The position numbers and the translations under genes are program-made. 64,000 nucleotides of DNA from Gammaproteobacteria bacterium Ga0074134 (lineage in GTDB: Bacteria; Pseudomonadota; Gammaproteobacteria; Ga0077554; Ga007554): NCBI GenBank assembly GCA_001464965.1, contig LNEJ01000004.1:1-64000 (forward strand), in the 5' to 3' direction. The notes under the pieces were generated by a model. That model saw only the letters and a list, made by a program, of their open reading frames with translations, did not search any database and was not told the DNA's origin. This document shows positions 1 through 64,000 of this stretch, in pieces; position 1 is the first letter of the stretch, and the number at the start of each line of letters is the position of its first letter.

Positions 1-141
1 CGCGACGCGCTACGCGAAACGGCTATCGTCTTTTCTGGCCGCAATTCAGATTCGTTGTCTCGTCCTGTGGCTTCGCATCTCGTGACGACACTGCCTAGTG
101 ATAAAAATTATAAATTACAGCATGTTAATAAAACTAAATAG
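1..141 (+). CDS. possible 3' end of a gene entering from the left (weak)
   Basis: Frame 1 is open from the first base to a TAG at 139-141, giving 46 codons with no start inside the window. The first half has codon-like composition; the last third is AT-rich. I recognise no family. It could be the C-terminus of an upstream gene or simply a chance open frame. Confidence 0.2.
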   Translation, partial: RDALRETAIVFSGRNSDSLSRPVASHLVTTLPSDKNYKLQHVNKTK

Positions 142-382
142 AGTGTAAAATTTATCATGTCAATTCACAGAGATATACTCAATTAATCCGGCGAGGGAGG
201 GGCCCCGCATGCCATATTGTCTAATGGTTTTTACTGCGTCACAAAGCGATAAAGGGATGCGGTGCTTAAGGGAAGAGACGGGTGAAAAAGCGGAGTTTAC
301 ACGCGTCTGCCGCTTCCCGGCCCCGCATTTGAGAGTAGGAATAGTGAGGTTACGCATTGAGCATTACAGGTGAGCACGAGCC
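142..382. other. intergenic region upstream of the first methyltransferase
   Basis: AT-rich at first, then ordinary composition. I see no convincing gene. A 65-codon frame on the minus strand here has no ribosome binding site or recognisable domain. A weak Shine-Dalgarno-like AGGTGAG lies 15 bases before the ATG at 383. Confidence 0.4.
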
Positions 383-1198
383 ATGAATGAGCATGAACGC
401 AAGAAGATGATTAAAGAAACGTTCAATACCGTTGCGGCGGGTTACGATAATCATGCGTTGCGCTATTTCTCGGAGAGCGCAAAGATTCTGGCGGCATGTT
501 TGAATCTTAAGGGTGATGAACATGTGCTTGATGTTGCCACGGGCACAGGCGAAGTCGCGCTTGCAGTTTGCCGGGAAGTGCCGCGCGGCCGGGTCACCGG
601 TGTTGATTTTTCAGAAGGCATGCTCACCCAGGCCAGGACAAAAGCAGAAGCAGGCAATGTCGGCAATGTCCATTTCACCGAAGGGGATATGCAGGTACTG
701 GAGTTTCCCGGCGATCATTTCGATGCGGCCGTTTGCGGATTCGGTATTTTCTTTGTTGAAAACATGGAGCAGCAGATCAAGCATATCTCGGACAAAGTAA
801 TGCCCGGAGGCAAGATTGCAATTTGCGGATTTTATGAGGGTGCCTTTTTGCCTCTCGTTGAGCTCTTTTTTGAACGCATACAGCAGTATGGCATTGAGAG
901 GCCACCGTTATCCTGGAAACGCATCGGTACGGTGGAGAAAATCACCTCACTTTATCAAAGCGCGGGGCTTCAGGAAATTTGTGTTGATCGCAGGAACATT
1001 GGCTACTATCTGAAAAATGCCGGTGAATGGTGGGATGTTCTATGGTTTGCGGGTTTTCGCGGCCTGATCAACCTGCTTTCTCCTGCTGACCTGGAAAGAT
1101 TCAAAAAAGAGCATCTGATGGAAGTTCAGGCGCTGGCGTCAGGCGAGGGGATTTGGCTGGATGTCGACGTGTTATATGCCGTGGGCGAGAGGCCGTAG
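383..1198 (+). CDS. class I SAM-dependent methyltransferase (UbiE/Methyltransf_11-like)
   Basis: A 271-residue soluble protein with a Rossmann-type methyltransferase fold. The glycine-rich SAM loop VLDVATGTGEVAL lies at about residues 48-60, followed by the acidic ribose-binding position in GVDFSEGM at about 73-80. The N-terminal stretch around FNTVAAGYD resembles the UbiE/COQ5 family, but the C-terminal half (rich in Trp and Phe, with GEWWDVLWFAGF) does not match UbiE well. I therefore read it as a small-molecule methyltransferase of unknown substrate. It stands alone, converging on the tRNA gene downstream. Confidence 0.8.
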   Translation: MNEHERKKMIKETFNTVAAGYDNHALRYFSESAKILAACLNLKGDEHVLDVATGTGEVALAVCREVPRGRVTGVDFSEGMLTQARTKAEAGNVGNVHFTEGDMQVLEFPGDHFDAAVCGFGIFFVENMEQQIKHISDKVMPGGKIAICGFYEGAFLPLVELFFERIQQYGIERPPLSWKRIGTVEKITSLYQSAGLQEICVDRRNIGYYLKNAGEWWDVLWFAGFRGLINLLSPADLERFKKEHLMEVQALASGEGIWLDVDVLYAVGERP

Positions 1199-1262
1199 GG
1201 AGGAAATCTGCGAATCCATTGACGATCAATGTATAATCGCAGTTTTGTAAAGTGAATATGGA

Positions 1263-1349
1263 TGGTGCCGAAGAGAGGACTTGAACCTCCACGGGGTTGC
1301 CCCCACTGATACCTGAAACCAGCGCGTCTACCAATTCCGCCACCCCGGC
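1263..1349 (-). tRNA. tRNA-Leu (anticodon CAG)
   Basis: The minus strand folds into a complete class II tRNA. The 7-bp acceptor stem is GCCGGGG/CTTCGGC, the D-arm contains GGAATTGGTAGACGC, and the anticodon stem CTGGT/ATCAG closes the loop TTCAGGT with anticodon CAG. A long variable arm (GTGGGGGCAACCCCGT) and a TTCAAGTC T-loop follow. The 3' CCA is encoded in the genome. The long variable arm together with CAG assigns it to leucine, reading CUG codons. It is 87 nt long and has its own promoter. Confidence 0.96.
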
Positions 1350-1386
1350 AAGGGTTCCCCGGTTAACGATCAACCAGAAGGTGCGC

Positions 1387-1415
1387 ACTGTACCGGGAGC
1401 AGGTTTTGTTGTCAA
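1387..1415 (-). promoter_or_regulatory. sigma70-type promoter of the tRNA-Leu gene
   Basis: Read on the minus strand, a perfect -35 box TTGACA (1410-1415) is followed after exactly 17 bases by TACAGT (1387-1392), a 4/6 match to the -10 consensus. Transcription would start near 1380, about 30 bases before the mature tRNA 5' end at 1349. This fits a short leader removed by RNase P. Confidence 0.75.
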
Positions 1416-1637
1416 CCGGACAGGCGATTTTTTTATCGGTACAATACTCCTGAAGACGGCGATTGGAAGACCTCCGGGAAGAACCGAAGCCCTCGTATAT
1501 GATATGATTTCCGGGATTCCAAAGACACTTTGGAGTCTCTTGTTTTTAATAAAGGGTTTTTAGTTGGAAAATATCTCATTGATTCATGTGTTGTTACAGG
1601 GCGTTCTCGTACCGGTCAAACAGAGGGCGGTAATTTA

Positions 1638-3920
1638 ATGGCCAAACGTCCGACTGTCCCGCATCAAGATCCTCATGCCGGCCGTGAGGCCGAAAAGTAC
1701 GAAAACCCCATCCCCAGCCGCGAGTTCATCATGCAGCTCCTGGAGACGCAGGGCGAGCCGCTTACCTATAAGCAGCTTGTCGACGTACTGGACTTGCACG
1801 ATGAAGAAAGTCTGGAGGCGTTGCGGCGGCGCTTGAACGCTATGGAGCGTGACGGCCAGCTGGTGCGCAATCGCCGCGACGGCTATGGCCTGATCGACAA
1901 GATGGATCTGGTGCGTGGGCGGGTGATCGGCCATCCAGACGGGTTCGGTTTTCTGGTGCCGGATGAGGGGGGGGAAGATCTTTTTCTCACACCGCGCCAG
2001 ATGGGATTCTGCATGCACGGCGACCGGGCTGTGGCGCGTATCGCCGGGGTTGATCGCCGTGGCCGCCGCGAAGGCGTGCTGATTGAGATTCTGGAGCGCA
2101 ACACGCAGCACGTGGTGGGGCGTTTTTATCAGCAGGAGGGACGTGTCGGCTTTGTCACTCCCGACAACAAACGCATTACCCATGACATCCTGGTGCCTGC
2201 GGATTATCAGGGCGGCGCGCGGCGCGATCAGATCGTGGTGGTGGAGCTTATCGAGCAGCCGAGCAAACATGCCAAGCCGCTGGGACGGGTCGTTGAGATA
2301 CTGGGAGATCACATGGCCCCCGGCCTGGAGATCGAGGTCGCCATCCGCGCCCACGAGATTCCCCTGGCGTGGCCGGAGGCGGTAGAAAGCGAGACTGTCC
2401 ATCTCACCCCGGAGGTGCCCGAGGCATCCAAGGAGGGCCGCGAGGATTTGCGTGACGTGCCTCTGGTGACTATCGACGGCGCTGACGCACGCGACTTTGA
2501 TGATGCAGTGTATTGCGAGCGCAAAAAATCAGGTGGCTGGCGGTTGCTGGTGGCCATCGCCGATGTATCTTCGTATGTGCGCCCCAGCACCGCATTGGAC
2601 GAGGAAGCACAGGAGCGGGGCACTTCCGTGTATTTCCCGCAGCGTGTGATTCCTATGCTGCCCGAAATTCTGTCCAACGGGTTGTGTTCTCTGAATCCCC
2701 ATGTCGACCGCCTGTGCATGGTGTGCGAAATGTCCATCGACGCCGAGGGCGAGATTACGCGCCATCGCTTTTTTGAAGGGGTGATGCGCTCCGCCGCACG
2801 GCTGACTTATGACGAAGTGGCGGCGATGCTGGCGGAGCAGGAGCCTGCCCTCAGCGCAAAACATGCCGCGATACTGCCGCACCTTGTGGAATTGCACGCG
2901 CTGTACAAGGCGTTGCTTGGCGCGCGCCAGCGGCGCGGCGCGATTGATTTCGACACCACCGAGACACGCATCGTGTTCGGTGAGGGGCGCAAGATTGAGC
3001 GCATCGAGCCGCTGGTGCGTAACGATGCCCATAAGATAATCGAAGAGTGCATGATTGCCGCCAATGTCGCGGCGGCGCGTTTTCTGCTCAAGCGCAAGAT
3101 TCCTGCGGTATACCGTGTGCACGAATCACCAAAAGTCGAGAAGATTACCGACCTGCGCACATTCCTGGGCGAGTTTGGATTGCAGTTGCGCGGCGGCGAA
3201 GACCCCGAGGCGCAGCACTATGCCGAGCTGCTCAACATCGTGCGTGGCCGCCCTGATTTTCGTCTTATCCAGACAGTTATGCTGCGCTCGCTCAATCAGG
3301 CCAAGTACACCCCGGATAACGTCGGGCATTTCGGCCTGGCCCACGAGGCGTATACGCATTTCACTTCCCCCATTCGACGCTATCCCGATCTGCTGGTGCA
3401 TCGCGCCATCCGCCACGCCCTCAAGGAAGGCAAGGTCAAAGGGTTTGCCTACACCGTTGAAGACATGGAAGCCCTGGGAGAGCACTGCTCCACTGCGGAA
3501 CGGCGTGCCGACGATGCCACGCGCGACGCCGTCGACTGGCTGAAGTGCGAATTCATGATGAACAAGGTGGGTGAGGAGTTCGACGGCCTCATCACCAGCG
3601 TGACGTCGTTTGGTATCTTCGTCGAGCTGAGCGATATCTATGTTGAAGGGCTGGTGCATATTACCGCGCTGAGCAATGACTACTACCACCATGACAGCGC
3701 CGGACACCGGCTGTGCGGCGAGCACACCGGCAAGGTATACCGGCTGGGAGATCCGGTGCGCGTGAAGGTCATGCGCACCGATCTCGACAGCAGGCGCATC
3801 GACTTTGATCTGGTTGACAAGAGTCCCGCAAAGGAAAAGATCAAGGATAAGGAAGATGTAAAACCGAAGCCGAAACGCAAGAGCAGAAGGAAATCCTCGG
3901 CGAAGAAGCAGAGTTCGTAA
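1638..3920 (+). CDS. rnr: ribonuclease R (3'-5' exoribonuclease)
   Basis: A 760-residue RNB-family exonuclease that degrades structured RNA, including rRNA fragments and mRNA. A winged-helix domain lies at about residues 20-90, then cold-shock/OB domains. The RNB catalytic domain carries the metal-binding motif DARDFDDA at about 281-289. An S1 domain (GLITSVTSFGIFVELS) lies at about 645-725. A lysine/arginine-rich tail covers about the last 35 residues and is typical of RNase R rather than RNase II. The start is placed at the ATG at 1638, where MAKRPTVP begins. The frame is open further upstream, but an AG-rich ribosome binding site (GAGGGCGG) sits 7 bases before this ATG. The stop codon overlaps the rlmB start by one base, so the two are co-translated. 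Confidence 0.96.
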   Translation: MAKRPTVPHQDPHAGREAEKYENPIPSREFIMQLLETQGEPLTYKQLVDVLDLHDEESLEALRRRLNAMERDGQLVRNRRDGYGLIDKMDLVRGRVIGHPDGFGFLVPDEGGEDLFLTPRQMGFCMHGDRAVARIAGVDRRGRREGVLIEILERNTQHVVGRFYQQEGRVGFVTPDNKRITHDILVPADYQGGARRDQIVVVELIEQPSKHAKPLGRVVEILGDHMAPGLEIEVAIRAHEIPLAWPEAVESETVHLTPEVPEASKEGREDLRDVPLVTIDGADARDFDDAVYCERKKSGGWRLLVAIADVSSYVRPSTALDEEAQERGTSVYFPQRVIPMLPEILSNGLCSLNPHVDRLCMVCEMSIDAEGEITRHRFFEGVMRSAARLTYDEVAAMLAEQEPALSAKHAAILPHLVELHALYKALLGARQRRGAIDFDTTETRIVFGEGRKIERIEPLVRNDAHKIIEECMIAANVAAARFLLKRKIPAVYRVHESPKVEKITDLRTFLGEFGLQLRGGEDPEAQHYAELLNIVRGRPDFRLIQTVMLRSLNQAKYTPDNVGHFGLAHEAYTHFTSPIRRYPDLLVHRAIRHALKEGKVKGFAYTVEDMEALGEHCSTAERRADDATRDAVDWLKCEFMMNKVGEEFDGLITSVTSFGIFVELSDIYVEGLVHITALSNDYYHHDSAGHRLCGEHTGKVYRLGDPVRVKVMRTDLDSRRIDFDLVDKSPAKEKIKDKEDVKPKPKRKSRRKSSAKKQSS

Positions 3921-4660
3921 TGGCGGGCGATCAATTGATCTACGGTCTCCATGCCGTTCAGGCGGCGTTACAACGTGACGCGGAGCATGTAACCGTTATT
4001 TTGCTGGACGCCAGCCGCAAGGATGCGCGCATGCAGGTCATCGCCGATGCGGCAGCTACACACCACGTTGAGATTCAGCGCGTAGCGCGTAAGGAACTCG
4101 ATGCTCTGGCGCCAGAGGCGCGCCATCAGGGCGTGGTGGCGCGCTGCCGGGTTCGGGCGGCATGGAAGGAGGATGATCTTGAACGTATCCTGGATGGTCT
4201 CACCGAGCCGCCCTTCCTGTTGGTGCTCGATGGCGTGCAGGATCCTCACAACCTGGGCGCATGCCTGCGCACCGCCGACGCCGCTGGCGTACATGCGGTG
4301 ATCGCTCCTCGTGATCGCGCCGTGGGCCTCACCCCCGTAGTGCGCAAAGTCGCCAGTGGCGCGGCGGAAGCCGTACCCTTCATCCAGGTCACCAATCTGG
4401 CACGCACCCTGCGCATGCTTCAGGAGCGGGGCGTGTGGACGGTGGGCGCGGATGCCGCGACTGATAAGGATCTCTTTGATGTAGACCTGCGCGGCCCGCT
4501 GGCCCTGATTATGGGCGCAGAGGGGCAGGGCATGCGCCGCCTCACCAGGGAACACTGTGACGTGCTGATCCGCATCCCCATGCGCGGCGCGGTGGAGAGC
4601 CTGAACGTCTCGGTGGCGACGGGTATTTGCCTATTCGAGGCGCTGCGCAGACGGGCGTAG
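3920..4660 (+). CDS. rlmB: 23S rRNA (guanosine-2251-2'-O)-methyltransferase RlmB
   Basis: A 246-residue SpoU-type (SPOUT, knotted) methyltransferase that modifies Gm2251 in the peptidyl-transferase P-loop of 23S rRNA. An N-terminal SpoU substrate-binding domain occupies about residues 1-75. The three SpoU motifs are visible: QDPHNLGACLRTADAAG (about 107-123), the GAEGQGM stretch near 198-205, and SLNVSVATGICLFEAL near the C-terminus. The length matches the family (about 243). The ATG shares its A with the rnr stop codon, the same rnr-rlmB coupling seen in many Proteobacteria. Confidence 0.95.
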   Translation: MAGDQLIYGLHAVQAALQRDAEHVTVILLDASRKDARMQVIADAAATHHVEIQRVARKELDALAPEARHQGVVARCRVRAAWKEDDLERILDGLTEPPFLLVLDGVQDPHNLGACLRTADAAGVHAVIAPRDRAVGLTPVVRKVASGAAEAVPFIQVTNLARTLRMLQERGVWTVGADAATDKDLFDVDLRGPLALIMGAEGQGMRRLTREHCDVLIRIPMRGAVESLNVSVATGICLFEALRRRA

Positions 4661-4689
4661 GGTTGTGAGGTGAATCCATTTCACCCTAC
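4657..4689. terminator. palindrome between convergent rlmB and hpnE
   Basis: GTAGGGT at 4657-4663 pairs with ACCCTAC at 4683-4689. An alternative inner stem is GGTGAA/TTCACC. It covers the rlmB stop codon and sits between two convergent genes, so it could end transcription both ways. There is no clear T-run. Confidence 0.4.
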
Positions 4690-4707
4690 AAATACTATCA
4701 ACACCGC

Positions 4708-6018
4708 TCAGCCGCCAGCAATAATCCGGCGCGCGCATTCCACGCCGCTGCGCACGGCACCTTCCAGTGTGGCGGGATAACCGGTGTCCGTGTGGTCGCC
4801 TGCCAGCCAGCAGCCGCGCACGGGTGTTGTAGCACTGGGACGCAAGGTGTTGATGCCGGGGCGGCAGGCGAAGGTGGCGGATTTTTCGCGGACGACCAGG
4901 CTGTGCTCCGGCGTGGCCCAATGCGGAAAAATCCGCGCCAGTTCCGCGATGGCGTGTGCACTCAATTCGTCCTTTCTCATTGCCATATGCGGCCCAGGGC
5001 CGCTAATAACGACCGCCATCAGGCCGGGCTGTCCATATAGGGCACGGTCGAAGACCCATTGCGCGGTCGTATCCAGCAGGCCGATCATCGGCATCTCAAG
5101 GCGTGTCTGTGGTGGATACTGTATGTACACAGTGCAAATTGGCTCATGGCTTATCTCTCCCAACTGCTGTGCTATACCGCGCAGTGCGGTATGGGGTTCC
5201 AGCAGCCGCTGGCAGGCGTTGGGCGGGATGGCGAGTATCACATGGCTGGCGGTTATTTCATGATCATTCACGGATACCTTGCGGACGGCGTTATCCTGAA
5301 CAGTGATCCCTTTTACTCGATGGCTGAGTTTGACCGTGCCGCCATGTTGCTCGATGAAGCGCCGCGCAGGCTCGGGAAATGTGCCGCCCAAATCAACGCG
5401 GCTCAAAAGAAGATCGGAATCGCTGCGGCTGCGGGCGAAAGCATCCTGAAGCACGCGCAAAAAAATCTGCGCCGATGCGTTGTGCAGCGGCGTATTCAAG
5501 ACGGCCAGACACAGTGGCTCCCATAGGGCGCGGATCAAAGCGGGGGATTGTTTGTTGCGTGACAACCATGCCGCTACGCTGACGTCATCACCGGCATTGA
5601 AACCGCTGCGCAGCAGGCCACGGCATATCGACAATGCATTCAGGCGTTCCGGCAGGGTTAATCCTTCGGCGTTCAATAAGGCGGTCAGGAGGTGGAGCGG
5701 CGCGGGCAGCGATGGGCAGGTGATGCGAATGTCCGCACAGCCAAACGCCTTGTACACGAGTTGCAGAGGGCGGCGCTCGAACACGGTGGCTTCCGCTATG
5801 CCCACAACATTCAGCAGCCTTAGCGTTTCACGGTAGGCGCCGAGCAGCAGGTGCTGGCCGTTGTCGATGCGTTGACCGTTCACGGTGTAATCCAGCCCGC
5901 GCGCCCGTCCGCCGAGCTGCGGCGCCGCTTCCAGCACAGTCACCCGGACGCCGTGATGGCACAGCTCCACTGCTGCCGCAAGACCCGCCCAACCACCGCC
6001 GACTATGACAACATGCAT
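4708..6018 (-). CDS. hpnE: hydroxysqualene dehydroxylase HpnE
   Basis: A 436-residue FAD-dependent amine-oxidase-fold enzyme, the last step of the bacterial HpnCDE route to squalene. It reductively removes the hydroxyl of hydroxysqualene. The N-terminus is a dinucleotide-binding motif VIVGGGWAGLAAA (about residues 4-16) with the FAD-ribose acidic residue in TVLEAAPQLGGRA (about 27-39). A C-terminal FAD motif lies in the GCWLAGDHTDTGYPATLEGA stretch (about 403-422). The length is normal. It follows hpnD on the same strand, separated only by an inverted-repeat spacer. The pathway supports hopanoid or other triterpenoid membrane lipids; no squalene-hopene cyclase is in the window. Confidence 0.93.
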   Translation of the reverse strand: MHVVIVGGGWAGLAAAVELCHHGVRVTVLEAAPQLGGRARGLDYTVNGQRIDNGQHLLLGAYRETLRLLNVVGIAEATVFERRPLQLVYKAFGCADIRITCPSLPAPLHLLTALLNAEGLTLPERLNALSICRGLLRSGFNAGDDVSVAAWLSRNKQSPALIRALWEPLCLAVLNTPLHNASAQIFLRVLQDAFARSRSDSDLLLSRVDLGGTFPEPARRFIEQHGGTVKLSHRVKGITVQDNAVRKVSVNDHEITASHVILAIPPNACQRLLEPHTALRGIAQQLGEISHEPICTVYIQYPPQTRLEMPMIGLLDTTAQWVFDRALYGQPGLMAVVISGPGPHMAMRKDELSAHAIAELARIFPHWATPEHSLVVREKSATFACRPGINTLRPSATTPVRGCWLAGDHTDTGYPATLEGAVRSGVECARRIIAGG

Positions 6019-6032
6019 CTTGTGCCCTTTAG

Positions 6033-6102
6033 TTCTACTGTGTCACAAAACGCTGAAGGGCGCATTGCGGCTTTAAAATCGGCCTCTTGTGACACAGTAG
6101 AA
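6033..6102. repeat. 70-bp inverted-repeat element between hpnD and hpnE
   Basis: TTCTACTGTGTCACAA at 6033-6048 is the exact reverse complement of 6087-6102, separated by 38 bases. The 16-bp perfect arms are too far apart and too regular for a simple terminator. The element lies entirely between the hpnD stop and the hpnE start, so it is transcribed in the hpn mRNA. It may be a small mobile palindromic element. Confidence 0.8.
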
Positions 6103-6109
6103 TTAGCTC

Positions 6110-6988
6110 CTATGCTTTTTGTATGCCGTGCTTGCGCTGCTTTTTGTAGCGGCCTTTTTCGTGGCGCGCGGTTTGCCAGGCGATCCAGAGTTTGCGCAGC
6201 GGTGTTAGTGAAACGCGCCGTTCGAGTATGTTGTAACCGTCGTCCTCGATTTCCTTAAGTGTGGCCTGATAAATGGCCGACATGATGAGTCCGCTGCGTT
6301 GCGGATAGCGGTCGATCTCCGGCAGATGGGCATAGGCCTGGGTGTAGTATTGGTGCGCGCGCTGCGCCTGGAACTTAAAGAGCTCGCGCATGTTGTCTGA
6401 CATGCGGTGCGCCATGATGTCCTCTGGAGTGACGCCGAAACGCTCCAGCTCGTCGAGGGGCAGATAAATCCGCCCCAGCAGGCTGTCTTCACGGACATCG
6501 CGCAGGATGTTGGTGAGCTGGAAGGCCATGCCGAGTTCATGGGCGTATTTCAGGGTGCGGCGGTCTTGATAGCCAAAGATCTCCGCCGCCATCAATCCCA
6601 CGATGCTCGCCACGCGGTGGCAGTAGAGGGCGAGATCCTTGAATGAGGCATAGCCCTGGTGATCGAGATCCATCTCCATGCCGTCGATGATTTCAAGGAA
6701 GTGCTCTTGCGGCAGATTATAGGTGGTCACCGGCCCGCGCAGTGCCTGGCCCACCGGGTGGCGCGATGTGCCGTCAAAAACCCTGCCGATCTCCTCGCGC
6801 CACCACTGGAGCTTGATGCGCGCCACATTGGCATCATCGCACTCATCGACGACATCGTCCACCTCGCGGCAGAAGGCGTACAGGGCTGTGATGGCCTGGC
6901 GCTGCTGTGGCGGAAGGAATAAAAAACTGTAATAAAAACTCGATCCGCTCTTTGCGGCCTTGTCCTGGCAATATTCGTCGGGGGTCAT
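6110..6988 (-). CDS. hpnD: presqualene diphosphate synthase HpnD
   Basis: A 292-residue trans-isoprenyl diphosphate synthase-fold enzyme of the squalene/phytoene synthase family. It condenses two farnesyl diphosphates to presqualene diphosphate. The two Mg-binding aspartate-rich motifs are present: DDVVDE at about residues 44-49 and DVRED at about 164-168, the latter inside QLTNILRDVREDSLLGRIYL-type context. Family signatures around YAFCREVDD and GRIYLPLDEL are clear. It sits between hpnC and hpnE on the same strand. The separate HpnC paralogue upstream makes HpnD the natural assignment. Confidence 0.92.
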   Translation of the reverse strand: MTPDEYCQDKAAKSGSSFYYSFLFLPPQQRQAITALYAFCREVDDVVDECDDANVARIKLQWWREEIGRVFDGTSRHPVGQALRGPVTTYNLPQEHFLEIIDGMEMDLDHQGYASFKDLALYCHRVASIVGLMAAEIFGYQDRRTLKYAHELGMAFQLTNILRDVREDSLLGRIYLPLDELERFGVTPEDIMAHRMSDNMRELFKFQAQRAHQYYTQAYAHLPEIDRYPQRSGLIMSAIYQATLKEIEDDGYNILERRVSLTPLRKLWIAWQTARHEKGRYKKQRKHGIQKA

Positions 6989-7041
6989 GCGCTGGCTGGC
7001 AAATGTGAATATAGGAAAGTACGATGATAACAGATCTGGCG

Positions 7042-7123
7042 GCCTGCCGGACTTAGCTCGAATCTACCGCAAAAGCGGGAGGGTGGTTCATTGTTCCGCT
7101 ACGATCCCCTAAGTCCGACAGGC
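7042..7123. repeat. 82-bp inverted-repeat element between hpnC and hpnD
   Basis: GCCTGCCGGACTTAG (7042-7056) and CTAAGTCCGACAGGC (7109-7123) form a 15-bp inverted repeat with one G-T type mismatch. The right arm touches the hpnC stop codon (TAG on the minus strand, 7123-7125). Its sequence is unrelated to the element in the next spacer. Confidence 0.75.
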
Positions 7124-7980
7124 TACTGTTTCCGTGTCAGCGCTCCCCACATCATCGCCAGCCAATCATTCGCCTTGAGGCGGGGCCGAGTGAAGGCGTC
7201 GTCACGTTGTGTCTCCAGCGCTTGCAAGACGCGCAATCCGCCGTGGAAGGTGAGGCGCAGTTCAAAGCCCATGCGGCCTGGCAGGACACAGCCTAAGGGC
7301 GATCCCGACAGCAGCAGGCGCCGCGTGCGCTCGATTTGCATAGCCATCAGGTTGTGCATTGCGGCGTCGGTGCGGCTTTGCCGGAGATGGTCTTCAGTCA
7401 CGCCATAGCGCGCCATTTCATCTTGCGGCAGATAGATGCGATTGTTTTCGTGGTAATCCTGGCCGATATCCTGCCAGAAGTTGATGAGCTGCAAGGCGCT
7501 GCATATCGCATCCGAATGGGCAAGATTGACGGGCGTGGCAAGGTTATAAAGATGCAGCAGCAGGCGTCCCACCGGATTGGCCGAGTGGCGGCAGTAATGG
7601 AGCACCTCGTCATAATTCGCATAGCGTTTCTTGGTCACGTCCATGCGAAATGCAGTCAGCAGGTCATAAAAGAGCTGCGCAGGCAAGGCGTGCTTGCTCA
7701 TCACATCTTTTAGCGCAATCAACACCGGGTCTTCAATCGCGTTGCCGTTGTTGATGGCGTCAAGCCCCGCCACGTAGGCATCGAGTTTCGCAAGGCGCAC
7801 CTCAGGCGCAAGATCACCCTCATCTGCAAAATCGTCCGCCGTTCGTGCGAAGGCATAGATGACGCTGATTGGCTCTCGCAGGCGTTTGGGCAAGAAAACC
7901 GAGGCGACAGGAAAATTTTCGTAATGGGAGCGCGCCAGGCGCAGGCAGTGCGCGTAGGCGCCGGGGAGGGTGAGTGTCAC
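7123..7980 (-). CDS. hpnC: hydroxysqualene synthase HpnC
   Basis: A 285-residue member of the squalene/phytoene synthase family that converts presqualene diphosphate to hydroxysqualene. It keeps both Mg-binding motifs: DDFADE at about residues 49-54 within YAFARTADDFADEGD, and DIGQD at about 171-175 within INFWQDIGQDY. Compared with HpnD it has the HpnC-type HYCRHSANPVGRL signature at about 128-140. The start is GTG. It is the first gene of the hpnC-hpnD-hpnE run. Taken alone, the family fold does not separate HpnC from HpnD; the three-gene context does. Confidence 0.92.
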   Translation of the reverse strand: MTLTLPGAYAHCLRLARSHYENFPVASVFLPKRLREPISVIYAFARTADDFADEGDLAPEVRLAKLDAYVAGLDAINNGNAIEDPVLIALKDVMSKHALPAQLFYDLLTAFRMDVTKKRYANYDEVLHYCRHSANPVGRLLLHLYNLATPVNLAHSDAICSALQLINFWQDIGQDYHENNRIYLPQDEMARYGVTEDHLRQSRTDAAMHNLMAMQIERTRRLLLSGSPLGCVLPGRMGFELRLTFHGGLRVLQALETQRDDAFTRPRLKANDWLAMMWGALTRKQ

Positions 7981-7990
7981 AATCCGTAGG

Positions 7991-8006
7991 AGCGGGCTGG
8001 CCCGCT
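7991..8006. repeat. short palindrome between rmuC and hpnC
   Basis: AGCGGGC (7991-7997) and GCCCGCT (8000-8006) form a compact GC hairpin in the 110-bp spacer between rmuC and hpnC. It could weakly terminate the rmuC transcript but has no T-run. Confidence 0.4.
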
Positions 8007-8090
8007 AAGTAGTTAATAAGGGCTTAAGTATAGAAGATAACGGGGTGAAAATGAATCGTGGGCAATACCCAAAGGGCACAAGGCTCGCTC

Positions 8091-9386
8091 TTATTGGAGT
8101 GGCGTTGTATGCGTGTGCGGCGCTGTCTCATCCTCTATGTTTCTTACTCCAATCTCAATCTGCTCCAGTGTCTCCAGTGGTTTTGGGGTGTTGATGCCCA
8201 TTTCGGTGAATTTACGGGCGCCGGGGATGATCTGGCGCTCGAAGGAGCCGACGGCCTTGTTGTAGTGATCCAGGCTATGGCTGAGGTTTTTGCCGAGACG
8301 GGACAGGTGCCCGGTAAAGACGCACAGGCGCTTGTAGAGGTCCACGCCGAGATCGCGCACCTGTTCGGCATTTTTGGCCAGCACCTGCTGTTGCCAGCCG
8401 TAGCCGACGGCGCGCAGCAGGGCGACGAAACTGGTGGGGGTGGCGAGGATGACTTTCTGGCGTAGCGCGTCCTCAAGCAGCTCGCGGTCGACGTCGAGTG
8501 CGGCGCTCAAAAATTGGTCGCCGGGGATGAACATCACTACGAAATCGGGGCTGTTTTTGAACTGGCTCCAATAGCTGCGTGCGGCCAGTTCGCGCACACG
8601 ATCGCGCACCTTGCGCGCATGGCGCTCCAGATGCCAGCCGCGCACGGTGTCGTCTGGAGCCTCCATGGCGCTGAGATAAGCGTCAAGCGGTGTTTTTACA
8701 TCCACGATGATCTCGCGTCCGCCGGGCATGCGTACGATCATGTCGGGGCGCATCGCTCCATCCGGGGTGGGAGTATGTTCCTGTTCATAAAAATCGCAAT
8801 GCTCGACCATGCCGGCGAGTTCAACGAGGCGTTTCAGTGTCAGTTCGCCCCATTGCCCGCGCACCTCGGGACGGCGTAATGCCTGCACCAGATTGCGCGT
8901 TTCGGCGTGAAGTATGCTTTGGGTTTGGGCCATGACTTCCAGATGTTTGGTGATGGAGCCATGGGCCTCTTTGCGCTCATTTTCGATCTGGCGTACCTGT
9001 TGTTCGGTTTTCAGCAGGGTGTCCTTGATCGGCTTGAGCATGTTTTCGATAGATTTTTCCTTCTGTTCCAGATCGTTCTGCGCCAGGATGTGGAATTGCT
9101 GGAGATTTTCCTTGGCCAGCCTCAGAAATTCCTCTGAGTTGCTTTTTAATGCCTGGCTCGAGGCGACAGAGAAGGTTTGCACAAGCTGTTCCCGCGCCTT
9201 TTCGATAGTCGAGATTTTTTCCTGCGTCGACTGCCGCTCCATTTCCAGCGTGGTGGTGAGCTCGACATTTCTTTTGATATTGTCTATGAGTTGCCGCTGT
9301 GAACGGTGATGGCCGATAAACCAGCCCAGCGTGGCGGCAAGCGCGGTGACAATTACCAGTACAATAAGGGATAGGGGTTCGGTCAT
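8091..9386 (-). CDS. rmuC: DNA recombination protein RmuC
   Basis: A protein of about 431 residues with an N-terminal membrane anchor (LSLIVLVIVTALAATLGWFI, residues 4-23). A long charged coiled coil follows to about residue 140, then the RmuC domain, a PD-(D/E)XK nuclease-like fold (MIVRMPGGREIIVDVKTPLDAYLSAM region, about 225-250). RmuC limits inversion and recombination at short repeats. I start it at the ATG at 9386, where MTEPLSL begins directly before the hydrophobic anchor. A TTG at 9413 would add nine residues. Neither has a strong Shine-Dalgarno sequence. Confidence 0.9.
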   Translation of the reverse strand: MTEPLSLIVLVIVTALAATLGWFIGHHRSQRQLIDNIKRNVELTTTLEMERQSTQEKISTIEKAREQLVQTFSVASSQALKSNSEEFLRLAKENLQQFHILAQNDLEQKEKSIENMLKPIKDTLLKTEQQVRQIENERKEAHGSITKHLEVMAQTQSILHAETRNLVQALRRPEVRGQWGELTLKRLVELAGMVEHCDFYEQEHTPTPDGAMRPDMIVRMPGGREIIVDVKTPLDAYLSAMEAPDDTVRGWHLERHARKVRDRVRELAARSYWSQFKNSPDFVVMFIPGDQFLSAALDVDRELLEDALRQKVILATPTSFVALLRAVGYGWQQQVLAKNAEQVRDLGVDLYKRLCVFTGHLSRLGKNLSHSLDHYNKAVGSFERQIIPGARKFTEMGINTPKPLETLEQIEIGVRNIEDETAPHTHTTPLQ

Positions 9387-9493
9387 GGTCGCTGTCTGAT
9401 CGTTGGTCCTCAATGGTGGCAGAGGATTGGGTTTTATGTCGTTGTGTGACGGCCAAGCTATCAGAATACATCGGCACTTTTCAAAAAGAGTTT

Positions 9494-9717
9494 AGAGCCT
9501 GTCTGCGAATAAATCATCCCTGCGTTGCTGCCCCAAAACACGCCAGGCAAGGCGCGAGGCGCGATGTTTGGTTGTTCCAAATAAGCGGCGAGCAACGCCG
9601 CCTGGCGTGTTTTGGGGCAGCAACCCGGAGGGACGGGGCCGGTTTTGAGCAGTGCGGCGTCACGCTTCGCTCATGTGCAACAAGCACACTACGCTCAGCC
9701 TTCCTTGCCCTGCTCAA
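9494..9717. mobile_element. MITE-like element, copy A (right end lost)
   Basis: This shares most of its length with the complete copy at 10377-10644. The left terminal repeat AGAGCCTGTCTGCGAATAAA differs by one base. The internal inverted pair GCCCCAAAACACGCCAGGC / GCCTGGCGTGTTTTGGGGC is perfect here. After TGCTCAA at 9717 similarity stops and the right terminal repeat is absent; gph coding sequence begins 9 bases later. No open reading frame of its own looks real, so it is non-autonomous. Confidence 0.85.
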
Positions 9718-9725
9718 TTAGCCTG

Positions 9726-10400
9726 TCAACCCAACCAGTCGAGTATTTCCAGTGGATGCTGAATCATGGCGTCGGCATTCCACAACTGTGGCTCATCGGC
9801 TGTCCCAATGTAACCGAACAGCGCAGCGAGTGTTTTCATGCCGGCACGCCTGCCTGCCTCGATGTCGCGCTGGGCATCTCCGACGTACAGGCATTGCCAG
9901 GCATGGCTGCCTGCCTGGTGGCAGGCATACAGCATGGGGGCGGGGTGGGGTTTGCGCTCCGGGGTGGTGTCGCCACTTACGATGCAGGCAGCACGCTGGG
10001 TTAATCCCATCTGTTCCATGAGCGGGTTTGTCAGCCAAGCCGGTTTATTGGTCACTACACCCCAGTTCATGCCGCGCTCCTCTATGGTGCGCAACACTTC
10101 ATCCATGCCGGGAAACAGGCGGGTTTCCAGGGTCAAATGTTCACGGTAGATGTCCAAAAACCGCTGGCGTAGTGGTGTGAAACGTGCGTCTTCCGAAGTA
10201 ATCCCAAGACCGAGTTGAACCATTGCGGCGGCGCCGTGCGACACTACGGGACGGATGGCGGAGAAGGGTAGGGCGGGCATGCCCTGTTCCTCGCGCACCT
10301 TGTTCAAGGCAAAGGCCATGTCAGGCGCGGTGTCGGCCAGGGTACCGTCCAGATCGAACAGCACGGTGCGTATGGTAGAGCCTGTCTGTGAATAAATCAT
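9726..10400 (-). CDS. gph: phosphoglycolate phosphatase (HAD family)
   Basis: A 224-residue HAD-superfamily phosphatase that salvages 2-phosphoglycolate. The nucleophile motif LFDLDGTL (Asp16 and Asp18) is followed by VVTNKPAW (motif II Thr), the PERKPHP lysine (motif III), and YVGDAQRDIEAGRRAGM (motif IV acidic residues), in HAD order. The only in-frame ATG close to the HAD motif is at 10400, inside the left terminal repeat of a MITE-like element. Codons 1-8 (MIYSQTGS) are pure element sequence and native coding resumes at codon 9 exactly at the element edge. The frame also stays open further into the element. ubiG lies just upstream on the same strand, the usual ubiG-gph pair, now separated by the element. 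Confidence 0.92.
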   Translation of the reverse strand: MIYSQTGSTIRTVLFDLDGTLADTAPDMAFALNKVREEQGMPALPFSAIRPVVSHGAAAMVQLGLGITSEDARFTPLRQRFLDIYREHLTLETRLFPGMDEVLRTIEERGMNWGVVTNKPAWLTNPLMEQMGLTQRAACIVSGDTTPERKPHPAPMLYACHQAGSHAWQCLYVGDAQRDIEAGRRAGMKTLAALFGYIGTADEPQLWNADAMIQHPLEILDWLG

Positions 10401-10644
10401 CCCTGCGTTGCCGCCCCAAAACACGCCAGGCAAGGCGCGAGGAGAGAAGTTTGGTAATTCCAAATGAACGACGAGCAACGCCGCCTGGCGTGTTTTGGGG
10501 CGCAACCCGAAGGGACGGGGCCGGTTTTTGAGCAGTGCAGCGTCACGCTTCGCTCATGTGCAACAAACACACTACGCTCAGCCTTCCTTGCCCTGCTCAA
10601 AACCGGCCGCCGTCGCAGGGATGATTTATTCACAGACAGGCTCT
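10377..10644. mobile_element. MITE-like element, complete copy B, 31-bp perfect terminal inverted repeats
   Basis: 268 bp bounded by 31-bp terminal inverted repeats (10377-10407 and 10614-10644, outer end AGAGCCTGTCTGTGAATAAA) with no mismatch. Two further nested inverted pairs lie inside: CCCCAAAACACGCCAGGC with its complement, and GCCGGTTTTTGAGCAG with CTGCTCAAAACCGGC (one extra T). It carries no transposase. It has inserted between ubiG and gph and supplies the first eight codons of gph. A shorter relative lies at 9494-9717, on the other side of gph. Confidence 0.9.
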
Positions 10645-10656
10645 TACTGCTCACCT

Positions 10657-11370
10657 CTATTCCTCGTCTCTCACGCACCAGGCAAGATAGTTCACGTCGA
10701 TGTCGGTTTCCAGGACGTAACGCCGGGTGAGCGGGTTGTATGTCATACCGGTCAATTCGCGCAGGTTCAACCCGGCGGGCCGCATCCACTCAGCCAGTTC
10801 AGAGGGACGGATGAATTTGCTGTAATCGTGCGTGCCTGCGGGCAGCATTTTCAGAAGATATTCCGCGCCGATGATGGCGAATAGATAGGCCTTGGGGGTG
10901 CGGTTGAGGGTAGAGAAGAACACATGGCCGCCGGGCTTGACCAGCCGGGCGCAGGCGGAAACCACAGAGGCCGGGTCGGGCACGTGCTCCAGCATTTCCA
11001 TGCAGGTTACGACATCGAAGCTCGCTGGCTGCTGTTGCGCCAACTGCTCGGCGGTAAGCTGCCGGTAATCCACCTCGGCGCCGGACTCCAGCAGGTGCAG
11101 CCGGGCGACAGAGAGCGGCGCGGCGCCAGCATCAATACCCACCACGGATGCGCCTCGCAGCGCCATGCTTTCGGACAGTATCCCTCCGCCGCATCCGACA
11201 TCAACGACACGTTTGCCGGCAAGGCGCGCCCGGCCATCGATGTAGTCCAGACGTAGCGGGTTGATGTCATGCAATGGTTTGAATTCACTGCGCGGATCCC
11301 ACCAGCGTGAAGCAGGCTCCTCGAATTTGGCAATCTCGCGGGGATCGATGTTTTGTGTAGTCTGGGTCAT
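10657..11370 (-). CDS. ubiG: ubiquinone biosynthesis O-methyltransferase UbiG
   Basis: A 237-residue SAM-dependent methyltransferase that performs both O-methylations of ubiquinone biosynthesis. The opening [19 protein letters not shown] is the UbiG signature. The SAM loop [16 protein letters not shown] lies at about residues 55-70, followed by GIDAG at about 78. The [16 protein letters not shown] motif is at about 114-129. The length is normal. It precedes gph on the same strand; the intergenic DNA between them is occupied by the MITE-like element, which ends 12 bases after the ubiG stop. Confidence 0.95.
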
Positions 11371-11469
11371 GTCGTTTAGGATAGCATGTATGGTACTTGC
11401 AAGTAATGTGGCACGCCTTGTGCCGTGATTTCAAGAATAATTTTCAGCGTTTTTGATTAAGGGAAAAAT

Positions 11470-12861
11470 ATGAGTCTGTGGCGAACCAAATCCATTGAAA
11501 AGGCGCTTGAAGCCGCAAACAATAATGGCGGGTTGCACCGCGCCTTGAGCAGCATGGATTTAACATTGCTGGGGATTGGCGCCGTTATCGGGGCGGGGAT
11601 ATTTGTGTTGACTGGCGTGGCGGCCGCCACCCAGGCTGGTCCCGCTCTCATGCTGTCTTTCGTAGTCTCGGGGCTGGCATGTATCTTCGCCGCGCTGGTC
11701 TATGCGGAGCTGGCCTCCGCCGTGCCCATATCGGGGAGCGCCTACACTTATTCTTATGTCGCGCTGGGTGAGTTTGTTGCGTGGATTGTGGGTTGGAACC
11801 TGGTGCTGGAATACGGTGTGTCGAGCGCCGCTGTGGCCATTGGCTGGTCAGGGTATTTCAACAGGGCTCTGGAGGGGGTAGGACTGGGATTGCCCATGGA
11901 CTTCATAAAAGCTCCACATGAGGGTGGCCTGGTCAATCTCCCCGCTTTGCTGATTATCATTTTGGTGAGTGTTGTTTTGGTGATTGGCGTCAAGCAGAGC
12001 AGCCGCTTCAATAACCTGATCGTGATGGTGAAGCTGGCCATCATCGCGCTGTTTATCGTAGTAGCCGCCGGCCATGTGGAACCTGCCAACTGGAAACCCT
12101 TCATGCCGTTTGGCTGGGAAGGGGTGATGGGCGGCGCGGCGCTGATCTTTTTCGCATATATAGGTTTTGATGCAGTATCCACCGCGGGTGAAGAGGCGCG
12201 TGATCCCCAGCGCGATTTGCCGCGCGGCATCATCGGCTCGCTGGTGATTTGCACGATTATCTATATTGTCGTAGCGGCTTTGCTTACAGGCATAGTGCCG
12301 TATACCCTGCTCGACGTCAAAGATCCTGTTGCCTTTGCCTTGGCGCATGTGGGTGAACGCCTTGCATCGAACCTCATTTCGGTGGGCGCCATCGCCGGAC
12401 TCACCTCCGTGTTGCTGGTGCTGCTTTATGGGCAGAGCCGCATCTTCTTCGCCATGTCACGTGATGGATTGCTGCCCGCGGTATTCAGCCAGGTTCATGC
12501 GAGATTCCGCACCCCCGTGCCGGTGATTATGGTGACGGGCACGGTGGCCGCACTGGTAGCGGGCTTCATGCCAATAGGCCAGGTGGCAGAGCTCGCCAAT
12601 ATCGGCACGCTTTCCGCGTTCGCCCTGGTGTCGGTAGGTGTGCTGGTGCTGCGCCGCACCCACCCCAACCTGAAACGCCCCTTCAAGACCCCATTCATGC
12701 CCTGGACGCCTGTCCTGGCGATTCTGTTTTGCAGCTACCTCATCGCCAGTCTGGGTGCGGTAACACTGTGGCGTTTTGTGATCTGGACGGCGATTGGCGT
12801 AGCGATTTATTTTGCCTATTCGCGTAAACGGAGCCTTTTGGCCACAACATCAGCACACTGA
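11470..12861 (+). CDS. APC-superfamily amino acid permease
   Basis: A 463-residue inner-membrane transporter with about 12 hydrophobic segments. The first helix carries the APC substrate/ion site signature GIGAVIGAGIFVLTG (about residues 36-50). The sixth has FFAYIGFDAVSTAGEEARDP (about 227-246), characteristic of the cationic amino acid transporter/YfnA-type branch. The C-terminal half has LKRPFKTPFMPW (about 399-410), also a feature of that branch. The substrate cannot be told from sequence. The gene starts 99 bases from the divergent ubiG start, so the two promoters share this spacer. Confidence 0.88.
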   Translation: MSLWRTKSIEKALEAANNNGGLHRALSSMDLTLLGIGAVIGAGIFVLTGVAAATQAGPALMLSFVVSGLACIFAALVYAELASAVPISGSAYTYSYVALGEFVAWIVGWNLVLEYGVSSAAVAIGWSGYFNRALEGVGLGLPMDFIKAPHEGGLVNLPALLIIILVSVVLVIGVKQSSRFNNLIVMVKLAIIALFIVVAAGHVEPANWKPFMPFGWEGVMGGAALIFFAYIGFDAVSTAGEEARDPQRDLPRGIIGSLVICTIIYIVVAALLTGIVPYTLLDVKDPVAFALAHVGERLASNLISVGAIAGLTSVLLVLLYGQSRIFFAMSRDGLLPAVFSQVHARFRTPVPVIMVTGTVAALVAGFMPIGQVAELANIGTLSAFALVSVGVLVLRRTHPNLKRPFKTPFMPWTPVLAILFCSYLIASLGAVTLWRFVIWTAIGVAIYFAYSRKRSLLATTSAH

Positions 12862-12888
12862 TTTTTTTAGAGTGCCCGAAAAAATCAG
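12858..12888 (+). terminator. A/T-rich hairpin after the permease
   Basis: CTGATTTTTT (12858-12867) and AAAAAATCAG (12879-12888) form a 10-bp stem starting at the permease stop codon. The stem is nearly all A-T and no T-run follows, so it is only a candidate. Confidence 0.3.
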
Positions 12889-13026
12889 GGTACCTCAGTG
12901 AATGAGACCGCTATCAATATGAAACGGACATACGACCATGGGTGGTCAATGGTCCGGAATTGGCACTTCCCCGCCATTCGAGATATGACGCAGTCTGTCA
13001 GGTTAAATCTGAACCACTACAAATGA

Positions 13027-13200
13027 TTACTTGACGTCTCTATGCTCCAGGGTGATGCCAATGATCTCAATGATTACCCCAAGGGCCAGCACCGCCAGGC
13101 CAGCCCATTCCTCTGTCTCTGGAGCGAAAAACATCAGCAGGCCGCCAAGCACTATCAGGCTAAGTGCTATTGTGCGCCGTGTATGTGGGCTTCTTATCAT
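13027..13200 (-). CDS. 57-residue membrane protein, unknown function
   Basis: A small open frame of 57 codons plus stop, preceded by a good ribosome binding site (AAGGAAG, 8 bases before the ATG at 13200). The protein begins MIRSPHTRRTIALSLIVLGG, a basic cytoplasmic end followed by a hydrophobic segment (about residues 11-25). After a short acidic loop (PETEEW, 27-32) comes a second hydrophobic segment (about 33-50) and the charged end TLEHRDVK. This is the pattern of a two-pass inner-membrane hairpin. It starts 21 bases after the aminotransferase stop on the same strand, so it is probably the second gene of that operon. I recognise no named family. Confidence 0.75.
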   Translation of the reverse strand: MIRSPHTRRTIALSLIVLGGLLMFFAPETEEWAGLAVLALGVIIEIIGITLEHRDVK

Positions 13201-13221
13201 GTTATGTGCTTCCTTTGAGGT

Positions 13222-14439
13222 TCACGCTGTAGGCGCCTGTCTTGACGCGTAAACATTCTGCGCCGCCATTTCCGCTGCGCCGGTCTTGATATCCGCGCCT
13301 GCCGCGCCCAAAATCTCGTCAAGGGCGCGCAGACACAATAAAACATTGTCCGGCCTGCTGGTATAACCCATCAGGCCAATGCGCCAGATCTTGCCGGCCA
13401 TTTCGCCTAATCCCGCGCCGATTTCGAGCTGGTACTCATTCAATAAGCGTTTGCGCACTTCAGCATCGTCTGCGCCTTGCGGGATGCTGATGGCGTTCAG
13501 TTGCGGCAAGCGCTGTGTTTCATCAACAAAAAATCGCAACCCCATCGCCTCGATGCCTGCCTTGAGCGCGCGATGATTGAGCGCGTGCCTTGCCCAGGCA
13601 TTCTCCAGGCCTTCTTCTTTCAACATCACCAGCGACTCGTGCAAGCCATAGAGGGGATTGATGGGGGCGGTGTGGTGGTAGGTGCGCTTGCCTGCATTCC
13701 AGTAGCCCAGCACCAGGCCAAGGTCCATGAACCAGCTTTGGCAAGGCGTCTTGCGGCGCTTGATGGCATCGACAACACGCGCTCCGAAGCTGACCGGAGA
13801 CAGCCCCGGCGTGCAGCTTAGGCATTTCTGACTGCCTGAATAGATGGCGTCGATAGCCCATTCATCGACTTTCAGTGGCGTCCCTCCCAGCGAGGTCACC
13901 GCATCGACGATGGTGAGGCAGTCATGACGATGAGCGATATCCACCAGTGTTTTGATATCGGATTGCGCGCCGGTTGAGGTTTCGGCGTGGACGAAGGCGG
14001 CCAGCTTGGCATCAGGATTAGCCTTTAGTGCATCCTCCAGTTTGTTTGGATCGACGGCCATACCCCAGGCATCGTCAACCACCACGGCTACACCGCCACA
14101 GCGCCGCACGTTTTCTATCATGCGTCCACCGAATACTCCGTTGCGGCACACGATCACTTTGTCGCCGGGTTCCACCAGATTCACGAAACAGGTTTCCATG
14201 CCTACCGAGCCTGGCCCGGAGACGGGAAAGGTGAGTGCATTTTCCGTTTGGAAGGCATAGCGTAGCAGGGTTTTCAGCTCCTCCATCATGTCGATAAACG
14301 CCGGATCAAGATGGCCGATGGTGGGACGCGCCATGGCGGCGAGCACGCGCGGATGGACATCGGAGGGGCCGGGCCCCATCAGCGTGCGCTGTGGGGGATG
14401 AAATGAGCTGATGTCCTTGTATGAGAGCGGCATATCCAT
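13222..14439 (-). CDS. class V aminotransferase (alanine/serine-glyoxylate type)
   Basis: A PLP-dependent aminotransferase of about 405 residues, probably using glyoxylate as amino acceptor and alanine or serine as donor. The N-terminal LMGPGPSDVHPRVL (about residues 20-33) is the family opening. The cofactor Asp is in CLTIVDAVTSLGG (about 174-186). The Schiff-base lysine is in SGSQKCLSCTPGLSP (Lys205). The start is the ATG at 14439, 6 bases after CAGGAAAA; an upstream in-frame start (14472) lacks such a site. Such enzymes detoxify glyoxylate or take part in photorespiration-like or serine-cycle metabolism. The phosphoglycolate phosphatase 3 kb away is suggestive, not proof. Confidence 0.9.
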   Translation of the reverse strand: MDMPLSYKDISSFHPPQRTLMGPGPSDVHPRVLAAMARPTIGHLDPAFIDMMEELKTLLRYAFQTENALTFPVSGPGSVGMETCFVNLVEPGDKVIVCRNGVFGGRMIENVRRCGGVAVVVDDAWGMAVDPNKLEDALKANPDAKLAAFVHAETSTGAQSDIKTLVDIAHRHDCLTIVDAVTSLGGTPLKVDEWAIDAIYSGSQKCLSCTPGLSPVSFGARVVDAIKRRKTPCQSWFMDLGLVLGYWNAGKRTYHHTAPINPLYGLHESLVMLKEEGLENAWARHALNHRALKAGIEAMGLRFFVDETQRLPQLNAISIPQGADDAEVRKRLLNEYQLEIGAGLGEMAGKIWRIGLMGYTSRPDNVLLCLRALDEILGAAGADIKTGAAEMAAQNVYASRQAPTA

Positions 14440-14517
14440 GTGTTTTCCTGTCGTCACTTTATGAACGCGCACTAAAAATGGGTCTTTCCGTTAGCGGGGA
14501 AGAGCGGGTGGATAATT

Positions 14518-16233
<1,716 letters not shown>

Positions 16234-16254
16234 TTAAGTAATGTTACGCACCGT

Positions 16255-16282
16255 CCACGAAAAACACGAAAGGCACGAAAAA
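16255..16282. repeat. short degenerate tandem CACGAAA repeat
   Basis: Three imperfect CACGAAA units in tandem (CCACGAAAAACACGAAAGGC and onward) in the 200-bp gap between pgm and the DUF1330 gene. This type of sequence is a common dispersed repeat in bacteria. Nothing else is visible in the gap. Confidence 0.5.
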
Positions 16283-16353
16283 TGGGGACAATCTTGGCGC
16301 AAGAATGCGCTTGGATTTGCCAGTCAACTTCGCTTGCTATGAGCATACCTGCC

Positions 16354-16659
16354 TTAAGACGGCTGTGGACCATCGTAACCCTCAACGATGACAAGATCCA
16401 TAGCCGAAGCCGACAACCTAAACTTAATCGCCGCCTGATACTCGGGAGAATTCCAGCAATCGAGGGCTGCTTGATAAGACGGAAACTCAACTATGGTGTT
16501 TCGTGTTCTGTTGGTTCCTTCCGGGACGGTGTATTGGCCAGCCCGCGCAAGGAACCTTGCCCCATATTTTTTGAACACATCAGTGTTGGTCACAGCATAC
16601 TTCTTAAACTGCTCTTGATCGGTGACATCTACATGAACGATCCAGTACCCCTTTGGCAT
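16354..16659 (-). CDS. DUF1330 family protein
   Basis: A 101-residue protein with a ferredoxin-like dimeric alpha/beta-barrel fold. It starts MPKGYWIVHVDVTDQEQFKK and carries the DUF1330 signature of a conserved ARAGQYTVPEG loop, then TIVEFPSYQAALDCWNSPEY (about 55-74). Biochemical function is not established for the family. It stands between pgm and aguB on the same strand but with spacers of 50-200 bases, so co-transcription is uncertain. Confidence 0.88.
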   Translation of the reverse strand: MPKGYWIVHVDVTDQEQFKKYAVTNTDVFKKYGARFLARAGQYTVPEGTNRTRNTIVEFPSYQAALDCWNSPEYQAAIKFRLSASAMDLVIVEGYDGPQPS

Positions 16660-16708
16660 TAAGTTCTCCCGTGATGAACATCATTCCATTGAAGATGTTC
16701 GGTATCAG

Positions 16709-17602
16709 TTATTCGTCACGATAACGGCGCATTAAGTCCTCATAGGCATCGATACGCCGGTCGCGCAAATAGGGCCAGATGCGCCGCACCTGTTCGCTGT
16801 GGTGCAGATCGATCTCTGTCACCAACACGGAGGGCGCATCCGCCGGTGCTAATACCAGCATTTCACCTTGAGGACCCGCGGCAAAGCTGGATCCCCAGAA
16901 CTGTATCCCTTCAGTGTGGCCTGAGGGGTCCGCTTCAAAGCCGGTGCGGTTGCAGGCGAGCACAGGCAGGCCGTTGGCGATGGCGTGGGCACGCTGGATG
17001 GTGATCCAGGCGTCGCGCTGGCGTGCTTGTTCCTGTGCGCCATCGTCCGGGTTCCAGCCGATGGCGGTAGGGTAGAGCAACAGATCAGCGCCTGCCAGCG
17101 CCATGAGCCGCGCGGCTTCCGGGAACCACTGGTCCCAGCACACCAGTACGCCGAGGCTCCCAACGGAGGTTTTGACCGGGTTGAAACCGAGGTCGCCCGG
17201 AGTAAAATAGAATTTTTCATAAAAGCCGGGATCATCGGGGATATGCATTTTGCGGTATTTTCCCGCGATGCTGCCATCGGCTTCGAATACCACGGCGGTG
17301 TTGTGATAAAGCCCGGCAGCGCGGCGTTCAAACAAGGATGCAACGATAACCACATTGAGTTCAGCGGCGATTTGCCCGAGTTGTTGCGTGCTGGGGCCGG
17401 GGATGGTTTCGGCCAGATCGAAATAGCGCGTGTCTTCGGTCTGGCAAAAATAGATGCCCGTGTGCAGTTCTTGCAGCAGCACAAGCCGCGCACCTTGCGC
17501 GGCGGCCTCGCGAATACCGGCAATCGTGCGGCCAAGATTTGCCGCACGATCATTGCCGCAGGCGTGCTGGATCAAGCCGATTTTCAGTGTGTTTGCTTTC
17601 AT
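16709..17602 (-). CDS. aguB: N-carbamoylputrescine amidase
   Basis: A 297-residue carbon-nitrogen hydrolase (nitrilase superfamily). It hydrolyses N-carbamoylputrescine to putrescine, CO2 and ammonia. The Glu-Lys-Cys catalytic triad is visible: Glu45 in LLQELHTGIYFCQ, Lys118 in KYRKMHIPDDP, and Cys155 in GVLVCWDQWFPEAA. The GFYEKFYFTPGDLGF stretch is specific to the AguB branch. Its ATG overlaps the aguA stop codon by four bases (ATGA), so the two enzymes are translationally coupled and complete agmatine to putrescine. Confidence 0.94.
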   Translation of the reverse strand: MKANTLKIGLIQHACGNDRAANLGRTIAGIREAAAQGARLVLLQELHTGIYFCQTEDTRYFDLAETIPGPSTQQLGQIAAELNVVIVASLFERRAAGLYHNTAVVFEADGSIAGKYRKMHIPDDPGFYEKFYFTPGDLGFNPVKTSVGSLGVLVCWDQWFPEAARLMALAGADLLLYPTAIGWNPDDGAQEQARQRDAWITIQRAHAIANGLPVLACNRTGFEADPSGHTEGIQFWGSSFAAGPQGEMLVLAPADAPSVLVTEIDLHHSEQVRRIWPYLRDRRIDAYEDLMRRYRDE

Positions 17603-18648
17603 AGTGCCCCATCAGGTAATTGCATGGTAACGCAGTGCAGGCTGCCATGCTGCATGATCAATGGCAGGCAGGGGATGCCGATGATTTCCCGCTGCGGAAA
17701 ACAGTCCTTGATCCGTGCCAGCGCAGCCTCATCGGCGGGATCGTCATAAACAGGCACTAGCACGGCGCCATTGATGATCAGAAAATTGGCATAGGTGGCA
17801 GGCAGGCGGTGCCCGTCTTCATCGTACTTTGCCTGTGGCCAGGGCAGGGGAACCAGATGATAGGGCTGACCGCCGCGGGTGCGAAAGGCTTTGAGCTCTT
17901 CCTCCATGGCCTTCAGCTCCGGGTAATGTTCGTCATGGTGGTCATCGCACGCGACATAGGCAATGGTGCGCGCATCGCAAAAGCGCGCCAGGGTGTCAAT
18001 ATGACTATCGGTGTCATCTCCGGCAAGATAGCCGTTATCCAGCCATAGAAAGCGATCCACGCCTAGCAGATGGCCAAGCAGCGACTCGATCTGGTGTTGA
18101 TCCAAATGCGGGTTGCGCATCGGTGACATCAGGCAGCGGCGCGTGGTTAGTAGCGTGCCCGCGCCGTCCACCTCGATGCTGCCGCCTTCCAGAACCACAT
18201 CGATGTTTTGCAATGGCGTCACATTGAACGCCCCAGCCGCATGCAACCGATGTGTCAGCTGGTTGTCCAGTACCGCATCGAATTTATCACCCCAGCCATT
18301 GAAAGTGAAGTCAAGCAGGCGCGGGGTGTTGCCTTCCTCCAGCACGGTGATCGGCCCGTGGTCGCGCGCCCAGGTGTCGTTGGACGGAACGGCATAGAGT
18401 GAGATTTGATCGAGAATCGCATCAGTGTGCTTCAAAAGCTGCTCTACATGGGCAAGGTGCTCCTTATCCCAGCAGGCGATTACCACACGTTCGCGCAGGC
18501 TGATCTGGTGTGCGATTTCGACAAAGACCGGCTCAACTTCGGCCAGTGTTGCGCACCAGTCACTGTGTTCATGTGGCCAGGTGAGCATTACCCCGCTTTG
18601 TGGAGTCCATTCGGGAGGGAGGTAAGGAGTGTTGCGAGAGTTTTGCAT
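17599..18648 (-). CDS. aguA: agmatine deiminase
   Basis: About 349 residues, a pentein-fold guanidino-modifying enzyme (PF04371). It converts agmatine to N-carbamoylputrescine and ammonia, the step before AguB. The family opening LPPEWTPQSGVMLTWPHEHSDW and the conserved NDTWARDHGPI (substrate-binding Asp) are present. VLEGGSIEVDGAGTLLTT precedes the active-site region, and the catalytic Cys is in HGSLHCVTMQLP (Cys339). The start is taken as the ATG at 18648 (MQNSRNTPY). The frame is open 14 codons further, and neither start has a clear Shine-Dalgarno sequence. No arginine decarboxylase is in the window. Confidence 0.94.
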   Translation of the reverse strand: MQNSRNTPYLPPEWTPQSGVMLTWPHEHSDWCATLAEVEPVFVEIAHQISLRERVVIACWDKEHLAHVEQLLKHTDAILDQISLYAVPSNDTWARDHGPITVLEEGNTPRLLDFTFNGWGDKFDAVLDNQLTHRLHAAGAFNVTPLQNIDVVLEGGSIEVDGAGTLLTTRRCLMSPMRNPHLDQHQIESLLGHLLGVDRFLWLDNGYLAGDDTDSHIDTLARFCDARTIAYVACDDHHDEHYPELKAMEEELKAFRTRGGQPYHLVPLPWPQAKYDEDGHRLPATYANFLIINGAVLVPVYDDPADEAALARIKDCFPQREIIGIPCLPLIMQHGSLHCVTMQLPDGAL

Positions 18649-18692
18649 ATGCGAAAATTTGCACCAATGTTGTGGCGTAAATTTTAACACAA

Positions 18693-18719
18693 GGAACCTC
18701 TGATTTATTCAGAGGTTCC
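18693..18719 (-). terminator. perfect 10-bp hairpin upstream of aguA
   Basis: GGAACCTCTG, a 7-base loop, and CAGAGGTTCC form a perfect stem. On the minus strand it is followed by TTGTGTTAAAATTT, a weak U-rich tract. It lies 45 bases before the aguA start and 175 bases after the GGDEF gene, so it could end the GGDEF transcript or act in the aguA leader. A second small hairpin (GGCACA/TGTGCC) follows at 18721-18736. Confidence 0.45.
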
Positions 18720-18894
18720 CCGGCACACGGATGTGCCTGCATTTTCCGATAGCGGCAACTGATTGAAAAATGAAGAAAAGAAAGAAATCATATTTTTGAT
18801 TTTCGTGCTCTGAGAATTCCATGAAGAAATTATTCAGGGCTTCCACAGGATAGCTCCGTGGTTATTGCGGGATTTTGCCGTGCACAGGAGTGCT

Positions 18895-19824
18895 CTATGC
18901 CAGTTTGACGCAGTTGCGCCCCGCGGCCTTGGCCTGATATAGCGCCTGATCGGCCCTGGAGAGTAGAGACGGGGGATTCTCCCGCGCACTTAAAAGCGCA
19001 ACGCCCAGGCTGACCGTAGAGGAGATCATTGCCTCATTGCATATGTATTTTGCCGTCTGCACTTTCTGGCGGATACGTTCGGCCAGGCAAAGCGCACCTT
19101 CCTCAGAGGTGTTGCTCAACAAAACCACGAACTCCTCTCCGCCATAGCGAAACAGGATGTCTGTGCTGCGTATACTGGCGACAGCGGCATTGGCCACGGT
19201 TTTAAGGGCACAATCGCCAATGGCATGTCCATATCTGTCATTGACGCCTTTGAAATGATCGATATCCATGGCGATGAGTGACAGGGGGGTGCCATATCTA
19301 TGGGCAAGTTCGACTTCGCGCTGCAAAGTGGCGTCCATGGCGACACGGTTGTTTACGCCAGTCAGCGGATCCTTGAGCGCAGCTTCCACGGCCTGTTTGT
19401 ACATCAGTGCATTGCGTAATGGATAAACGAGGCTGCAAAGCAGGTGCTCAATCAACATGGTTTCAGCTTCGGTGAATTTTCTCTTCCGTGTAAAAGTCAA
19501 TTCCCCCAGCCATTGTTCACCAATCGCCAGCCGGTAATTACCCGAATGGCGTGCCCTTTTGCCCTCAATGATCTCTATGTTTTGTGGAAGATGGCGGTAG
19601 GCAATACTGTCATAAGGAAGCAGTTTTCTGATTTCCATGAAGAACAGTTTCAAAATTTGATCGATTTCCAGCGTCGTTTGCAGAACGCATGAAAGGTGCG
19701 AGGCTTTATCCGATGGGGGTGTTTTTATAACAGTATCGTTTGATAGCGGCAGACGCGGCAGATAGTCCTGAGCGGAATCCGTGTAAATGAAATTACTGGT
19801 GGCTTGTTGTTGTGCGATAGTCAT
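18895..19824 (-). CDS. diguanylate cyclase (GGDEF domain)
   Basis: A 309-residue protein. The N-terminal 140 residues form a GAF-like region without obvious membrane segments (LETDQI-type helices, then RHLPQNIEIIEGKRARHSG). The C-terminal GGDEF domain begins at DPLTGVNNR (about 149). The active site is RYGGEEFVVLL with the allowed GGEEF variant. RSTD lies five residues before it, matching the c-di-GMP inhibitory I-site RxxD. It should make c-di-GMP under product inhibition. The start is the ATG at 19824, preceded by a strong AGGAGGTGTTT site. It lies next to the polysaccharide island, a frequent c-di-GMP target. Confidence 0.9.
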   Translation of the reverse strand: MTIAQQQATSNFIYTDSAQDYLPRLPLSNDTVIKTPPSDKASHLSCVLQTTLEIDQILKLFFMEIRKLLPYDSIAYRHLPQNIEIIEGKRARHSGNYRLAIGEQWLGELTFTRKRKFTEAETMLIEHLLCSLVYPLRNALMYKQAVEAALKDPLTGVNNRVAMDATLQREVELAHRYGTPLSLIAMDIDHFKGVNDRYGHAIGDCALKTVANAAVASIRSTDILFRYGGEEFVVLLSNTSEEGALCLAERIRQKVQTAKYICNEAMISSTVSLGVALLSARENPPSLLSRADQALYQAKAAGRNCVKLA

Positions 19825-19951
19825 AAACACCTCCTGGGTACGAGGATGTATGCGAAAAATGTGCCATATTAAGTGGCCGCGTTTATTGTCACAATAGTTA
19901 TTGAGAGCCTGGGTTTTAGAAGGTACACACCTGGAATTCCTACAGAGAATA

Positions 19952-19965
19952 GTCAATATATTGAC
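19952..19965. promoter_or_regulatory. perfect 14-bp palindrome in a divergent intergenic region
   Basis: GTCAATATATTGAC is fully self-complementary. It lies in the 246-bp gap between the GGDEF gene and the TPR gene, which point away from each other. This fits a binding site for a dimeric regulator controlling one or both. No other copy was noticed in the window. Confidence 0.4.
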
Positions 19966-20070
19966 GTGCCAATACCCTGTTTGCCCTTGGTACTTGGGTA
20001 CATTATCCTATCTGGATGATGCAGGCGATGGCCGCTATGCACAAGAACGTTTTATGCGAGCGTACCCAAT

Positions 20071-20940
20071 ATGAATGAATTGATTTCTAAAAGACGCTGC
20101 TCTTCAAGCGATGCCTTGCTGGTGGCGGCTCTACTGCTTTTTTCGGGCAGCGCTGGCGCCGGCTATGCGATAACCGCAAAAGATGTGCAAATGCTGCCAT
20201 CCTACTGCCGCCAACTCCCGGCTGGATTCTATGAACCCAATGCTCAAGCATACCGGATCGCGGGTTCTTTTCCGGCAGGGATGCCCCATGGCCATCATTA
20301 CTGCCATGGATTGAAATATATCGCGCGCGCCACGGCGCAGTCCACAAACCGGGGGGAGATACAAGAAAATCTGCGAGGCGCAGTGGATGAATTCGGGTAT
20401 GTATTGGGCCATACCGAAGTGATTCCGGAGTATTATCCCTATCTGGCCATGGTAAGAGCGGATCTTGGGCGGGTCTATGATCGCCTGGGAAAGCCTGCAG
20501 ACAGTTCACGGGAGTTTATGGAGGCGATCCGCCTGAAGCCTGATTATGTCGCGGCTTATATCGGCTTGATCGACTTCTACCGGAAACTTGGTAACCGCGC
20601 AGATGCATTGAAAACTGCCCAGGAAGGGCTCACGCATGTGCCGGAGTCCAAAACATTACAGCGGTATTATCGTGATCTGGGTGGAAAACTGCCTTATCCG
20701 GCGGCTATCGATAGCGCATCAAAAACAGACAATCCGGCAGAAGCTCCTTCGGGTAATAATACGGCGCCTAATGTAGCCGTGCCCGGCAAGGGGAACGACA
20801 CCCCGGCGGCAGAGCCGCCGGCAGCGTCTTCCCGCACAGATGATCAAAAACAATCCCAGGAAGCAAAACCCCAAGAGCCCAAAATTGGCTCCCCAACTAA
20901 CCCGTGGTGCCGCTTTTGTCCGCCACCCGAATTGCAATAA
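20071..20940 (+). CDS. exported TPR protein with a C-terminal CRFC motif
   Basis: 289 residues. The N-terminus (ALLVAALLLFSGSAGAGYA, about residues 15-33) is a signal peptide, so the protein is exported. Three TPR-like helix pairs lie around residues 95-205, including LGRVYDRLGKPADSSREFME and AAYIGLIDFYRKLGNRADAL. A Pro/Ala/Gln-rich low-complexity linker (about 215-272) leads to the end NPWCRFCPPPELQ, whose paired cysteines contrast with the linker. It is the only plus-strand gene in the island and converges with the GT2 fusion three bases downstream. Exact function unknown. TPR proteins often act as assembly factors for envelope polysaccharide machinery. Confidence 0.75.
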   Translation: MNELISKRRCSSSDALLVAALLLFSGSAGAGYAITAKDVQMLPSYCRQLPAGFYEPNAQAYRIAGSFPAGMPHGHHYCHGLKYIARATAQSTNRGEIQENLRGAVDEFGYVLGHTEVIPEYYPYLAMVRADLGRVYDRLGKPADSSREFMEAIRLKPDYVAAYIGLIDFYRKLGNRADALKTAQEGLTHVPESKTLQRYYRDLGGKLPYPAAIDSASKTDNPAEAPSGNNTAPNVAVPGKGNDTPAAEPPAASSRTDDQKQSQEAKPQEPKIGSPTNPWCRFCPPPELQ

Positions 20941-20943
20941 TGT

Positions 20944-23900
20944 TCAAGTTGGGTGTGCTTGGTGGCTAACCAGATCAGCCTCCATCCACGCCCTGAGTTT
21001 TTGCCTCAGCTCTTCCGCAACCTCGGGGTGGAGATCGATCACGTTCGAGTAGCATCCGGGGTCATTTGTCAGATCAAACAATTGGTGGATTTCTCCGTTA
21101 CGCATTGGCTGATAGGTGAATTTCCACTTTTCGGTTCTAATCATCCTATCCTTCGCGCGGACGATAATGTTCTGGTATTCCGGCTTGATCGCCAGAGTAC
21201 CGTTTCGCTTATCCGGCACCTCCAGCAAATCAGGCAGGTCGGGGTAATGGAGATGATCGGCGGGCATTCCCGGGGGCGTTGTCAACCAGATGCCGGTTTC
21301 ATTGTGAGCTATCAGGCCAAGGTTGATGTCGCAGTTGTCCATATAGGGCGCAAGCGATACGCCTTCCATCTCCGGTGGTTTTTCCACTCCAAGGAGATCC
21401 AGCAGGGTGGGTGCAATGTCCACGGTCCGCGTGATATGTGAAACCAGGCCGCCGGGTGGTTTGCGCGGATCTTTGATGATTAATGGGACGCGTGCGCTGT
21501 GGTCACCCATGACACTGTTTCCTTGCCCCCATGTGCCGTGTTCAAAAAACTCCATGCCATGATCGCTGTAGATGACGATGATGGTGTTTTCTTCCAGGCC
21601 GCAGGCCTTGATGTGTGCAACGATCCTGGCCACTTCATCATCAAAACTTTTTACACAGCCATCGTAGAGATTAATGATCTGATCAAGGTCGAACTCCTTT
21701 TTGCTATCACCCTGCCGACGGATGATCTCAAATGGATCCGTCAGGCGCGCCATCACAAACTTCGATTCGCCGTTGTATTCAGGATCGGAGAACAGCGTGT
21801 AATAGGGGTATTCCGATCCAAACGGAGGGTGGGTCGCCGCTATGAAGATGTTCAGGAAGAAGGGTTGATCCTTGCCGGCCAGATCGCTGATCATCGCTCG
21901 CCCATCACGCCCCACCTCACGTGTCAGAGGGACGCCGGCGAGATAATACAGTTCGGGCAAGAAGCGTTTGCCGAAGCGGTTATGCGTGAAGAGGGAAAGA
22001 AACAGACGCAGATCCTTCGGGCCCTGGCGGATCAGATATTTCAGGTTCCATTGGTCCTCGGGCAAGTCGCGTTGCGCAAAACCCAAATCGAATTTCTTCA
22101 TATCGGCCGCCGCCCAATCACCCACCACCGCTGTGCGATACCCGGCCTGAGCCAGTAGCGCGGGCAAGGCCGGTGTCGGCAGGGCCAATTCGTCGTCGCC
22201 CACGAAATTGTCGCGGACACCGTGGGTATGCGGCCAGGTTCCCGTCAACATGGAGATCAGGCTGGGGGCTGTACGGGCACAGGGTACGTAACAGTGGGTA
22301 AAATGCGTGCCGCGCATGGCGAGCGCATTCAGGTAAGGGGTCAGTTCGCGGTGATGCTGGCCGTTGCCTATGCGATCGGCACGCAGGGTGTCTGATCCGA
22401 CCATGACGATGTTCGGCCGGGCGGGGTCGGTTGCAGCGCCGCTGGCTGGCAGGGTTTCGTCTCCGGGCGAGAGCGTCCGGACCACGGCGGCCACTGTGCC
22501 CGCGAGTATCCCCCAAACCACCAGGCGAGTCCAATGTTCTTGGGTCAGCATATCGGTCAGGTCTGCAATGACCGCAAGCGCTGCCGTCAGGGCAAGAGTC
22601 AGCTGGAAGATCTGCAATCGTCCCGGTGAGAGCAGGTGCCACAGCGGATACAACCGGCTCAGCCGGTAATGCGACGAAGCGGCGATCGTGGCTGGCAGAT
22701 AGAGTAGATGGCGGCAGAACTGCAACGACGTGACGGCGCAGATGCCCCCGAAAGCGGCAATCACCGCGCCTGTAGTGGTGAATTCGAGGCCCGCAATTCG
22801 GTTCAGGGATGAATACACGGCGACACCTGCCACCGCCATAAATCCGCCTATTAGCAACGCCCAGGCGGCAAGGCGCGTGAAAGCGAACAGGGTGTAACGG
22901 GCGTAATGTTCTTGAATTTCCTGCTTTAGCGAGGGTCCCGTCCGTGAAAAACCGATGATCGACTTCACCAGAAGGGCCAAAGTGAATAGGGTGGTGGCCC
23001 CGGCGGCGGACAGTATGCCTTCCCATAATACCTGTGATGGCGATGACACAATGGCGGAGGCTGTCGCCATCCCTAACGTCAGGGCGAGGGGGGCGATCCC
23101 CGGCGCCATCTTGCCGGTGTCGACGGATAATTGTACATTCGTGGCAGAGGCGGGTTTTGCCGCTATCGTGCTGTGTATCAAACGTTGTAAACCGGCACGT
23201 AGCGGGTTCAACACGGCTGTCATCGTGCTGTGTATCAAACGTTGTAAACCGGCACGTAGCGGGTTCAACACGGCTGTCCATGTCGATTCAAATGCCCCAG
23301 ATAACTCCCCTACACTTGCAGCCAGCCGGACGAGATAAAAAATGCGGCGATTGTGATCTCGTGAAAAAACGACGCTGCCCAGGTAACTTAATACTTTATG
23401 GAACATGTAAAGCCTGGGCAGAGTCCCTTGAGAATGTACCAGGAAATTTGATAGCGAGCGGGAATAACTCTTACGAAGAATATAAGGTGTACTCATTCGC
23501 TCTGCATCAATAGAGTGTAACTGCCTTACATGAGGCAGGTAGTGTGTGGTATATCCATGTAACGCTGCTCTCTTCAGAAAATCATGGTCTTCTCCACCCG
23601 CCAAGTTGTGACCGATAGGCCCAAGATCGGTGGAAAATGTCCCAATCGTATCAAATACGCGGCGTCGAACCGTGATATTCCCTCCGCTGGGAAACCGATC
23701 TCCGGCGCTGAGGCGAATAGATTTGATTCCCAGATCAAACTCCGGGAAAGGCCGAATCGTTATCGCGTAAGGCTCCTTGGCATGTACCCACGATGGTTCG
23801 CTACCGTCCCAAGCCGGCCAAATGCGGCCGCAAAAAATATCGTCTTGCGGATAACACTTGATTCCATCCACGAGGTGCGCAAAAAAACCTGGCTCGACGA

Positions 23901-24207
23901 CTTGATCGTCATCGATAAAACACAGTACATCATGATCCGTGTGGGCGATGGCCGTATTCAGCGCGTAGGATTTCCCAGCTTTGGGTTCTTCCAGCCAGCC
24001 CAGCCTTAAAAAGGCTTGCGAGTGTGCCGAACGGAATGCCGAGAGTTGGGCTAGCGTGTCATCACTGCAATTGTTTGCGACAACCAATATGTCAATTGGT
24101 GTCGGTCCCGCGTAGCCAGCGGCATAAAGCGAGGCCAGTGTTTCGATGAGCGAGTGGCTGCGGTTGTAAGTGCAGATCACAACTGCGAGATTGGGTTTGG
24201 GGCTCAT
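20944..24207 (-). CDS. GT2 glycosyltransferase - membrane - sulfatase/alkaline-phosphatase-superfamily fusion
   Basis: A protein of about 1,087 residues. Residues 1-260 form a GT2 glycosyltransferase (VVICTYNRSHSLIETLASL, then FIDDDQVVEP with the metal-binding acidic triplet and the GGEDHDFLKRAALHGY acceptor motif). About 340-580 is a linker and roughly six hydrophobic segments. From about 600 comes an alkaline-phosphatase-superfamily domain beginning PNIVMVGSDTLRADR (first metal Asp), with YSDHGMEFFEHGTWGQ (second metal Asp-His) and the histidine in MGDHSARVPLII. The sulfatase signature is altered: TAPSLISMLTG has Thr where Cys or Ser normally becomes formylglycine, and Leu instead of Arg. 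Thr is the nucleophile in phosphoethanolamine and phosphoglycerol transferases of this superfamily. I start at the ATG at 24207; a TTG at 24306 would add 33 unrelated residues. Probably decorates an envelope glycan. Confidence 0.85.
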   Translation of the reverse strand: MSPKPNLAVVICTYNRSHSLIETLASLYAAGYAGPTPIDILVVANNCSDDTLAQLSAFRSAHSQAFLRLGWLEEPKAGKSYALNTAIAHTDHDVLCFIDDDQVVEPGFFAHLVDGIKCYPQDDIFCGRIWPAWDGSEPSWVHAKEPYAITIRPFPEFDLGIKSIRLSAGDRFPSGGNITVRRRVFDTIGTFSTDLGPIGHNLAGGEDHDFLKRAALHGYTTHYLPHVRQLHSIDAERMSTPYILRKSYSRSLSNFLVHSQGTLPRLYMFHKVLSYLGSVVFSRDHNRRIFYLVRLAASVGELSGAFESTWTAVLNPLRAGLQRLIHSTMTAVLNPLRAGLQRLIHSTIAAKPASATNVQLSVDTGKMAPGIAPLALTLGMATASAIVSSPSQVLWEGILSAAGATTLFTLALLVKSIIGFSRTGPSLKQEIQEHYARYTLFAFTRLAAWALLIGGFMAVAGVAVYSSLNRIAGLEFTTTGAVIAAFGGICAVTSLQFCRHLLYLPATIAASSHYRLSRLYPLWHLLSPGRLQIFQLTLALTAALAVIADLTDMLTQEHWTRLVVWGILAGTVAAVVRTLSPGDETLPASGAATDPARPNIVMVGSDTLRADRIGNGQHHRELTPYLNALAMRGTHFTHCYVPCARTAPSLISMLTGTWPHTHGVRDNFVGDDELALPTPALPALLAQAGYRTAVVGDWAAADMKKFDLGFAQRDLPEDQWNLKYLIRQGPKDLRLFLSLFTHNRFGKRFLPELYYLAGVPLTREVGRDGRAMISDLAGKDQPFFLNIFIAATHPPFGSEYPYYTLFSDPEYNGESKFVMARLTDPFEIIRRQGDSKKEFDLDQIINLYDGCVKSFDDEVARIVAHIKACGLEENTIIVIYSDHGMEFFEHGTWGQGNSVMGDHSARVPLIIKDPRKPPGGLVSHITRTVDIAPTLLDLLGVEKPPEMEGVSLAPYMDNCDINLGLIAHNETGIWLTTPPGMPADHLHYPDLPDLLEVPDKRNGTLAIKPEYQNIIVRAKDRMIRTEKWKFTYQPMRNGEIHQLFDLTNDPGCYSNVIDLHPEVAEELRQKLRAWMEADLVSHQAHPT
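23165..23278. repeat. 57-bp perfect tandem duplication inside the GT2 fusion gene
   Basis: Two identical 57-base units (23165-23221 and 23222-23278) encode two copies of the 19-residue block TAVLNPLRAGLQRLIHSTM (the last residue differs at the second boundary). The length is a multiple of three, so the frame is kept. The identity implies a very recent slip or duplication. It lies in the linker between the glycosyltransferase domain and the membrane segments. Confidence 0.95.
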
Positions 24208-24302
24208 GGCGTTACGAGGCTCTCGCGCTCGCGGGCTCCCCCCGTCCTCGGCCAACGGATTGTTCGGCGTAGAAGCACTACTGGCCACTCCTTGATAAGT
24301 AT

Positions 24303-24623
24303 TCAAATGTAGAAATCCCTAACCCTGAAAGGTGGCGCACTCAGCAATCGCTCCCCAATGAATTCGGAATTGCGAACATAAAGAGTATTACCACCGGTAT
24401 TGTATTTCCCGCCCAAATCGATCAACTGCCGCTCAAACGGCTTATATTGGCAGCTAGAGAAAGCGTGATTAATCAGTGTCTGGTGAATGTCCTCGTCGCT
24501 GAAACCGTAACGGTTACCGCTCTGGTTTAGCTCGATAATAACGGCGAGAAGGTCAGGATGGCGCAGCGTGCTCACGGCACCCTGCAACACCTCGTGCTCC
24601 CAGCCTTCAACATCCACCTTCAA
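24303..24623 (-). pseudogene. FkbM-type methyltransferase, 5'-truncated remnant
   Basis: 106 codons matching only the C-terminal part of an FkbM methyltransferase. It opens directly with the SAM-site strand KVDVEGWEHEVLQGA (complete family members have 100 or more residues before this). LLAVIIELNQSGNRYGFSDED follows. The apparent first codon is TTG, 7 bases after the stop of the upstream glycosyltransferase. The upstream half is missing and the preceding gene abuts the break, so a deletion or recombination is likely. Residual translation is possible but the SAM-binding core is gone. Confidence 0.8.
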
Positions 24624-24629
24624 GTGATC

Positions 24630-25556
24630 TTAGTCGAGTGCATGGCCATGCTTATGGAGCACTTTTAGCCACTCATTAATCAATTTGCCCTCGGTGCGCA
24701 TATCCCATTGGTAGCCGGTACGACAAAATGGGTAAATATTGTTTTCGACTGCCCAGATCAGGTCCGGCAGGTAGCGAATGTAATTCTCATCATGCCGCCA
24801 TGGGTGGATTGTCCAGTACGTATAAGCGGTGAGGTTCCACTGTTCGAAGTCCTTCTCCCTGAATGTATAAGTCAAGCTTTTTTCCAGAGGCTCACCGGAT
24901 TTTGCCTGCATCAACGGCAGGCAAATTTTGAGCTTTGCCATATCCATCAGGAAGTAGCGCGTTGAAGTAAAGTCAACACGCCGCCACTTGGTTGGCAAGG
25001 GCCGTTCAAACGAACGGCCAGTCAGCTTCTCGAGCCAAGTCTTCGCCAGGGGCGGCCCAGCCCGTGGGCATGTGACGATCACACTGGGCTCCTGCTGAAA
25101 CAACTCAATTCCATCAGCAATCCACGACCCGTTACCGGAACGATGAAAAAGCATGTCCGAATCGGCATGGAAGACATAATCACCCGTGCAACGATCCAAC
25201 GCGTATAAGTACTGGTAGATGGGGGCGCCTGAAAAGTCCTTGAGGTCGACCTTCTCGGTACCAAAGTACTTGTACAAGATTCGGTTTTGCTCGTGCCCAC
25301 TCCACGGGATGACGTCCACGCGATCGATGATTTTGTCCTCAAGCAGCCGCTGAAGAATATTCTCGATATCGTGTTGACTGCCCTGGATGCGTTGGGTGTA
25401 TTTTCCCTCTTGCTTTCCCGGGTCATAAGCGACCAGCCGCTCGGTGAACGGATAGTTGAGAGCCCGCATCATGTGGCGGAGGGTGGGTTCGAGAAAGGGG
25501 GCGTCCGTATTGCATACGTTTATGGTGAAGCTGACGCTAGGAGAGAGTGCACTCAT
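24630..25556 (-). CDS. glycosyltransferase-like protein (GT-A fold)
   Basis: 308 residues. It begins VSFTINVCNTDAPFLEPTLRHMM, a GT-A opening, and has the metal-binding DxD in YVFHADSDMLFHR (about residues 125-137). The C-terminal half is rich in aromatic residues (WNLTAYTYWTIHPWRHDENY). It resembles family 2-like enzymes but diverges from typical GT2; donor and acceptor are unknown. It starts one base after the stop of the next upstream gene, so they are co-translated. Its C-terminal end lies at the FkbM deletion junction, so the last residues (GHALD) may be altered. Confidence 0.75.
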   Translation of the reverse strand: MSALSPSVSFTINVCNTDAPFLEPTLRHMMRALNYPFTERLVAYDPGKQEGKYTQRIQGSQHDIENILQRLLEDKIIDRVDVIPWSGHEQNRILYKYFGTEKVDLKDFSGAPIYQYLYALDRCTGDYVFHADSDMLFHRSGNGSWIADGIELFQQEPSVIVTCPRAGPPLAKTWLEKLTGRSFERPLPTKWRRVDFTSTRYFLMDMAKLKICLPLMQAKSGEPLEKSLTYTFREKDFEQWNLTAYTYWTIHPWRHDENYIRYLPDLIWAVENNIYPFCRTGYQWDMRTEGKLINEWLKVLHKHGHALD

Positions 25557-25557
25557 G

Positions 25558-26535
25558 TTAATGAAATCCGATATTTCTTTTGTTTTTTACCCAACGCAAT
25601 GGTTTTCGAATTCCTTCCGGCAAACAGCAATAGGCTAACTTGAACAAGGTGTTTATGTCCAATGGCTTCAGTTTTATGGCTCGGAAGAAATGAGGGATTG
25701 CCTGGCGATAATCACCAATATTGTACAAATAGTGGTTAGCCACACCGCAATTGAGGGCATGCATGCGGCGAACATAGTCTTGTCGGTTGATTAGCGCGAC
25801 TGCTCCTGGATCGGCCCTGAATACGCTATCGATAGCCTTTAGCCGCAAAATAAGCATCTTATAGCCCTGCGTGGATTGCTGCGTTTCATGCTTGCGCCAG
25901 TAGCCTAGGATGGTTTGGATCTGTCCGATAGGATAGAACCTCGCGATTCGTAGCCACAGTTCGTAGTCGTCTACACCCGGAAGGTCTTCGTTGAACTGCC
26001 CAACTTCTTCAAATATCCCGCGTGGGATCATTGAGGTTAACGGTTGAATATCGTTGCTGATAAATATCTGGTTGAAAACGAAACCAATCTGAATTGACGC
26101 GCGTGGATTATCAAAATGGCTCTCATTGCGACATTGATATTGAGGCAGTAGCACACCATTTTGATCGATCAGTGCCAGATCGGAGTGGATTAGACCAAGC
26201 TCTGGGTGCTTACCAAAAGCTGCTATTTGAATTTTAAGCTTGTTTGGCAACCAGATATCGTCTTGATCTAGAAACGTAATGTAACTACCCGTTGCTTGCC
26301 TAAGAGCGTTGTTTCTACTTGCTGCTACTCCTTGATTTTTCGTGTTGCGCAGGTAAATTACTCTTGGGTCGTAAAAATACTGCCTTACAATTTCGTCAGA
26401 CCGGTCAGGCGAGTTGTCATTTACGATGATTAACTCAAGGTTATGGTGAGTTTGACTAAGCACGCTGTCGATGGCATTCGACAGATATCTCTCACCTCCG
26501 TAAACGGGCATAATTACAGATACTTTATTAAGCAA
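25558..26535 (-). CDS. GT2 family glycosyltransferase
   Basis: 325 residues. A typical GT2 domain: VSVIMPVYGGERYLSNAIDS (about 5-24), LELIIVNDNSPD (nucleotide Asp), and GSYITFLDQDDIWLPNKL with the DxD-type motif (about 89-104). DDYELWLRIARFYPIGQI marks the acceptor-side helix. The start is TTG at 26535 with GAGGT about 10 bases upstream. Base composition is clearly more AT-rich than the housekeeping genes, suggesting acquisition. Probably adds one sugar of the repeat unit. Confidence 0.88.
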   Translation of the reverse strand: MLNKVSVIMPVYGGERYLSNAIDSVLSQTHHNLELIIVNDNSPDRSDEIVRQYFYDPRVIYLRNTKNQGVAASRNNALRQATGSYITFLDQDDIWLPNKLKIQIAAFGKHPELGLIHSDLALIDQNGVLLPQYQCRNESHFDNPRASIQIGFVFNQIFISNDIQPLTSMIPRGIFEEVGQFNEDLPGVDDYELWLRIARFYPIGQIQTILGYWRKHETQQSTQGYKMLILRLKAIDSVFRADPGAVALINRQDYVRRMHALNCGVANHYLYNIGDYRQAIPHFFRAIKLKPLDINTLFKLAYCCLPEGIRKPLRWVKNKRNIGFH

Positions 26536-26614
26536 TTGTGGTTACCTCTGCCGTAATTTACATGAAGCATGTCTAATGGTGTCTGGCTCTTTGTCGCATG
26601 GGTTTGGAATAGCA

Positions 26615-27340
26615 CTAGTCATTGTGTATGTACTTTAGTGCCCATATGATTCTACGAATCAACTGATAGTATTTATCTCCAAACACCTTTGCGGTGATTG
26701 ACCTATATGAGTGTCTCTTGCAGGAATTAGCTAGGGCGACATATTGATCAATATCACTGATTAGGGGATGTAAGTTGTGAAAGGTATCCTCTTGAAGTTG
26801 AATCTCTCTCTTTATTCCAAAAAATAACAAATCAAAGGAGTCCCAGTTTGTTTGAAAATGAAAGGTTGAGAAGAGTTTTTTTAGGTCTACCTTTCTCTCA
26901 AAGTCTCGTTTAGTAAGGTTTCGGTAATAGTCCCATCCAATATCAATGGTGAGCGGTGAATCCTTTGGTGTGGTTTTCGACGTGCCATGCTCGGGGCGTC
27001 CGATAGTGGCGCATGTCATGACGATGAGCCCCCCGGGTCTGCAGAGTCGCACCATATTCTCAAAGGTTTCGTGCCAATAGGGGTTGTGCTCCATGACCTC
27101 GCACGATATCACCACATCAAAAGCATTATCGGGCGCATCATATTTCTGCCCTTCGCAAACCACGTCAACGTTCTTGCCGGGTGCAACGTCTAGACCTATG
27201 TACCGGCAATTTTGGAAGTAGTCCCGAACACTGCCATTGATATTTAAGGAGCCCACCTCTAGAACCCTCTGGTTCATGAAATAGTGAGGTAAGTGAACAG
27301 AAACTAAATTGACAAAGTGTCTTTGGCTCTCATGCGACAT
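26615..27340 (-). CDS. class I SAM-dependent methyltransferase
   Basis: 241 residues. The core is short: RVLEVGSLNINGSVRDYF replaces the classic glycine-rich loop, then YIGLDVAPGKNVD (acidic ribose contact) and FDVVISCEVMEHNPYWHETFENMVRLCRPGG, a Methyltransf_11-type motif. The last 70 residues are AT-rich and basic. It probably methylates a sugar or glycan terminus, inferred from position between glycosyltransferases. Low GC relative to the flanks. Confidence 0.8.
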   Translation of the reverse strand: MSHESQRHFVNLVSVHLPHYFMNQRVLEVGSLNINGSVRDYFQNCRYIGLDVAPGKNVDVVCEGQKYDAPDNAFDVVISCEVMEHNPYWHETFENMVRLCRPGGLIVMTCATIGRPEHGTSKTTPKDSPLTIDIGWDYYRNLTKRDFERKVDLKKLFSTFHFQTNWDSFDLLFFGIKREIQLQEDTFHNLHPLISDIDQYVALANSCKRHSYRSITAKVFGDKYYQLIRRIIWALKYIHND

Positions 27341-27382
27341 ACTGTACCCCTAATATTTGTGCGTCAAGGTTAAATGCGCGAG

Positions 27383-27660
27383 AGTGTCGCCATTTTTTGC
27401 AAAACCTTTTGGGACATCCAAGCCCCCGAGTAGATGCAAATTGTGGCGACAAGTATGCCTTCGGCGGCCTGTGTTCTCCTGCGTACGCTACGGCACCTCA
27501 CTTCGCGGGGTGCCATAGCTTTCACTATGACTTGACGTCGTGTCGTTGCTATCCCATTTTCTCTACGCCTGTGCTCTCGCACAGACTCCGACAAAATAGG
27601 AGACCCTATGGCTACACAGGGGTCGTCGCACACGCTTCGCTTCCCTTCCCTGTGCTCCTT
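27383..27660. repeat. structured repeat, long form, in a 449-bp gap (27341-27789)
   Basis: The gap between a methyltransferase and a glycosyltransferase holds no convincing gene. AGTGTCGCCATTT at 27383-27395 and a 27-base block beginning GGGGTCGTCGCACACGCTTC at 27619-27645 also occur near 38.9 kb, where they are directly joined. Here 223 bases separate them. That interval is full of hairpins: GGCACC/GGTGCC (27492-27514), CTGTGC/GCACAG (27569-27584), and GACCC/GGGTC (27602-27624). A 126-codon minus-strand frame crosses it but looks like translated repeat (Arg-rich, no domain). Confidence 0.65.
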
Positions 27661-27789
27661 CAATGCCTGCTTAGCGAATGCTCTAGGTAAATGGGCAAGC
27701 CGCCCTTCCCATAACGCAAGTCGAATGCGATTTCGCAGCGCTCTTGCCATTCAGACTGTTTCCGTCTTGCATGGAAAACTGTTCATATC

Positions 27790-28719
27790 CTAAACCTCAC
27801 GATATTGGTGGCGAACTTGCCACAGTCCGAGAAACGTTCCGAGAAAATGACAGACAATCATTTCTCGGTTAAATGCCTCGTCGCTTGGTTGGGTCAGATG
27901 CCCGACGATCGCATTGAAATTCGCACACATGAACTGTTGGAACAAGTAAAGGGGAATATTGCACAGCCGTCGCGTGCCTGGAACTCCACGGCTGGCGGCC
28001 AGGTTCCGGCTTGTTTGAAAGCGCCAGCGGCGAAAGTAGCGCTTCGTCATACGGAACGCTTCAACCTTATGGTGAACCCTGGATTCCCCAAGGAAGACTG
28101 CTTTCAGACCCGCGGCCAGAATACGCTCAAACATCTCACCATCTTCGCCGCTGGCGAGCACCTTCCCCTTGCGGCCACGATTTGTATCGAACAGGCCAAC
28201 ACGATCAAATACCGCTCGCCTCATTGCCATATTGGCGCCGAAAGGAGCTTGACTTGCCTCGGTGATCGGGTAGTCATCGGTTCGGTCAGTGCGAATTGCC
28301 AGGAAACCGTAAAACCGTTCAGTCAACCATTCAGGCGGCAGCGTTTCCCAGATTGGCGCGATGTACCCCCCGCATGCTGAGGCCTGATATTTTTCCAAGC
28401 CCCGCAACGTCGTCTCAAGCCAGTCCTGCTCGGGCAGTACGTCATCATCGGTAAACAAGAGTACTTTGCCTTGGGCGCAGGCAATGCCGTGGTTGCGCGC
28501 ATGGGAAAGCCCTTGCTGGCTTTCAAACTCGTAGCGCAGGACGGGCCAGTCTTTAATGAATTCTGTGACTATCTGCCGCGTATGATCACTGGAGTTGTTG
28601 TCCACGACAATGACTTCCCACGTGCGATCAGGCGCAGTCTGTTGTAACTTGAGCGCACCAAGCGTATCCATGAGGGATTCTGCCCGGTTATAGGTGCAAA
28701 CTATGACACTGGCTTCCAT
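27790..28719 (-). CDS. GT2 family glycosyltransferase
   Basis: 309 residues. VIVCTYNRAESLMDTLGAL (about 5-23), TWEVIVVDNNSSDHTRQIV, LFTDDDVLPEQDWL (the DxD acidic triplet, about 89-102) and SGEDGEMFERILAAGLKAVF (acceptor motif). The sequence resembles the N-terminal GT2 domain of the 1,087-residue fusion more than the other glycosyltransferases here. It is downstream of the sulfotransferase on the same strand, 73 bases away. Probable role: adding one sugar of the surface glycan. Confidence 0.88.
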   Translation of the reverse strand: MEASVIVCTYNRAESLMDTLGALKLQQTAPDRTWEVIVVDNNSSDHTRQIVTEFIKDWPVLRYEFESQQGLSHARNHGIACAQGKVLLFTDDDVLPEQDWLETTLRGLEKYQASACGGYIAPIWETLPPEWLTERFYGFLAIRTDRTDDYPITEASQAPFGANMAMRRAVFDRVGLFDTNRGRKGKVLASGEDGEMFERILAAGLKAVFLGESRVHHKVEAFRMTKRYFRRWRFQTSRNLAASRGVPGTRRLCNIPLYLFQQFMCANFNAIVGHLTQPSDEAFNREMIVCHFLGTFLGLWQVRHQYREV

Positions 28720-28792
28720 GGGTCATCCATCATATTTTTTGTTGACTATCAATTGCGAGTGGCGGAACAAAGTGAGCGAATGGCCGTGTTAT

Positions 28793-29716
28793 CTACCACT
28801 TGTAGCCAAGCTCCTCCGCCATGGGCGAGACTACGCGCTTTAACAGCCACTTTTCCAGCCTATTGACCTGGGCTTTTTCTCCACCCCGCTCCGAACTGCC
28901 CACTTTGGCCCCGAGAACAGAGCGATCAATCCGAATTTTCAGATGTGCTTCGATCTCCTCAAGAGGTGTGCGGCCGGCAACGAGGTCCTCATACCGAATC
29001 ACGAGCGCATCCAACCTCTTCGCCTCCCTGAGAAATCCTTCCATCAGTTCTCGCCAATGTTTGCCGAATGCCGTGGGTGTGAACACAGGCTCATCGGGAA
29101 ACGTGTTGTACCAGTTGCGGCCGTATCGGCAATAGGACTGGTAGGCATCCAGCGGATTGCGATATAGAAAAACGAATCGCGCCCTGGGGTAAAGCCAACG
29201 AAGATAAAAGCAATGCTCCACGTCCAGCCTGACTTCCTTGATGCCCCAGCGTGAAGCGCCGGCCGCCTTTGCTGGGTGTGCAAATAGGGTGTCGAATAAT
29301 GCCCGGTGACTATCGCGCAAATCCGCCAGGGACGGAAACAGATTAGCGATCCAGTTTCCCGACAGCTCTCCAGGGGGCGTGCCATCATAATAGTAATCCT
29401 GCGGAGGCCAGCCAGCCCGGAATGCCTTGGTGGTATCTGCCAAGGCTTGGATCATGCCGCATTCGTCGTAAGGCTCTCCCCAGATCAGCACGTCTTTGTC
29501 GGACATGATGAGCCGTTGCAGCAGGGTTGAGCCGGAACGCCAGCCTGCGGACAGCAGAAAGATGGGAGCCTCATCATCACCCGCATCCGCAGGCGGGCAG
29601 GTGGCCAGCAGCGTTTCGACACCGGACACAATGTCCGGATTCTTTTGCAATGCCTGGCGATGGGCAGCACGCGCCTGTGTGGGACCGATGAACGCGTTAG
29701 CTAGATATTTCAGCAT
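28793..29716 (-). CDS. sulfotransferase family protein (PAPS-dependent)
   Basis: 307 residues. The 5'-phosphosulfate loop is LSAGWRSGSTLLQRLI (about 55-70), a P-loop-like motif. The 3'-phosphate motif is RFVFLYRNPLDAYQSY (about 181-196). Both are hallmarks of PAPS-dependent sulfotransferases. There is no transmembrane helix, so it is cytoplasmic and would sulfate a sugar or lipid before export. It sits among glycosyltransferases of the same strand. A sulfated surface glycan would require a PAPS source, not seen in the window. The target is an inference. Confidence 0.85.
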   Translation of the reverse strand: MLKYLANAFIGPTQARAAHRQALQKNPDIVSGVETLLATCPPADAGDDEAPIFLLSAGWRSGSTLLQRLIMSDKDVLIWGEPYDECGMIQALADTTKAFRAGWPPQDYYYDGTPPGELSGNWIANLFPSLADLRDSHRALFDTLFAHPAKAAGASRWGIKEVRLDVEHCFYLRWLYPRARFVFLYRNPLDAYQSYCRYGRNWYNTFPDEPVFTPTAFGKHWRELMEGFLREAKRLDALVIRYEDLVAGRTPLEEIEAHLKIRIDRSVLGAKVGSSERGGEKAQVNRLEKWLLKRVVSPMAEELGYKW

Positions 29717-29756
29717 GGTACAGCCCTTAGCCTTTGCATATGTGAGTTTTTCAGGT

Positions 29757-30740
29757 TTATTTATACTTGAGAGTGCCTATGCGCCTCACCAGGCCGGCCA
29801 GCTCGTTTTTTGTCTCGTCGAACCTAAATTGCTGTGACCGATAGCCTTCCAGCAGGGCTAATACACGGCTTTTTAGATGCCGCCGCAGATACTCGGTTAG
29901 CATCTCCCGGTACATAGTGGTAAGTCTGAACGAGAACTTGCGGACCGCTCGATGGCTCCAGCGGAGAAAGGGATTATTCAGGTCGTCGGTGTTTCTCACA
30001 AGCAGTGTCACCAGGGCTTCCAGAACGTCTGTTTCGCTAAGGAGGCCGTTCTTATAACGCACAAGCACGTCGGCGGCCTTGACTTCACAAAACCTTGAGC
30101 AGTACAGCGCATCGTCGTGTCGCCGGAAGAAATAGAGTGGCTCAGAAATATGGCGCACGCCGAAGCGTTTTGCGATGCGAATGAAATAATCGTAGTCTTC
30201 AACAAGAAACAACTCAGGATCGTATTCACCCACTTCTTCGTATACCTTGCGCGTATAGAGAAAACAGGCGCCAATGTGATTCGATTTTTCTAGTTGAAGT
30301 TTGTTTGAAAGCCTTTCATGCCGGGCATCCAATGGATTACCGGCTGCGTCCAGATCGGCGAAGAGATAATAATCGGCGTATACGAACTCGCAATCTTTGG
30401 CTTGCAGAGCATCAACCATCTTTTCAATGGCATTATCCGCAAACACATTGTCGTCAGATGTCCAGGTCAGATAAGCGCCATTGGCGAGTGAAAACCCCTT
30501 GTTAAGCGCTCGCGGAAGTTTCAGATTTGGGTCGTTTTTGACATAGCGGATGCGCGCGTCGTCGAATGACTTGACCACGGTAGCGGTGTCGTCGGGTGAG
30601 TTGTCATCAACGATGATCAGCTCCAGGTTTTTGTATGTCTGTCTCAATACACTGCGAATAGCATCCGGCAGCACATGAGCCCGCTTGTAGGTGGGCAGTA
30701 CTATGCTGACGAGAGACTGCCTGGGTGCTTCGCTACTCAT
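29757..30740 (-). CDS. GT2 family glycosyltransferase
   Basis: About 327 residues. VSIVLPTYKRAHVLPDAIRS, LELIIVDDNSPDD, YLTWTSDDNVFADNAIEKM (DxD-like SDD) and VEDYDYFIRIAKRFGV. The ATG at 30740 overlaps the 3' end of wecB by eight bases, so this gene is translationally coupled to wecB; a further in-frame start at 30761 is possible. It acts with WecB in the same mRNA and so may add an N-acetylmannosamine-type residue; this is only an inference from position. Confidence 0.87.
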   Translation of the reverse strand: MSSEAPRQSLVSIVLPTYKRAHVLPDAIRSVLRQTYKNLELIIVDDNSPDDTATVVKSFDDARIRYVKNDPNLKLPRALNKGFSLANGAYLTWTSDDNVFADNAIEKMVDALQAKDCEFVYADYYLFADLDAAGNPLDARHERLSNKLQLEKSNHIGACFLYTRKVYEEVGEYDPELFLVEDYDYFIRIAKRFGVRHISEPLYFFRRHDDALYCSRFCEVKAADVLVRYKNGLLSETDVLEALVTLLVRNTDDLNNPFLRWSHRAVRKFSFRLTTMYREMLTEYLRRHLKSRVLALLEGYRSQQFRFDETKNELAGLVRRIGTLKYK

Positions 30741-31869
30741 GCCCTGGTTGTGCGCCTGCATCTTCGAGAATACGCTTCACAATCTGTGTGCTGGCCGTCC
30801 CATCCCCGTATGGATTTGCCCGGTTCGCCATGCCATGATACGCATCGGCGTCGTCAAGAAGCTTCGAAGCCTCTGCCACAATATCGTGGGCATTCATTCC
30901 GACAACTTTCACCGTGCCAGCCTCTACGCCTTCCTGCCGTTCCGTGACTTTTCTCAGTACCAGCACCGGTTTGCCCAGGCTCGGTGCCTCTTCCTGCAAT
31001 CCCCCCGAATCCGTCAGCACCATATAGGCCTGTTTCATAAGATGGACCAGCGGCATATAGTCCAAGGGGTCGATTAGCAACACATTATCGATTCCGGAGA
31101 GGATGCTGTTCACCACCTGCCGGACGTTCGGATTGCGATGCACAGGGTACACCAGCACGATCTTGTCCTTGTACTTGAGTGCCAGATCCCTGAGGCCGTG
31201 GCATATCGACTCAAACGGGCCGCCGAAGCTCTCGCGCCGATGTGCCGTAACCAGAATGATTTTTCTCGAATCGAATGGAATTGTTTCCAGGGGCGTGCCT
31301 ACAAAACTGTAGGGCCGGTTCGAAACATCGAGTAATGCGTCGATCACCGTATTGCCTGTCACTGCGATTTGACTGTCAGGAATACCTTCGTTAAGCAGAT
31401 GTTTTTTTGCGGTCTCGGTATGGGCAAAATACATGTCCGCCATGGAGTCGATGATTTTCCTGTTGGCCTCTTCGGGGTAGGGGTGCCGCTTGTCGAAAGT
31501 TCTGAGTCCGGCTTCAACGTGGCCGATCTTGACGCCGCAGTAAAAAGCGGCCAGGGCCGCCGCCATTGAAGTGGTTGTATCGCCTTGCACCAGCAGTAGA
31601 TCGAAATGCTCCTCGCGTAGAATACGGCTGACTTCCTGCAGCACGCTGATGGTGATGTGTTCCAGGGTCTGATTTTCCCGCATTAGGTTCAAGTCATAAT
31701 CTACCCGGATGTTGAATAGCTTGATCAGCGGTTCCACCATTTCCTTGTGCTGGCCGGTAAGACAATTCCTGTTGTCGATCAGTCCCGGATATTTTTCCAG
31801 TTCCGAAATGAGGGGTGCCATTTTAATAGTTTCGGGGCGGGTTCCGAAGACGGTAAGTACTTTAAGCAT
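30733..31869 (-). CDS. wecB: UDP-N-acetylglucosamine 2-epimerase (non-hydrolysing)
   Basis: 378 residues, GT-B fold. It interconverts UDP-GlcNAc and UDP-ManNAc for surface polysaccharide synthesis. Family signatures are VFGTRPETIKMAPLI (about 6-20), LVQGDTTTSMAAALAAFY (about 93-110), VGHVEAGLRTFDKRHPYPEE-type segment (about 113-132) and LTDSGGLQEEAPSLGKPVL (UDP-binding, about 294-312). The length is normal. Its ATG lies eight bases inside the 3' end of the alpha/alpha-toroid gene and its own end overlaps the next glycosyltransferase, so three genes are tightly coupled. Confidence 0.95.
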   Translation of the reverse strand: MLKVLTVFGTRPETIKMAPLISELEKYPGLIDNRNCLTGQHKEMVEPLIKLFNIRVDYDLNLMRENQTLEHITISVLQEVSRILREEHFDLLLVQGDTTTSMAAALAAFYCGVKIGHVEAGLRTFDKRHPYPEEANRKIIDSMADMYFAHTETAKKHLLNEGIPDSQIAVTGNTVIDALLDVSNRPYSFVGTPLETIPFDSRKIILVTAHRRESFGGPFESICHGLRDLALKYKDKIVLVYPVHRNPNVRQVVNSILSGIDNVLLIDPLDYMPLVHLMKQAYMVLTDSGGLQEEAPSLGKPVLVLRKVTERQEGVEAGTVKVVGMNAHDIVAEASKLLDDADAYHGMANRANPYGDGTASTQIVKRILEDAGAQPGHE

Positions 31870-32782
31870 GTTTGCCTTCCCCGCGCATTTTCAGGTGATA
31901 GGCGTCGAGAAAGTACTTCACCGCCCAACTGATTTCCGCGCCTGAAATGTATTGCGCACCCTTGCCGTAGCTGCCGTAGAACCCGCCGGATTTATTCTGG
32001 ATTTTTTCGAGGTAATGGATGGCGCGGTCGGCACGGTCCTTATTTCCCAATCGGTACCAGACGACGGCATACTGGGCGATGGCGGTTGAGCAGGTCCATT
32101 CAACATTTGGATAAGCGGGGATGCCGCCGTCGGGCCGCTGGCATTTTTCCACATCGGCCATGCCTCGGGTTGCCAGGTCGATCTCCCCCAGTTCCCATAG
32201 CGCCTCCATGGCATAGGCGTGAAAGTGTGCAAGCCGGTTGAAGGGCACCAGCGCTTCCTGTTGTTTGTAATAGGACAGCACGAAGTTGGCCGTCTCCACG
32301 TATTCAGGTACACCCAGCAGCTTGCCCGCCTGAATGAGCGGGGGAAGCACATAGGTGTGGATCAGATCGTTGGCGATGTCAGACCACTGCTCGGTCGATG
32401 GCGTGGTTAGACGACCATCCGGCGCTACCTGCGCTATGACCCAGTCGCACGCTTTCCGTAGCGGGGCTTCGATGCCGTCCATATCATCAAGTGCTACGCA
32501 TAGACCCCGCATCACTTGGCCGGTATCGAACGTGTAGGGCACGCCGTCGGGCGCGGGGAAAGCCCCGTCAGGGTGTTGTATGGAAAGCAGCCACCGGGTA
32601 CATGTCCGGGCCAGCTCCCGTTCATTCCAGTTATATAATGTTGGGATGTAGTAGCCGGTCACTTCTGGATAAGGTACTGGGGTCTTGGTGTGTACGATGA
32701 TTCCCTTATTCGCCACCATGTTCTTCTTGAACCAGTCCATGGCTCTCTCATAGCTTGGTGCTGGTTTTTGCCGGAAAAACAT
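31862..32782 (-). CDS. alpha/alpha-toroid (prenyltransferase-like repeat) protein in a polysaccharide operon
   Basis: 306 residues with repeated helical hairpins typical of alpha/alpha toroids: LLSIQHPDGAFPAPDGVPY, KCQRPDGGIPAYPNVEW and KIQNKSGGFYGSYGKG each carry the Q-x-x-x-G-x-F/I turn of the squalene/prenyltransferase repeat. No DxDD or zinc ligands of cyclases or prenyltransferases are obvious. Similar proteins occur in exopolysaccharide clusters (VpsJ-like annotations), with unknown activity. A role on the glycan chain (lyase, hydrolase or epimerase) is possible. First gene of the toroid-wecB-GT2 set. Confidence 0.7.
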   Translation of the reverse strand: MFFRQKPAPSYERAMDWFKKNMVANKGIIVHTKTPVPYPEVTGYYIPTLYNWNERELARTCTRWLLSIQHPDGAFPAPDGVPYTFDTGQVMRGLCVALDDMDGIEAPLRKACDWVIAQVAPDGRLTTPSTEQWSDIANDLIHTYVLPPLIQAGKLLGVPEYVETANFVLSYYKQQEALVPFNRLAHFHAYAMEALWELGEIDLATRGMADVEKCQRPDGGIPAYPNVEWTCSTAIAQYAVVWYRLGNKDRADRAIHYLEKIQNKSGGFYGSYGKGAQYISGAEISWAVKYFLDAYHLKMRGEGKHA

Positions 32783-33187
32783 CTTTCAATTCCTCAGTTT
32801 CGCAAAAATATTATGCAACATAATGATTTTTAAAATTTTTATATAAAAACTAATGCGTTTTTCACATGGAGGCAACTTTCGAAAACACGGTATTATATTA
32901 TAAGGAAGCGGGAGTTGCTCAGTCATGCACGCGGTACGTGCCAGCATAGATACACCAACCCGAACCTTATGGTGAATATACTGCTATAGTGTGTCCTATG
33001 GCGGCCGCATGGCTGGAACCTCACTATTGCGTCGTCTCGCTTTCCGTACTTCGGAAAATATCTGGAAGACACCAAGTACACTCAGTTCGCGGTTGTCGCA
33101 CGTCCACAGAATTAGCCAACCTCGTCCATGTTTGGCCCCCTCACTCACTGGGGGCTAGCTTGCACTTTGGTAGCGCACTCGAATTGG
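32783..33187. other. 405-bp intergenic region with AT-rich promoter-like part
   Basis: No gene is visible. Next to the toroid gene the DNA is very AT-rich (32800-32870), with the interrupted palindrome ATTATG-CAA-CATAAT at 32810-32824, suitable for a minus-strand promoter and operator. Near the other gene, GCCCCC/GGGGGC forms a hairpin around 33135-33157 that could end the upstream glycosyltransferase transcript; no T-run follows. The middle, 32880-33110, holds nothing I recognise. Confidence 0.4.
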
Positions 33188-34141
33188 CTAGGTCCAAAAA
33201 TACCTAAGTAATAGCTTGAAATGCTTGGTTTGTGGAAATGGCAACATGGAACGAAATAGGGCGCGGAGTCCCATCCATTTATTTTTATCACGAAGAAAAT
33301 AGGCCTTGGTGAAGTATGCATCGGCAAGATGGGTCTCGATAAGTTTGACCTGATTTGATATTTCTGCATGTTTTTTACGGTAATGACTGGTGAGCGATTG
33401 GGCTGATACCAAGCTATTTTCCAGCTGCCTCAGAGTTGCTTGATCTTTATCTTGGTCCGATAGCCAACCGAAGTTATTTCCATGGATTCGCCAATATGTT
33501 ACTGGTTCTTTCGTCAAAGCGAGTTTACACATGGTGGATGCCTTGATTGCCCAGCCAGATTCTGAAAACAGGCCGCTTTCATCGAACCCGCCCACAATGT
33601 TCCATGTTCCTTTTCGAGCCGCTGGCCTTTGAAAGTCGATAGGGACGGAATGCAGGAGTTCGGAGAACAGCGTGTCGTCGAACCGGTAAAGTCCATTAGT
33701 TTCTGTTGGGCAAACGCGTTGAATAATTCTGTCAATCGCTTTCTTTCTACTTTTTGCGGGATTGGTGGCATAAGGGCCAATTGGTTCAACCCCTAGAAAC
33801 AAGCAATCGAGATCCGGCAGATTGGCGAACGCATCGTGTATCTTCTCCAAAGCCGTAGGGGCAAGAAGATCGTCATCGTCCAAAAGGGTGATGATTTCTC
33901 CTGTTGATGCCCTGATGCCCGCATTTTTCGCTCGCGCGACACCAAGTGGTTTTTCATGCCTGAGAAAGACGGCTTTATCACCAAACAGAGCCTTCAACTT
34001 GTGCAATGAAAGGGGGGGCGTGGATCCGTCATCCACTATCACTGCTTCCCAGTTGGGGTACGTTTGCGCAGCAATGCTGTTGGCAGCTTCCTCTAAGAAG
34101 TCTGGCCGGTTATGCGCCGGAATGACGATGGAAATTTTCAT
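33188..34141 (-). CDS. GT2 family glycosyltransferase
   Basis: About 317 residues from the ATG at 34141 (MKISIVIPAHNRPDFLEEAA); the frame is open 28 codons further but those residues have no GT character. WEAVIVDDGSTPPL and IITLLDDDDLLAPTALEKIH (DxD) are clear. A long C-terminal half (NNFGWLSDQDKDQATLRQLE onward) is helical with possible acceptor contacts. It follows the FG-GAP lipoprotein gene on the same strand, 40 bases apart. Confidence 0.86.
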   Translation of the reverse strand: MKISIVIPAHNRPDFLEEAANSIAAQTYPNWEAVIVDDGSTPPLSLHKLKALFGDKAVFLRHEKPLGVARAKNAGIRASTGEIITLLDDDDLLAPTALEKIHDAFANLPDLDCLFLGVEPIGPYATNPAKSRKKAIDRIIQRVCPTETNGLYRFDDTLFSELLHSVPIDFQRPAARKGTWNIVGGFDESGLFSESGWAIKASTMCKLALTKEPVTYWRIHGNNFGWLSDQDKDQATLRQLENSLVSAQSLTSHYRKKHAEISNQVKLIETHLADAYFTKAYFLRDKNKWMGLRALFRSMLPFPQTKHFKLLLRYFWT

Positions 34142-34181
34142 AGGACGCACACTCAGGCAATGGCGCGAATAACCCAATGGC

Positions 34182-36173
34182 TCATTTAGATTCTTTGATC
34201 TGCATGATCTTGTTAGCTCCCACATTACGCAACTCTTGTACCACGCCGCTTGGCCAACGAATTTCTATTTTGTCGACCTGCGTGTGCTTGGCAAGGCCGA
34301 AATGCAAGCGCTGATGGTTTTGCCCTCGCTCATGCACGCCCCCATCCTGAACCCGTATCTGAGTCACGCCACCTGCGGACACACGCACCACGGCGCCGAT
34401 GCCATCACGATTGGATGTTGTTCCCTCCAGATCAATTTCCAGCCAGTGGTTGCCATTTCCGACATTGCGATATAGCCGGTAGGTGCCGTTTTCGGAGGGC
34501 AATCCCAGGCTACGGCCCATGCTTCCTCCCGTCGCGGCGAAAAGATCCAGAAACCCGTCGCCATCGAAATCAGCCGTCGTGACGGAATCGCCCACGCCGG
34601 CCCGGCTACCGGCTGCGCCTCCCGCTTTGGAAACCACATCGAAGTGCCCATCCCCCCGATTGAGCAGGAGCAGGTTTTCCTGTTTACCGATATCGCCCGA
34701 GGCCAGCACAAAAAGATCCACATCCATGTCGTTGTCGAAGTCGCCGGCAACAACATTCGTACCTGCAACAACACGCTCGTTGATGCCCCGCTTGTCACTC
34801 TCATCGACCAGCTTGCCACCCCGATTCATGAACAGCCGTCCGGGTGCTTCCTCGGCTTTCACGGCGTGGTCGATCGCCTCCAGTTCGGTAATGGCCTCGG
34901 AAGAGGTGACTTTTACCGCGATTTGCTGATACTTTGATTTGTCTCCCGCAAGCGCCTCACGCGGTGCGGTCACACGCACCTCCCACTTGCCTGGCGCCGT
35001 CATGCCGATATAAACCCCCGGCTGCTTACCCGGTTCGTTGGCAGGCATATCTGCGATACCTGGTGTTTTAGGCGACAAGCTGAACTTGAAATCCCCCGGA
35101 TGTGTGCCCCGTTTGCCAAGATGGATGCGATCAGCCGACACTGCATCAGCAGGCCAGGCAGATGCAACCCGGAATGTCAGTTGCCCGGATGAACGGAAGC
35201 TAAAGCCCGCTGGTTTGCCTACGTTGGCATAATCGTTCCGCACATCGGCGATGATCTCGTTGCTTCCAGTCTGGCCGAAAGCAACCGGGCCTGGCGGATT
35301 TTTTCGCGCCAGGTAGAGATCGATTTTCCCGTCGTTATCGAAATCACCAGCGGCGATGTCCTCATAAGCCGTTTGGGGGAGAAGATCGACTTCCAGCGCG
35401 GGCACTTTTGTGGTATCGAACACCTGCATAGCCCGATTATGTGACGAAACTCTGCATGCCAGATCGGGGTGACTGTTGTCGAGCTCGGTAATTATGCAGA
35501 ATATCGGCGACTTTGAGGCGAATTTCAGCACGTCTGTCGAGGCGGTGAATTTGCCATCTTGCTGAAGAAAGATAAAGGGCGGTTCAATGTTATCGAATCG
35601 GCTTTCCGCCCCCTCGAACAGATCGAGCCGGCCATCCCGGTTGAAATCGTACCACAGTGGCATGCGCGTCCGCCCGTAAGGGTTGGATACCCCGACGGCG
35701 GCGGCTACGTCTTCGAATTTGTCACCGTGATTCACGAAAAGCCGTTTCGGTTCCGTGCCCACCCCCCGGCCTGCTCCGGTTAACTGTACCAAATCCTGTC
35801 GGCCGTCATTGTCGAAATCGGCCCAGGCGGCCCCGTGCTTGTCACCTGCCAGATCCTGAGGCACGAAGAACTTGCCGGTCACATCCGCGAAGCGTCCCTT
35901 CCCCAGATTCCGGTACAACTTTGCATCGCTCAGGTGGTTGGTGACGTAAAGATCGGGCAGACCATCGCCGTCGAAATCGCCCCAGGCGGCGCCATGGGTC
36001 ATGCCGACATAGGCCTCAAGCCCGGAGTTGGTAGTCGCATCCTGGAAGAGAGTGAGTGTCTTTTCCTGACTGAAGCACCCTGCGAGCAAAATCATAGGGG
36101 TCGCCAATGAGGCTCTGCGCAGCGAGGAGCCGCAAATCATCTTTTTTATTGCAATCTTCTTTTCGGAATTCAT
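34182..36173 (-). CDS. CRTAC1-type FG-GAP/ASPIC-UnbV repeat lipoprotein
   Basis: 663 residues. The N-terminal signal ends in the lipobox LLAGC (Cys33), so it is a lipoprotein anchored in the inner or outer membrane. Repeated FG-GAP/VCBS blades with calcium-binding DxDxDG loops follow: WGDFDGDGLPDLYVTN, WADFDNDGRQDLVQ, AGDFDNDGKIDLYLA, VAGDFDNDMDVDLFVLA and TADFDGDGFLDLFAATGG. The end is an ASPIC/UnbV domain (WLEIDLEGTTSNRDGIGAVV, VHERGQNHQRLHFGLAK). This is a beta-propeller protein with no known catalytic site. In a glycan cluster it may bind or organise the polysaccharide outside the cell. Confidence 0.88.
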   Translation of the reverse strand: MNSEKKIAIKKMICGSSLRRASLATPMILLAGCFSQEKTLTLFQDATTNSGLEAYVGMTHGAAWGDFDGDGLPDLYVTNHLSDAKLYRNLGKGRFADVTGKFFVPQDLAGDKHGAAWADFDNDGRQDLVQLTGAGRGVGTEPKRLFVNHGDKFEDVAAAVGVSNPYGRTRMPLWYDFNRDGRLDLFEGAESRFDNIEPPFIFLQQDGKFTASTDVLKFASKSPIFCIITELDNSHPDLACRVSSHNRAMQVFDTTKVPALEVDLLPQTAYEDIAAGDFDNDGKIDLYLARKNPPGPVAFGQTGSNEIIADVRNDYANVGKPAGFSFRSSGQLTFRVASAWPADAVSADRIHLGKRGTHPGDFKFSLSPKTPGIADMPANEPGKQPGVYIGMTAPGKWEVRVTAPREALAGDKSKYQQIAVKVTSSEAITELEAIDHAVKAEEAPGRLFMNRGGKLVDESDKRGINERVVAGTNVVAGDFDNDMDVDLFVLASGDIGKQENLLLLNRGDGHFDVVSKAGGAAGSRAGVGDSVTTADFDGDGFLDLFAATGGSMGRSLGLPSENGTYRLYRNVGNGNHWLEIDLEGTTSNRDGIGAVVRVSAGGVTQIRVQDGGVHERGQNHQRLHFGLAKHTQVDKIEIRWPSGVVQELRNVGANKIMQIKESK

Positions 36174-36197
36174 GGTTGGGTCCTCAATGCACTAATC

Positions 36198-37373
36198 TTA
36201 CTGGCCAGTCTGGCGGAAAAGCCTGCCCAGTAGTGGCGTATTAGCCAAACGACTGATCACCGCCCGCATGCCACGCGTATAAGTGTTTGGACGGGGAGCA
36301 GTGGCGGAGCAGACTTCAAGGAACCGGCGTGATAACTCATTCGGTACAAAGTCGGCTGATCCGGCATGGCGAAGAGCACGGCCAGTCCACACCTGATAGA
36401 CGGTCTTATCTCCCAATACCTTACCAATAGCTTCGACCCATGCTTCAGCGTTACGGTAGTCCTGTATCAAGATTCCTCCGTCCCCGACGGATTCGGGCAA
36501 ACCGCCCCGCGCGCTGGCGATTACCGGGATACCGCATGATTGTGCCTCTATGGCGACCATGCCGAAGCCTTCTTCCCAAACGGATGGCACGAGCAGCAAC
36601 TTGGTCTGGCCATAGATCGACCGCATGTCGGAAACTCGCTGCTGGAAGCGCACGTTGGGCGTCTGCGCCAGCCGCTTCTCCAACTCCATCAGCGCTGCGT
36701 CGCTCAGTTTCCATGATTCGAGCAGCAGGAATTTTTCGGCAGGAAGGCGTTTCGCAATCTCGAAGAACGTATCGACACCCTTCACACGGAACGGATTGAT
36801 CATCGTTACATAGCCTTCCCGGTTGCCTTCCGTACCGAAATACAGATCGGAGGCTGGATAGACGACATGAGCACGACGCCCGATCACCTTGCGCACCTTG
36901 TTCGCCAGAAAACCGCTGCTGCATACGAGATGGCAGCCCAGGTCTGAAATCGACCGCAGCTCGGCCGGATCGAACTCCGCATCATGAACATAGAAAAGTC
37001 CCTGAATTCCCTTTTTGCTGGCGAGTTCGAGGATCTCTCTGGCACCTTCCAGTTGAGTCCAGAAAATATCGGGCTTGAAGCGGTCAATGAAGTCGTCCAA
37101 AGCGCTAATGAAATCCGGAAAAACATGTACCGGGTAGCCGCAGTCGAGTGCGCCGTTCCAGCCATTATTGCTCGCGGCTCTAATACCGAGAGTGGCGTAT
37201 TCCGAAGTATTGGGATAGTTCCACGATGACACCGAGTAGTCACTGGAGCCGATTGCCGCGCACTCAATCCCCAAGTCGTTTGTCAGGCTATATAGCAACT
37301 GATGCGCGCAGCGCGCCGCTCCTCCCAGGAAGAAGGGGTAGGGTGGGCGTTCACTGGCGTAGAGGATGCGCAT
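36198..37373 (-). CDS. GT4 family glycosyltransferase (GT-B fold)
   Basis: About 391 residues. The N-terminal domain begins MRILYASERPPYPFFLGGAARCAHQLLYS-like (split here). The C-terminal GT4 signature is in VPSVWEEGFGMVAIEAQSCGIPVIAS (about 270-295), with the donor-binding Glu pair EGFGMVAIE. The start is the ATG at 37373; a TTG four codons upstream is also in frame. It is a retaining glycosyltransferase, unlike the inverting GT2 enzymes around it. Same strand and probably same mRNA as its neighbours. Confidence 0.88.
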   Translation of the reverse strand: MRILYASERPPYPFFLGGAARCAHQLLYSLTNDLGIECAAIGSSDYSVSSWNYPNTSEYATLGIRAASNNGWNGALDCGYPVHVFPDFISALDDFIDRFKPDIFWTQLEGAREILELASKKGIQGLFYVHDAEFDPAELRSISDLGCHLVCSSGFLANKVRKVIGRRAHVVYPASDLYFGTEGNREGYVTMINPFRVKGVDTFFEIAKRLPAEKFLLLESWKLSDAALMELEKRLAQTPNVRFQQRVSDMRSIYGQTKLLLVPSVWEEGFGMVAIEAQSCGIPVIASARGGLPESVGDGGILIQDYRNAEAWVEAIGKVLGDKTVYQVWTGRALRHAGSADFVPNELSRRFLEVCSATAPRPNTYTRGMRAVISRLANTPLLGRLFRQTGQ

Positions 37374-37401
37374 AGTAATGATCAATTCGTAGCGGGGTGA
37401 T

Positions 37402-38415
37402 TCAACCCTGTACTACCCGTTTAGATGACCAGTCCTTATTCATTTTGCGGACTATATCCGGGCAATTGCCAAATCGTCTTAGCCAGAAATCGCGAAAGCC
37501 GAGAAAGGCGGCGCGATTGCGCGGATCAAAAAAAGCAGCTCGCACAGACCACCACCAGCCTTTCATTGTGAAAGGGGAGTGCATTGTCTTTCCCATCAGA
37601 GGGCGCACAAATCGCCGTATCAAAGACCTTGCGCTGCTGAAGTAGATACAAAACCGCAGGCCCAATCCCGCATTTCGCTCTGCCCATAATAGCCGATTTC
37701 TGGCGCTGAAATATTCTTTTAAGGGTGAGTCTTCCCCCCCAAACGAGGCCGATATCTTGTGCCACAAGCGCGCCTCCGATACATAAACACAAGAAAAGCC
37801 GGCACGTTTTGCCCGGCTGCAGAAATCTATTTCCTCGTTGTTGAGAAAGAACTTTGGCTCTAGCGGGCCGATCGCCCTGAATACCTCGGGCCGGATAAAC
37901 ATGGCGCAACCGATTACCCATTCCGTTTCCGTCAGATTATCGAATTGCCCTCTGTCCAGTTCCCCTGCACCATACTCACCAAAGCTTAATGTCCGTGCGT
38001 CCCAATACCCTCCGGCGTACCACAGGGTTTCCTTATTGTCGTAGTAGTAAATCTTGCCGCCAAATACTCCACCCTGCGGCACGCGTTCCGCCGCCTTGAC
38101 AAAGGCTTCGAGTATACCCAGATCGACGACGGTATCGTTATTAAGCAAAAAGACAAATTCTGTGCCAGACTCAAGTGCATGCGCGATAGCGCTGTTGTTG
38201 CCCGCTGCAAATCCCAAATTGGCGCGATTCTCAATCACCTGCACCTTTGGATAATCACGCCGGATGGCATCAACTGACCCATCACTCGAACCATTGTCCG
38301 CAACGATGACCCTGAAATTCGGGTAGTCGATCCGCGTAACGGACTCCAAGCATGCCAGCGTGTCGTCGCGGCCGTTCCAGTTGAGGATGATGATATGCAC
38401 GAGTGGCGTATTCAT
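37402..38415 (-). CDS. GT2 family glycosyltransferase (rhamnosyltransferase-like)
   Basis: 337 residues. HIIILNWNGRDDTLACLES (about 8-26), FRVIVADNGSSDGSVDAI, and FVFLLNNDTVVD with the NND variant of DxD (about 90-101). ADMFIRPEV-like GCAMFIRPEVFRAIG and FFLNNEEIDFCSRAKRAGF (acceptor/His region) follow. The pattern matches WcaA/rhamnosyltransferase-type GT2 enzymes. Its ATG overlaps the stop codon of a small upstream frame (ATGA), suggesting coupling. Confidence 0.88.
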   Translation of the reverse strand: MNTPLVHIIILNWNGRDDTLACLESVTRIDYPNFRVIVADNGSSDGSVDAIRRDYPKVQVIENRANLGFAAGNNSAIAHALESGTEFVFLLNNDTVVDLGILEAFVKAAERVPQGGVFGGKIYYYDNKETLWYAGGYWDARTLSFGEYGAGELDRGQFDNLTETEWVIGCAMFIRPEVFRAIGPLEPKFFLNNEEIDFCSRAKRAGFSCVYVSEARLWHKISASFGGEDSPLKEYFSARNRLLWAERNAGLGLRFCIYFSSARSLIRRFVRPLMGKTMHSPFTMKGWWWSVRAAFFDPRNRAAFLGFRDFWLRRFGNCPDIVRKMNKDWSSKRVVQG

Positions 38416-38663
38416 CGTTCAAGCCTCCAGCCGATATGGCGCATCCAAAGTTCCTGAGCTTGATAAGATAGATGCCAAAAGGAGCGTTCCAGGCGTGGAT
38501 AACGATCAATTAGTTCGTCCGATCGTTTGAACCATCTGTGGTCCGGTGATTCGTGGCGATTTGCCAGCGCGCGCGCGCTGGCATACTGGTGTATAAGCAA
38601 GACCATAAACTTTAGTGACCAATCTCCAACTGTCGCACCTGAGACATAGGGCCGCCTAGTCAT
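38412..38663 (-). CDS. small protein (83 residues), possible remnant
   Basis: An 83-codon frame whose stop overlaps the start of the downstream glycosyltransferase by four bases (ATGA). Only the C-terminal half has protein-like helix character (DELIDRYPRLERSFWHLSYQ). I recognise no family. It lies at the edge of a region with a broken glycosyltransferase and a repeat scar, so it may be a remnant rather than a functional gene. The coupling still allows it to be translated. Confidence 0.4.
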   Translation of the reverse strand: MTRRPYVSGATVGDWSLKFMVLLIHQYASARALANRHESPDHRWFKRSDELIDRYPRLERSFWHLSYQAQELWMRHIGWRLER

Positions 38664-38741
38664 AAGATGTCAAAACGATATTTTTTTGAAGGTACTGTGA
38701 GTGCACCCAAGTCGTCACTTATGCACGGTCGATCCCGCAGG

Positions 38742-38943
38742 CTATCCAAAGATCCTCTTGAAGCGTTGGATATACCACGTCAGACGGTTCCGCGTAAGAG
38801 CGTACATACGACGCCAGAAATACTCTCGCCAATTGCCAAACCAGAGAGGCTGGGCCTTCACTGCTACCCACAGATCAATAGTGTCGCCATTTGGGGTCGT
38901 CGCACACGCTTCGCTTCCCTGTTCTCCTTCACCGTAGCTCCTC
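38742..38943 (-). pseudogene. fragment resembling a protein C-terminus
   Basis: An open frame without a start. Its last about 45 codons (DLWVAVKAQPLWFGNWREYF then RRMYALTRNRLTWYIQRFKR) look like the basic, aromatic C-terminal helix of a glycosyltransferase. Its 5' part overlaps the 38880-38919 repeat and is preceded by a stop. Probably the tail of a second destroyed gene. Confidence 0.4.
38880..38919. repeat. structured repeat, collapsed form
   Basis: AGTGTCGCCATTT (38880-38892) is directly followed by the 27-base block GGGGTCGTCGCACACGCTTC and onward (38893-38919). The same two blocks occur at 27383 and 27619, in the same orientation and 223 bases apart. Beyond the block, similarity continues for about 15 bases with a 5-base gap. 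Confidence 0.75.
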
Positions 38944-39730
38944 TTCTATTCGCTCAAGCTTCGCGCAGTGCCATGCCGCTTGACGACACAGCTCGACGCC
39001 CCATTGTTTTACCATATTTCGTCTAATCCGCTCGCGCGCGAATGGATCGTCAGTCCAATACAATGCAGCCTTCAGACTGCACACCGACGCCACGAGATCA
39101 TTCGCATCTCTCGACAAATTGCTGTTATGGATTCTGTACGTTGCCAATGGCTTGCTGAGACAGGCGACCCTGTGTTTCGCTGTGATTCGTAGCCACAGGT
39201 CATAACGGCCAATCTTCAAGGAAGCCCCCGATGTCCTCAAGGACGGATCTTCTTATCATTACAGCGGGGTAATTCAGAACATGATTCCGGGCAAAAAAGG
39301 CAGCGAAAGTAACCTCTCCCCCGTCATCATCTCAGTTGATTATGTTGCACTTCGATAGTTTGTCTTCCTCCAGTAATAGGACGGGCGAAAAAACCATACC
39401 TAACTGTCCATCACCCTCAAAACACCGTACTTGACACGCGATTTTTTCAGGTGCCCAGACATAGTTGTGCTCCAGAAAAGTGACGTAATTGTCAGAAGCA
39501 ACCGCAATTCCAGCGTTGCATGCCCCTGAAACTCCTTTGTTCTCTTGGTAAAAGTAGCGAACTTTGCTCTCGTAGCTTCGGACTATATTTTCGCTGCCAT
39601 CTGTTGAGCCATCGTTAACTATAATTATCTCGTGCGGCGCAAGGGTTTGCGCAAGTGCGCTTTCGATAGCCTCCGCAATATACTTCTGCCCATTGAATGT
39701 CGGCAAGATTACGCTAACGGATCGCTTCAT
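38929..39730 (-). pseudogene. GT2 glycosyltransferase broken by two frameshifts
   Basis: Reading down the minus strand, a GT2 N-terminus starts at the ATG at 39730 (MKRSVSVILPTFNGQKYIAE; IIVNDGSTDGSENIV; FLEHNYVWAPEKI) and stops after LSKCNIIN. The reading continues in a second frame with DDDGGEVTFAAFFARN, then MIRRSVLEDIGGFLED. It then shifts to a third frame with RYDLWLRITAKHRVACLSKP and YRIHNSNLSRD, ending KLERIEEELR. The three pieces in order make one complete GT2 protein, so this is one gene with two frame changes (about 39345 and 39200). The DxD is also altered to EHN. Sequencing error at both sites is possible. Confidence 0.8.
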
Positions 39731-39794
39731 GGCTCTGCAACAATAAAGTAGAGTTAAATGGGGTAGCTTGGAAGTGGCTCTTGGGGCGTCATTT

Positions 39795-40811
39795 TCAGCT
39801 GATGGCACGCAAATAGAATCCAGCGCGTCCGCCACGGCGCTCGGCATTCACCTTGACAGCCATGGCCTCGAAGTTCTCCTTTTCTTGCGGCGTAAACAGG
39901 TCGGAATCCGGATTGATCCACAAAGAGCGCGGATCGTTAAGGGGAATGTCGCGGGCATATTGCTCGCTTCCGTAGAATTCAAAGGGAAGTGAGTCGTAAA
40001 CCACATCATAAAGTTCAAGCCCGGCCTGCCGCCCTAAGTCGGTGATGCTGCCCACCGAATGAAGAAAAAGATGGCGTGGCGCATCAAGCTCCACCCAATT
40101 TGTGCCATATTTTTCCCAGGCATGTGAAGGCACTATGGGTATGCGCACCAGGCATGTACCCCCTTTTCCGAGTCTGGCGCGTACCGCCTTAAGCAGGCTG
40201 AGTTGATCAGAGATGTGTTCAAGGGAGTGATGAAGCGTAATTAGGTCGAACTTGCCTTTGATATCTTCCAGTTCGCGCTTAAAAATACGGATGTTGCCGT
40301 GTTGTTGGTCTGCCGGGATAAAAGGGTCTACCCCGACCAGATCGTAGAATCCCAGACCAGCCAGAGCCGCCAACCACTTTGAATGGGCACCACAGCCCAC
40401 GTCAAGAAAACGCGCCGAGAAGTCTTTTAAGCCGCATTTCCTGAGAATTTCACCGGGAGGGATTCCCCCAGACTGATCAAAAAGCGCTGTGGGTAGCTCC
40501 ACGTAGGGTTCGAGCAGCGTATTAAGCTTGTATCCTTTTTCAAAAAGCGCTGTCCGGCAGCGTTGCTTTTGTAGCCAGCGATGCAGTGCCCCATGTTTAG
40601 GAGGGGGGGGGGTTAGATTGAACGAATAATAGTCCGATGGGTAAAAACGCCCAAAATCTGCAGTAATTTCATCAGCCTGGAGACAACCGCAGGCGGTGCA
40701 TTGAAAATAACGGAAAACCTCGCGCGAACCGAACATCATCTCCCTTATTTCGTAAACAGGATGATGCTCGTGAGTGCCGCAAATTCGGCATGTTCTCAAA
40801 GTCGTGGTCAT
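39795..40811 (-). CDS. class I SAM-dependent methyltransferase with N-terminal zinc ribbon
   Basis: 338 residues. The N-terminus has two CxxC pairs (RTCRICGTHEHHP at about 7-19 and QCTACGCLQADE at about 39-50), a zinc-ribbon typical of C-methyltransferase-like proteins of sugar pathways. The core methyltransferase has FLDVGCGAHSKWLAAL (about 139-154), FDLITLHHSLEHISDQLSLL (about 190-209) and WVELDAPRHLFLHS, the last a Methyltransf_23-type motif. The ATG overlaps the stop of the Wzt gene (ATGA), so it is translated with the exporter. In ABC-exported O-antigens such methyltransferases can modify the chain; that role is an inference here. Confidence 0.82.
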   Translation of the reverse strand: MTTTLRTCRICGTHEHHPVYEIREMMFGSREVFRYFQCTACGCLQADEITADFGRFYPSDYYSFNLTPPPPKHGALHRWLQKQRCRTALFEKGYKLNTLLEPYVELPTALFDQSGGIPPGEILRKCGLKDFSARFLDVGCGAHSKWLAALAGLGFYDLVGVDPFIPADQQHGNIRIFKRELEDIKGKFDLITLHHSLEHISDQLSLLKAVRARLGKGGTCLVRIPIVPSHAWEKYGTNWVELDAPRHLFLHSVGSITDLGRQAGLELYDVVYDSLPFEFYGSEQYARDIPLNDPRSLWINPDSDLFTPQEKENFEAMAVKVNAERRGGRAGFYLRAIS

Positions 40812-42073
40812 GACATGGGGTTCCCGGCAACTGCTATGTCCCGCGAGTAAGTGTCTTTCCCGTCTGTTAGAAGCCATTGCGCATCCAGGGCAAAGAACCC
40901 TTCACGCACCGTGACTGGCAGATCACCGACCACCTGAAAGTGCTTCAGATTTTCGCCGTAGAAGATGGCACCAGCCGCTTGACCCGCCGTTACGCCAAAA
41001 CGCAGCGAATAGATGCCCGGTAGAAGCGCCAAACGTGCAATTTTGCAAAGGACATCATGCTCACCCAGCGGAAGGTAATTGATATGGAGCTGCTCTTCGC
41101 TGTTGTGAGTGGTTAGATATACAAAATCTGTTGTATGGAAGCCGAAACCAAAAGTGACATCGCTTAGATGTTGATACACCCGGATTTTGAATTGGATCAT
41201 GCAGTCCTGGTTAAATGAAAGATGATCGGTTTTTTGTCCATTTTGGTCGAGGAAACCCAATTCCATTAATTCGAGATCACCGCTGGTGCGCGTGCGTGCC
41301 TTTGCATGGGCAGCGTTTGCATTAATCTTTGCATCACTTTGTTCGTAGAAACTGTCGCAAACGGCTTGTGGCGCGCCATCTTGATTGATTCGCCCGTGGT
41401 CAAGTAGGATCACGCGGGTACAGAGGCGTTGGACCTGCCGGATGTTATGACTGACCAGTAAAACGGTTTTATTCTGCCGTTTGATCAAATCCTCCATCCG
41501 GTCAAAGCATTTACGCTGAAACGCCAGATCGCCCACCGCCAGCACTTCGTCCACGATCAAAATATCAGCATCCACGCTGGTAGCAATGGCAAACCCCAAG
41601 CGCACCGACATGCCAGAACTATAACGCTTAATCGGAGTATCAATAAATTCTTCCAGCTCCGCGAAGGCAACGATCTCATCGAATTTTTTCTTGATTTCGG
41701 CCTTGGGCATGCCCAGGATAGCGCCATTGAGAAAGACATTCTCGCGCCCGGTGAGGTCACCTATCAGTCCCGCGCCGACCTCGATCAGCGGTGCCACTTT
41801 GCCATGTATTTTAACGTTTCCCCGGGTGGGTACGCTGATTTGCGCCAGCATTTTCAGTAGCGTGCTTTTGCCTGCGCCGTTGTGGCCGATGATGCCAAGC
41901 ACTTCGCCTGCCTCAACCTTGAAGTCCACATCGTTCAGCGCCTTGAACAGCGGGCGCTCGGGTAAGGGCTGGCCGCGAAGCTTGGCGGCGGCGCGCTGTA
42001 TCGTATGCTTCAGGCTTTGCAGTTGCCCGAGGCTGTATTCTTTGGTGACGTGGTTGACTTCTATGATGGCCAT
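40808..42073 (-). CDS. wzt: O-antigen ABC exporter ATPase (Wzt type, with C-terminal glycan-recognition domain)
   Basis: 421 residues. The nucleotide-binding domain (1 to about 245) has Walker A GHNGAGKST (63-71), signature YSSGMSVRLGFA (151-162), Walker B ILIVDEVLAVGD (171-182) and a switch His in LLVSHNIRQV. The extra about 175 C-terminal residues (SGDLELMELGFLDQNGQKTD, IQFKIRVYQHLSDVTFGFGF) form a beta-sandwich like the Wzt carbohydrate-binding domain that recognises the finished chain end. This argues for export of an end-capped O-antigen. It pairs with the permease gene upstream on the same strand. Confidence 0.92.
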   Translation of the reverse strand: MAIIEVNHVTKEYSLGQLQSLKHTIQRAAAKLRGQPLPERPLFKALNDVDFKVEAGEVLGIIGHNGAGKSTLLKMLAQISVPTRGNVKIHGKVAPLIEVGAGLIGDLTGRENVFLNGAILGMPKAEIKKKFDEIVAFAELEEFIDTPIKRYSSGMSVRLGFAIATSVDADILIVDEVLAVGDLAFQRKCFDRMEDLIKRQNKTVLLVSHNIRQVQRLCTRVILLDHGRINQDGAPQAVCDSFYEQSDAKINANAAHAKARTRTSGDLELMELGFLDQNGQKTDHLSFNQDCMIQFKIRVYQHLSDVTFGFGFHTTDFVYLTTHNSEEQLHINYLPLGEHDVLCKIARLALLPGIYSLRFGVTAGQAAGAIFYGENLKHFQVVGDLPVTVREGFFALDAQWLLTDGKDTYSRDIAVAGNPMS

Positions 42074-42160
42074 GACTATGTATGATCGCTTTTTATAATT
42101 GCTTTCAATATCTTAATTATATTTTGTATAGTTTGTGTTTTTTTTCTAAATCTGCGATTT

Positions 42161-42979
42161 TCAAACCACATCCGCAAAATAAGATTCCGCACGCTTAAAA
42201 ACGATATAGCTAATGGGCAACAGGATGGCTATCAGTACCATGCCCGGCAGCATCGCGGCGAAGTCGGGGGCTTGGCCATAGAGCAATACCCGCTGAAAGG
42301 CGTCGATGACCCCGGCTATGGGGTTAAGGGTGTACAGTGTGTAGAGCAGGTTTGACCATTCCCCGGCAGCCTGATTGGTCAGGAGTTTTTCCTTGACCAG
42401 GGTCAAGGGGTAGATGACCGGCGAGGCATACATGAGCAGGGAGAGCAGGATCGGCAGTGCCGTGGCGACATCGCGGTAATAGACGTTCATCGCGGCCCCG
42501 ATGAGGGCGATGCTCAGTGATGCCAGGACTGTATACAGGATGATCAGGGGCAGCCAAAGCGCGTAAATACTGGGCATCATTCCGTAATAAACCATTAAGC
42601 CGGCGAGAATGCCAAAGTTGATGCCGAGCTCCACCAGTTTAGTCATGACGCTGGTGAGGGGGAAAATCTCGCGGGGAAAATAGATTTTGCGGATCAGGTT
42701 AGCGTTGGATACCACGCTGCCGACACCTTCCGCTGTGGCTTCCTGGAAGAAAATCCAGGGTATGAGTGCCGCGAAGGTGAGAATAGGGTAGGGGATGTGA
42801 CCGCTGTCGATGCCTACAAAACTTTTGACGAGGGTAAAGATGAGCATCAGTGTAACGGGTTTAAACACCGCCCAGGCGATACCTATATAGGCCTGCTTGT
42901 AGCGTAAGGTGATGTTTTTCCACGCAAGCACCATCAGCAATTCGCGGTAGGCAACGATGTTTTTGGCGGCTTGAATCAT
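42161..42979 (-). CDS. wzm: O-antigen ABC exporter permease (Wzm type)
   Basis: 272 residues, ABC-2 type permease. About six hydrophobic segments follow a cytoplasmic amphipathic start (AAKNIVAYRELLMVLAWKNI). ABC-2 signatures include YKQAYIGIAWAVFKPVTLML (about 28-47), LRNANLIRKIYFPREIFPL-like NANLIRKIYFPREIFPLTSV (about 90-109) and FYLSPVIYP-type YASPVIYPLTLV (about 184-195). It forms the membrane half of the exporter with Wzt. First gene of the exporter pair at the right boundary of the island; the 351-bp gap beyond it separates it from the rubrerythrin gene. Confidence 0.92.
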   Translation of the reverse strand: MIQAAKNIVAYRELLMVLAWKNITLRYKQAYIGIAWAVFKPVTLMLIFTLVKSFVGIDSGHIPYPILTFAALIPWIFFQEATAEGVGSVVSNANLIRKIYFPREIFPLTSVMTKLVELGINFGILAGLMVYYGMMPSIYALWLPLIILYTVLASLSIALIGAAMNVYYRDVATALPILLSLLMYASPVIYPLTLVKEKLLTNQAAGEWSNLLYTLYTLNPIAGVIDAFQRVLLYGQAPDFAAMLPGMVLIAILLPISYIVFKRAESYFADVV

Positions 42980-43064
42980 AAGTTCCAGGGGGTTAGGATT
43001 CTGTATTATTGGCCAATTTTACCACACATGGGGGATTTTCATTGTGTAAGCCAGGAAGGAAGCC

Positions 43065-43136
43065 ATGCGTAGGATAATCCCGTCCCACCCGTCCCACCCG
43101 TCCCACCCGTCCCACCCGTCCCACCCGTCCCATTAG
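43065..43136 (+). CDS. 23-codon micro-ORF of PSH repeats (uncertain)
   Basis: ATG at 43065 is preceded at good distance by AGGAAGGAAG, a strong ribosome-binding sequence. The frame is MRRII followed by six Pro-Ser-His triplets and TAG. It covers six tandem copies of the 9-base unit CCGTCCCAC (43080-43133, last copy imperfect). The repeat being a multiple of three and in frame could be chance. I call it only as a candidate leader or micropeptide upstream of rubrerythrin. Confidence 0.3.
   Translation: MRRIIPSHPSHPSHPSHPSHPSH
43080..43133. repeat. 9-bp tandem repeat, six units
   Basis: Six consecutive copies of CCGTCCCAC, the last ending in T. A pure minisatellite, so copy number is likely to vary between strains. 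It lies in the 351-bp gap between the exporter and rubrerythrin. Confidence 0.95.
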
Positions 43137-43205
43137 CTGTTTGTTTGCGCGCGATTATCTCAGGTATAGTTGTATCGGTCATTGTTGGCTGTTTTTGAGG
43201 TCATA

Positions 43206-43235
43206 TTGACACGGAGGCAGGATACCTTGAATACT
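43206..43235 (+). promoter_or_regulatory. possible promoter of the rubrerythrin operon
   Basis: A perfect TTGACA at 43206-43211 is followed 18 bases later by AATACT (4 of 6 consensus bases) at 43230-43235. This would give a leader of about 85 bases before the rubrerythrin ATG. The -10 element is weak. Confidence 0.35.
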
Positions 43236-43330
43236 TCGAAGAGAGCGGGGGTTAGACAAAGCCTAAGCGTGGAGGGAGTAAATCAATCCTCAGGCAGTTG
43301 ATGTTAACGGATATTTATAAGGAGATAGTC

Positions 43331-43750
43331 ATGAACCTGAAAGGCAGCAAAACCGAAGAGAATCTGAAGGCCGCTTTCGCGGGCGAGTCGCAGGCTAACC
43401 GCCGTTATCTGTATTTCGCCGCCAAGGCCGATATCGAAGGCTACAATGATGTGTCTGCTGTGTTCCGTTCCACTGCTGAAGGTGAGACAGGCCATGCGCA
43501 TGGCCATCTGGAATACCTGGAGGTCTGCGGTGATCCGGCTACAGGCCTGCCCATTGGCGCTACCGCCGACAATCTGAAGGCGGCGATTGCCGGTGAGACC
43601 CACGAGTACACAGACATGTACCCTGGTATGTCCAAGGCGGCGCGCGAGGAAGGTTTCGATGAGATCGCAGACTGGTTCGAGACCCTTGCCAAGGCCGAGC
43701 GTTCTCATGCTAACCGCTTCAAGAAGGCGTTGGATAGCCTGGGTAGCTAA
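43331..43750 (+). CDS. rubrerythrin-family diiron protein (no rubredoxin domain)
   Basis: 139 residues, a four-helix ferritin-like diiron protein. Metal ligands are visible as Glu19 ([12 protein letters not shown]), the [10 protein letters not shown] pair (about 51-60), Glu near [13 protein letters not shown] and the second E-x-x-H in [12 protein letters not shown]. No C-terminal rubredoxin Cys4 domain follows, so electrons must come from elsewhere. Such proteins reduce hydrogen peroxide. The start is the ATG at 43331 after AAGGAGATAGTC; an earlier in-frame ATG lacks a ribosome site. First gene of a three-gene set with an Fe-S protein and DUF3501. Confidence 0.92.
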
Positions 43751-43773
43751 AGAACCAACCACCCCGCCTCGGA

Positions 43774-43794
43774 AGGGTGCGCCGCGCGTACCCT
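43774..43794. repeat. short GGGTGCG palindrome
   Basis: AGGGTGCGC and GCGTACCCT form an 8/9-bp stem between the rubrerythrin stop and the Fe-S gene. It belongs to the family seen at 45187 and 51195. Confidence 0.55.
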
Positions 43795-43827
43795 GCGAAG
43801 CTTTCGGTATCCACGCAGGGAGCGGCC

Positions 43828-45174
43828 ATGTCAAAACCGGTCTCAAACCAACGGGAAGGCAGCCTCGAAGCGCCAGCCCGTCACCCGCTGGACTGGAAAA
43901 ATCCCGATTTCCATGATGAATCATCCTTGTTCCAGGAACTGGAGCGGGTATTCGACATCTGTCATGGTTGCCGGCGTTGTTTTAGCCTGTGCCAGGCGTT
44001 TCCCACGCTTTTTGATGCTATAGACTCCTCGGAAAGCCTTGAGCTGGATAGCGTTGATAAAAAGGTCTATTGGCAGGTGGTGGATCACTGCTATCTGTGC
44101 GACATGTGCTACATGACCAAGTGCCCCTACGTGCCGCCGCATGAGTGGAACGTTGACTTTCCGCATTTGATGCTGCGCGCCAAGGCGGTCAAGCACCGCA
44201 AAGGGAAATACAAGCTCCGCGACAAGATACTCACCTCGACTGATGCTGTGGGGTCGCTGGCAGGCCTGCCAGTGGTGGTTCAAGCAGTCAATGCCGCCAA
44301 CAAGAACAAAGCTGTGCGCAAGATAATGGACAAGGTGATGGGTGTGCACCAAAACGCCATCTTGCCGGAATTCCATGGCGACACTCTGCGCAAGCGTGCT
44401 GCGAAGCGCCCCGCAATTGAAATGATTCCTGCGCCGGCCGGGCAGACGCGCGGCAAGGTAGTGCTGTTTGGCACCTGTTATGTCAACCGTAATGAGCCGC
44501 AGATCGGCATGGATTTGATTGCGGTATTCGAGCACAACGGCATCCCCGTGACCCTGGCGCAGAATGAGAAATGCTGCGGCATGCCAAAACTGGAGCTGGG
44601 CGACCTTGAGGCGGTGGAGCGTGCCAAAGAAGCCAACATTCCAGTGCTGGCAAGACTGGTGGATGAAGGTTGGGATATTATTGCACCGGTGCCTTCCTGT
44701 GTGCTGATGTTCAAGCAGGAGTTGCCGCTGATGTTTCCGGATGACGCGGAGGTGCTCAAGGTGCGTGATGCGATTTTTGATCCTTTTGAGTATCTGATGC
44801 TGCGCCACAAGGAAGGCAGGCTGAATACCGATTTCAAGCAGCCGTTAGGCAATATTTCTTATCATATAGCCTGTCATCTGCGGGTGCAGAATATTGGACT
44901 CAAGACCCGTGATGTCCTGCAACTGATACCGGGCACTCAGGTTGATCCGATTGAGCGCTGTTCGGGGCACAATGGCACATACGCGGTGAAGAGCGAGTCT
45001 CATGAGATCTCGATGAAAATCGGTAAACCGGTGTTTAATCGCGTGCGGCAGGCCAAGGCGGACCATTACAGCAGTGATTGTCCAATGGCAGGCCACCAAA
45101 TCGAAAATGGTCTGGATGACGGCAGCAAGCCCAAGCACCCGATGACGCTGCTGCGCATGGCGTATGGAATTTGA
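43828..45174 (+). CDS. (Fe-S)-binding protein, heterodisulfide-reductase/GlpC-like
   Basis: 448 residues. Two 4Fe-4S motifs are visible: CHGCRRCFSLC (Cys45, 48, 51, 55) and CYLCDMCYMTKC (Cys88, 91, 94, 99). CCG-type elements follow (NEKCCGMPKLELGD; SYHIACHLRVQNIG; RCSGHNGTYAVK) as in HdrD/GlpC. The protein has no membrane segments. It is likely to pass electrons to the rubrerythrin encoded directly upstream. The start is the ATG at 43828 after GGGAGCGGCC; the frame is open 17 codons further. This rubrerythrin, Fe-S and DUF3501 order recurs in Proteobacteria, to my knowledge without a biochemical assignment. Confidence 0.88.
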   Translation: MSKPVSNQREGSLEAPARHPLDWKNPDFHDESSLFQELERVFDICHGCRRCFSLCQAFPTLFDAIDSSESLELDSVDKKVYWQVVDHCYLCDMCYMTKCPYVPPHEWNVDFPHLMLRAKAVKHRKGKYKLRDKILTSTDAVGSLAGLPVVVQAVNAANKNKAVRKIMDKVMGVHQNAILPEFHGDTLRKRAAKRPAIEMIPAPAGQTRGKVVLFGTCYVNRNEPQIGMDLIAVFEHNGIPVTLAQNEKCCGMPKLELGDLEAVERAKEANIPVLARLVDEGWDIIAPVPSCVLMFKQELPLMFPDDAEVLKVRDAIFDPFEYLMLRHKEGRLNTDFKQPLGNISYHIACHLRVQNIGLKTRDVLQLIPGTQVDPIERCSGHNGTYAVKSESHEISMKIGKPVFNRVRQAKADHYSSDCPMAGHQIENGLDDGSKPKHPMTLLRMAYGI

Positions 45175-45186
45175 CCCCAAGTTTTT

Positions 45187-45243
45187 GTAGGGTGCGCATT
45201 GCGCACCATTTGTTTTCATGGGGTGCGTGGAACGCACCCTGCG
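45187..45243. repeat. dispersed GTAGGGTGCG palindromic element
   Basis: GTAGGGTGCG opens and CGCACCCTGC closes the 57-bp element (one mismatch in the arms). Internal stems GGTGCGCA/TGCGCACC and GGTGCGT/ACGCACC follow. Related copies lie at 43774 and 51195, all in intergenic DNA. Confidence 0.75.
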
Positions 45244-45272
45244 ATTTTTCGAACCCTTGTGAAAGACTTGTG

Positions 45273-45857
45273 ATGCAAAAACTGACACGCGCTGATTTAT
45301 ACAGTCTCGAAAAGTACGCCGAGATGCGTCCCGAATTCCGGGGCCGGGTGATGGCGCACAAGAAAAACCGCCAGGTGGCCATCGGGCCGCATGCCATGCT
45401 GTATTTTGAGGATCGTTTGACCATTCATTACCAGGTTCAGGAGATGCTGCGCGCGGAACGGATTTTTGAGGCCGCAGGTATCGAAGAGGAATTGGCGGCG
45501 TATAATCCACTGATTCCCGATGGCAGCAACTGGAAGGCTACCTTCATGATTGAATATGCTAATCCCGGCGAACGCCAGAGGGCACTCGCCGGCATGATCG
45601 GCATCGAAGACCAGGTGTGGGTGCGGGTTGATAGCTTTGAACGCGTCTGGGCGATAGCCGATGAGGATCTGGAGCGTGAGAATGAGCAAAAAACCTCTGC
45701 GGTACACTTCCTCCGGTTCGAATTAACGCCGGAGATGATAACGGCAGCCAGGGCGGATGCGGTCGTCGCGATGGGAATAGGCCATGCGGCTTATGACTAT
45801 ACTGTAGACTCTGTTCCCGATGCAGTGCGTGCCTCACTGACTGCGGATCTTGAGTGA
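45273..45857 (+). CDS. DUF3501 family protein
   Basis: 194 residues, starting MQKLTRADLYSLEKYAEMRP at an ATG preceded by a weak AAAGACTTG. The DUF3501 pattern is present: KKNRQVAIGPHAMLYFEDRL (about 26-45), YQVQEMLRAERIFEA, LIPDGSNWKATFMIEY (about 77-92). The family has no known activity. It is third in the set with rubrerythrin and the Fe-S protein, suggesting a redox or peroxide role. The frame is open further upstream but crosses the palindromic element, so that start is rejected. Confidence 0.88.
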   Translation: MQKLTRADLYSLEKYAEMRPEFRGRVMAHKKNRQVAIGPHAMLYFEDRLTIHYQVQEMLRAERIFEAAGIEEELAAYNPLIPDGSNWKATFMIEYANPGERQRALAGMIGIEDQVWVRVDSFERVWAIADEDLERENEQKTSAVHFLRFELTPEMITAARADAVVAMGIGHAAYDYTVDSVPDAVRASLTADLE

Positions 45858-45882
45858 CTATTTTTTCTGAAAAAAACACATA

Positions 45883-46719
45883 GTGAATTACCGCCATAGT
45901 TATCACGCCGGCAATTTTGCCGATGTATTTAAGCACACCCTCCTATCCTTGCTGCTGCAAACACTGCACACCAAAGAAAAGCCATTCTGTTATCTCGACA
46001 CGCATGCAGGCGCTGGCTTGTATGACCTGCACGCCACGCACGCGCAAAAGACGGGGGAATACCGGCAGGGGATCGGGCATTTCTGGGAAACACAGGATGT
46101 GCCGCAGGAAATGGCGGGATATCTCACCGCCGTGCATGACGTCAATGAAGACGGCGCCTTGCGCTATTATCCAGGCTCACCGCAGATCGCACGGCACTTC
46201 CTGCGTCCGCAGGACCGTATGGTGCTCATGGAGCTGCATCCCGAAGAAGCTCATGCCCTAAAACAGGAATTCCGTGGTGATGCGCAAGTTCATGTGCATG
46301 AAATGGACGGATTTCTCGGCCTGAAGGGCTTTCTGCCCCCTCCAGAAAGACGCGGCCTGGTGCTGATAGATCCGCCGTTTGAGAGAGCCGATGATTTTGA
46401 ACGGTTGGTGGAAGGACTGAAAACCGCGCACCAGCGCTGGAGCACGGGCATGTATGCGCTGTGGTACCCGCTAAAGGATCGGCAGGCCGTACAGCGATTC
46501 CATCAACAGCTTGTTGCCAGCGGACTGCGTAAACTGCTGCTGGCCGAGATCCAGCTTCATGCCGAGCCCCTGCCTGGGCAATTGTTTGGTTGCGGCATGA
46601 TCATCCTGAATCCACCGTGGCGGCTCGACGGGACATTGCAAAACCTGTTGCCCAAGCTGATCGCTGGGTTACACGCTGCAAAGGGGCAGGCGAGGGTGGA
46701 GTGGTTGGCACCGGAGTAA
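45883..46719 (+). CDS. rlmJ: 23S rRNA (adenine-2030-N6)-methyltransferase RlmJ
   Basis: 278 residues, beginning with GTG and the RlmJ signature NYRHSYHAGNFADVFKH (compare SYRHSFHAGNHADVLKH in E. coli). The N6-adenine methyltransferase motif is LVLIDPPFERADDFE (about 162-176), with DPPF as motif IV. It methylates A2030 in 23S rRNA. The GTG lies 25 bases after the DUF3501 stop, so it may ride on that transcript. Confidence 0.93.
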   Translation: MNYRHSYHAGNFADVFKHTLLSLLLQTLHTKEKPFCYLDTHAGAGLYDLHATHAQKTGEYRQGIGHFWETQDVPQEMAGYLTAVHDVNEDGALRYYPGSPQIARHFLRPQDRMVLMELHPEEAHALKQEFRGDAQVHVHEMDGFLGLKGFLPPPERRGLVLIDPPFERADDFERLVEGLKTAHQRWSTGMYALWYPLKDRQAVQRFHQQLVASGLRKLLLAEIQLHAEPLPGQLFGCGMIILNPPWRLDGTLQNLLPKLIAGLHAAKGQARVEWLAPE

Positions 46720-46744
46720 ATTCCTAAGCACGCAGTAGTGCGTG

Positions 46745-47404
46745 TTAAGTCACGATGCGCGATGGGCAGACATCCGCAAGGCAGCAGCGCATGCATAAAG
46801 GCTGCTTGCGGCAGATATCCTTGGCGTGATTGACAATCAGTGCGTGGTATTCGTTGAACAGGCGCGTATCGGCTTTGGTGCTGTCGTTGCCCAGTGCTGT
46901 CTCGAAGGTGTGGCGCAATGTCTCGTAGCCCTCATCGCCCTTGATCAGGCCGAGGCGGGAAAACAGCCGCCGGGTATAGGCGTCGATGACGAACACGGGG
47001 CGGTGAAACGCATAAAGCAGGATGTCGTCAGCTGTTTCAGGACCGATGCCATGCACGGCCAGCAGGGCATGGCGCAGGGCATGTGTATCCAGCGCCGATA
47101 ATGTTTTCAGTCCGCCCTGTGCCATGTACCAGGCGCAGAAACCTTGCAGGCGCTGTGCCTTGATGTTGAAATAGCCGGAAGGCTTCAGCCACTGGGCAAG
47201 CTGCTCATGTGAGGCGCGGGCGATGCGCGCGGGATCGAGATGATCTTGCGCCTTGAGGTTGGCAATGGCTTTTTCGACGTTGGTCCACGCGGTGTTTTGT
47301 GTCAACACCGCGCCGGCCATGATTTCAAAAGGGGTATCCCCTGGCCACCAGTGTTGCGGGCCGTAGTGTGCGTAAAGGGTGTTGTAGACCCTCGTAAACC
47401 CCAT
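46745..47404 (-). CDS. EndoIII-like HhH-GPD DNA glycosylase
   Basis: 219 residues of the endonuclease III superfamily, for excision of damaged bases. LTQNTAWTNVEKAIANL (about 29-45) and the helix-hairpin-helix VHGIGPETADDILLYAF are present. The catalytic Asp is in VFVIDAYTRRLFSRLG. The EndoIII lysine (GVGRKTA in E. coli) is replaced by Glu in GIGPETA, so it is probably a monofunctional glycosylase like MagIII rather than a lyase. Four cysteines near the C-terminus (CRKQPLCMRCCLADVC) can hold a 4Fe-4S cluster with C-x5-C-x2-C-x5-C spacing. The start is the ATG at 47404, one base after the rluB stop; the longer frame just reads rluB antisense-style tail sequence. Confidence 0.85.
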   Translation of the reverse strand: MGFTRVYNTLYAHYGPQHWWPGDTPFEIMAGAVLTQNTAWTNVEKAIANLKAQDHLDPARIARASHEQLAQWLKPSGYFNIKAQRLQGFCAWYMAQGGLKTLSALDTHALRHALLAVHGIGPETADDILLYAFHRPVFVIDAYTRRLFSRLGLIKGDEGYETLRHTFETALGNDSTKADTRLFNEYHALIVNHAKDICRKQPLCMRCCLADVCPSRIVT

Positions 47405-47405
47405 A

Positions 47406-48425
47406 TTACTTCTTGGCCCTGGATGGCTTGCGTTGTGGGCTCCGGGGGGCGGGTTTTGAGTTGCGCGTTTCACGTTGCGGGCTGCCCGCCTCACGTTGCT
47501 GGCCTCGTGTGTCACGTTGAGGGGTGCGCGTTTCACGCTGGGGTTCTCGGCCTCGGGTCGGTGCTCCCCGCCCCTTGGCGCCATGCCTCTGATCCCTCGC
47601 ATGTGGGGTGCGGTCGATTATCGCTGGCGTGGCGGCGTCTTCTAGCCCTGCGGCCTGCATCAACTTGACGATATCGGCGGCCTCAAGTTCCTCCATCTGT
47701 CCTGTGCGCATCCCTTTGCGCAGCAGGATGGGGCCATAGCGCACGCGCATCAGGCGGCTGACTTTCACGCCCTGGCTTTCCCACAAGCGCCGCACCTCGC
47801 GATTACGGCCCTCTTTGAGTACCACGTGATACCAGTGGTTGCGCCCTTCACCACCGGCGTCCTCGATGGCATCGAAATTCGCCATGCCGTCATCCAGCAT
47901 CACGCCTTGTTTCAGACGCGCCAGCATCGCCTCATCCACCTTGCCCAGTACGCGTACCGCGTATTCGCGTTCCACCTCCGTGGAAGGGTGCATGAGCTTG
48001 TTGGCCAGTTCGCCATCAGTGGTCAGCAAAATCAGACCGGCGGTGTTGATGTCGAGGCGCCCCACGGCGATCCAGCGTGCGCCGCGCAGCCTGGGGAGGT
48101 GGCCGAAAATAGTGGGGCGTCCTTCGGTGTCGGAACGTGTGCAGACCTCGCCTTCCGGTTTGTAATAAACCAGTACGCGGCGTTTGGCTGGAGCCAGCCG
48201 GTAGGCCTGCACCTCGCGGCCATCAATGGCAATGTTGTCTTGTGGCGTTGCGCGGTCGCCCAATTTGGCGGGTTTGCCGTTGATGGTGGTGCGTCCGGCC
48301 TCGATCCACTCTTCGATCTGACGACGTGAGCCAAGGCCTGCATTGGCGAGCACCTTTTGCAGTCTTTCGGCGGGGAGCGGAGGGGGAGCGGCTTGAGTCC
48401 TGGCGGGGGGCTGATGTTTTTTCAT
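47406..48425 (-). CDS. rluB: 23S rRNA pseudouridine synthase RluB-type
   Basis: 339 residues. An S4 RNA-binding domain (RLQKVLANAGLGSRRQIEEW, about 21-80) is followed by the RsuA/RluB catalytic domain. The catalytic Asp is in VGRLDINTAGLILLTTDGEL and the EGRNREVRRLWESQG motif is also present. It makes pseudouridine 2605 in 23S rRNA. The last about 80 residues are a low-complexity basic tail of PQRETR-like units (PQRDTRGQQREAGSPQRETR), probably RNA binding and variable. It overlaps scpB by four bases upstream. Confidence 0.9.
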   Translation of the reverse strand: MKKHQPPARTQAAPPPLPAERLQKVLANAGLGSRRQIEEWIEAGRTTINGKPAKLGDRATPQDNIAIDGREVQAYRLAPAKRRVLVYYKPEGEVCTRSDTEGRPTIFGHLPRLRGARWIAVGRLDINTAGLILLTTDGELANKLMHPSTEVEREYAVRVLGKVDEAMLARLKQGVMLDDGMANFDAIEDAGGEGRNHWYHVVLKEGRNREVRRLWESQGVKVSRLMRVRYGPILLRKGMRTGQMEELEAADIVKLMQAAGLEDAATPAIIDRTPHARDQRHGAKGRGAPTRGREPQRETRTPQRDTRGQQREAGSPQRETRNSKPAPRSPQRKPSRAKK

Positions 48426-49081
48426 GGTGTGTGATTGTATTGTTCCGTTGTCATCGCGGAAGCGACGGTGTCATTATCTTCGGCGGTATCGGGCAGGTCT
48501 GCAACGATGGGTTCGGCCTCGGGCAGATTTTCAAAAAGATCCGTTGGCAGCTCGTCGAGGTTGCGGATCTCGGCCAGCGGCGGCAGATCATTCAGACTCT
48601 TGAGGTTGAAGGAATCCAGAAACTGGCGGGTCGTGCCATAAAGGGCTGGGCGGCCCGGTACTTCACGGTGTCCCACCACGCGTATCCATTCGCGCTCCAG
48701 CAGGGTTTTGATGATATTTGAACTGACCGCCACGCCGCGGATATCCTCGATTTCGGCACGCGTGATCGGCTGGCGGTAGGCCATCAAGGCCAGCGTTTCC
48801 AGCAGGGCGCGTGAATAGCGTGTAGGGCGTTCATCCCACAGGCGGGAAACCCATGGTGCAAACTCTTCCTTTACCTGAAAACGGTAACCGCTGCTGACCT
48901 CCTTCAGTTCGATGCCGCGTTGCTGGCAATCCTGGTGTAATTCGTCCAGGGCGGTACGAAGTTCTTCGCGCGCAGGCTGTTCACCTTCGGCAAACAGCGC
49001 CGTCAATTGCTCCAGTGTCAAAGGATGCCCTGCCGCCAGCAGTGCAGCTTCGATAATGTTTTTAAGAGGCTGCGTGTTCAT
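48422..49081 (-). CDS. scpB: segregation and condensation protein B
   Basis: 219 residues. Two winged-helix domains form the ScpB fold, opening IIEAALLAAGHPLTLEQLTALF. RYSRALLETLALMAYRQPITRAEIEDIRGVAVSSNIIKTL (the conserved core, about 83-120) precedes VGHREVPGRPALYGTT. It binds ScpA and the SMC ATPase in chromosome condensation. Its start lies 20 bases inside the end of scpA and its end overlaps the rluB start, so the scpA-scpB-rluB mRNA is tightly coupled. Confidence 0.94.
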   Translation of the reverse strand: MNTQPLKNIIEAALLAAGHPLTLEQLTALFAEGEQPAREELRTALDELHQDCQQRGIELKEVSSGYRFQVKEEFAPWVSRLWDERPTRYSRALLETLALMAYRQPITRAEIEDIRGVAVSSNIIKTLLEREWIRVVGHREVPGRPALYGTTRQFLDSFNLKSLNDLPPLAEIRNLDELPTDLFENLPEAEPIVADLPDTAEDNDTVASAMTTEQYNHTP

Positions 49082-49925
49082 TAATATGGCCTGGAATTTT
49101 TACGTAGATCGGACCATAGGATTCGGTCTGGATCAATTCAATAAGTGCTTCTTTTACCAGTTCAAGGATGGCGAGCAGTGTTACCACTACGCCGCGGCGT
49201 CCTTCCTCAATCGTGAAGAGCGTGGTGAATCCGGTAAATTTTTCAGCGCTGATGCTGTTGAGTATGTTGGACATGCGTTCACGCACCGACAGCGGCTCGA
49301 GCTGAATGTGGTGGTGCGAAAACATGTCGGCGCGCGCGAGCACATCCTTCAGCGCGAGCAGTATCTCGTGCAGCGTCACGGCGGGGGCGATTTTAAGCAC
49401 CTGCGCGTCAGGTTTGTCCACCTGCGCGGGGAAGACGTCCCGCCCCATCTGCGGCAGGGCGTCGATATCCAATGCAGCCTTTTTGTAGCGCTCGTATTCC
49501 TGCAGGCGCCGCACCAGTTCCGCGCGCGGGTCGCCTTCCTCGCCTTCCGCCACGCCTGCCGGGCGCGGCAGCAGCATGCGCGATTTGATCTCCACCAGCA
49601 TCGCCGCCATTACCAGATACTCGGCCACCAGCTCCAGGCGCAGCGTCTTCATCAGCTCGATGTAGACCATGTATTGCCGGGTGATTTCGGCAATCGGTAT
49701 GTTCAGGATGTCCAGATTCTGGCGTTTGATCAGGTACAGCAGCAGATCCAGCGGCCCCTCGAACGCCTCTAAAAATACCTCGAGCGCATCCGGGGGGATA
49801 TAGAGATCCTGCGGCAGCAGAGTCATCGCCTCGCCATTCACCATGGCAAGCGGCAATTCCTGCTGTTGCGGCGTTTCCGTCATTTGGCTTTCACTATTGG
49901 CGGTGGATGGCAAGCGGCTGCTCAT
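49062..49925 (-). CDS. scpA: segregation and condensation protein A
   Basis: 287 residues, kleisin subunit of the SMC complex. Conserved VFLEAFEGPLDLLLYLIKRQNLDI (about 49-72) forms the N-terminal SMC-binding part. RMLLPRP follows, and RERMSNILNSISAEKFTGFTTLF marks the C-terminal winged helix. The ATG lies two bases after the trpS stop. An alternative ATG at 49883 would remove 14 residues. Order trpS-scpA-scpB-rluB is common in Gammaproteobacteria. Confidence 0.94.
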   Translation of the reverse strand: MSSRLPSTANSESQMTETPQQQELPLAMVNGEAMTLLPQDLYIPPDALEVFLEAFEGPLDLLLYLIKRQNLDILNIPIAEITRQYMVYIELMKTLRLELVAEYLVMAAMLVEIKSRMLLPRPAGVAEGEEGDPRAELVRRLQEYERYKKAALDIDALPQMGRDVFPAQVDKPDAQVLKIAPAVTLHEILLALKDVLARADMFSHHHIQLEPLSVRERMSNILNSISAEKFTGFTTLFTIEEGRRGVVVTLLAILELVKEALIELIQTESYGPIYVKIPGHINEHAAS

Positions 49926-49927
49926 GG

Positions 49928-51145
49928 TTATAAATATTGCAGCCCCATCGCCTGACGTACCTCGGTCAGCGTCTCACGCGCCACATCGCGCGCCGCCTCG
50001 CAGCCGTCAGCAATGATGTTGCGCACCAGATTGGGATTGGCGATGAATTCCTGCGCCCGCTCACGGATCGGCACCTGCTCGGCAAGCACGGCATCAATCA
50101 CCGGCTGTTTGCACTCCAGGCAGCCGATACCGGCGGAACGGCAGCCTTGCTGCACCCAGTCTTTTACTTCATCCGTCGAATAGACCTGATGGAGCTGCCA
50201 CACCGGGCACTTCTCAGGGTCGCCGGGGTCGCTGCGGCGTACCCTGGCCGGATCGGTGGGCATGGTGCGCAACTTGTGCTGCACCGATTCCGGCGCCTCG
50301 CGCAAGGTGATGGTGTTGCCATACGATTTCGACATCTTCTGTCCGTCCAGCCCCGGCATTTTGGACATCGACGTCAATAATGCCTGGGGTTCAGGCAGGA
50401 TGATCCGGCCGCCACCTTCCAGATAGCCAAACAGGCGTTCGCGGTCGCCCAGCGTGATGTTTTGCTGCGCTTCCAGGAGGGCGTGCGCGGTTTCCAATGC
50501 TTCGTGGTCGCCTTGCTCCTGATAGCGCTTTCGCAAGTCCTGATAAAGTTTGGCGTTCTTCTTGCCCATCTTTTTGGCGGCAGCCTCGGCCTTCCCGGCA
50601 AAATCGGCTTCACGTCCATAGAGATGATTGAAGCGCCGCGCAATCTCACGGGTCAGTTCGATATGCGGCACCTGGTCTTCGCCCACCGGCACCAGTCCCG
50701 CCTTGTAGATAAGCACATCGGCGCTTTGCAGCAGCGGATAACCGAGAAAACCGTAGGTGGCAAGATCCTTTTCCTTGAGCTTTTCCTGCTGGTCCTTGTA
50801 GGTAGGTACCCGCTCCAGCCAGCCCAGCGGGGTGATCATCGACAACAGCAGATGCAGTTCGGCATGCTCCGGCACATGTGACTGAATGAAAAGCTTCGCC
50901 GCACCGGGATCAACCCCCGCTGCCAGCCAGTCAATGACCATATCCCACACGCTGTTGGCGATGATCGCCGGATTTTCATATTCCGTGGTCAGTGCGTGCC
51001 AATCGGCAACCATGAAAAAACATTCATATTCGTGCTGCAGGCGCGCCCAGTTTTTCAGCACGCCATGATAGTGGCCGAGGTGCAACTGGCCACTGGATCG
51101 CATGCCCGACAGCACGCGCTGGTGTTGTGTTGCCAAGGAATTCAA
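49928..51145 (-). CDS. trpS: tryptophanyl-tRNA synthetase
   Basis: 405 residues, class I synthetase that charges tRNA-Trp. The HIGH-equivalent HLGHYHG (about 22-28) and KMSKS (GQKMSKSYGN, about 269-278) are both present. The protein is longer than the 330-residue E. coli form because of an insert around residues 200-260, as in the longer TrpS branch. The start is TTG at 51145, 5 bases after GGAGTAACC; an internal ATG at residue 15 would remove part of the conserved RVLSGMRSSGQLHLGHY. Confidence 0.93.
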   Translation of the reverse strand: MNSLATQHQRVLSGMRSSGQLHLGHYHGVLKNWARLQHEYECFFMVADWHALTTEYENPAIIANSVWDMVIDWLAAGVDPGAAKLFIQSHVPEHAELHLLLSMITPLGWLERVPTYKDQQEKLKEKDLATYGFLGYPLLQSADVLIYKAGLVPVGEDQVPHIELTREIARRFNHLYGREADFAGKAEAAAKKMGKKNAKLYQDLRKRYQEQGDHEALETAHALLEAQQNITLGDRERLFGYLEGGGRIILPEPQALLTSMSKMPGLDGQKMSKSYGNTITLREAPESVQHKLRTMPTDPARVRRSDPGDPEKCPVWQLHQVYSTDEVKDWVQQGCRSAGIGCLECKQPVIDAVLAEQVPIRERAQEFIANPNLVRNIIADGCEAARDVARETLTEVRQAMGLQYL

Positions 51146-51194
51146 AGGTTACTCCGAAGTAATGATTGTCACATAGGCTGGTTGGGCCAGTCAC

Positions 51195-51266
51195 GTAGGG
51201 TGCGCCACGCGTACCATCGCCCGATCACATGCCACCGCTTGTTGCGGTGCGTGAGACGCACCCTAC
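51195..51266. repeat. dispersed GTAGGGTGCG palindromic element
   Basis: 72 bp with perfect 10-bp ends GTAGGGTGCG (51195-51204) and CGCACCCTAC (51257-51266). Internal GTGCGCC...GGTGCGTGAGACGCACC stems are present. It sits between trpS and the M50 protease gene, ending two bases before the protease stop codon. Confidence 0.85.
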
Positions 51267-51268
51267 AC

Positions 51269-51922
51269 CTACAACCCCATAATAAAAAACAGCACTCCCT
51301 GCACCATATTCACCACAGGTAGCATGATATAGCCGAGCACGCCTGTTGCCAGTAGTCCGAGCAGGATAAAAAAACCATACGGTTCAATGCGGTTGAAGGA
51401 ATAAGCGGCGCGGTTCGGCAGCAGGCCGGACATTACGCGCCCGCCATCGAGCGGAGGCAGCGGTATGAGGTTGAGCACCATCAGCATGACATTGATGGAA
51501 ATGCCTGCGCTTCCCATGTATACCAATGGCCGCGCCAGCCAGTCGAGTTGTCCTCCCAGTAGCAGTCCCAGCTTCATGATCACTGCCCAACATATTGCCA
51601 TCAGCAGGTTGGCGGTGGGTCCCGCCAGCGCCACCAGCGCCATGTCGCGCTTGGGGTTTTTCAGGTTTTCCCAGGTCACCGGCACAGGTTTCGCCCAGCC
51701 AAAAAGAAAACCGATGAAATACAGCAACAGGGCAGGCACCAGCAGTGTGCCTACCGGATCAATATGCTTGATGGGGTTGAGGGTCAGGCGGCCCAACATT
51801 TTCGCCGTGGGATCCCCAAAGCGTTGTGCCACCCAGCCGTGAGCGACTTCATGGACGGTGATGGCAAATAACACTGGCAGTGCCCACACCGCCAGGCGCT
51901 GCATTATATTTAGTTCTTCCAT
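51269..51922 (-). CDS. M50 family site-2 zinc metalloprotease
   Basis: 217 residues, multi-pass inner-membrane protease. The zinc site is HEVAH at residues 24-28 in a transmembrane segment. The second metal ligand Asp is in LNLIPLPPLDGGRVMSG, a variant of NPxDG. It cleaves membrane-embedded substrates. No PDZ domain, so it is the small SpoIVFB/YwhC-like type rather than RseP. Substrate unknown. It belongs to the conserved yciO-M50-trpS-scpA run. Confidence 0.92.
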   Translation of the reverse strand: MEELNIMQRLAVWALPVLFAITVHEVAHGWVAQRFGDPTAKMLGRLTLNPIKHIDPVGTLLVPALLLYFIGFLFGWAKPVPVTWENLKNPKRDMALVALAGPTANLLMAICWAVIMKLGLLLGGQLDWLARPLVYMGSAGISINVMLMVLNLIPLPPLDGGRVMSGLLPNRAAYSFNRIEPYGFFILLGLLATGVLGYIMLPVVNMVQGVLFFIMGL

Positions 51923-52017
51923 AGGCAGAGTATAGCTGTTTTAAGGGGTTCGCTGTAACCAGTTGGCACTTTCCTCATTCCGCCCGCAGGGAGAAGTAGA
52001 GGGTAAGGTATATCCTG

Positions 52018-52641
52018 TCAAGCCTCAAAGGGCGCGGCATCTCCCAAGCCGTGCCGGGCGACAACGGGTGCGCCTCCGGTGAGCTCGACGACTGTGGTGG
52101 GTATGGCGCCGCAATTGCCGCCATTGATGACAAGATCGACCTGATGCCCAAGCGTGTCATACATTTCCTGCGGGTCGGTCATGGGTATGTCGTCGTCCGG
52201 CAAGATCAGCGTGGAACTCATCAGCGGCTCCCCCAACTCTTTCAGTATGGCTTGGGCAATCGGGTGGCCTGGAATGCGCAATCCGATGGTTTTGCGCTTG
52301 GGGTGTTGCAAGCGCCGCGGAACTTCATGGGTTGCCTTGAGGACAAAGGTATAAGGGCCGGGTGTGTGCGTTTTCAGCAGCCGGTAGGCGGCATTATCCA
52401 CCATGGCATAGGTGGCGATTTCAGAAAGGTCACGGCAGACGAGGGTGAAGTTATGCTTTTCACCCAGCTTGCGTATCGCCCGGATGCGGTCCATTGCATC
52501 CTTGTTGCCGATTTGGCAGCCCAGGGCATAACACGAATCGGTGGGGTAAATAATCACGCCACCCGCGCGGATGATGTCCGCTGTTTGCTTTATCAGGCGT
52601 GGCTGAGGATTTTCGGGGTGAATTTCAATAAACAGGGCCAT
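52018..52641 (-). CDS. yciO: YciO/YrdC/Sua5 family protein (L-threonylcarbamoyladenylate synthase-like)
   Basis: 207 residues. The YrdC fold is evident from GGVIIYPTDSCYALGCQIGN (about 27-46), KLGEKHNFTLVCRDLSEI (the KRxxxx...L.C motif region), PGPYTFVLKATHEVPRR and TIGLRIPGHPIAQAIL. Paralogues (TsaC/Sua5) make threonylcarbamoyl-AMP for tRNA t6A. YciO is the close relative whose physiological role is less certain. It starts the minus-strand run toward trpS; divergent from yciB. Confidence 0.9.
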   Translation of the reverse strand: MALFIEIHPENPQPRLIKQTADIIRAGGVIIYPTDSCYALGCQIGNKDAMDRIRAIRKLGEKHNFTLVCRDLSEIATYAMVDNAAYRLLKTHTPGPYTFVLKATHEVPRRLQHPKRKTIGLRIPGHPIAQAILKELGEPLMSSTLILPDDDIPMTDPQEMYDTLGHQVDLVINGGNCGAIPTTVVELTGGAPVVARHGLGDAAPFEA

Positions 52642-52755
52642 ATATAACCATTACAGTGACGGGACAGCATCGTGGCGGTACAATATCATGATAACGCCGT
52701 CATCCCAAATGTGACTGGACATTAACCCCGGCATTACAGGAAACCACATCCAAGC

Positions 52756-53325
52756 ATGAAGATTCTTTTTGATTTTCTTCCTATTTTCCTTTTCTTCGTT
52801 GCCTACAAGATATATGGCATCTATACCGCGACAGTCGTGGCGATAGTCGCTTCGTGTCTGCAAGTCGGCTTCTTTTGGCTAAAACATCGCCGCGTTGAAA
52901 TGATGCACGTGATTACTATGGTGCTCATTGTGGTGCTGGGCGGCGCCACATTGCTGCTGCAAGATGAGACCTTCATCAAATGGAAGCCCACCGGAGTGAA
53001 CTGGCTGTTTGCCGCCGTCTTCCTCGGTAGCCTGTTCGTCGGCAAAAAGACCATGCTGGAGCGTATGATGGGTGCCAGCGTTACGCTGCCCAAGCTGATC
53101 TGGTCGCGCCTGACGACGAGTTGGGCGGTATTTTTCTTCGGTCTTGGCGTGCTTAATCTCTATGTTGCCTACAACTTCGATACCGACACCTGGGTCAATT
53201 TCAAACTGTTTGGCATGATGGGGCTGATGCTAGTGTTTGTCATCTTGCAGGCCATCTATCTCTCGCGCCACGTTCAACCCGCGCCTGAACCGGTGGCGCA
53301 AGATTCCACTAATAAGGAGGGTTAA
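52756..53325 (+). CDS. yciB: inner membrane-spanning protein YciB
   Basis: 189 residues with five hydrophobic helices. It opens [20 protein letters not shown], characteristic of YciB/IspZ. The central [20 protein letters not shown] and [20 protein letters not shown] stretches are family hallmarks. It is linked to septation and envelope synthesis (intracellular septation protein A). Its stop is one base before the yciI start. Its 3' end AATAAGGAGGGT supplies the Shine-Dalgarno for yciI. Confidence 0.94.
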
Positions 53326-53326
53326 C

Positions 53327-53626
53327 GTGTTGTATGCCATCATTAGTCAGGATGTGGAAGAAAGCCTGGCGAAGCGTACGGCGGCGCGCCCCGAGCACCT
53401 CAAACGCCTGGAAGCGTTGCGTGATGCGGGACGCCTGATAATCGCCGGCCCCCATCCCGCCATCGACAGCGAAACCCCCGGCCCCGCCGGCTTTAGCGGC
53501 AGCCTGGTGATTGCCGAATTCCCTTCCCTGGAGGACGCCCAGGCCTGGGCGGATGCCGATCCTTACGTGGCAGCAGGTGTTTACGCCCGCGTCATAGTCA
53601 AACCCTTCAAGAAAGTCTTGCCCTGA
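53327..53626 (+). CDS. yciI: YciI family protein
   Basis: 99 residues, ferredoxin-like fold. It starts at GTG with AAGGAGG 5 bases upstream. The YciI signature is present: [20 protein letters not shown] (about 6-25), [16 protein letters not shown] with the conserved His, and [22 protein letters not shown]. Activity is not established. The stop overlaps the BolA start by one base. Confidence 0.92.
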
Positions 53627-53910
53627 TGCCGAATCCCACCCGCATCACCCTGATCCGCGAACGCCTCACCGCCGCGCTGTCTCCCATCAAGCTGGACATC
53701 ATCGACGACAGCCACAAACACGCCGGTCATCCCGGTGCCAGGGGAGGGGGTGGCCACTTCACCGTCACTATCGTGGCCGATGTATTTGAGGGGAAGGGGC
53801 TGCTGCAACGCCACCGCATGGTCTACGCGGCCCTGGGCAGCGCCATGCAGAGCGAGATACATGCCCTGAGCATACAGGCCCACACCCCGCAAGAAGCCGC
53901 GTCGCTGTAA
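53626..53910 (+). CDS. BolA family protein
   Basis: 94 residues. The BolA fold is shown by TLIRERLTAALSPIKLDIID, then HFTVTIVADVFEGKGLLQRH, the conserved RHRMVYAALG and the HALSIQAHTP end. It probably works with a monothiol glutaredoxin in iron-sulfur handling or regulates cell shape; the C-terminal His in IHALSIQAHTP is the ligand position. Start ATG overlaps the yciI stop (TGATG). Confidence 0.93.
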   Translation: MPNPTRITLIRERLTAALSPIKLDIIDDSHKHAGHPGARGGGGHFTVTIVADVFEGKGLLQRHRMVYAALGSAMQSEIHALSIQAHTPQEAASL

Positions 53911-54051
53911 TCGGGCGGGGGGAGTACAGCCGTCTCCGCGAGTTCCGTGCTCCCCGTGGCTGACCGCTTTTCCTGTCCTGAAGGTTGTTTTGCCGCAAAA
54001 TACCGTGGTATCGTGGAAGTCGGTTCGGCCATGGTTTTTTGGGGATGAGCG

Positions 54052-54825
54052 ATGTTCCGGTGTGTTGCGCGGTTATTTCTATATTGTTTTCTGGGCGGAT
54101 TTGCTGTTGGCCTTTATGCGGCGGATGCGCCGCAGACAACCAGCGCCACGGTGAGCGGCAAGAGGATTGTGCTCACTACCGCTTATGGCACAACGCTTGA
54201 TGCCTATGCCGCCGGACCGGAAGACGCCAAGCGCGGAATACTCATTCTTCATGATCGCCGCGGCCTGGGCGATTACGCCAAGGGGTGGGTGGATCGTTTC
54301 GCTGGACTGGGTTACCGGGCGCTGGCGATTGATCTCTATGATGGCCGCTATTCCAATGATCCGATGCTGGCAACACAGATCATGACCTCGGTTGACCAGG
54401 AATCCGTCAATGCCAATCTTAGTGCTGGCCTGGATTATCTGAAAGCGCCAGGGCGCAAACTTGCCGCGCTAGGCTGGGATTACGGCGGCGGACAGGCCCT
54501 GTGGGCGACATTGCAAGATCCCGGCGCGGTATCCGCTACGGTGATTTACTATGGCCCTTTAATGACGGATCTCGCGCGGCTGCGGACGTTGCAGGGCGGG
54601 GCAGTGCTGGGGATTTTCGCCAGGCGCGATGTCTGGATTACTCCGGCCAAGGTAACCGCCTTCGAGAATGCGCTGCGTGAGGCGGGTACCGCGCCGTTGA
54701 CGGTCACGCGATACGAGGCCGATCACGGTTTTGCCAACCCCGCAACCAGGGCCTATGATCGCAAGCTGGCCGACGAAGCCTGGCTCAAGACTGAGGAATT
54801 TCTGGCGCGGCATCTTGCCGATTGA
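54052..54825 (+). CDS. exported dienelactone-hydrolase-like alpha/beta hydrolase, Asp at the nucleophile position
   Basis: 257 residues with a signal peptide (VARLFLYCFLGGFAVGLYA, ending about residue 24), so it is periplasmic. The alpha/beta-hydrolase core is visible in GILILHDRRGLGDYAKGWVD. In dienelactone hydrolases the nucleophile elbow is GxCxGG; here it is GWDYGGGQ, so Asp replaces Cys. The acid (IFARRDVWITP) and His (YEADHGFANPA) positions are kept. Asp is the nucleophile in haloalkane dehalogenases and epoxide hydrolases, so chemistry may differ. No linked catabolic genes. Confidence 0.8.
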   Translation: MFRCVARLFLYCFLGGFAVGLYAADAPQTTSATVSGKRIVLTTAYGTTLDAYAAGPEDAKRGILILHDRRGLGDYAKGWVDRFAGLGYRALAIDLYDGRYSNDPMLATQIMTSVDQESVNANLSAGLDYLKAPGRKLAALGWDYGGGQALWATLQDPGAVSATVIYYGPLMTDLARLRTLQGGAVLGIFARRDVWITPAKVTAFENALREAGTAPLTVTRYEADHGFANPATRAYDRKLADEAWLKTEEFLARHLAD

Positions 54826-54904
54826 TATTGGCTGGCTGAAAACACCTCCAAAGAGTCTGGTTATCGCCCCTGTTTTTTCACTATCCCTTGGCCGCGCGCC
54901 GCAT

Positions 54905-54910
54905 TATAAT
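54905..54910 (+). promoter_or_regulatory. perfect -10 box upstream of ilvB
   Basis: TATAAT is a perfect -10 consensus. No good -35 (TTGACA) lies 16-18 bases before it. Transcription would start near 54917, before the hairpin at 54945, which would then be in the ilvB leader. Confidence 0.45.
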
Positions 54911-54944
54911 CAGCGTTTAAGATCGAAATAACGAAAGCGTAAAC

Positions 54945-54967
54945 CGCCCGTTGTGACGGGCGTTTTT
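54945..54967 (+). terminator. Rho-independent terminator hairpin upstream of ilvB
   Basis: CGCCCG, a TTGTGA loop, CGGGCG and TTTTT form a clear intrinsic terminator. It either ends the hydrolase transcript or, given the TATAAT upstream, controls read-through into ilvB. Confidence 0.8.
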
Positions 54968-54987
54968 CTACCAGTGGAGATGATGAC

Positions 54988-56700
54988 GTGGAATTGACCG
55001 GTGCCGAGATACTCGTCCGCTGCCTTAAGGATGAAGGCGTCGAATATGTGTTTGGATACCCTGGCGGGGCGGTGTTATTTATTTATGATGCGCTGTATCA
55101 GCAGGATGATGTAAAGCATATCCTGGTACGCCATGAGCAGGGCGCGACGCATGCCGCCGATGGCTACGCGCGCTCCACCGGCAAGCCCGGCGTGGTGCTG
55201 GTAACCTCCGGGCCGGGCGCCACCAATGCCATCACCGGCATTGCCACCGCCTATATGGATTCCATCCCAATGGTCATCATCACCGGCCAGGTACACACTT
55301 GGGCGATAGGCTCGGACGCCTTCCAGGAAGTGGATTCCGTCGGCATTACCCGTCCCTGCGTGAAGCACAACTTCCTGGTGAAGGACATCAAAGACCTGGC
55401 GACGACCATCAAAAAGGCATTCTACCTTGCGACTACCGGGCGCCCCGGTCCTGTTGTGGTGGACGTTCCCAAGGATGTCACCATGCACCGGGCGGAATAT
55501 TCCTACCCCGAAGAGGTTGCGATTCGCTCCTACCATCCCGTGATGAAGGGCCATCCGGGGCAGATCAAGAAGGCCGTGGATTTGATGCTGTCGGCCAAGC
55601 GCCCCATGATCTATACCGGCGGTGGCGTGATATGGAGCGGCGCGTCGTCATCGCTGACCGAGATGACGCGCATGCTCGGCTATCCCATCACCAATACTCT
55701 GATGGGACTGGGTGCTTATCCCGCCACCGACAAGCAATCCCTGGGCATGCTGGGCATGCACGGCACCTACGAGGCCAATATGGCCATGCATCATTGCGAT
55801 GTGCTGATTGCCATCGGCGCGCGCTTTGATGATCGCGTGGTGGGCAAGGTCGAATACTTCTGTCCCGAGGCGGAGATCGTCCACGTGGATATCGACCCAT
55901 CCTCGATCTCCAAGAGCGTCAAGGTGGACGTGCCTATCGTCGGCGACGTGGATCATGTCGTGAAGGAAATGATCCGCCTGCTCAAAGAGGACAAGCGCAC
56001 GCCGGATCATGCGGCGCTTGCCCAGTGGTGGGATCAGATCAACGAGTGGCGCGCGGTCAACTGCCTGAAGTACGACCGCAACAGTTCGCTCATCAAGCCG
56101 CAATTCGTGCTGGAGACCCTCTATAACGTCACGCAGGGCGACGCCTTTGTCACCTCCGACGTGGGTCAACACCAGATGTGGGCGGCGCAGTTTTACAAAT
56201 TCGACAAGCCGAATCGCTGGATTAATTCGGGTGGTCTTGGCACGATGGGTTTTGGCCTGCCCGCCGCGATGGGTGTGCAGCTCGCGCACCCTGATGCGAC
56301 GGTGGCATGCGTGACCGGCGAGGCCAGTATCCAGATGTGTATCCAGGAGTTGTCCACCTGCCGTCAGTACGGTTTGCCGATCAAAGTTATCAATCTCAAT
56401 AATCGCTACATGGGCATGGTGCGCCAGTGGCAGGAGTTCTTCTACGAAGGCCGCTATGCCATGTCGTACATGGAGGCATTGCCGGATTTCGTGAAGCTGG
56501 CGGAGAGTTATGGCCACGTCGGCATAAAGATAGAAAAACCTGCCGACGTCGAACCGGCGTTGCGCGAAGCCATGAAGCTAAAGGACCGCCTGGTATTCAT
56601 GGACTTTATCACCGATCAGACTGAAAACGTTTATCCCATGATCGCCCAAGGCAAGGGGCACCATGAAATGCATTTGTCGCCGGAAAGAGAGTTGGCTTGA
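54988..56700 (+). CDS. ilvB: acetolactate synthase large subunit
   Basis: 570 residues, ThDP- and FAD-dependent enzyme that condenses pyruvate into acetolactate (or acetohydroxybutyrate). First common step of branched-chain amino acid synthesis. The catalytic Glu is in HEQGATHAADGYAR (Glu50). The ThDP motif is TGEASIQMCIQELSTC, with the NLNNRYMGMVRQWQEFFY end. The start is GTG at 54988 with GGAG eight bases before. It is the head of ilvB-ilvH-ilvC. Confidence 0.96.
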   Translation: MELTGAEILVRCLKDEGVEYVFGYPGGAVLFIYDALYQQDDVKHILVRHEQGATHAADGYARSTGKPGVVLVTSGPGATNAITGIATAYMDSIPMVIITGQVHTWAIGSDAFQEVDSVGITRPCVKHNFLVKDIKDLATTIKKAFYLATTGRPGPVVVDVPKDVTMHRAEYSYPEEVAIRSYHPVMKGHPGQIKKAVDLMLSAKRPMIYTGGGVIWSGASSSLTEMTRMLGYPITNTLMGLGAYPATDKQSLGMLGMHGTYEANMAMHHCDVLIAIGARFDDRVVGKVEYFCPEAEIVHVDIDPSSISKSVKVDVPIVGDVDHVVKEMIRLLKEDKRTPDHAALAQWWDQINEWRAVNCLKYDRNSSLIKPQFVLETLYNVTQGDAFVTSDVGQHQMWAAQFYKFDKPNRWINSGGLGTMGFGLPAAMGVQLAHPDATVACVTGEASIQMCIQELSTCRQYGLPIKVINLNNRYMGMVRQWQEFFYEGRYAMSYMEALPDFVKLAESYGHVGIKIEKPADVEPALREAMKLKDRLVFMDFITDQTENVYPMIAQGKGHHEMHLSPERELA

Positions 56701-56702
56701 TC

Positions 56703-57194
56703 ATGCGTCATATTATTTCAATACTGATTGAAAACGAGTCTGGCGCGCTGTCGCGTGTTGCCGGATTGTTCTCGGCGCGCGGCTATAATATCGAGTCGCT
56801 CACCGTCGCGCCCACCGAAGATCCCTCCTTGTCGCGCATGACGCTTGTGACGCGCGGTTCGGACGAGATCGTGGAGCAGATTACCAAGCAATTGAACAAG
56901 CTGGTCGACGTAGTTAAACTTATCGATTTGACCGAAGGCCCTCATATCGAGCGTGAGATGATGTTGATCAAGCTTCGGACGGCGGGTGATGCGCGCGAGG
57001 AACTGAAGCGCCTGGTTGATATTTTTCGCGGCCATATCATCGACGTGACAACGGGCACGTATACCGTCGAACTGACAGGCACGGGCGACAAGCTGGATGC
57101 CTTTATTCAGGCGGTGGGTTCTGCTGCGATACTGGAGACAGTGAGGTCAGGGGTGTCCGGGATTGCCCGCGGGGAGAAAAGTTTGCATCTGTAG
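56703..57194 (+). CDS. ilvH: acetolactate synthase small (regulatory) subunit
   Basis: 163 residues. The N-terminal ACT domain (HIISILIENESGALSRVAGL, then ARGYNIESLTVAPTEDPSLS) binds valine for feedback control. A C-terminal helper domain follows (ERELMLIKL-like REMMLIKLRTAGDAREELKR). It activates IlvB. The start is the ATG two bases after the ilvB stop; a TTG at 56697 is also in frame. Regulated jointly with ilvB. Confidence 0.95.
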   Translation: MRHIISILIENESGALSRVAGLFSARGYNIESLTVAPTEDPSLSRMTLVTRGSDEIVEQITKQLNKLVDVVKLIDLTEGPHIEREMMLIKLRTAGDAREELKRLVDIFRGHIIDVTTGTYTVELTGTGDKLDAFIQAVGSAAILETVRSGVSGIARGEKSLHL

Positions 57195-57258
57195 GCTTAG
57201 CTTTGGCCTTCCTGGCCCGCACGGCTAAAAAACGAATTTTTATTTTACATTGCACTAA

Positions 57259-58284
<1,026 letters not shown>

Positions 58285-58348
58285 TCACGCTACCTGGAGT
58301 GCCCTCTCTCCATGGGGGGGAGGGTGACAGGGAAAGGGGTGATTGCCT

Positions 58349-59119
58349 GTGACGGACGAAGAAACACCCGATACCAGTGGCGTCCCGCGCAGCAGGGGAA
58401 TTTACCTGTTGCCCAACCTGTTTACCACAGCGGGCCTGTTTGCCGGGTTCTACGCCATTGTGGCGGCGATGAACGGGCGTTTCGAGCCGGCGGCGGTGGC
58501 GGTATTTATCGCCATGATCATGGACGGTATCGACGGCCGCATCGCCCGCCTCACCAATACCCAAAGCGACTTCGGCAAAGAATATGACAGCCTCGCCGAC
58601 ATGGTTTCGTTCGGGCTTGCCCCAGCGCTGGTGGTATACGTATGGTCATTGTCCGCGCTCGGCAAGATCGGCTGGCTGGCTGCCTTCATCTATGCCGCCG
58701 CCGCCGCTCTGCGTTTGGCGCGTTTCAATACCCGCATAGGCAAGGTTGATAAACGTTACTTTCAGGGCCTGGCGAGTCCTGCCGCAGCCGGCTTGATCGC
58801 GGGAATGGTTTGGGTATGCAATGATTATGGCCTGAACGGCAAGGACTTGGCGGTTATGGCGTTTTTTCTCACCGTCGCCGCCGGTGTGCTGATGGTCAGC
58901 AATATATACTACCTCAGCTTCAAGGATCTCGACCTCAAAAACAAGGTGCCTTTCATCGCTGTCGTGGCGGTGATGCTGATCTTTGTGTTTATCTCGCTCA
59001 GCCCGCCGGAGGTGCTGCTCGGCGTGTTTTTGCTGTACGGACTGTCAGGGCCGGTATCCGCTGTATTCCGCATGTACAAAAAGCGCGGGCAACGTAAAGC
59101 CCTTCCGCCGCCTGAGTAA
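58349..59119 (+). CDS. pssA: CDP-diacylglycerol--serine O-phosphatidyltransferase
   Basis: About 256 residues, integral inner-membrane protein that makes phosphatidylserine, the precursor of phosphatidylethanolamine. The CDP-alcohol phosphatidyltransferase motif DG-x2-DGR-x2-AR-x8-G-x3-D-x3-D is present as MDGIDGRIARLTNTQSDFGK then EYDSLADM (about 53-80). Several hydrophobic helices follow. The start is GTG at 58349, seven bases after AAAGGGGTG; a TTG two codons before is an alternative. ilvC-pssA-leuA is a known order in Proteobacteria. Confidence 0.92.
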   Translation: MTDEETPDTSGVPRSRGIYLLPNLFTTAGLFAGFYAIVAAMNGRFEPAAVAVFIAMIMDGIDGRIARLTNTQSDFGKEYDSLADMVSFGLAPALVVYVWSLSALGKIGWLAAFIYAAAAALRLARFNTRIGKVDKRYFQGLASPAAAGLIAGMVWVCNDYGLNGKDLAVMAFFLTVAAGVLMVSNIYYLSFKDLDLKNKVPFIAVVAVMLIFVFISLSPPEVLLGVFLLYGLSGPVSAVFRMYKKRGQRKALPPPE

Positions 59120-59249
59120 GCGGTTTTTTCGCTTGCATTTGGACTCGGTTTATATTAGCGTATCAAACATGTTCACGATCCGTGCAAAAGGTTATGCCCA
59201 GCCTGCCGTTTCCACCGTAATCACCGTTAAAGGTGACAATGAGGTGGCA

Positions 59250-59324
59250 ATGCCGGGCAACGCAACTTTGCGCGCTGAGTTTTCTTTCCTTCCGCTGTCA
59301 CACCTGCGACTCCTGCTGCCGTAA
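59250..59324 (+). CDS. leucine-rich leader peptide of leuA (leuL-like)
   Basis: 24 codons from ATG at 59250, with GAGG eight bases upstream. The peptide starts MPGNATLRAEFSF and ends LPLSHLRLLLP. Six of its last eleven residues are Leu (CTT, CTG, CTG, CTC, CTG, CTG), followed by TAA. A Leu-codon run just before a leuA-type gene is the classic mark of transcription attenuation. A larger frame covering it starts further upstream but ends at the same stop. Confidence 0.75.
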   Translation: MPGNATLRAEFSFLPLSHLRLLLP

Positions 59325-59433
59325 GGCAGACAACTATTCCTTTCGGCTCCCATGGGAGCCTCATAACACAAAACAATTCCAGACCTGCCCGGCGCTTAAA
59401 TAAAGCGCAAGCAAGCGATTGCTCATGTCTGGA
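59316..59433 (+). promoter_or_regulatory. leuA leader region with alternative hairpins
   Basis: CTGCC/GGCAG (59316-59329) folds right around the leader stop. GGCTC/GAGCC forms a second hairpin (59345-59360). TCCAGAC (59378-59384) pairs with GTCTGGA (59427-59433), enclosing GCGCTT/AAGCGC (59392-59408). Competition between these could couple ribosome stalling at Leu codons to leuA expression. No classic T-run terminator is visible. Confidence 0.55.
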
Positions 59434-59472
59434 CCATTCAAGTAACATGATAGCCAAAAAGCGGAGCACATC

Positions 59473-61008
59473 ATGAGCGACAAATTGATTATTTTTGACA
59501 CCACCTTGCGTGACGGCGAGCAAAGCCCTGGCGCGTCCATGACGCGCGATGAAAAAGTGCGTATAGCCAAGGCGCTGGAGCGCATGCGGGTGGATGTTAT
59601 CGAGGCCGGTTTCCCGGTCGCCAGCCCCGGTGATTTTGAGGCGGTGCAAGCGGTGGCGAACGCCGTCAAGGACAGCCGCGTATGTGGTTTGGCGCGGGCG
59701 CTGGACAAGGACATCGACCGCGCCGGTGAGGCCTTGCGCGGCGCCAATGCGGCGCGTATTCATACCTTTATCGCCACTTCGCCCATCCACATGAAAATGA
59801 AGTTGCGCATGGAGCCGGATCAGGTGGTGGAGCAGGCCGTGAAGGCGGTGAAACGTGCCCGGCAATACACCGATGATGTCGAGTTTTCCCCTGAAGATGC
59901 GGGGCGCTCGGAAATTGATTTTCTCTGCCGGGTGATCGAGGCGGTGATCGATGCGGGCGCACGCACCGTCAACATCCCCGATACTGTGGGTTACAATTTG
60001 CCGCACCAGTTCGGCGCGTTGATTCGTACCTTGCTCGAACGCGTGCCGAACGCCGGCAAGGCGGTGTTTTCCGTGCATTGCCACAACGACCTCGGTTTGG
60101 CGGTGGCGAATTCGCTTTCCGCCGTATTGAACGGCGCGCGCCAGGTGGAGTGCACCATTAACGGTTTGGGCGAGCGTGCCGGCAATGCCGCGCTTGAGGA
60201 GATCGTGATGGCGGTGCGCACGCGGCCCGATATATTCTCCTGCCAGGTGGATCTTGATACTACCCAGATCGTGCCGTGTTCGCGCCTGGTGTCGGGCATC
60301 ACCGGTTTTGCGGTGCAGCCGAACAAGGCGATTGTTGGTGCCAATGCCTTCGCCCACGAATCCGGCATACACCAGGATGGTGTGTTGAAGAGCCGCGAGA
60401 CCTACGAAATCATGCGCGCTCAGGATGTCGGCTGGACCGCCAACCGTATGGTGCTCGGCAAGCATTCTGGACGCAACGCCTTCCGTACGCGTTTGCAGGA
60501 ACTTGATATCAGCTTCGAGTCAGAAGAAGAGATGAACGCCGCATTTGCCCGCTTCAAGGATTTGGCCGACAAGAAACACGAGATTTATGACGAGGATCTC
60601 CAGGCCTTGGTCACCGAGGCCAATCTTGCCGCGGAGAATGAGCACATCAAGCTGGTTTATTCGAAAGTGTGCTCAGAGACCGGCGAAATGCCCAACGCGG
60701 TGGTGACGTTATGGATTAATGGCGCTGAAAAACAAGGTGCGGCCCAGGGCGATGGCCCGGTGGATGCGGCTTTCAAGGCCATCGAGTCTATCGTCAACAG
60801 CGGCACGCAATTGATGCTGTACTCTGTCAATAATATCACCAGCGGCACCGATTCCCAGGGTGAGGTGACGGTGCGCATGGAAAAGGGCGGCCGCATCGTC
60901 AATGGCCAAGGCGCGGACACCGATATCGTGATCGCCTCTGCCAAGGCGTATATCAATGGTCTGAACAAGATCATCGCGCCAGCAGAGCGCGCCCATCCGC
61001 AACTGTGA
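59473..61008 (+). CDS. leuA: 2-isopropylmalate synthase
   Basis: 511 residues, committed step of leucine synthesis. The catalytic TIM barrel has [20 protein letters not shown] (about 9-28) with the metal Asp. [17 protein letters not shown] has the His metal ligands and [20 protein letters not shown] the active-site glycines. The C-terminal LeuA dimer domain ([20 protein letters not shown]) is the leucine feedback site. Start ATG after GGAGCACATC. Controlled by the leader described above. Confidence 0.96.
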
Positions 61009-61042
61009 AGCAATACTCGCATGGGAATCGCGTGGGCCATGG

Positions 61043-61831
61043 GTGAAAGCCGTGAATAACAAGCGATTGGAATACCTTGATGCCATGGGCATTCAGGCAT
61101 GGGAGCGCCGGATAGGGCCTCTGCCGGAAATCGATGGCAGGGGCGGATTTGAAACCCGCCCCCACCCATGCGAAGAAGGAGGGAAGGCCATCCTCTCTAA
61201 CTCACCTTTGCAAAAAGGGGACAGGGAGGATTTACAAACCAAAGAAGTTTCTACGCAGAACGACATCCATCTGCTCGGCTGGGATGGGCTGCAAGCACGC
61301 GTGGCGGTGTGCATAACCTGCGCACTCCATAAGGGGCGCACCCAGACCGTATTCGGTGTCGGTAGCCGCCAGGCCCAATGGATGATCATCGGCGAGGCCC
61401 CCGGTGCTGACGAAGACCGTCAAGGTGAACCCTTCGTGGGGCGCGCAGGGAAACTGCTCAACGCCATGCTGCTCGCCATAGGGCTGAAGCGCGAAGAAGT
61501 GTACATTGCCAATGTCGTCAAATGCCGCCCGCCAAACAATCGTGATCCGCTGCCTGAAGAGGCTGCGGCGTGCGAGCCTTACCTCAAGCGCCAGATTGCC
61601 CTGCTTCAGCCCAAGGTCATTCTCGTGGTAGGCAGGATAGCGGCACACAATCTACTCAAGACGGACAGCACTCTGGGCGCCTTGCGCGGCAAGCGATTCA
61701 GTTATGCGGATACCAGCATACCGGTGGTGGTGACCTATCATCCCGCTTACTTATTGCGCTCCCCCAGGGAAAAACGCAAGGCCTGGGAAGACCTGCAATT
61801 TGCGCGCAGGGTCTTTTCGGAACAAAAATAG
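61043..61831 (+). CDS. uracil-DNA glycosylase family 4 (Fe-S) with an in-frame insert
   Basis: 262 residues. UDG4 motifs: CITCALHKGRTQTVFG (first two Fe-S Cys), IIGEAPGADEDRQGEPFVGR (motif A), VVKCRPPNNRDPLPEEAAAC (other two Cys) and TYHPAYLLRSP (motif B). It removes uracil from DNA. Residues about 33-75 (GRGGFETRPHPCEEGGKAIL and NSPLQKGDRED) are unlike any UDG4; the DNA there carries a GGGGCGG/CCGCCCC hairpin (61140-61162) and repeat-like sequence. Start is GTG (61043 or 61052), without a clear ribosome site. Confidence 0.88.
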   Translation: MKAVNNKRLEYLDAMGIQAWERRIGPLPEIDGRGGFETRPHPCEEGGKAILSNSPLQKGDREDLQTKEVSTQNDIHLLGWDGLQARVAVCITCALHKGRTQTVFGVGSRQAQWMIIGEAPGADEDRQGEPFVGRAGKLLNAMLLAIGLKREEVYIANVVKCRPPNNRDPLPEEAAACEPYLKRQIALLQPKVILVVGRIAAHNLLKTDSTLGALRGKRFSYADTSIPVVVTYHPAYLLRSPREKRKAWEDLQFARRVFSEQK

Positions 61832-61861
61832 CTTTCCTGCGGCCCGCGTGGTAAGGGCACA

Positions 61862-62326
61862 ATGCCTCCCAAAAAAAAATTAACCGCCTGCCATATCAGG
61901 CCCATGACTGTTGAGGATCTGACCGCCGTCATGGCGATTGAGTTGCGCGCCTATCCGTTTCCGTGGACGGAAGGTATCTTTCGCGACTGCCTGCGAGTGG
62001 GGTATGGCGGTTGGGTGATCGAATACAACGGCGAAATTCACGGCTACAGCGTCATGATGGCGGGTGGCGGGGAGGCGCACGTCCTGAATCTCTGCGTCAA
62101 ACCCGAATCGCGCGGGCTGGGGCTGGGGCGTATGATGATGGAGCACATATTGACCCAGGCAAGCCGCCTCAAGGCCGACACCCTGCTGCTCGAGGTGCGC
62201 CCCTCGAATCAGGCCGCGATTCATCTCTATCATTCGATGGGATTTAACGAGCTGGGGGTACGCAAGGGCTACTACCCGGCCGTGGGCGGCAGGGAGGACG
62301 CGCTGATCCTGGCGCGGCATGTGTGA
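61862..62326 (+). CDS. rimI: ribosomal protein bS18-alanine N-acetyltransferase RimI
   Basis: 154 residues, GNAT fold. It acetylates the N-terminal Ala of S18. The acetyl-CoA motif is in LCVKPESRGLGLGRMMMEHI (about 77-96), with LLLEVRPSNQAAIHLYHSMGF (the RimI EVRxSN motif, about 113-133). Start ATG after AAGGGCACA. It follows the uracil-DNA glycosylase gene by 30 bases. Confidence 0.92.
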   Translation: MPPKKKLTACHIRPMTVEDLTAVMAIELRAYPFPWTEGIFRDCLRVGYGGWVIEYNGEIHGYSVMMAGGGEAHVLNLCVKPESRGLGLGRMMMEHILTQASRLKADTLLLEVRPSNQAAIHLYHSMGFNELGVRKGYYPAVGGREDALILARHV

Positions 62327-62421
62327 TCAGGTTTTTGTCCATCTACGCCAGCCAGGGAAAGTGACGCGTAAACGAGCGCAGGCTTCTCCCGGCCGCCGAA
62401 GGCACGGCATCAGCTTTAGCC

Positions 62422-64000
62422 CTAAGTACCCATCATGTTGAGCGGTAGCGGCTTGCCCACATAGTATCCTTGCGCATAATCAACCCCATACTCCTTGAGC
62501 AGTATCAAGGTTTCGCTGTTTTCCACAAACTCGGCGACGGTGCGTTTGCCAAGGGTGCGGGCGACTTCGGTCATGGATTTGACCAGAGTCTGGTCTACAG
62601 GGTCGTTGACAAGGTTGGTGATGAATGCGCCGTCTATTTTCAGGTAGTCAACAGGGAACTGCTTGAGGTAGCTGAAGGAGTTGAATCCCGCACCGAAATC
62701 GTCAAGCGCGAACCGGCAACCCAGCGTGCGCAACTGGGTGATCATGTTGCGTGTCTGCGAAAAATTGGCGATGGCCGCGGTTTCGGTAATTTCGAAGGTG
62801 ATGCGTTTGCCCTCGACCCCTGTTGTTGCGAGCTTTTCCCTGATCAGGGGTGGCAGGGCGGGATCTTGGAAGGCGTGGCTGGACAAGTTGATATTGAGGG
62901 ATAAATGCACGGGCAGTGTGCGCAATACATCAATGGCGTGTTCCACTACCCACAGGTCGATATCGTGTATCAGTCCCATGCGTTCCGCCACCGGAATGAA
63001 ATTGATCGGGCTGATCAGTTCCTGATTATTCCCGATCATGCGTATCAATGCTTCGTAATGGGTGGTCTCATAGCTAGGCAGGCTGATTACGGGCTGGAAG
63101 ACCAGGCAAAACTTGTCGTTAAGCAAAGCGTCCCTGATCCGTGGCACCCATTGCGCGGCGTGGCGCAAGGGCAGCATTTCCGTATCTTCATGGCTGAATA
63201 CATGAACCATGTTGCGGCCACGTGTCTTGGCGACGTAGCATGCTTGATCGGCGCGGGTCAGCGCATCGCCCGCCGTTATGTTTTCGTCGGGGTGGATTAG
63301 GGCTATGCCGATACTGACACCGATGTGGTAAGTCCGGCTGTCTGTCTTGAAATAAAATTCATCCATCAGGCAGCGCAAGGATTCGGCGGTACGAACAGCG
63401 TCATCCAGGCTGATGTTTTCGATAAGCACGGCATATTCATCGGAACTGATGCGCGCCAGTGTGCCGGTCGCGCCTACTTGGCGCCGGAGTTTGTTGGCGA
63501 CATTGACCAGCAGGCGGTCGCCTGCGGTATGGCCTTCCGTGTCGTTGACTACTTTGAATTGATCGAGATCAAGGTAGAGCAGGGCGCTGGTGGTGTTGTT
63601 GTAATGCGCATTCAGCACGGCGAGTTCAAGTTCCTGTTCCAGACGGCGGCGGTTGCTCAATCCTGTCAGGTCGTCATGGCCTACCAGGTATTGCAGCCGT
63701 GCTTCCATCACTTTGCGCTCGGCCAACTCGGTTTCCAGTTCATGCTCGCGGGATTTACGCAAATCGCGTTCTTCCTTGAGGGACAGCGCTGCGATCACGC
63801 GGGGTATCAGTTCCATGCCGCGGATGGGCTTGAAGAGGATATCTGTGGCGCCTGCGTCAAAGGGCATTTGATTGGATTCTTCGTGGGGGGCGATTATGAT
63901 GACGGGAATCGCATGCCAGTCGCTGTTGGCATGCAGCATGCGGCATATTTCATAGCCATTCATGCTGGGAACGGTGACATCCATCAAGATTGCGTTAATG
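62422..64000 (-). CDS. REC-GGDEF-EAL response regulator, 5' end beyond the window
   Basis: The gene enters from the right edge; 526 codons are present. The receiver domain is cut at the phosphoacceptor region (ILMDVTVPSMNGYEICRML follows the frame to base 64000). Next comes a GGDEF domain (DDLTGLSNRRRLEQE) in which the active motif is SSDEY instead of GGDEF, so the cyclase is likely dead. The EAL domain is intact (HYEALIRM; DDFGAGFNSFSYLKQFPVDY), so it is probably a c-di-GMP phosphodiesterase controlled by phosphorylation. Confidence 0.88.
   Translation of the reverse strand, partial: INAILMDVTVPSMNGYEICRMLHANSDWHAIPVIIIAPHEESNQMPFDAGATDILFKPIRGMELIPRVIAALSLKEERDLRKSREHELETELAERKVMEARLQYLVGHDDLTGLSNRRRLEQELELAVLNAHYNNTTSALLYLDLDQFKVVNDTEGHTAGDRLLVNVANKLRRQVGATGTLARISSDEYAVLIENISLDDAVRTAESLRCLMDEFYFKTDSRTYHIGVSIGIALIHPDENITAGDALTRADQACYVAKTRGRNMVHVFSHEDTEMLPLRHAAQWVPRIRDALLNDKFCLVFQPVISLPSYETTHYEALIRMIGNNQELISPINFIPVAERMGLIHDIDLWVVEHAIDVLRTLPVHLSLNINLSSHAFQDPALPPLIREKLATTGVEGKRITFEITETAAIANFSQTRNMITQLRTLGCRFALDDFGAGFNSFSYLKQFPVDYLKIDGAFITNLVNDPVDQTLVKSMTEVARTLGKRTVAEFVENSETLILLKEYGVDYAQGYYVGKPLPLNMMGT

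Follow-up and report, generated by a model that had tools for sequence, protein, structure and literature searches.

Fusion gene and its surroundings

In the 64,000-nucleotide stretch of DNA analysed here (the window), a single reverse-strand gene (20944..24306) unites a GT2 glycosyltransferase domain, six predicted transmembrane helices and an alkaline-phosphatase-superfamily domain (Pfam Sulfatase) in one open frame with no internal stop, bearing out the three-part polypeptide described in the earlier note on this sequence. Read from a TTG, the frame encodes 1120 aa, whereas an ATG at 24207, internal to the frame and taken as the start in the earlier note, would give 1087 aa; either codon may be the start, and the AlphaFold2 model is of very low confidence over residues 1-34. 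The GT2 domain (residues 34-345, 23272..24207, reverse strand; Pfam PF00535/PF13641) yields a Glycos_transf_2 match at residues 42-221 (E 9.8e-19), is modelled mostly with pLDDT >85, and possesses the motifs DDD (132-134) and GGED (237-240), which are kept in 56 and 53, respectively, of 62 fused proteins. Its best NCBIfam match, HpsE, lies below the cut-off of that family. It shares fold, DDD and GED motifs, and location in a polysaccharide cluster with the GT2s of polysaccharide loci; these are normally free-standing, whereas the one studied here is joined to a membrane alkaline-phosphatase-superfamily module. The linker contains an exact 57-bp tandem duplication (23165..23278, reverse strand), corresponding to two copies of a 19-aa unit of the type MTAVLNPLRAGLQRLIHST, which is probably recent since the close relative L083 has one copy. 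The six helices (22471..23094, reverse strand; residues 405-421, 424-456, 469-505, 511-536, 561-588, and 592-612) are predicted from the AlphaFold2 models and from mean hydropathy over 88 sequences. They are followed by the C-terminal domain (residues 628-1115, 20962..22425, reverse strand), recognized by both Pfam PF00884 and Foldseek, with a Sulfatase match at residues 631-974 (E 3.7e-43, 148 bits versus a cut-off of 25). The fusion gene is the sole carrier of a PF00884 match in the whole 2.9 Mb genome.

Upstream of the fusion gene, the window contains a polysaccharide gene cluster on the same strand (24303..42979), composed of GT2s, a GT4, methyltransferases, a sulfotransferase (28793-29716), a WecB-type epimerase (30733-31869), a Wzt with a C-terminal glycan-binding domain (40808-42073), and a Wzm-type permease (42161-42979). 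Related loci also hold Wzx-type flippases, polysaccharide deacetylases, and asparagine-synthase-like proteins. A convergent forward-strand gene (20071..20940), which stops 3 bp from the stop of the fusion gene, encodes a TPR protein with a hydrophobic, signal-like N-terminus. Members of this TPR family are found in 49 loci, directly adjoining downstream on the opposite strand in 31, and the protein may belong to the same pathway as the fusion protein.

Recurrence of the fusion and its exchangeable half

A scan of one genome per species retrieved 80 related loci. Judging from their frames, 63 encode the GT2, the membrane part, and the sulfatase-like domain fused, 12 encode the membrane-sulfatase-like gene alone, and five are cut by the end of a contig. 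The fusion is thus not obligatory, given the stand-alone copies, and the domain order that the earlier note had proposed to search for in other genomes is common among relatives. Because many independently assembled genomes carry the fusion, a sequencing or joining error, which the earlier note had named as a possible source of an artefactual union of two genes, is excluded. Carriers include Thiobacillus, Sulfuriferula, Candidatus Nitrotoga, Thauera, Aromatoleum, and several Gammaproteobacteria, and dozens of bacteria that cycle sulfur, iron, or nitrogen possess the fusion. The distribution of the module is sporadic, since it is present in 21 of the 369 genomes of a class sample and, among the 399 genomes of a separate phylum sample, just in the window's own. 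We found no published description of a glycosyltransferase-sulfatase fusion in the open-access literature searched. A phage origin was considered and rejected, with just distant generic sulfatase matches and one PHROG family of unknown function being retrieved.

The two halves of the protein are not equally conserved. The counterpart in a genome of the same genus (G003) is 87% identical across the full length of the fusion protein, with both halves 87-90% identical. In contrast, in another member of the genus (G002) and a member of the same family (G005) the sulfatase-like part retains 77-86% identity and the glycosyltransferase merely 46-49%. Typing of the N-terminal domain, for which 60 fused loci were listed (three of the 63 share their sequence with a genome already surveyed), distinguished three GT2 types: the window-like A1; A2, which has 46% identity to A1; and B, with ~27% across a short segment. 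As G002 and G005 match the module far better than the glycosyltransferase, and as three GT2 types occur, these comparisons indicate that the sulfatase-like module is the constant part and the glycosyltransferase the variable one.

Active site and relatives of the C-terminal domain

In HMMER alignments to solved sulfatases, T679 of ARTAPSLISMLTG (22270..22272, reverse strand) falls at the position of the sulfatase nucleophile, and L683 at that of the Arg in the C/S-x-P-x-R signature. Thr679 is invariant in 88 of 88 sequences, as are the predicted metal ligands Asp639 (in SDTLRAD, 22390..22392) and Asp915-His916 (in SDHG, 21559..21564), all encoded on the same strand, and H826 together with a long list of further residues. 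The GKxH motif of S1 sulfatases is also lost: its Lys is replaced by D730, again invariant, and its His by A732, at a position occupied by A or C, with C the commonest. Since Thr679 fills the nucleophile slot and Leu683 replaces the signature Arg, formylglycine chemistry is, on this alignment, excluded, and so is any other Cys or Ser as the nucleophile. The earlier note had read the same Thr and Leu replacements, the impossibility of formylglycine chemistry, and a likeness to Thr-nucleophile phospho-transferases from the window sequence, naming a Cys or Ser elsewhere at the nucleophile as what would speak against it; these points stand, now with Thr in all 88 relatives. A missing formylglycine-generating enzyme is unusable as a supporting argument, the genome encoding about nine FGE-domain proteins of unclear role.

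By alignment only, D639, T679, D915, and H916 match the pattern of EptA/LtaS-type enzymes, that is, a Thr nucleophile with acidic, Asp, and His metal ligands (E246, T285, D465, and H466 in MCR-1, PMC5175174; E255, T300, D475, and H476 in LtaS, PMC7576196). Asp, nucleophile, Asp, and His likewise make up the metal site in EfAS and choline sulfatase (PMC12421950, PMC5870055). Phospho-transfer through Thr679 would be consistent with the first of these analogies. The loss of several sulfatase active-site residues might also suggest a domain without catalytic activity that serves as an anchor or sensor, positioning or regulating the glycosyltransferase; the regulator YejM/LapC of E. coli (so designated by its NCBIfam name) offers a precedent among such domains. 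We regard this as very improbable, considering the invariance of the metal ligands, Thr679, H826, and many more residues, and the generally higher conservation of the sulfatase-like half than of the exchangeable glycosyltransferase half.

The closest solved relatives of the domain are hydrolases. Both the PDB profile search and the Foldseek search with either AlphaFold model rank first the S1 sulfatases, choline sulfatase, and phosphonate monoester hydrolases (PDB 5g2v, 6g5z, 7ptj, 2vqr, and 4uph), which have the same fold, with Foldseek E values of about 1e-20 to 1e-22 for the sulfatase-fold matches. The fusion protein differs from the S1 sulfatases in having Thr for Cys/Ser, Leu for Arg, and Asp for Lys, and from all these enzymes in being membrane-anchored and fused to a GT2. 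Neither EptA nor LtaS appears among the 50 best PDB fold matches. Sequence similarity to EptA/MCR-1, LtaS, OpgB, and YejM, which like the fusion protein have N-terminal membrane helices followed by a catalytic domain, is weak, and the hhalign probability is 9% for E. coli OpgB and 93% for LapC/YejM. Structure prediction, which the earlier note had suggested for comparison with EptA, LtaS, and sulfatases, hence upholds the sulfatase-superfamily fold and does not support a particular kinship to EptA and LtaS. The domain perhaps works like these two enzymes, yet cannot be counted as a demonstrated member of their family.

Since its closest solved structures are hydrolases, the C-terminal domain may hydrolyse rather than transfer. 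Acting as a phosphodiesterase, phosphatase, or atypical sulfatase, it would then trim or proof-read a glycan, lipid-linked or sulfated, that the GT2 and its neighbours have made, an idea with which the sulfotransferases encoded in the window cluster and in about 20 related loci agree. We nonetheless consider it unlikely, because the formylglycine residue, its Arg, and the Lys and His of GKxH are all replaced, so that the known sulfatase mechanism is gone, and because membrane-bound Thr-type members with known function are mostly transferases. The annotation 'sulfatase' is probably wrong for this group.

Membrane topology and proposed function

The full-length AlphaFold2 model (mean pLDDT 86.6) contains six membrane helices, and a model of the membrane and catalytic parts, begun at the second helix, contains the other five (pTM 0.90). 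Loops 447-471 and 531-563 have on average 4.4 and 5.2 K+R per sequence, compared with 0.3 and 1.3 in the opposite loops. In 84 of 88 sequences the positive charges fall in loops 2-3 and 4-5, not in 3-4 and 5-6; the segment behind the last helix is positive too. TM1, the helix that precedes the first helix of the stand-alone form, occurs in 61 of 62 fused proteins, whereas every complete stand-alone protein lacks it (two positives in the stand-alone set, L056 and L070, are contig-end fragments and are not counted as complete). A module that itself begins on the outer side needs one such additional helix to be joined to a cytosolic glycosyltransferase. From the six helices, the positive-inside counts, and the tie between TM1 and fusion, the placement of both catalytic domains on the cytosolic side is a well-supported prediction.

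The earlier note had instead suggested a coupling across the membrane and had asked for the topology. In such a coupling, the GT2 would work in the cytosol and the C-terminal domain in the periplasm, like EptA, LtaS, or OpgB. This arrangement agrees with the Thr nucleophile and metal-ligand pattern of EptA/MCR-1 and LtaS, and a distant Thr-type relative (L099) has five helices, the usual odd number. In EptA/MCR-1, LtaS, OpgB, and YejM an extracytosolic domain follows five helices, and in E. coli OpgB and LapC, judged by eye, a single helix lies between a positive loop and the catalytic domain. The models of the fusion protein, by contrast, show six helices, both positive loops would end up outside in 84 of 88 sequences, and TM1 appears precisely where a cytosolic glycosyltransferase is fused. 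The catalytic domain also contains on average 8 Cys, of which C672, C676, C884, and C1085 are near-invariant with no evident pairing in the sequence. We thus judge coupling across the membrane to be rather improbable, with helix count and charge distribution predicting that the C-terminal domain lies on the cytosolic side together with the GT2.

The explanation that we favour, at roughly even chances, is that of a bifunctional, cytosol-facing, membrane-anchored enzyme of cell-surface polysaccharide synthesis, which combines sugar addition with phospho-group transfer via Thr679. The GT2 domain would transfer a sugar from its nucleotide donor onto a glycan carried on a lipid, at the cytosolic side of the inner membrane. 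On the same side, the C-terminal domain would bind a metal ion through Asp639, Asp915, and His916 and use Thr679 as the nucleophile, which would accept a phospho-group to form a phospho-threonine intermediate; the donor might be the headgroup of a phospholipid or an alcohol activated by a nucleotide. The phospho-group would then be passed on to the glycan of the GT2 before an ABC exporter or flippase carries it out. We infer both the action of the two domains on the same glycan and the nature of the donor. A point against this cytosolic reading is that the catalytic domain is extracytosolic in all the membrane-bound Thr-nucleophile enzymes compared here (EptA/MCR-1, LtaS, and YejM). O-antigen ABC exporters frequently depend on a modification at the end of the chain (PMC9445017), a requirement that a cytosolic decorating enzyme would fit.

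More tentatively, the related loci may represent a widespread class of Thr-nucleophile phospho-transferases, so far undescribed, that are membrane-bound and face the cytosol. Their glycosyltransferase half would be interchangeable, like a cartridge, and a single chain would both elongate a lipid-linked glycan and decorate it with a phospho-group, perhaps as a cap, ahead of its export. We know of no earlier polysaccharide transferase of the alkaline-phosphatase superfamily on the inner side of the membrane, and the fusion protein would be the first if this were true. Polysaccharide decoration by this superfamily could then be linked, within a single polypeptide and on the cytosolic side, to the addition of a sugar, and the natural fused, split, and glycosyltransferase-swapped versions provide a tractable set for testing such coupling.

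Three further genes of the upstream cluster deserve mention. A 106-aa frame at 24303-24623 matches an FkbM methyltransferase over the C-terminal third alone and is probably a truncated remnant, since the frame at that place is longer in G003 (L083 545-1501). Next to wecB in the polysaccharide operon, 31862-32782 encodes a protein with toroid-like similarity of the squalene-hopene-cyclase or prenyltransferase type, which is kept in nine loci and may be a glycan enzyme. Finally, an FG-GAP/UnbV-ASPIC repeat protein is encoded at 34182-36173, with copies 50-63% identical in six related loci.
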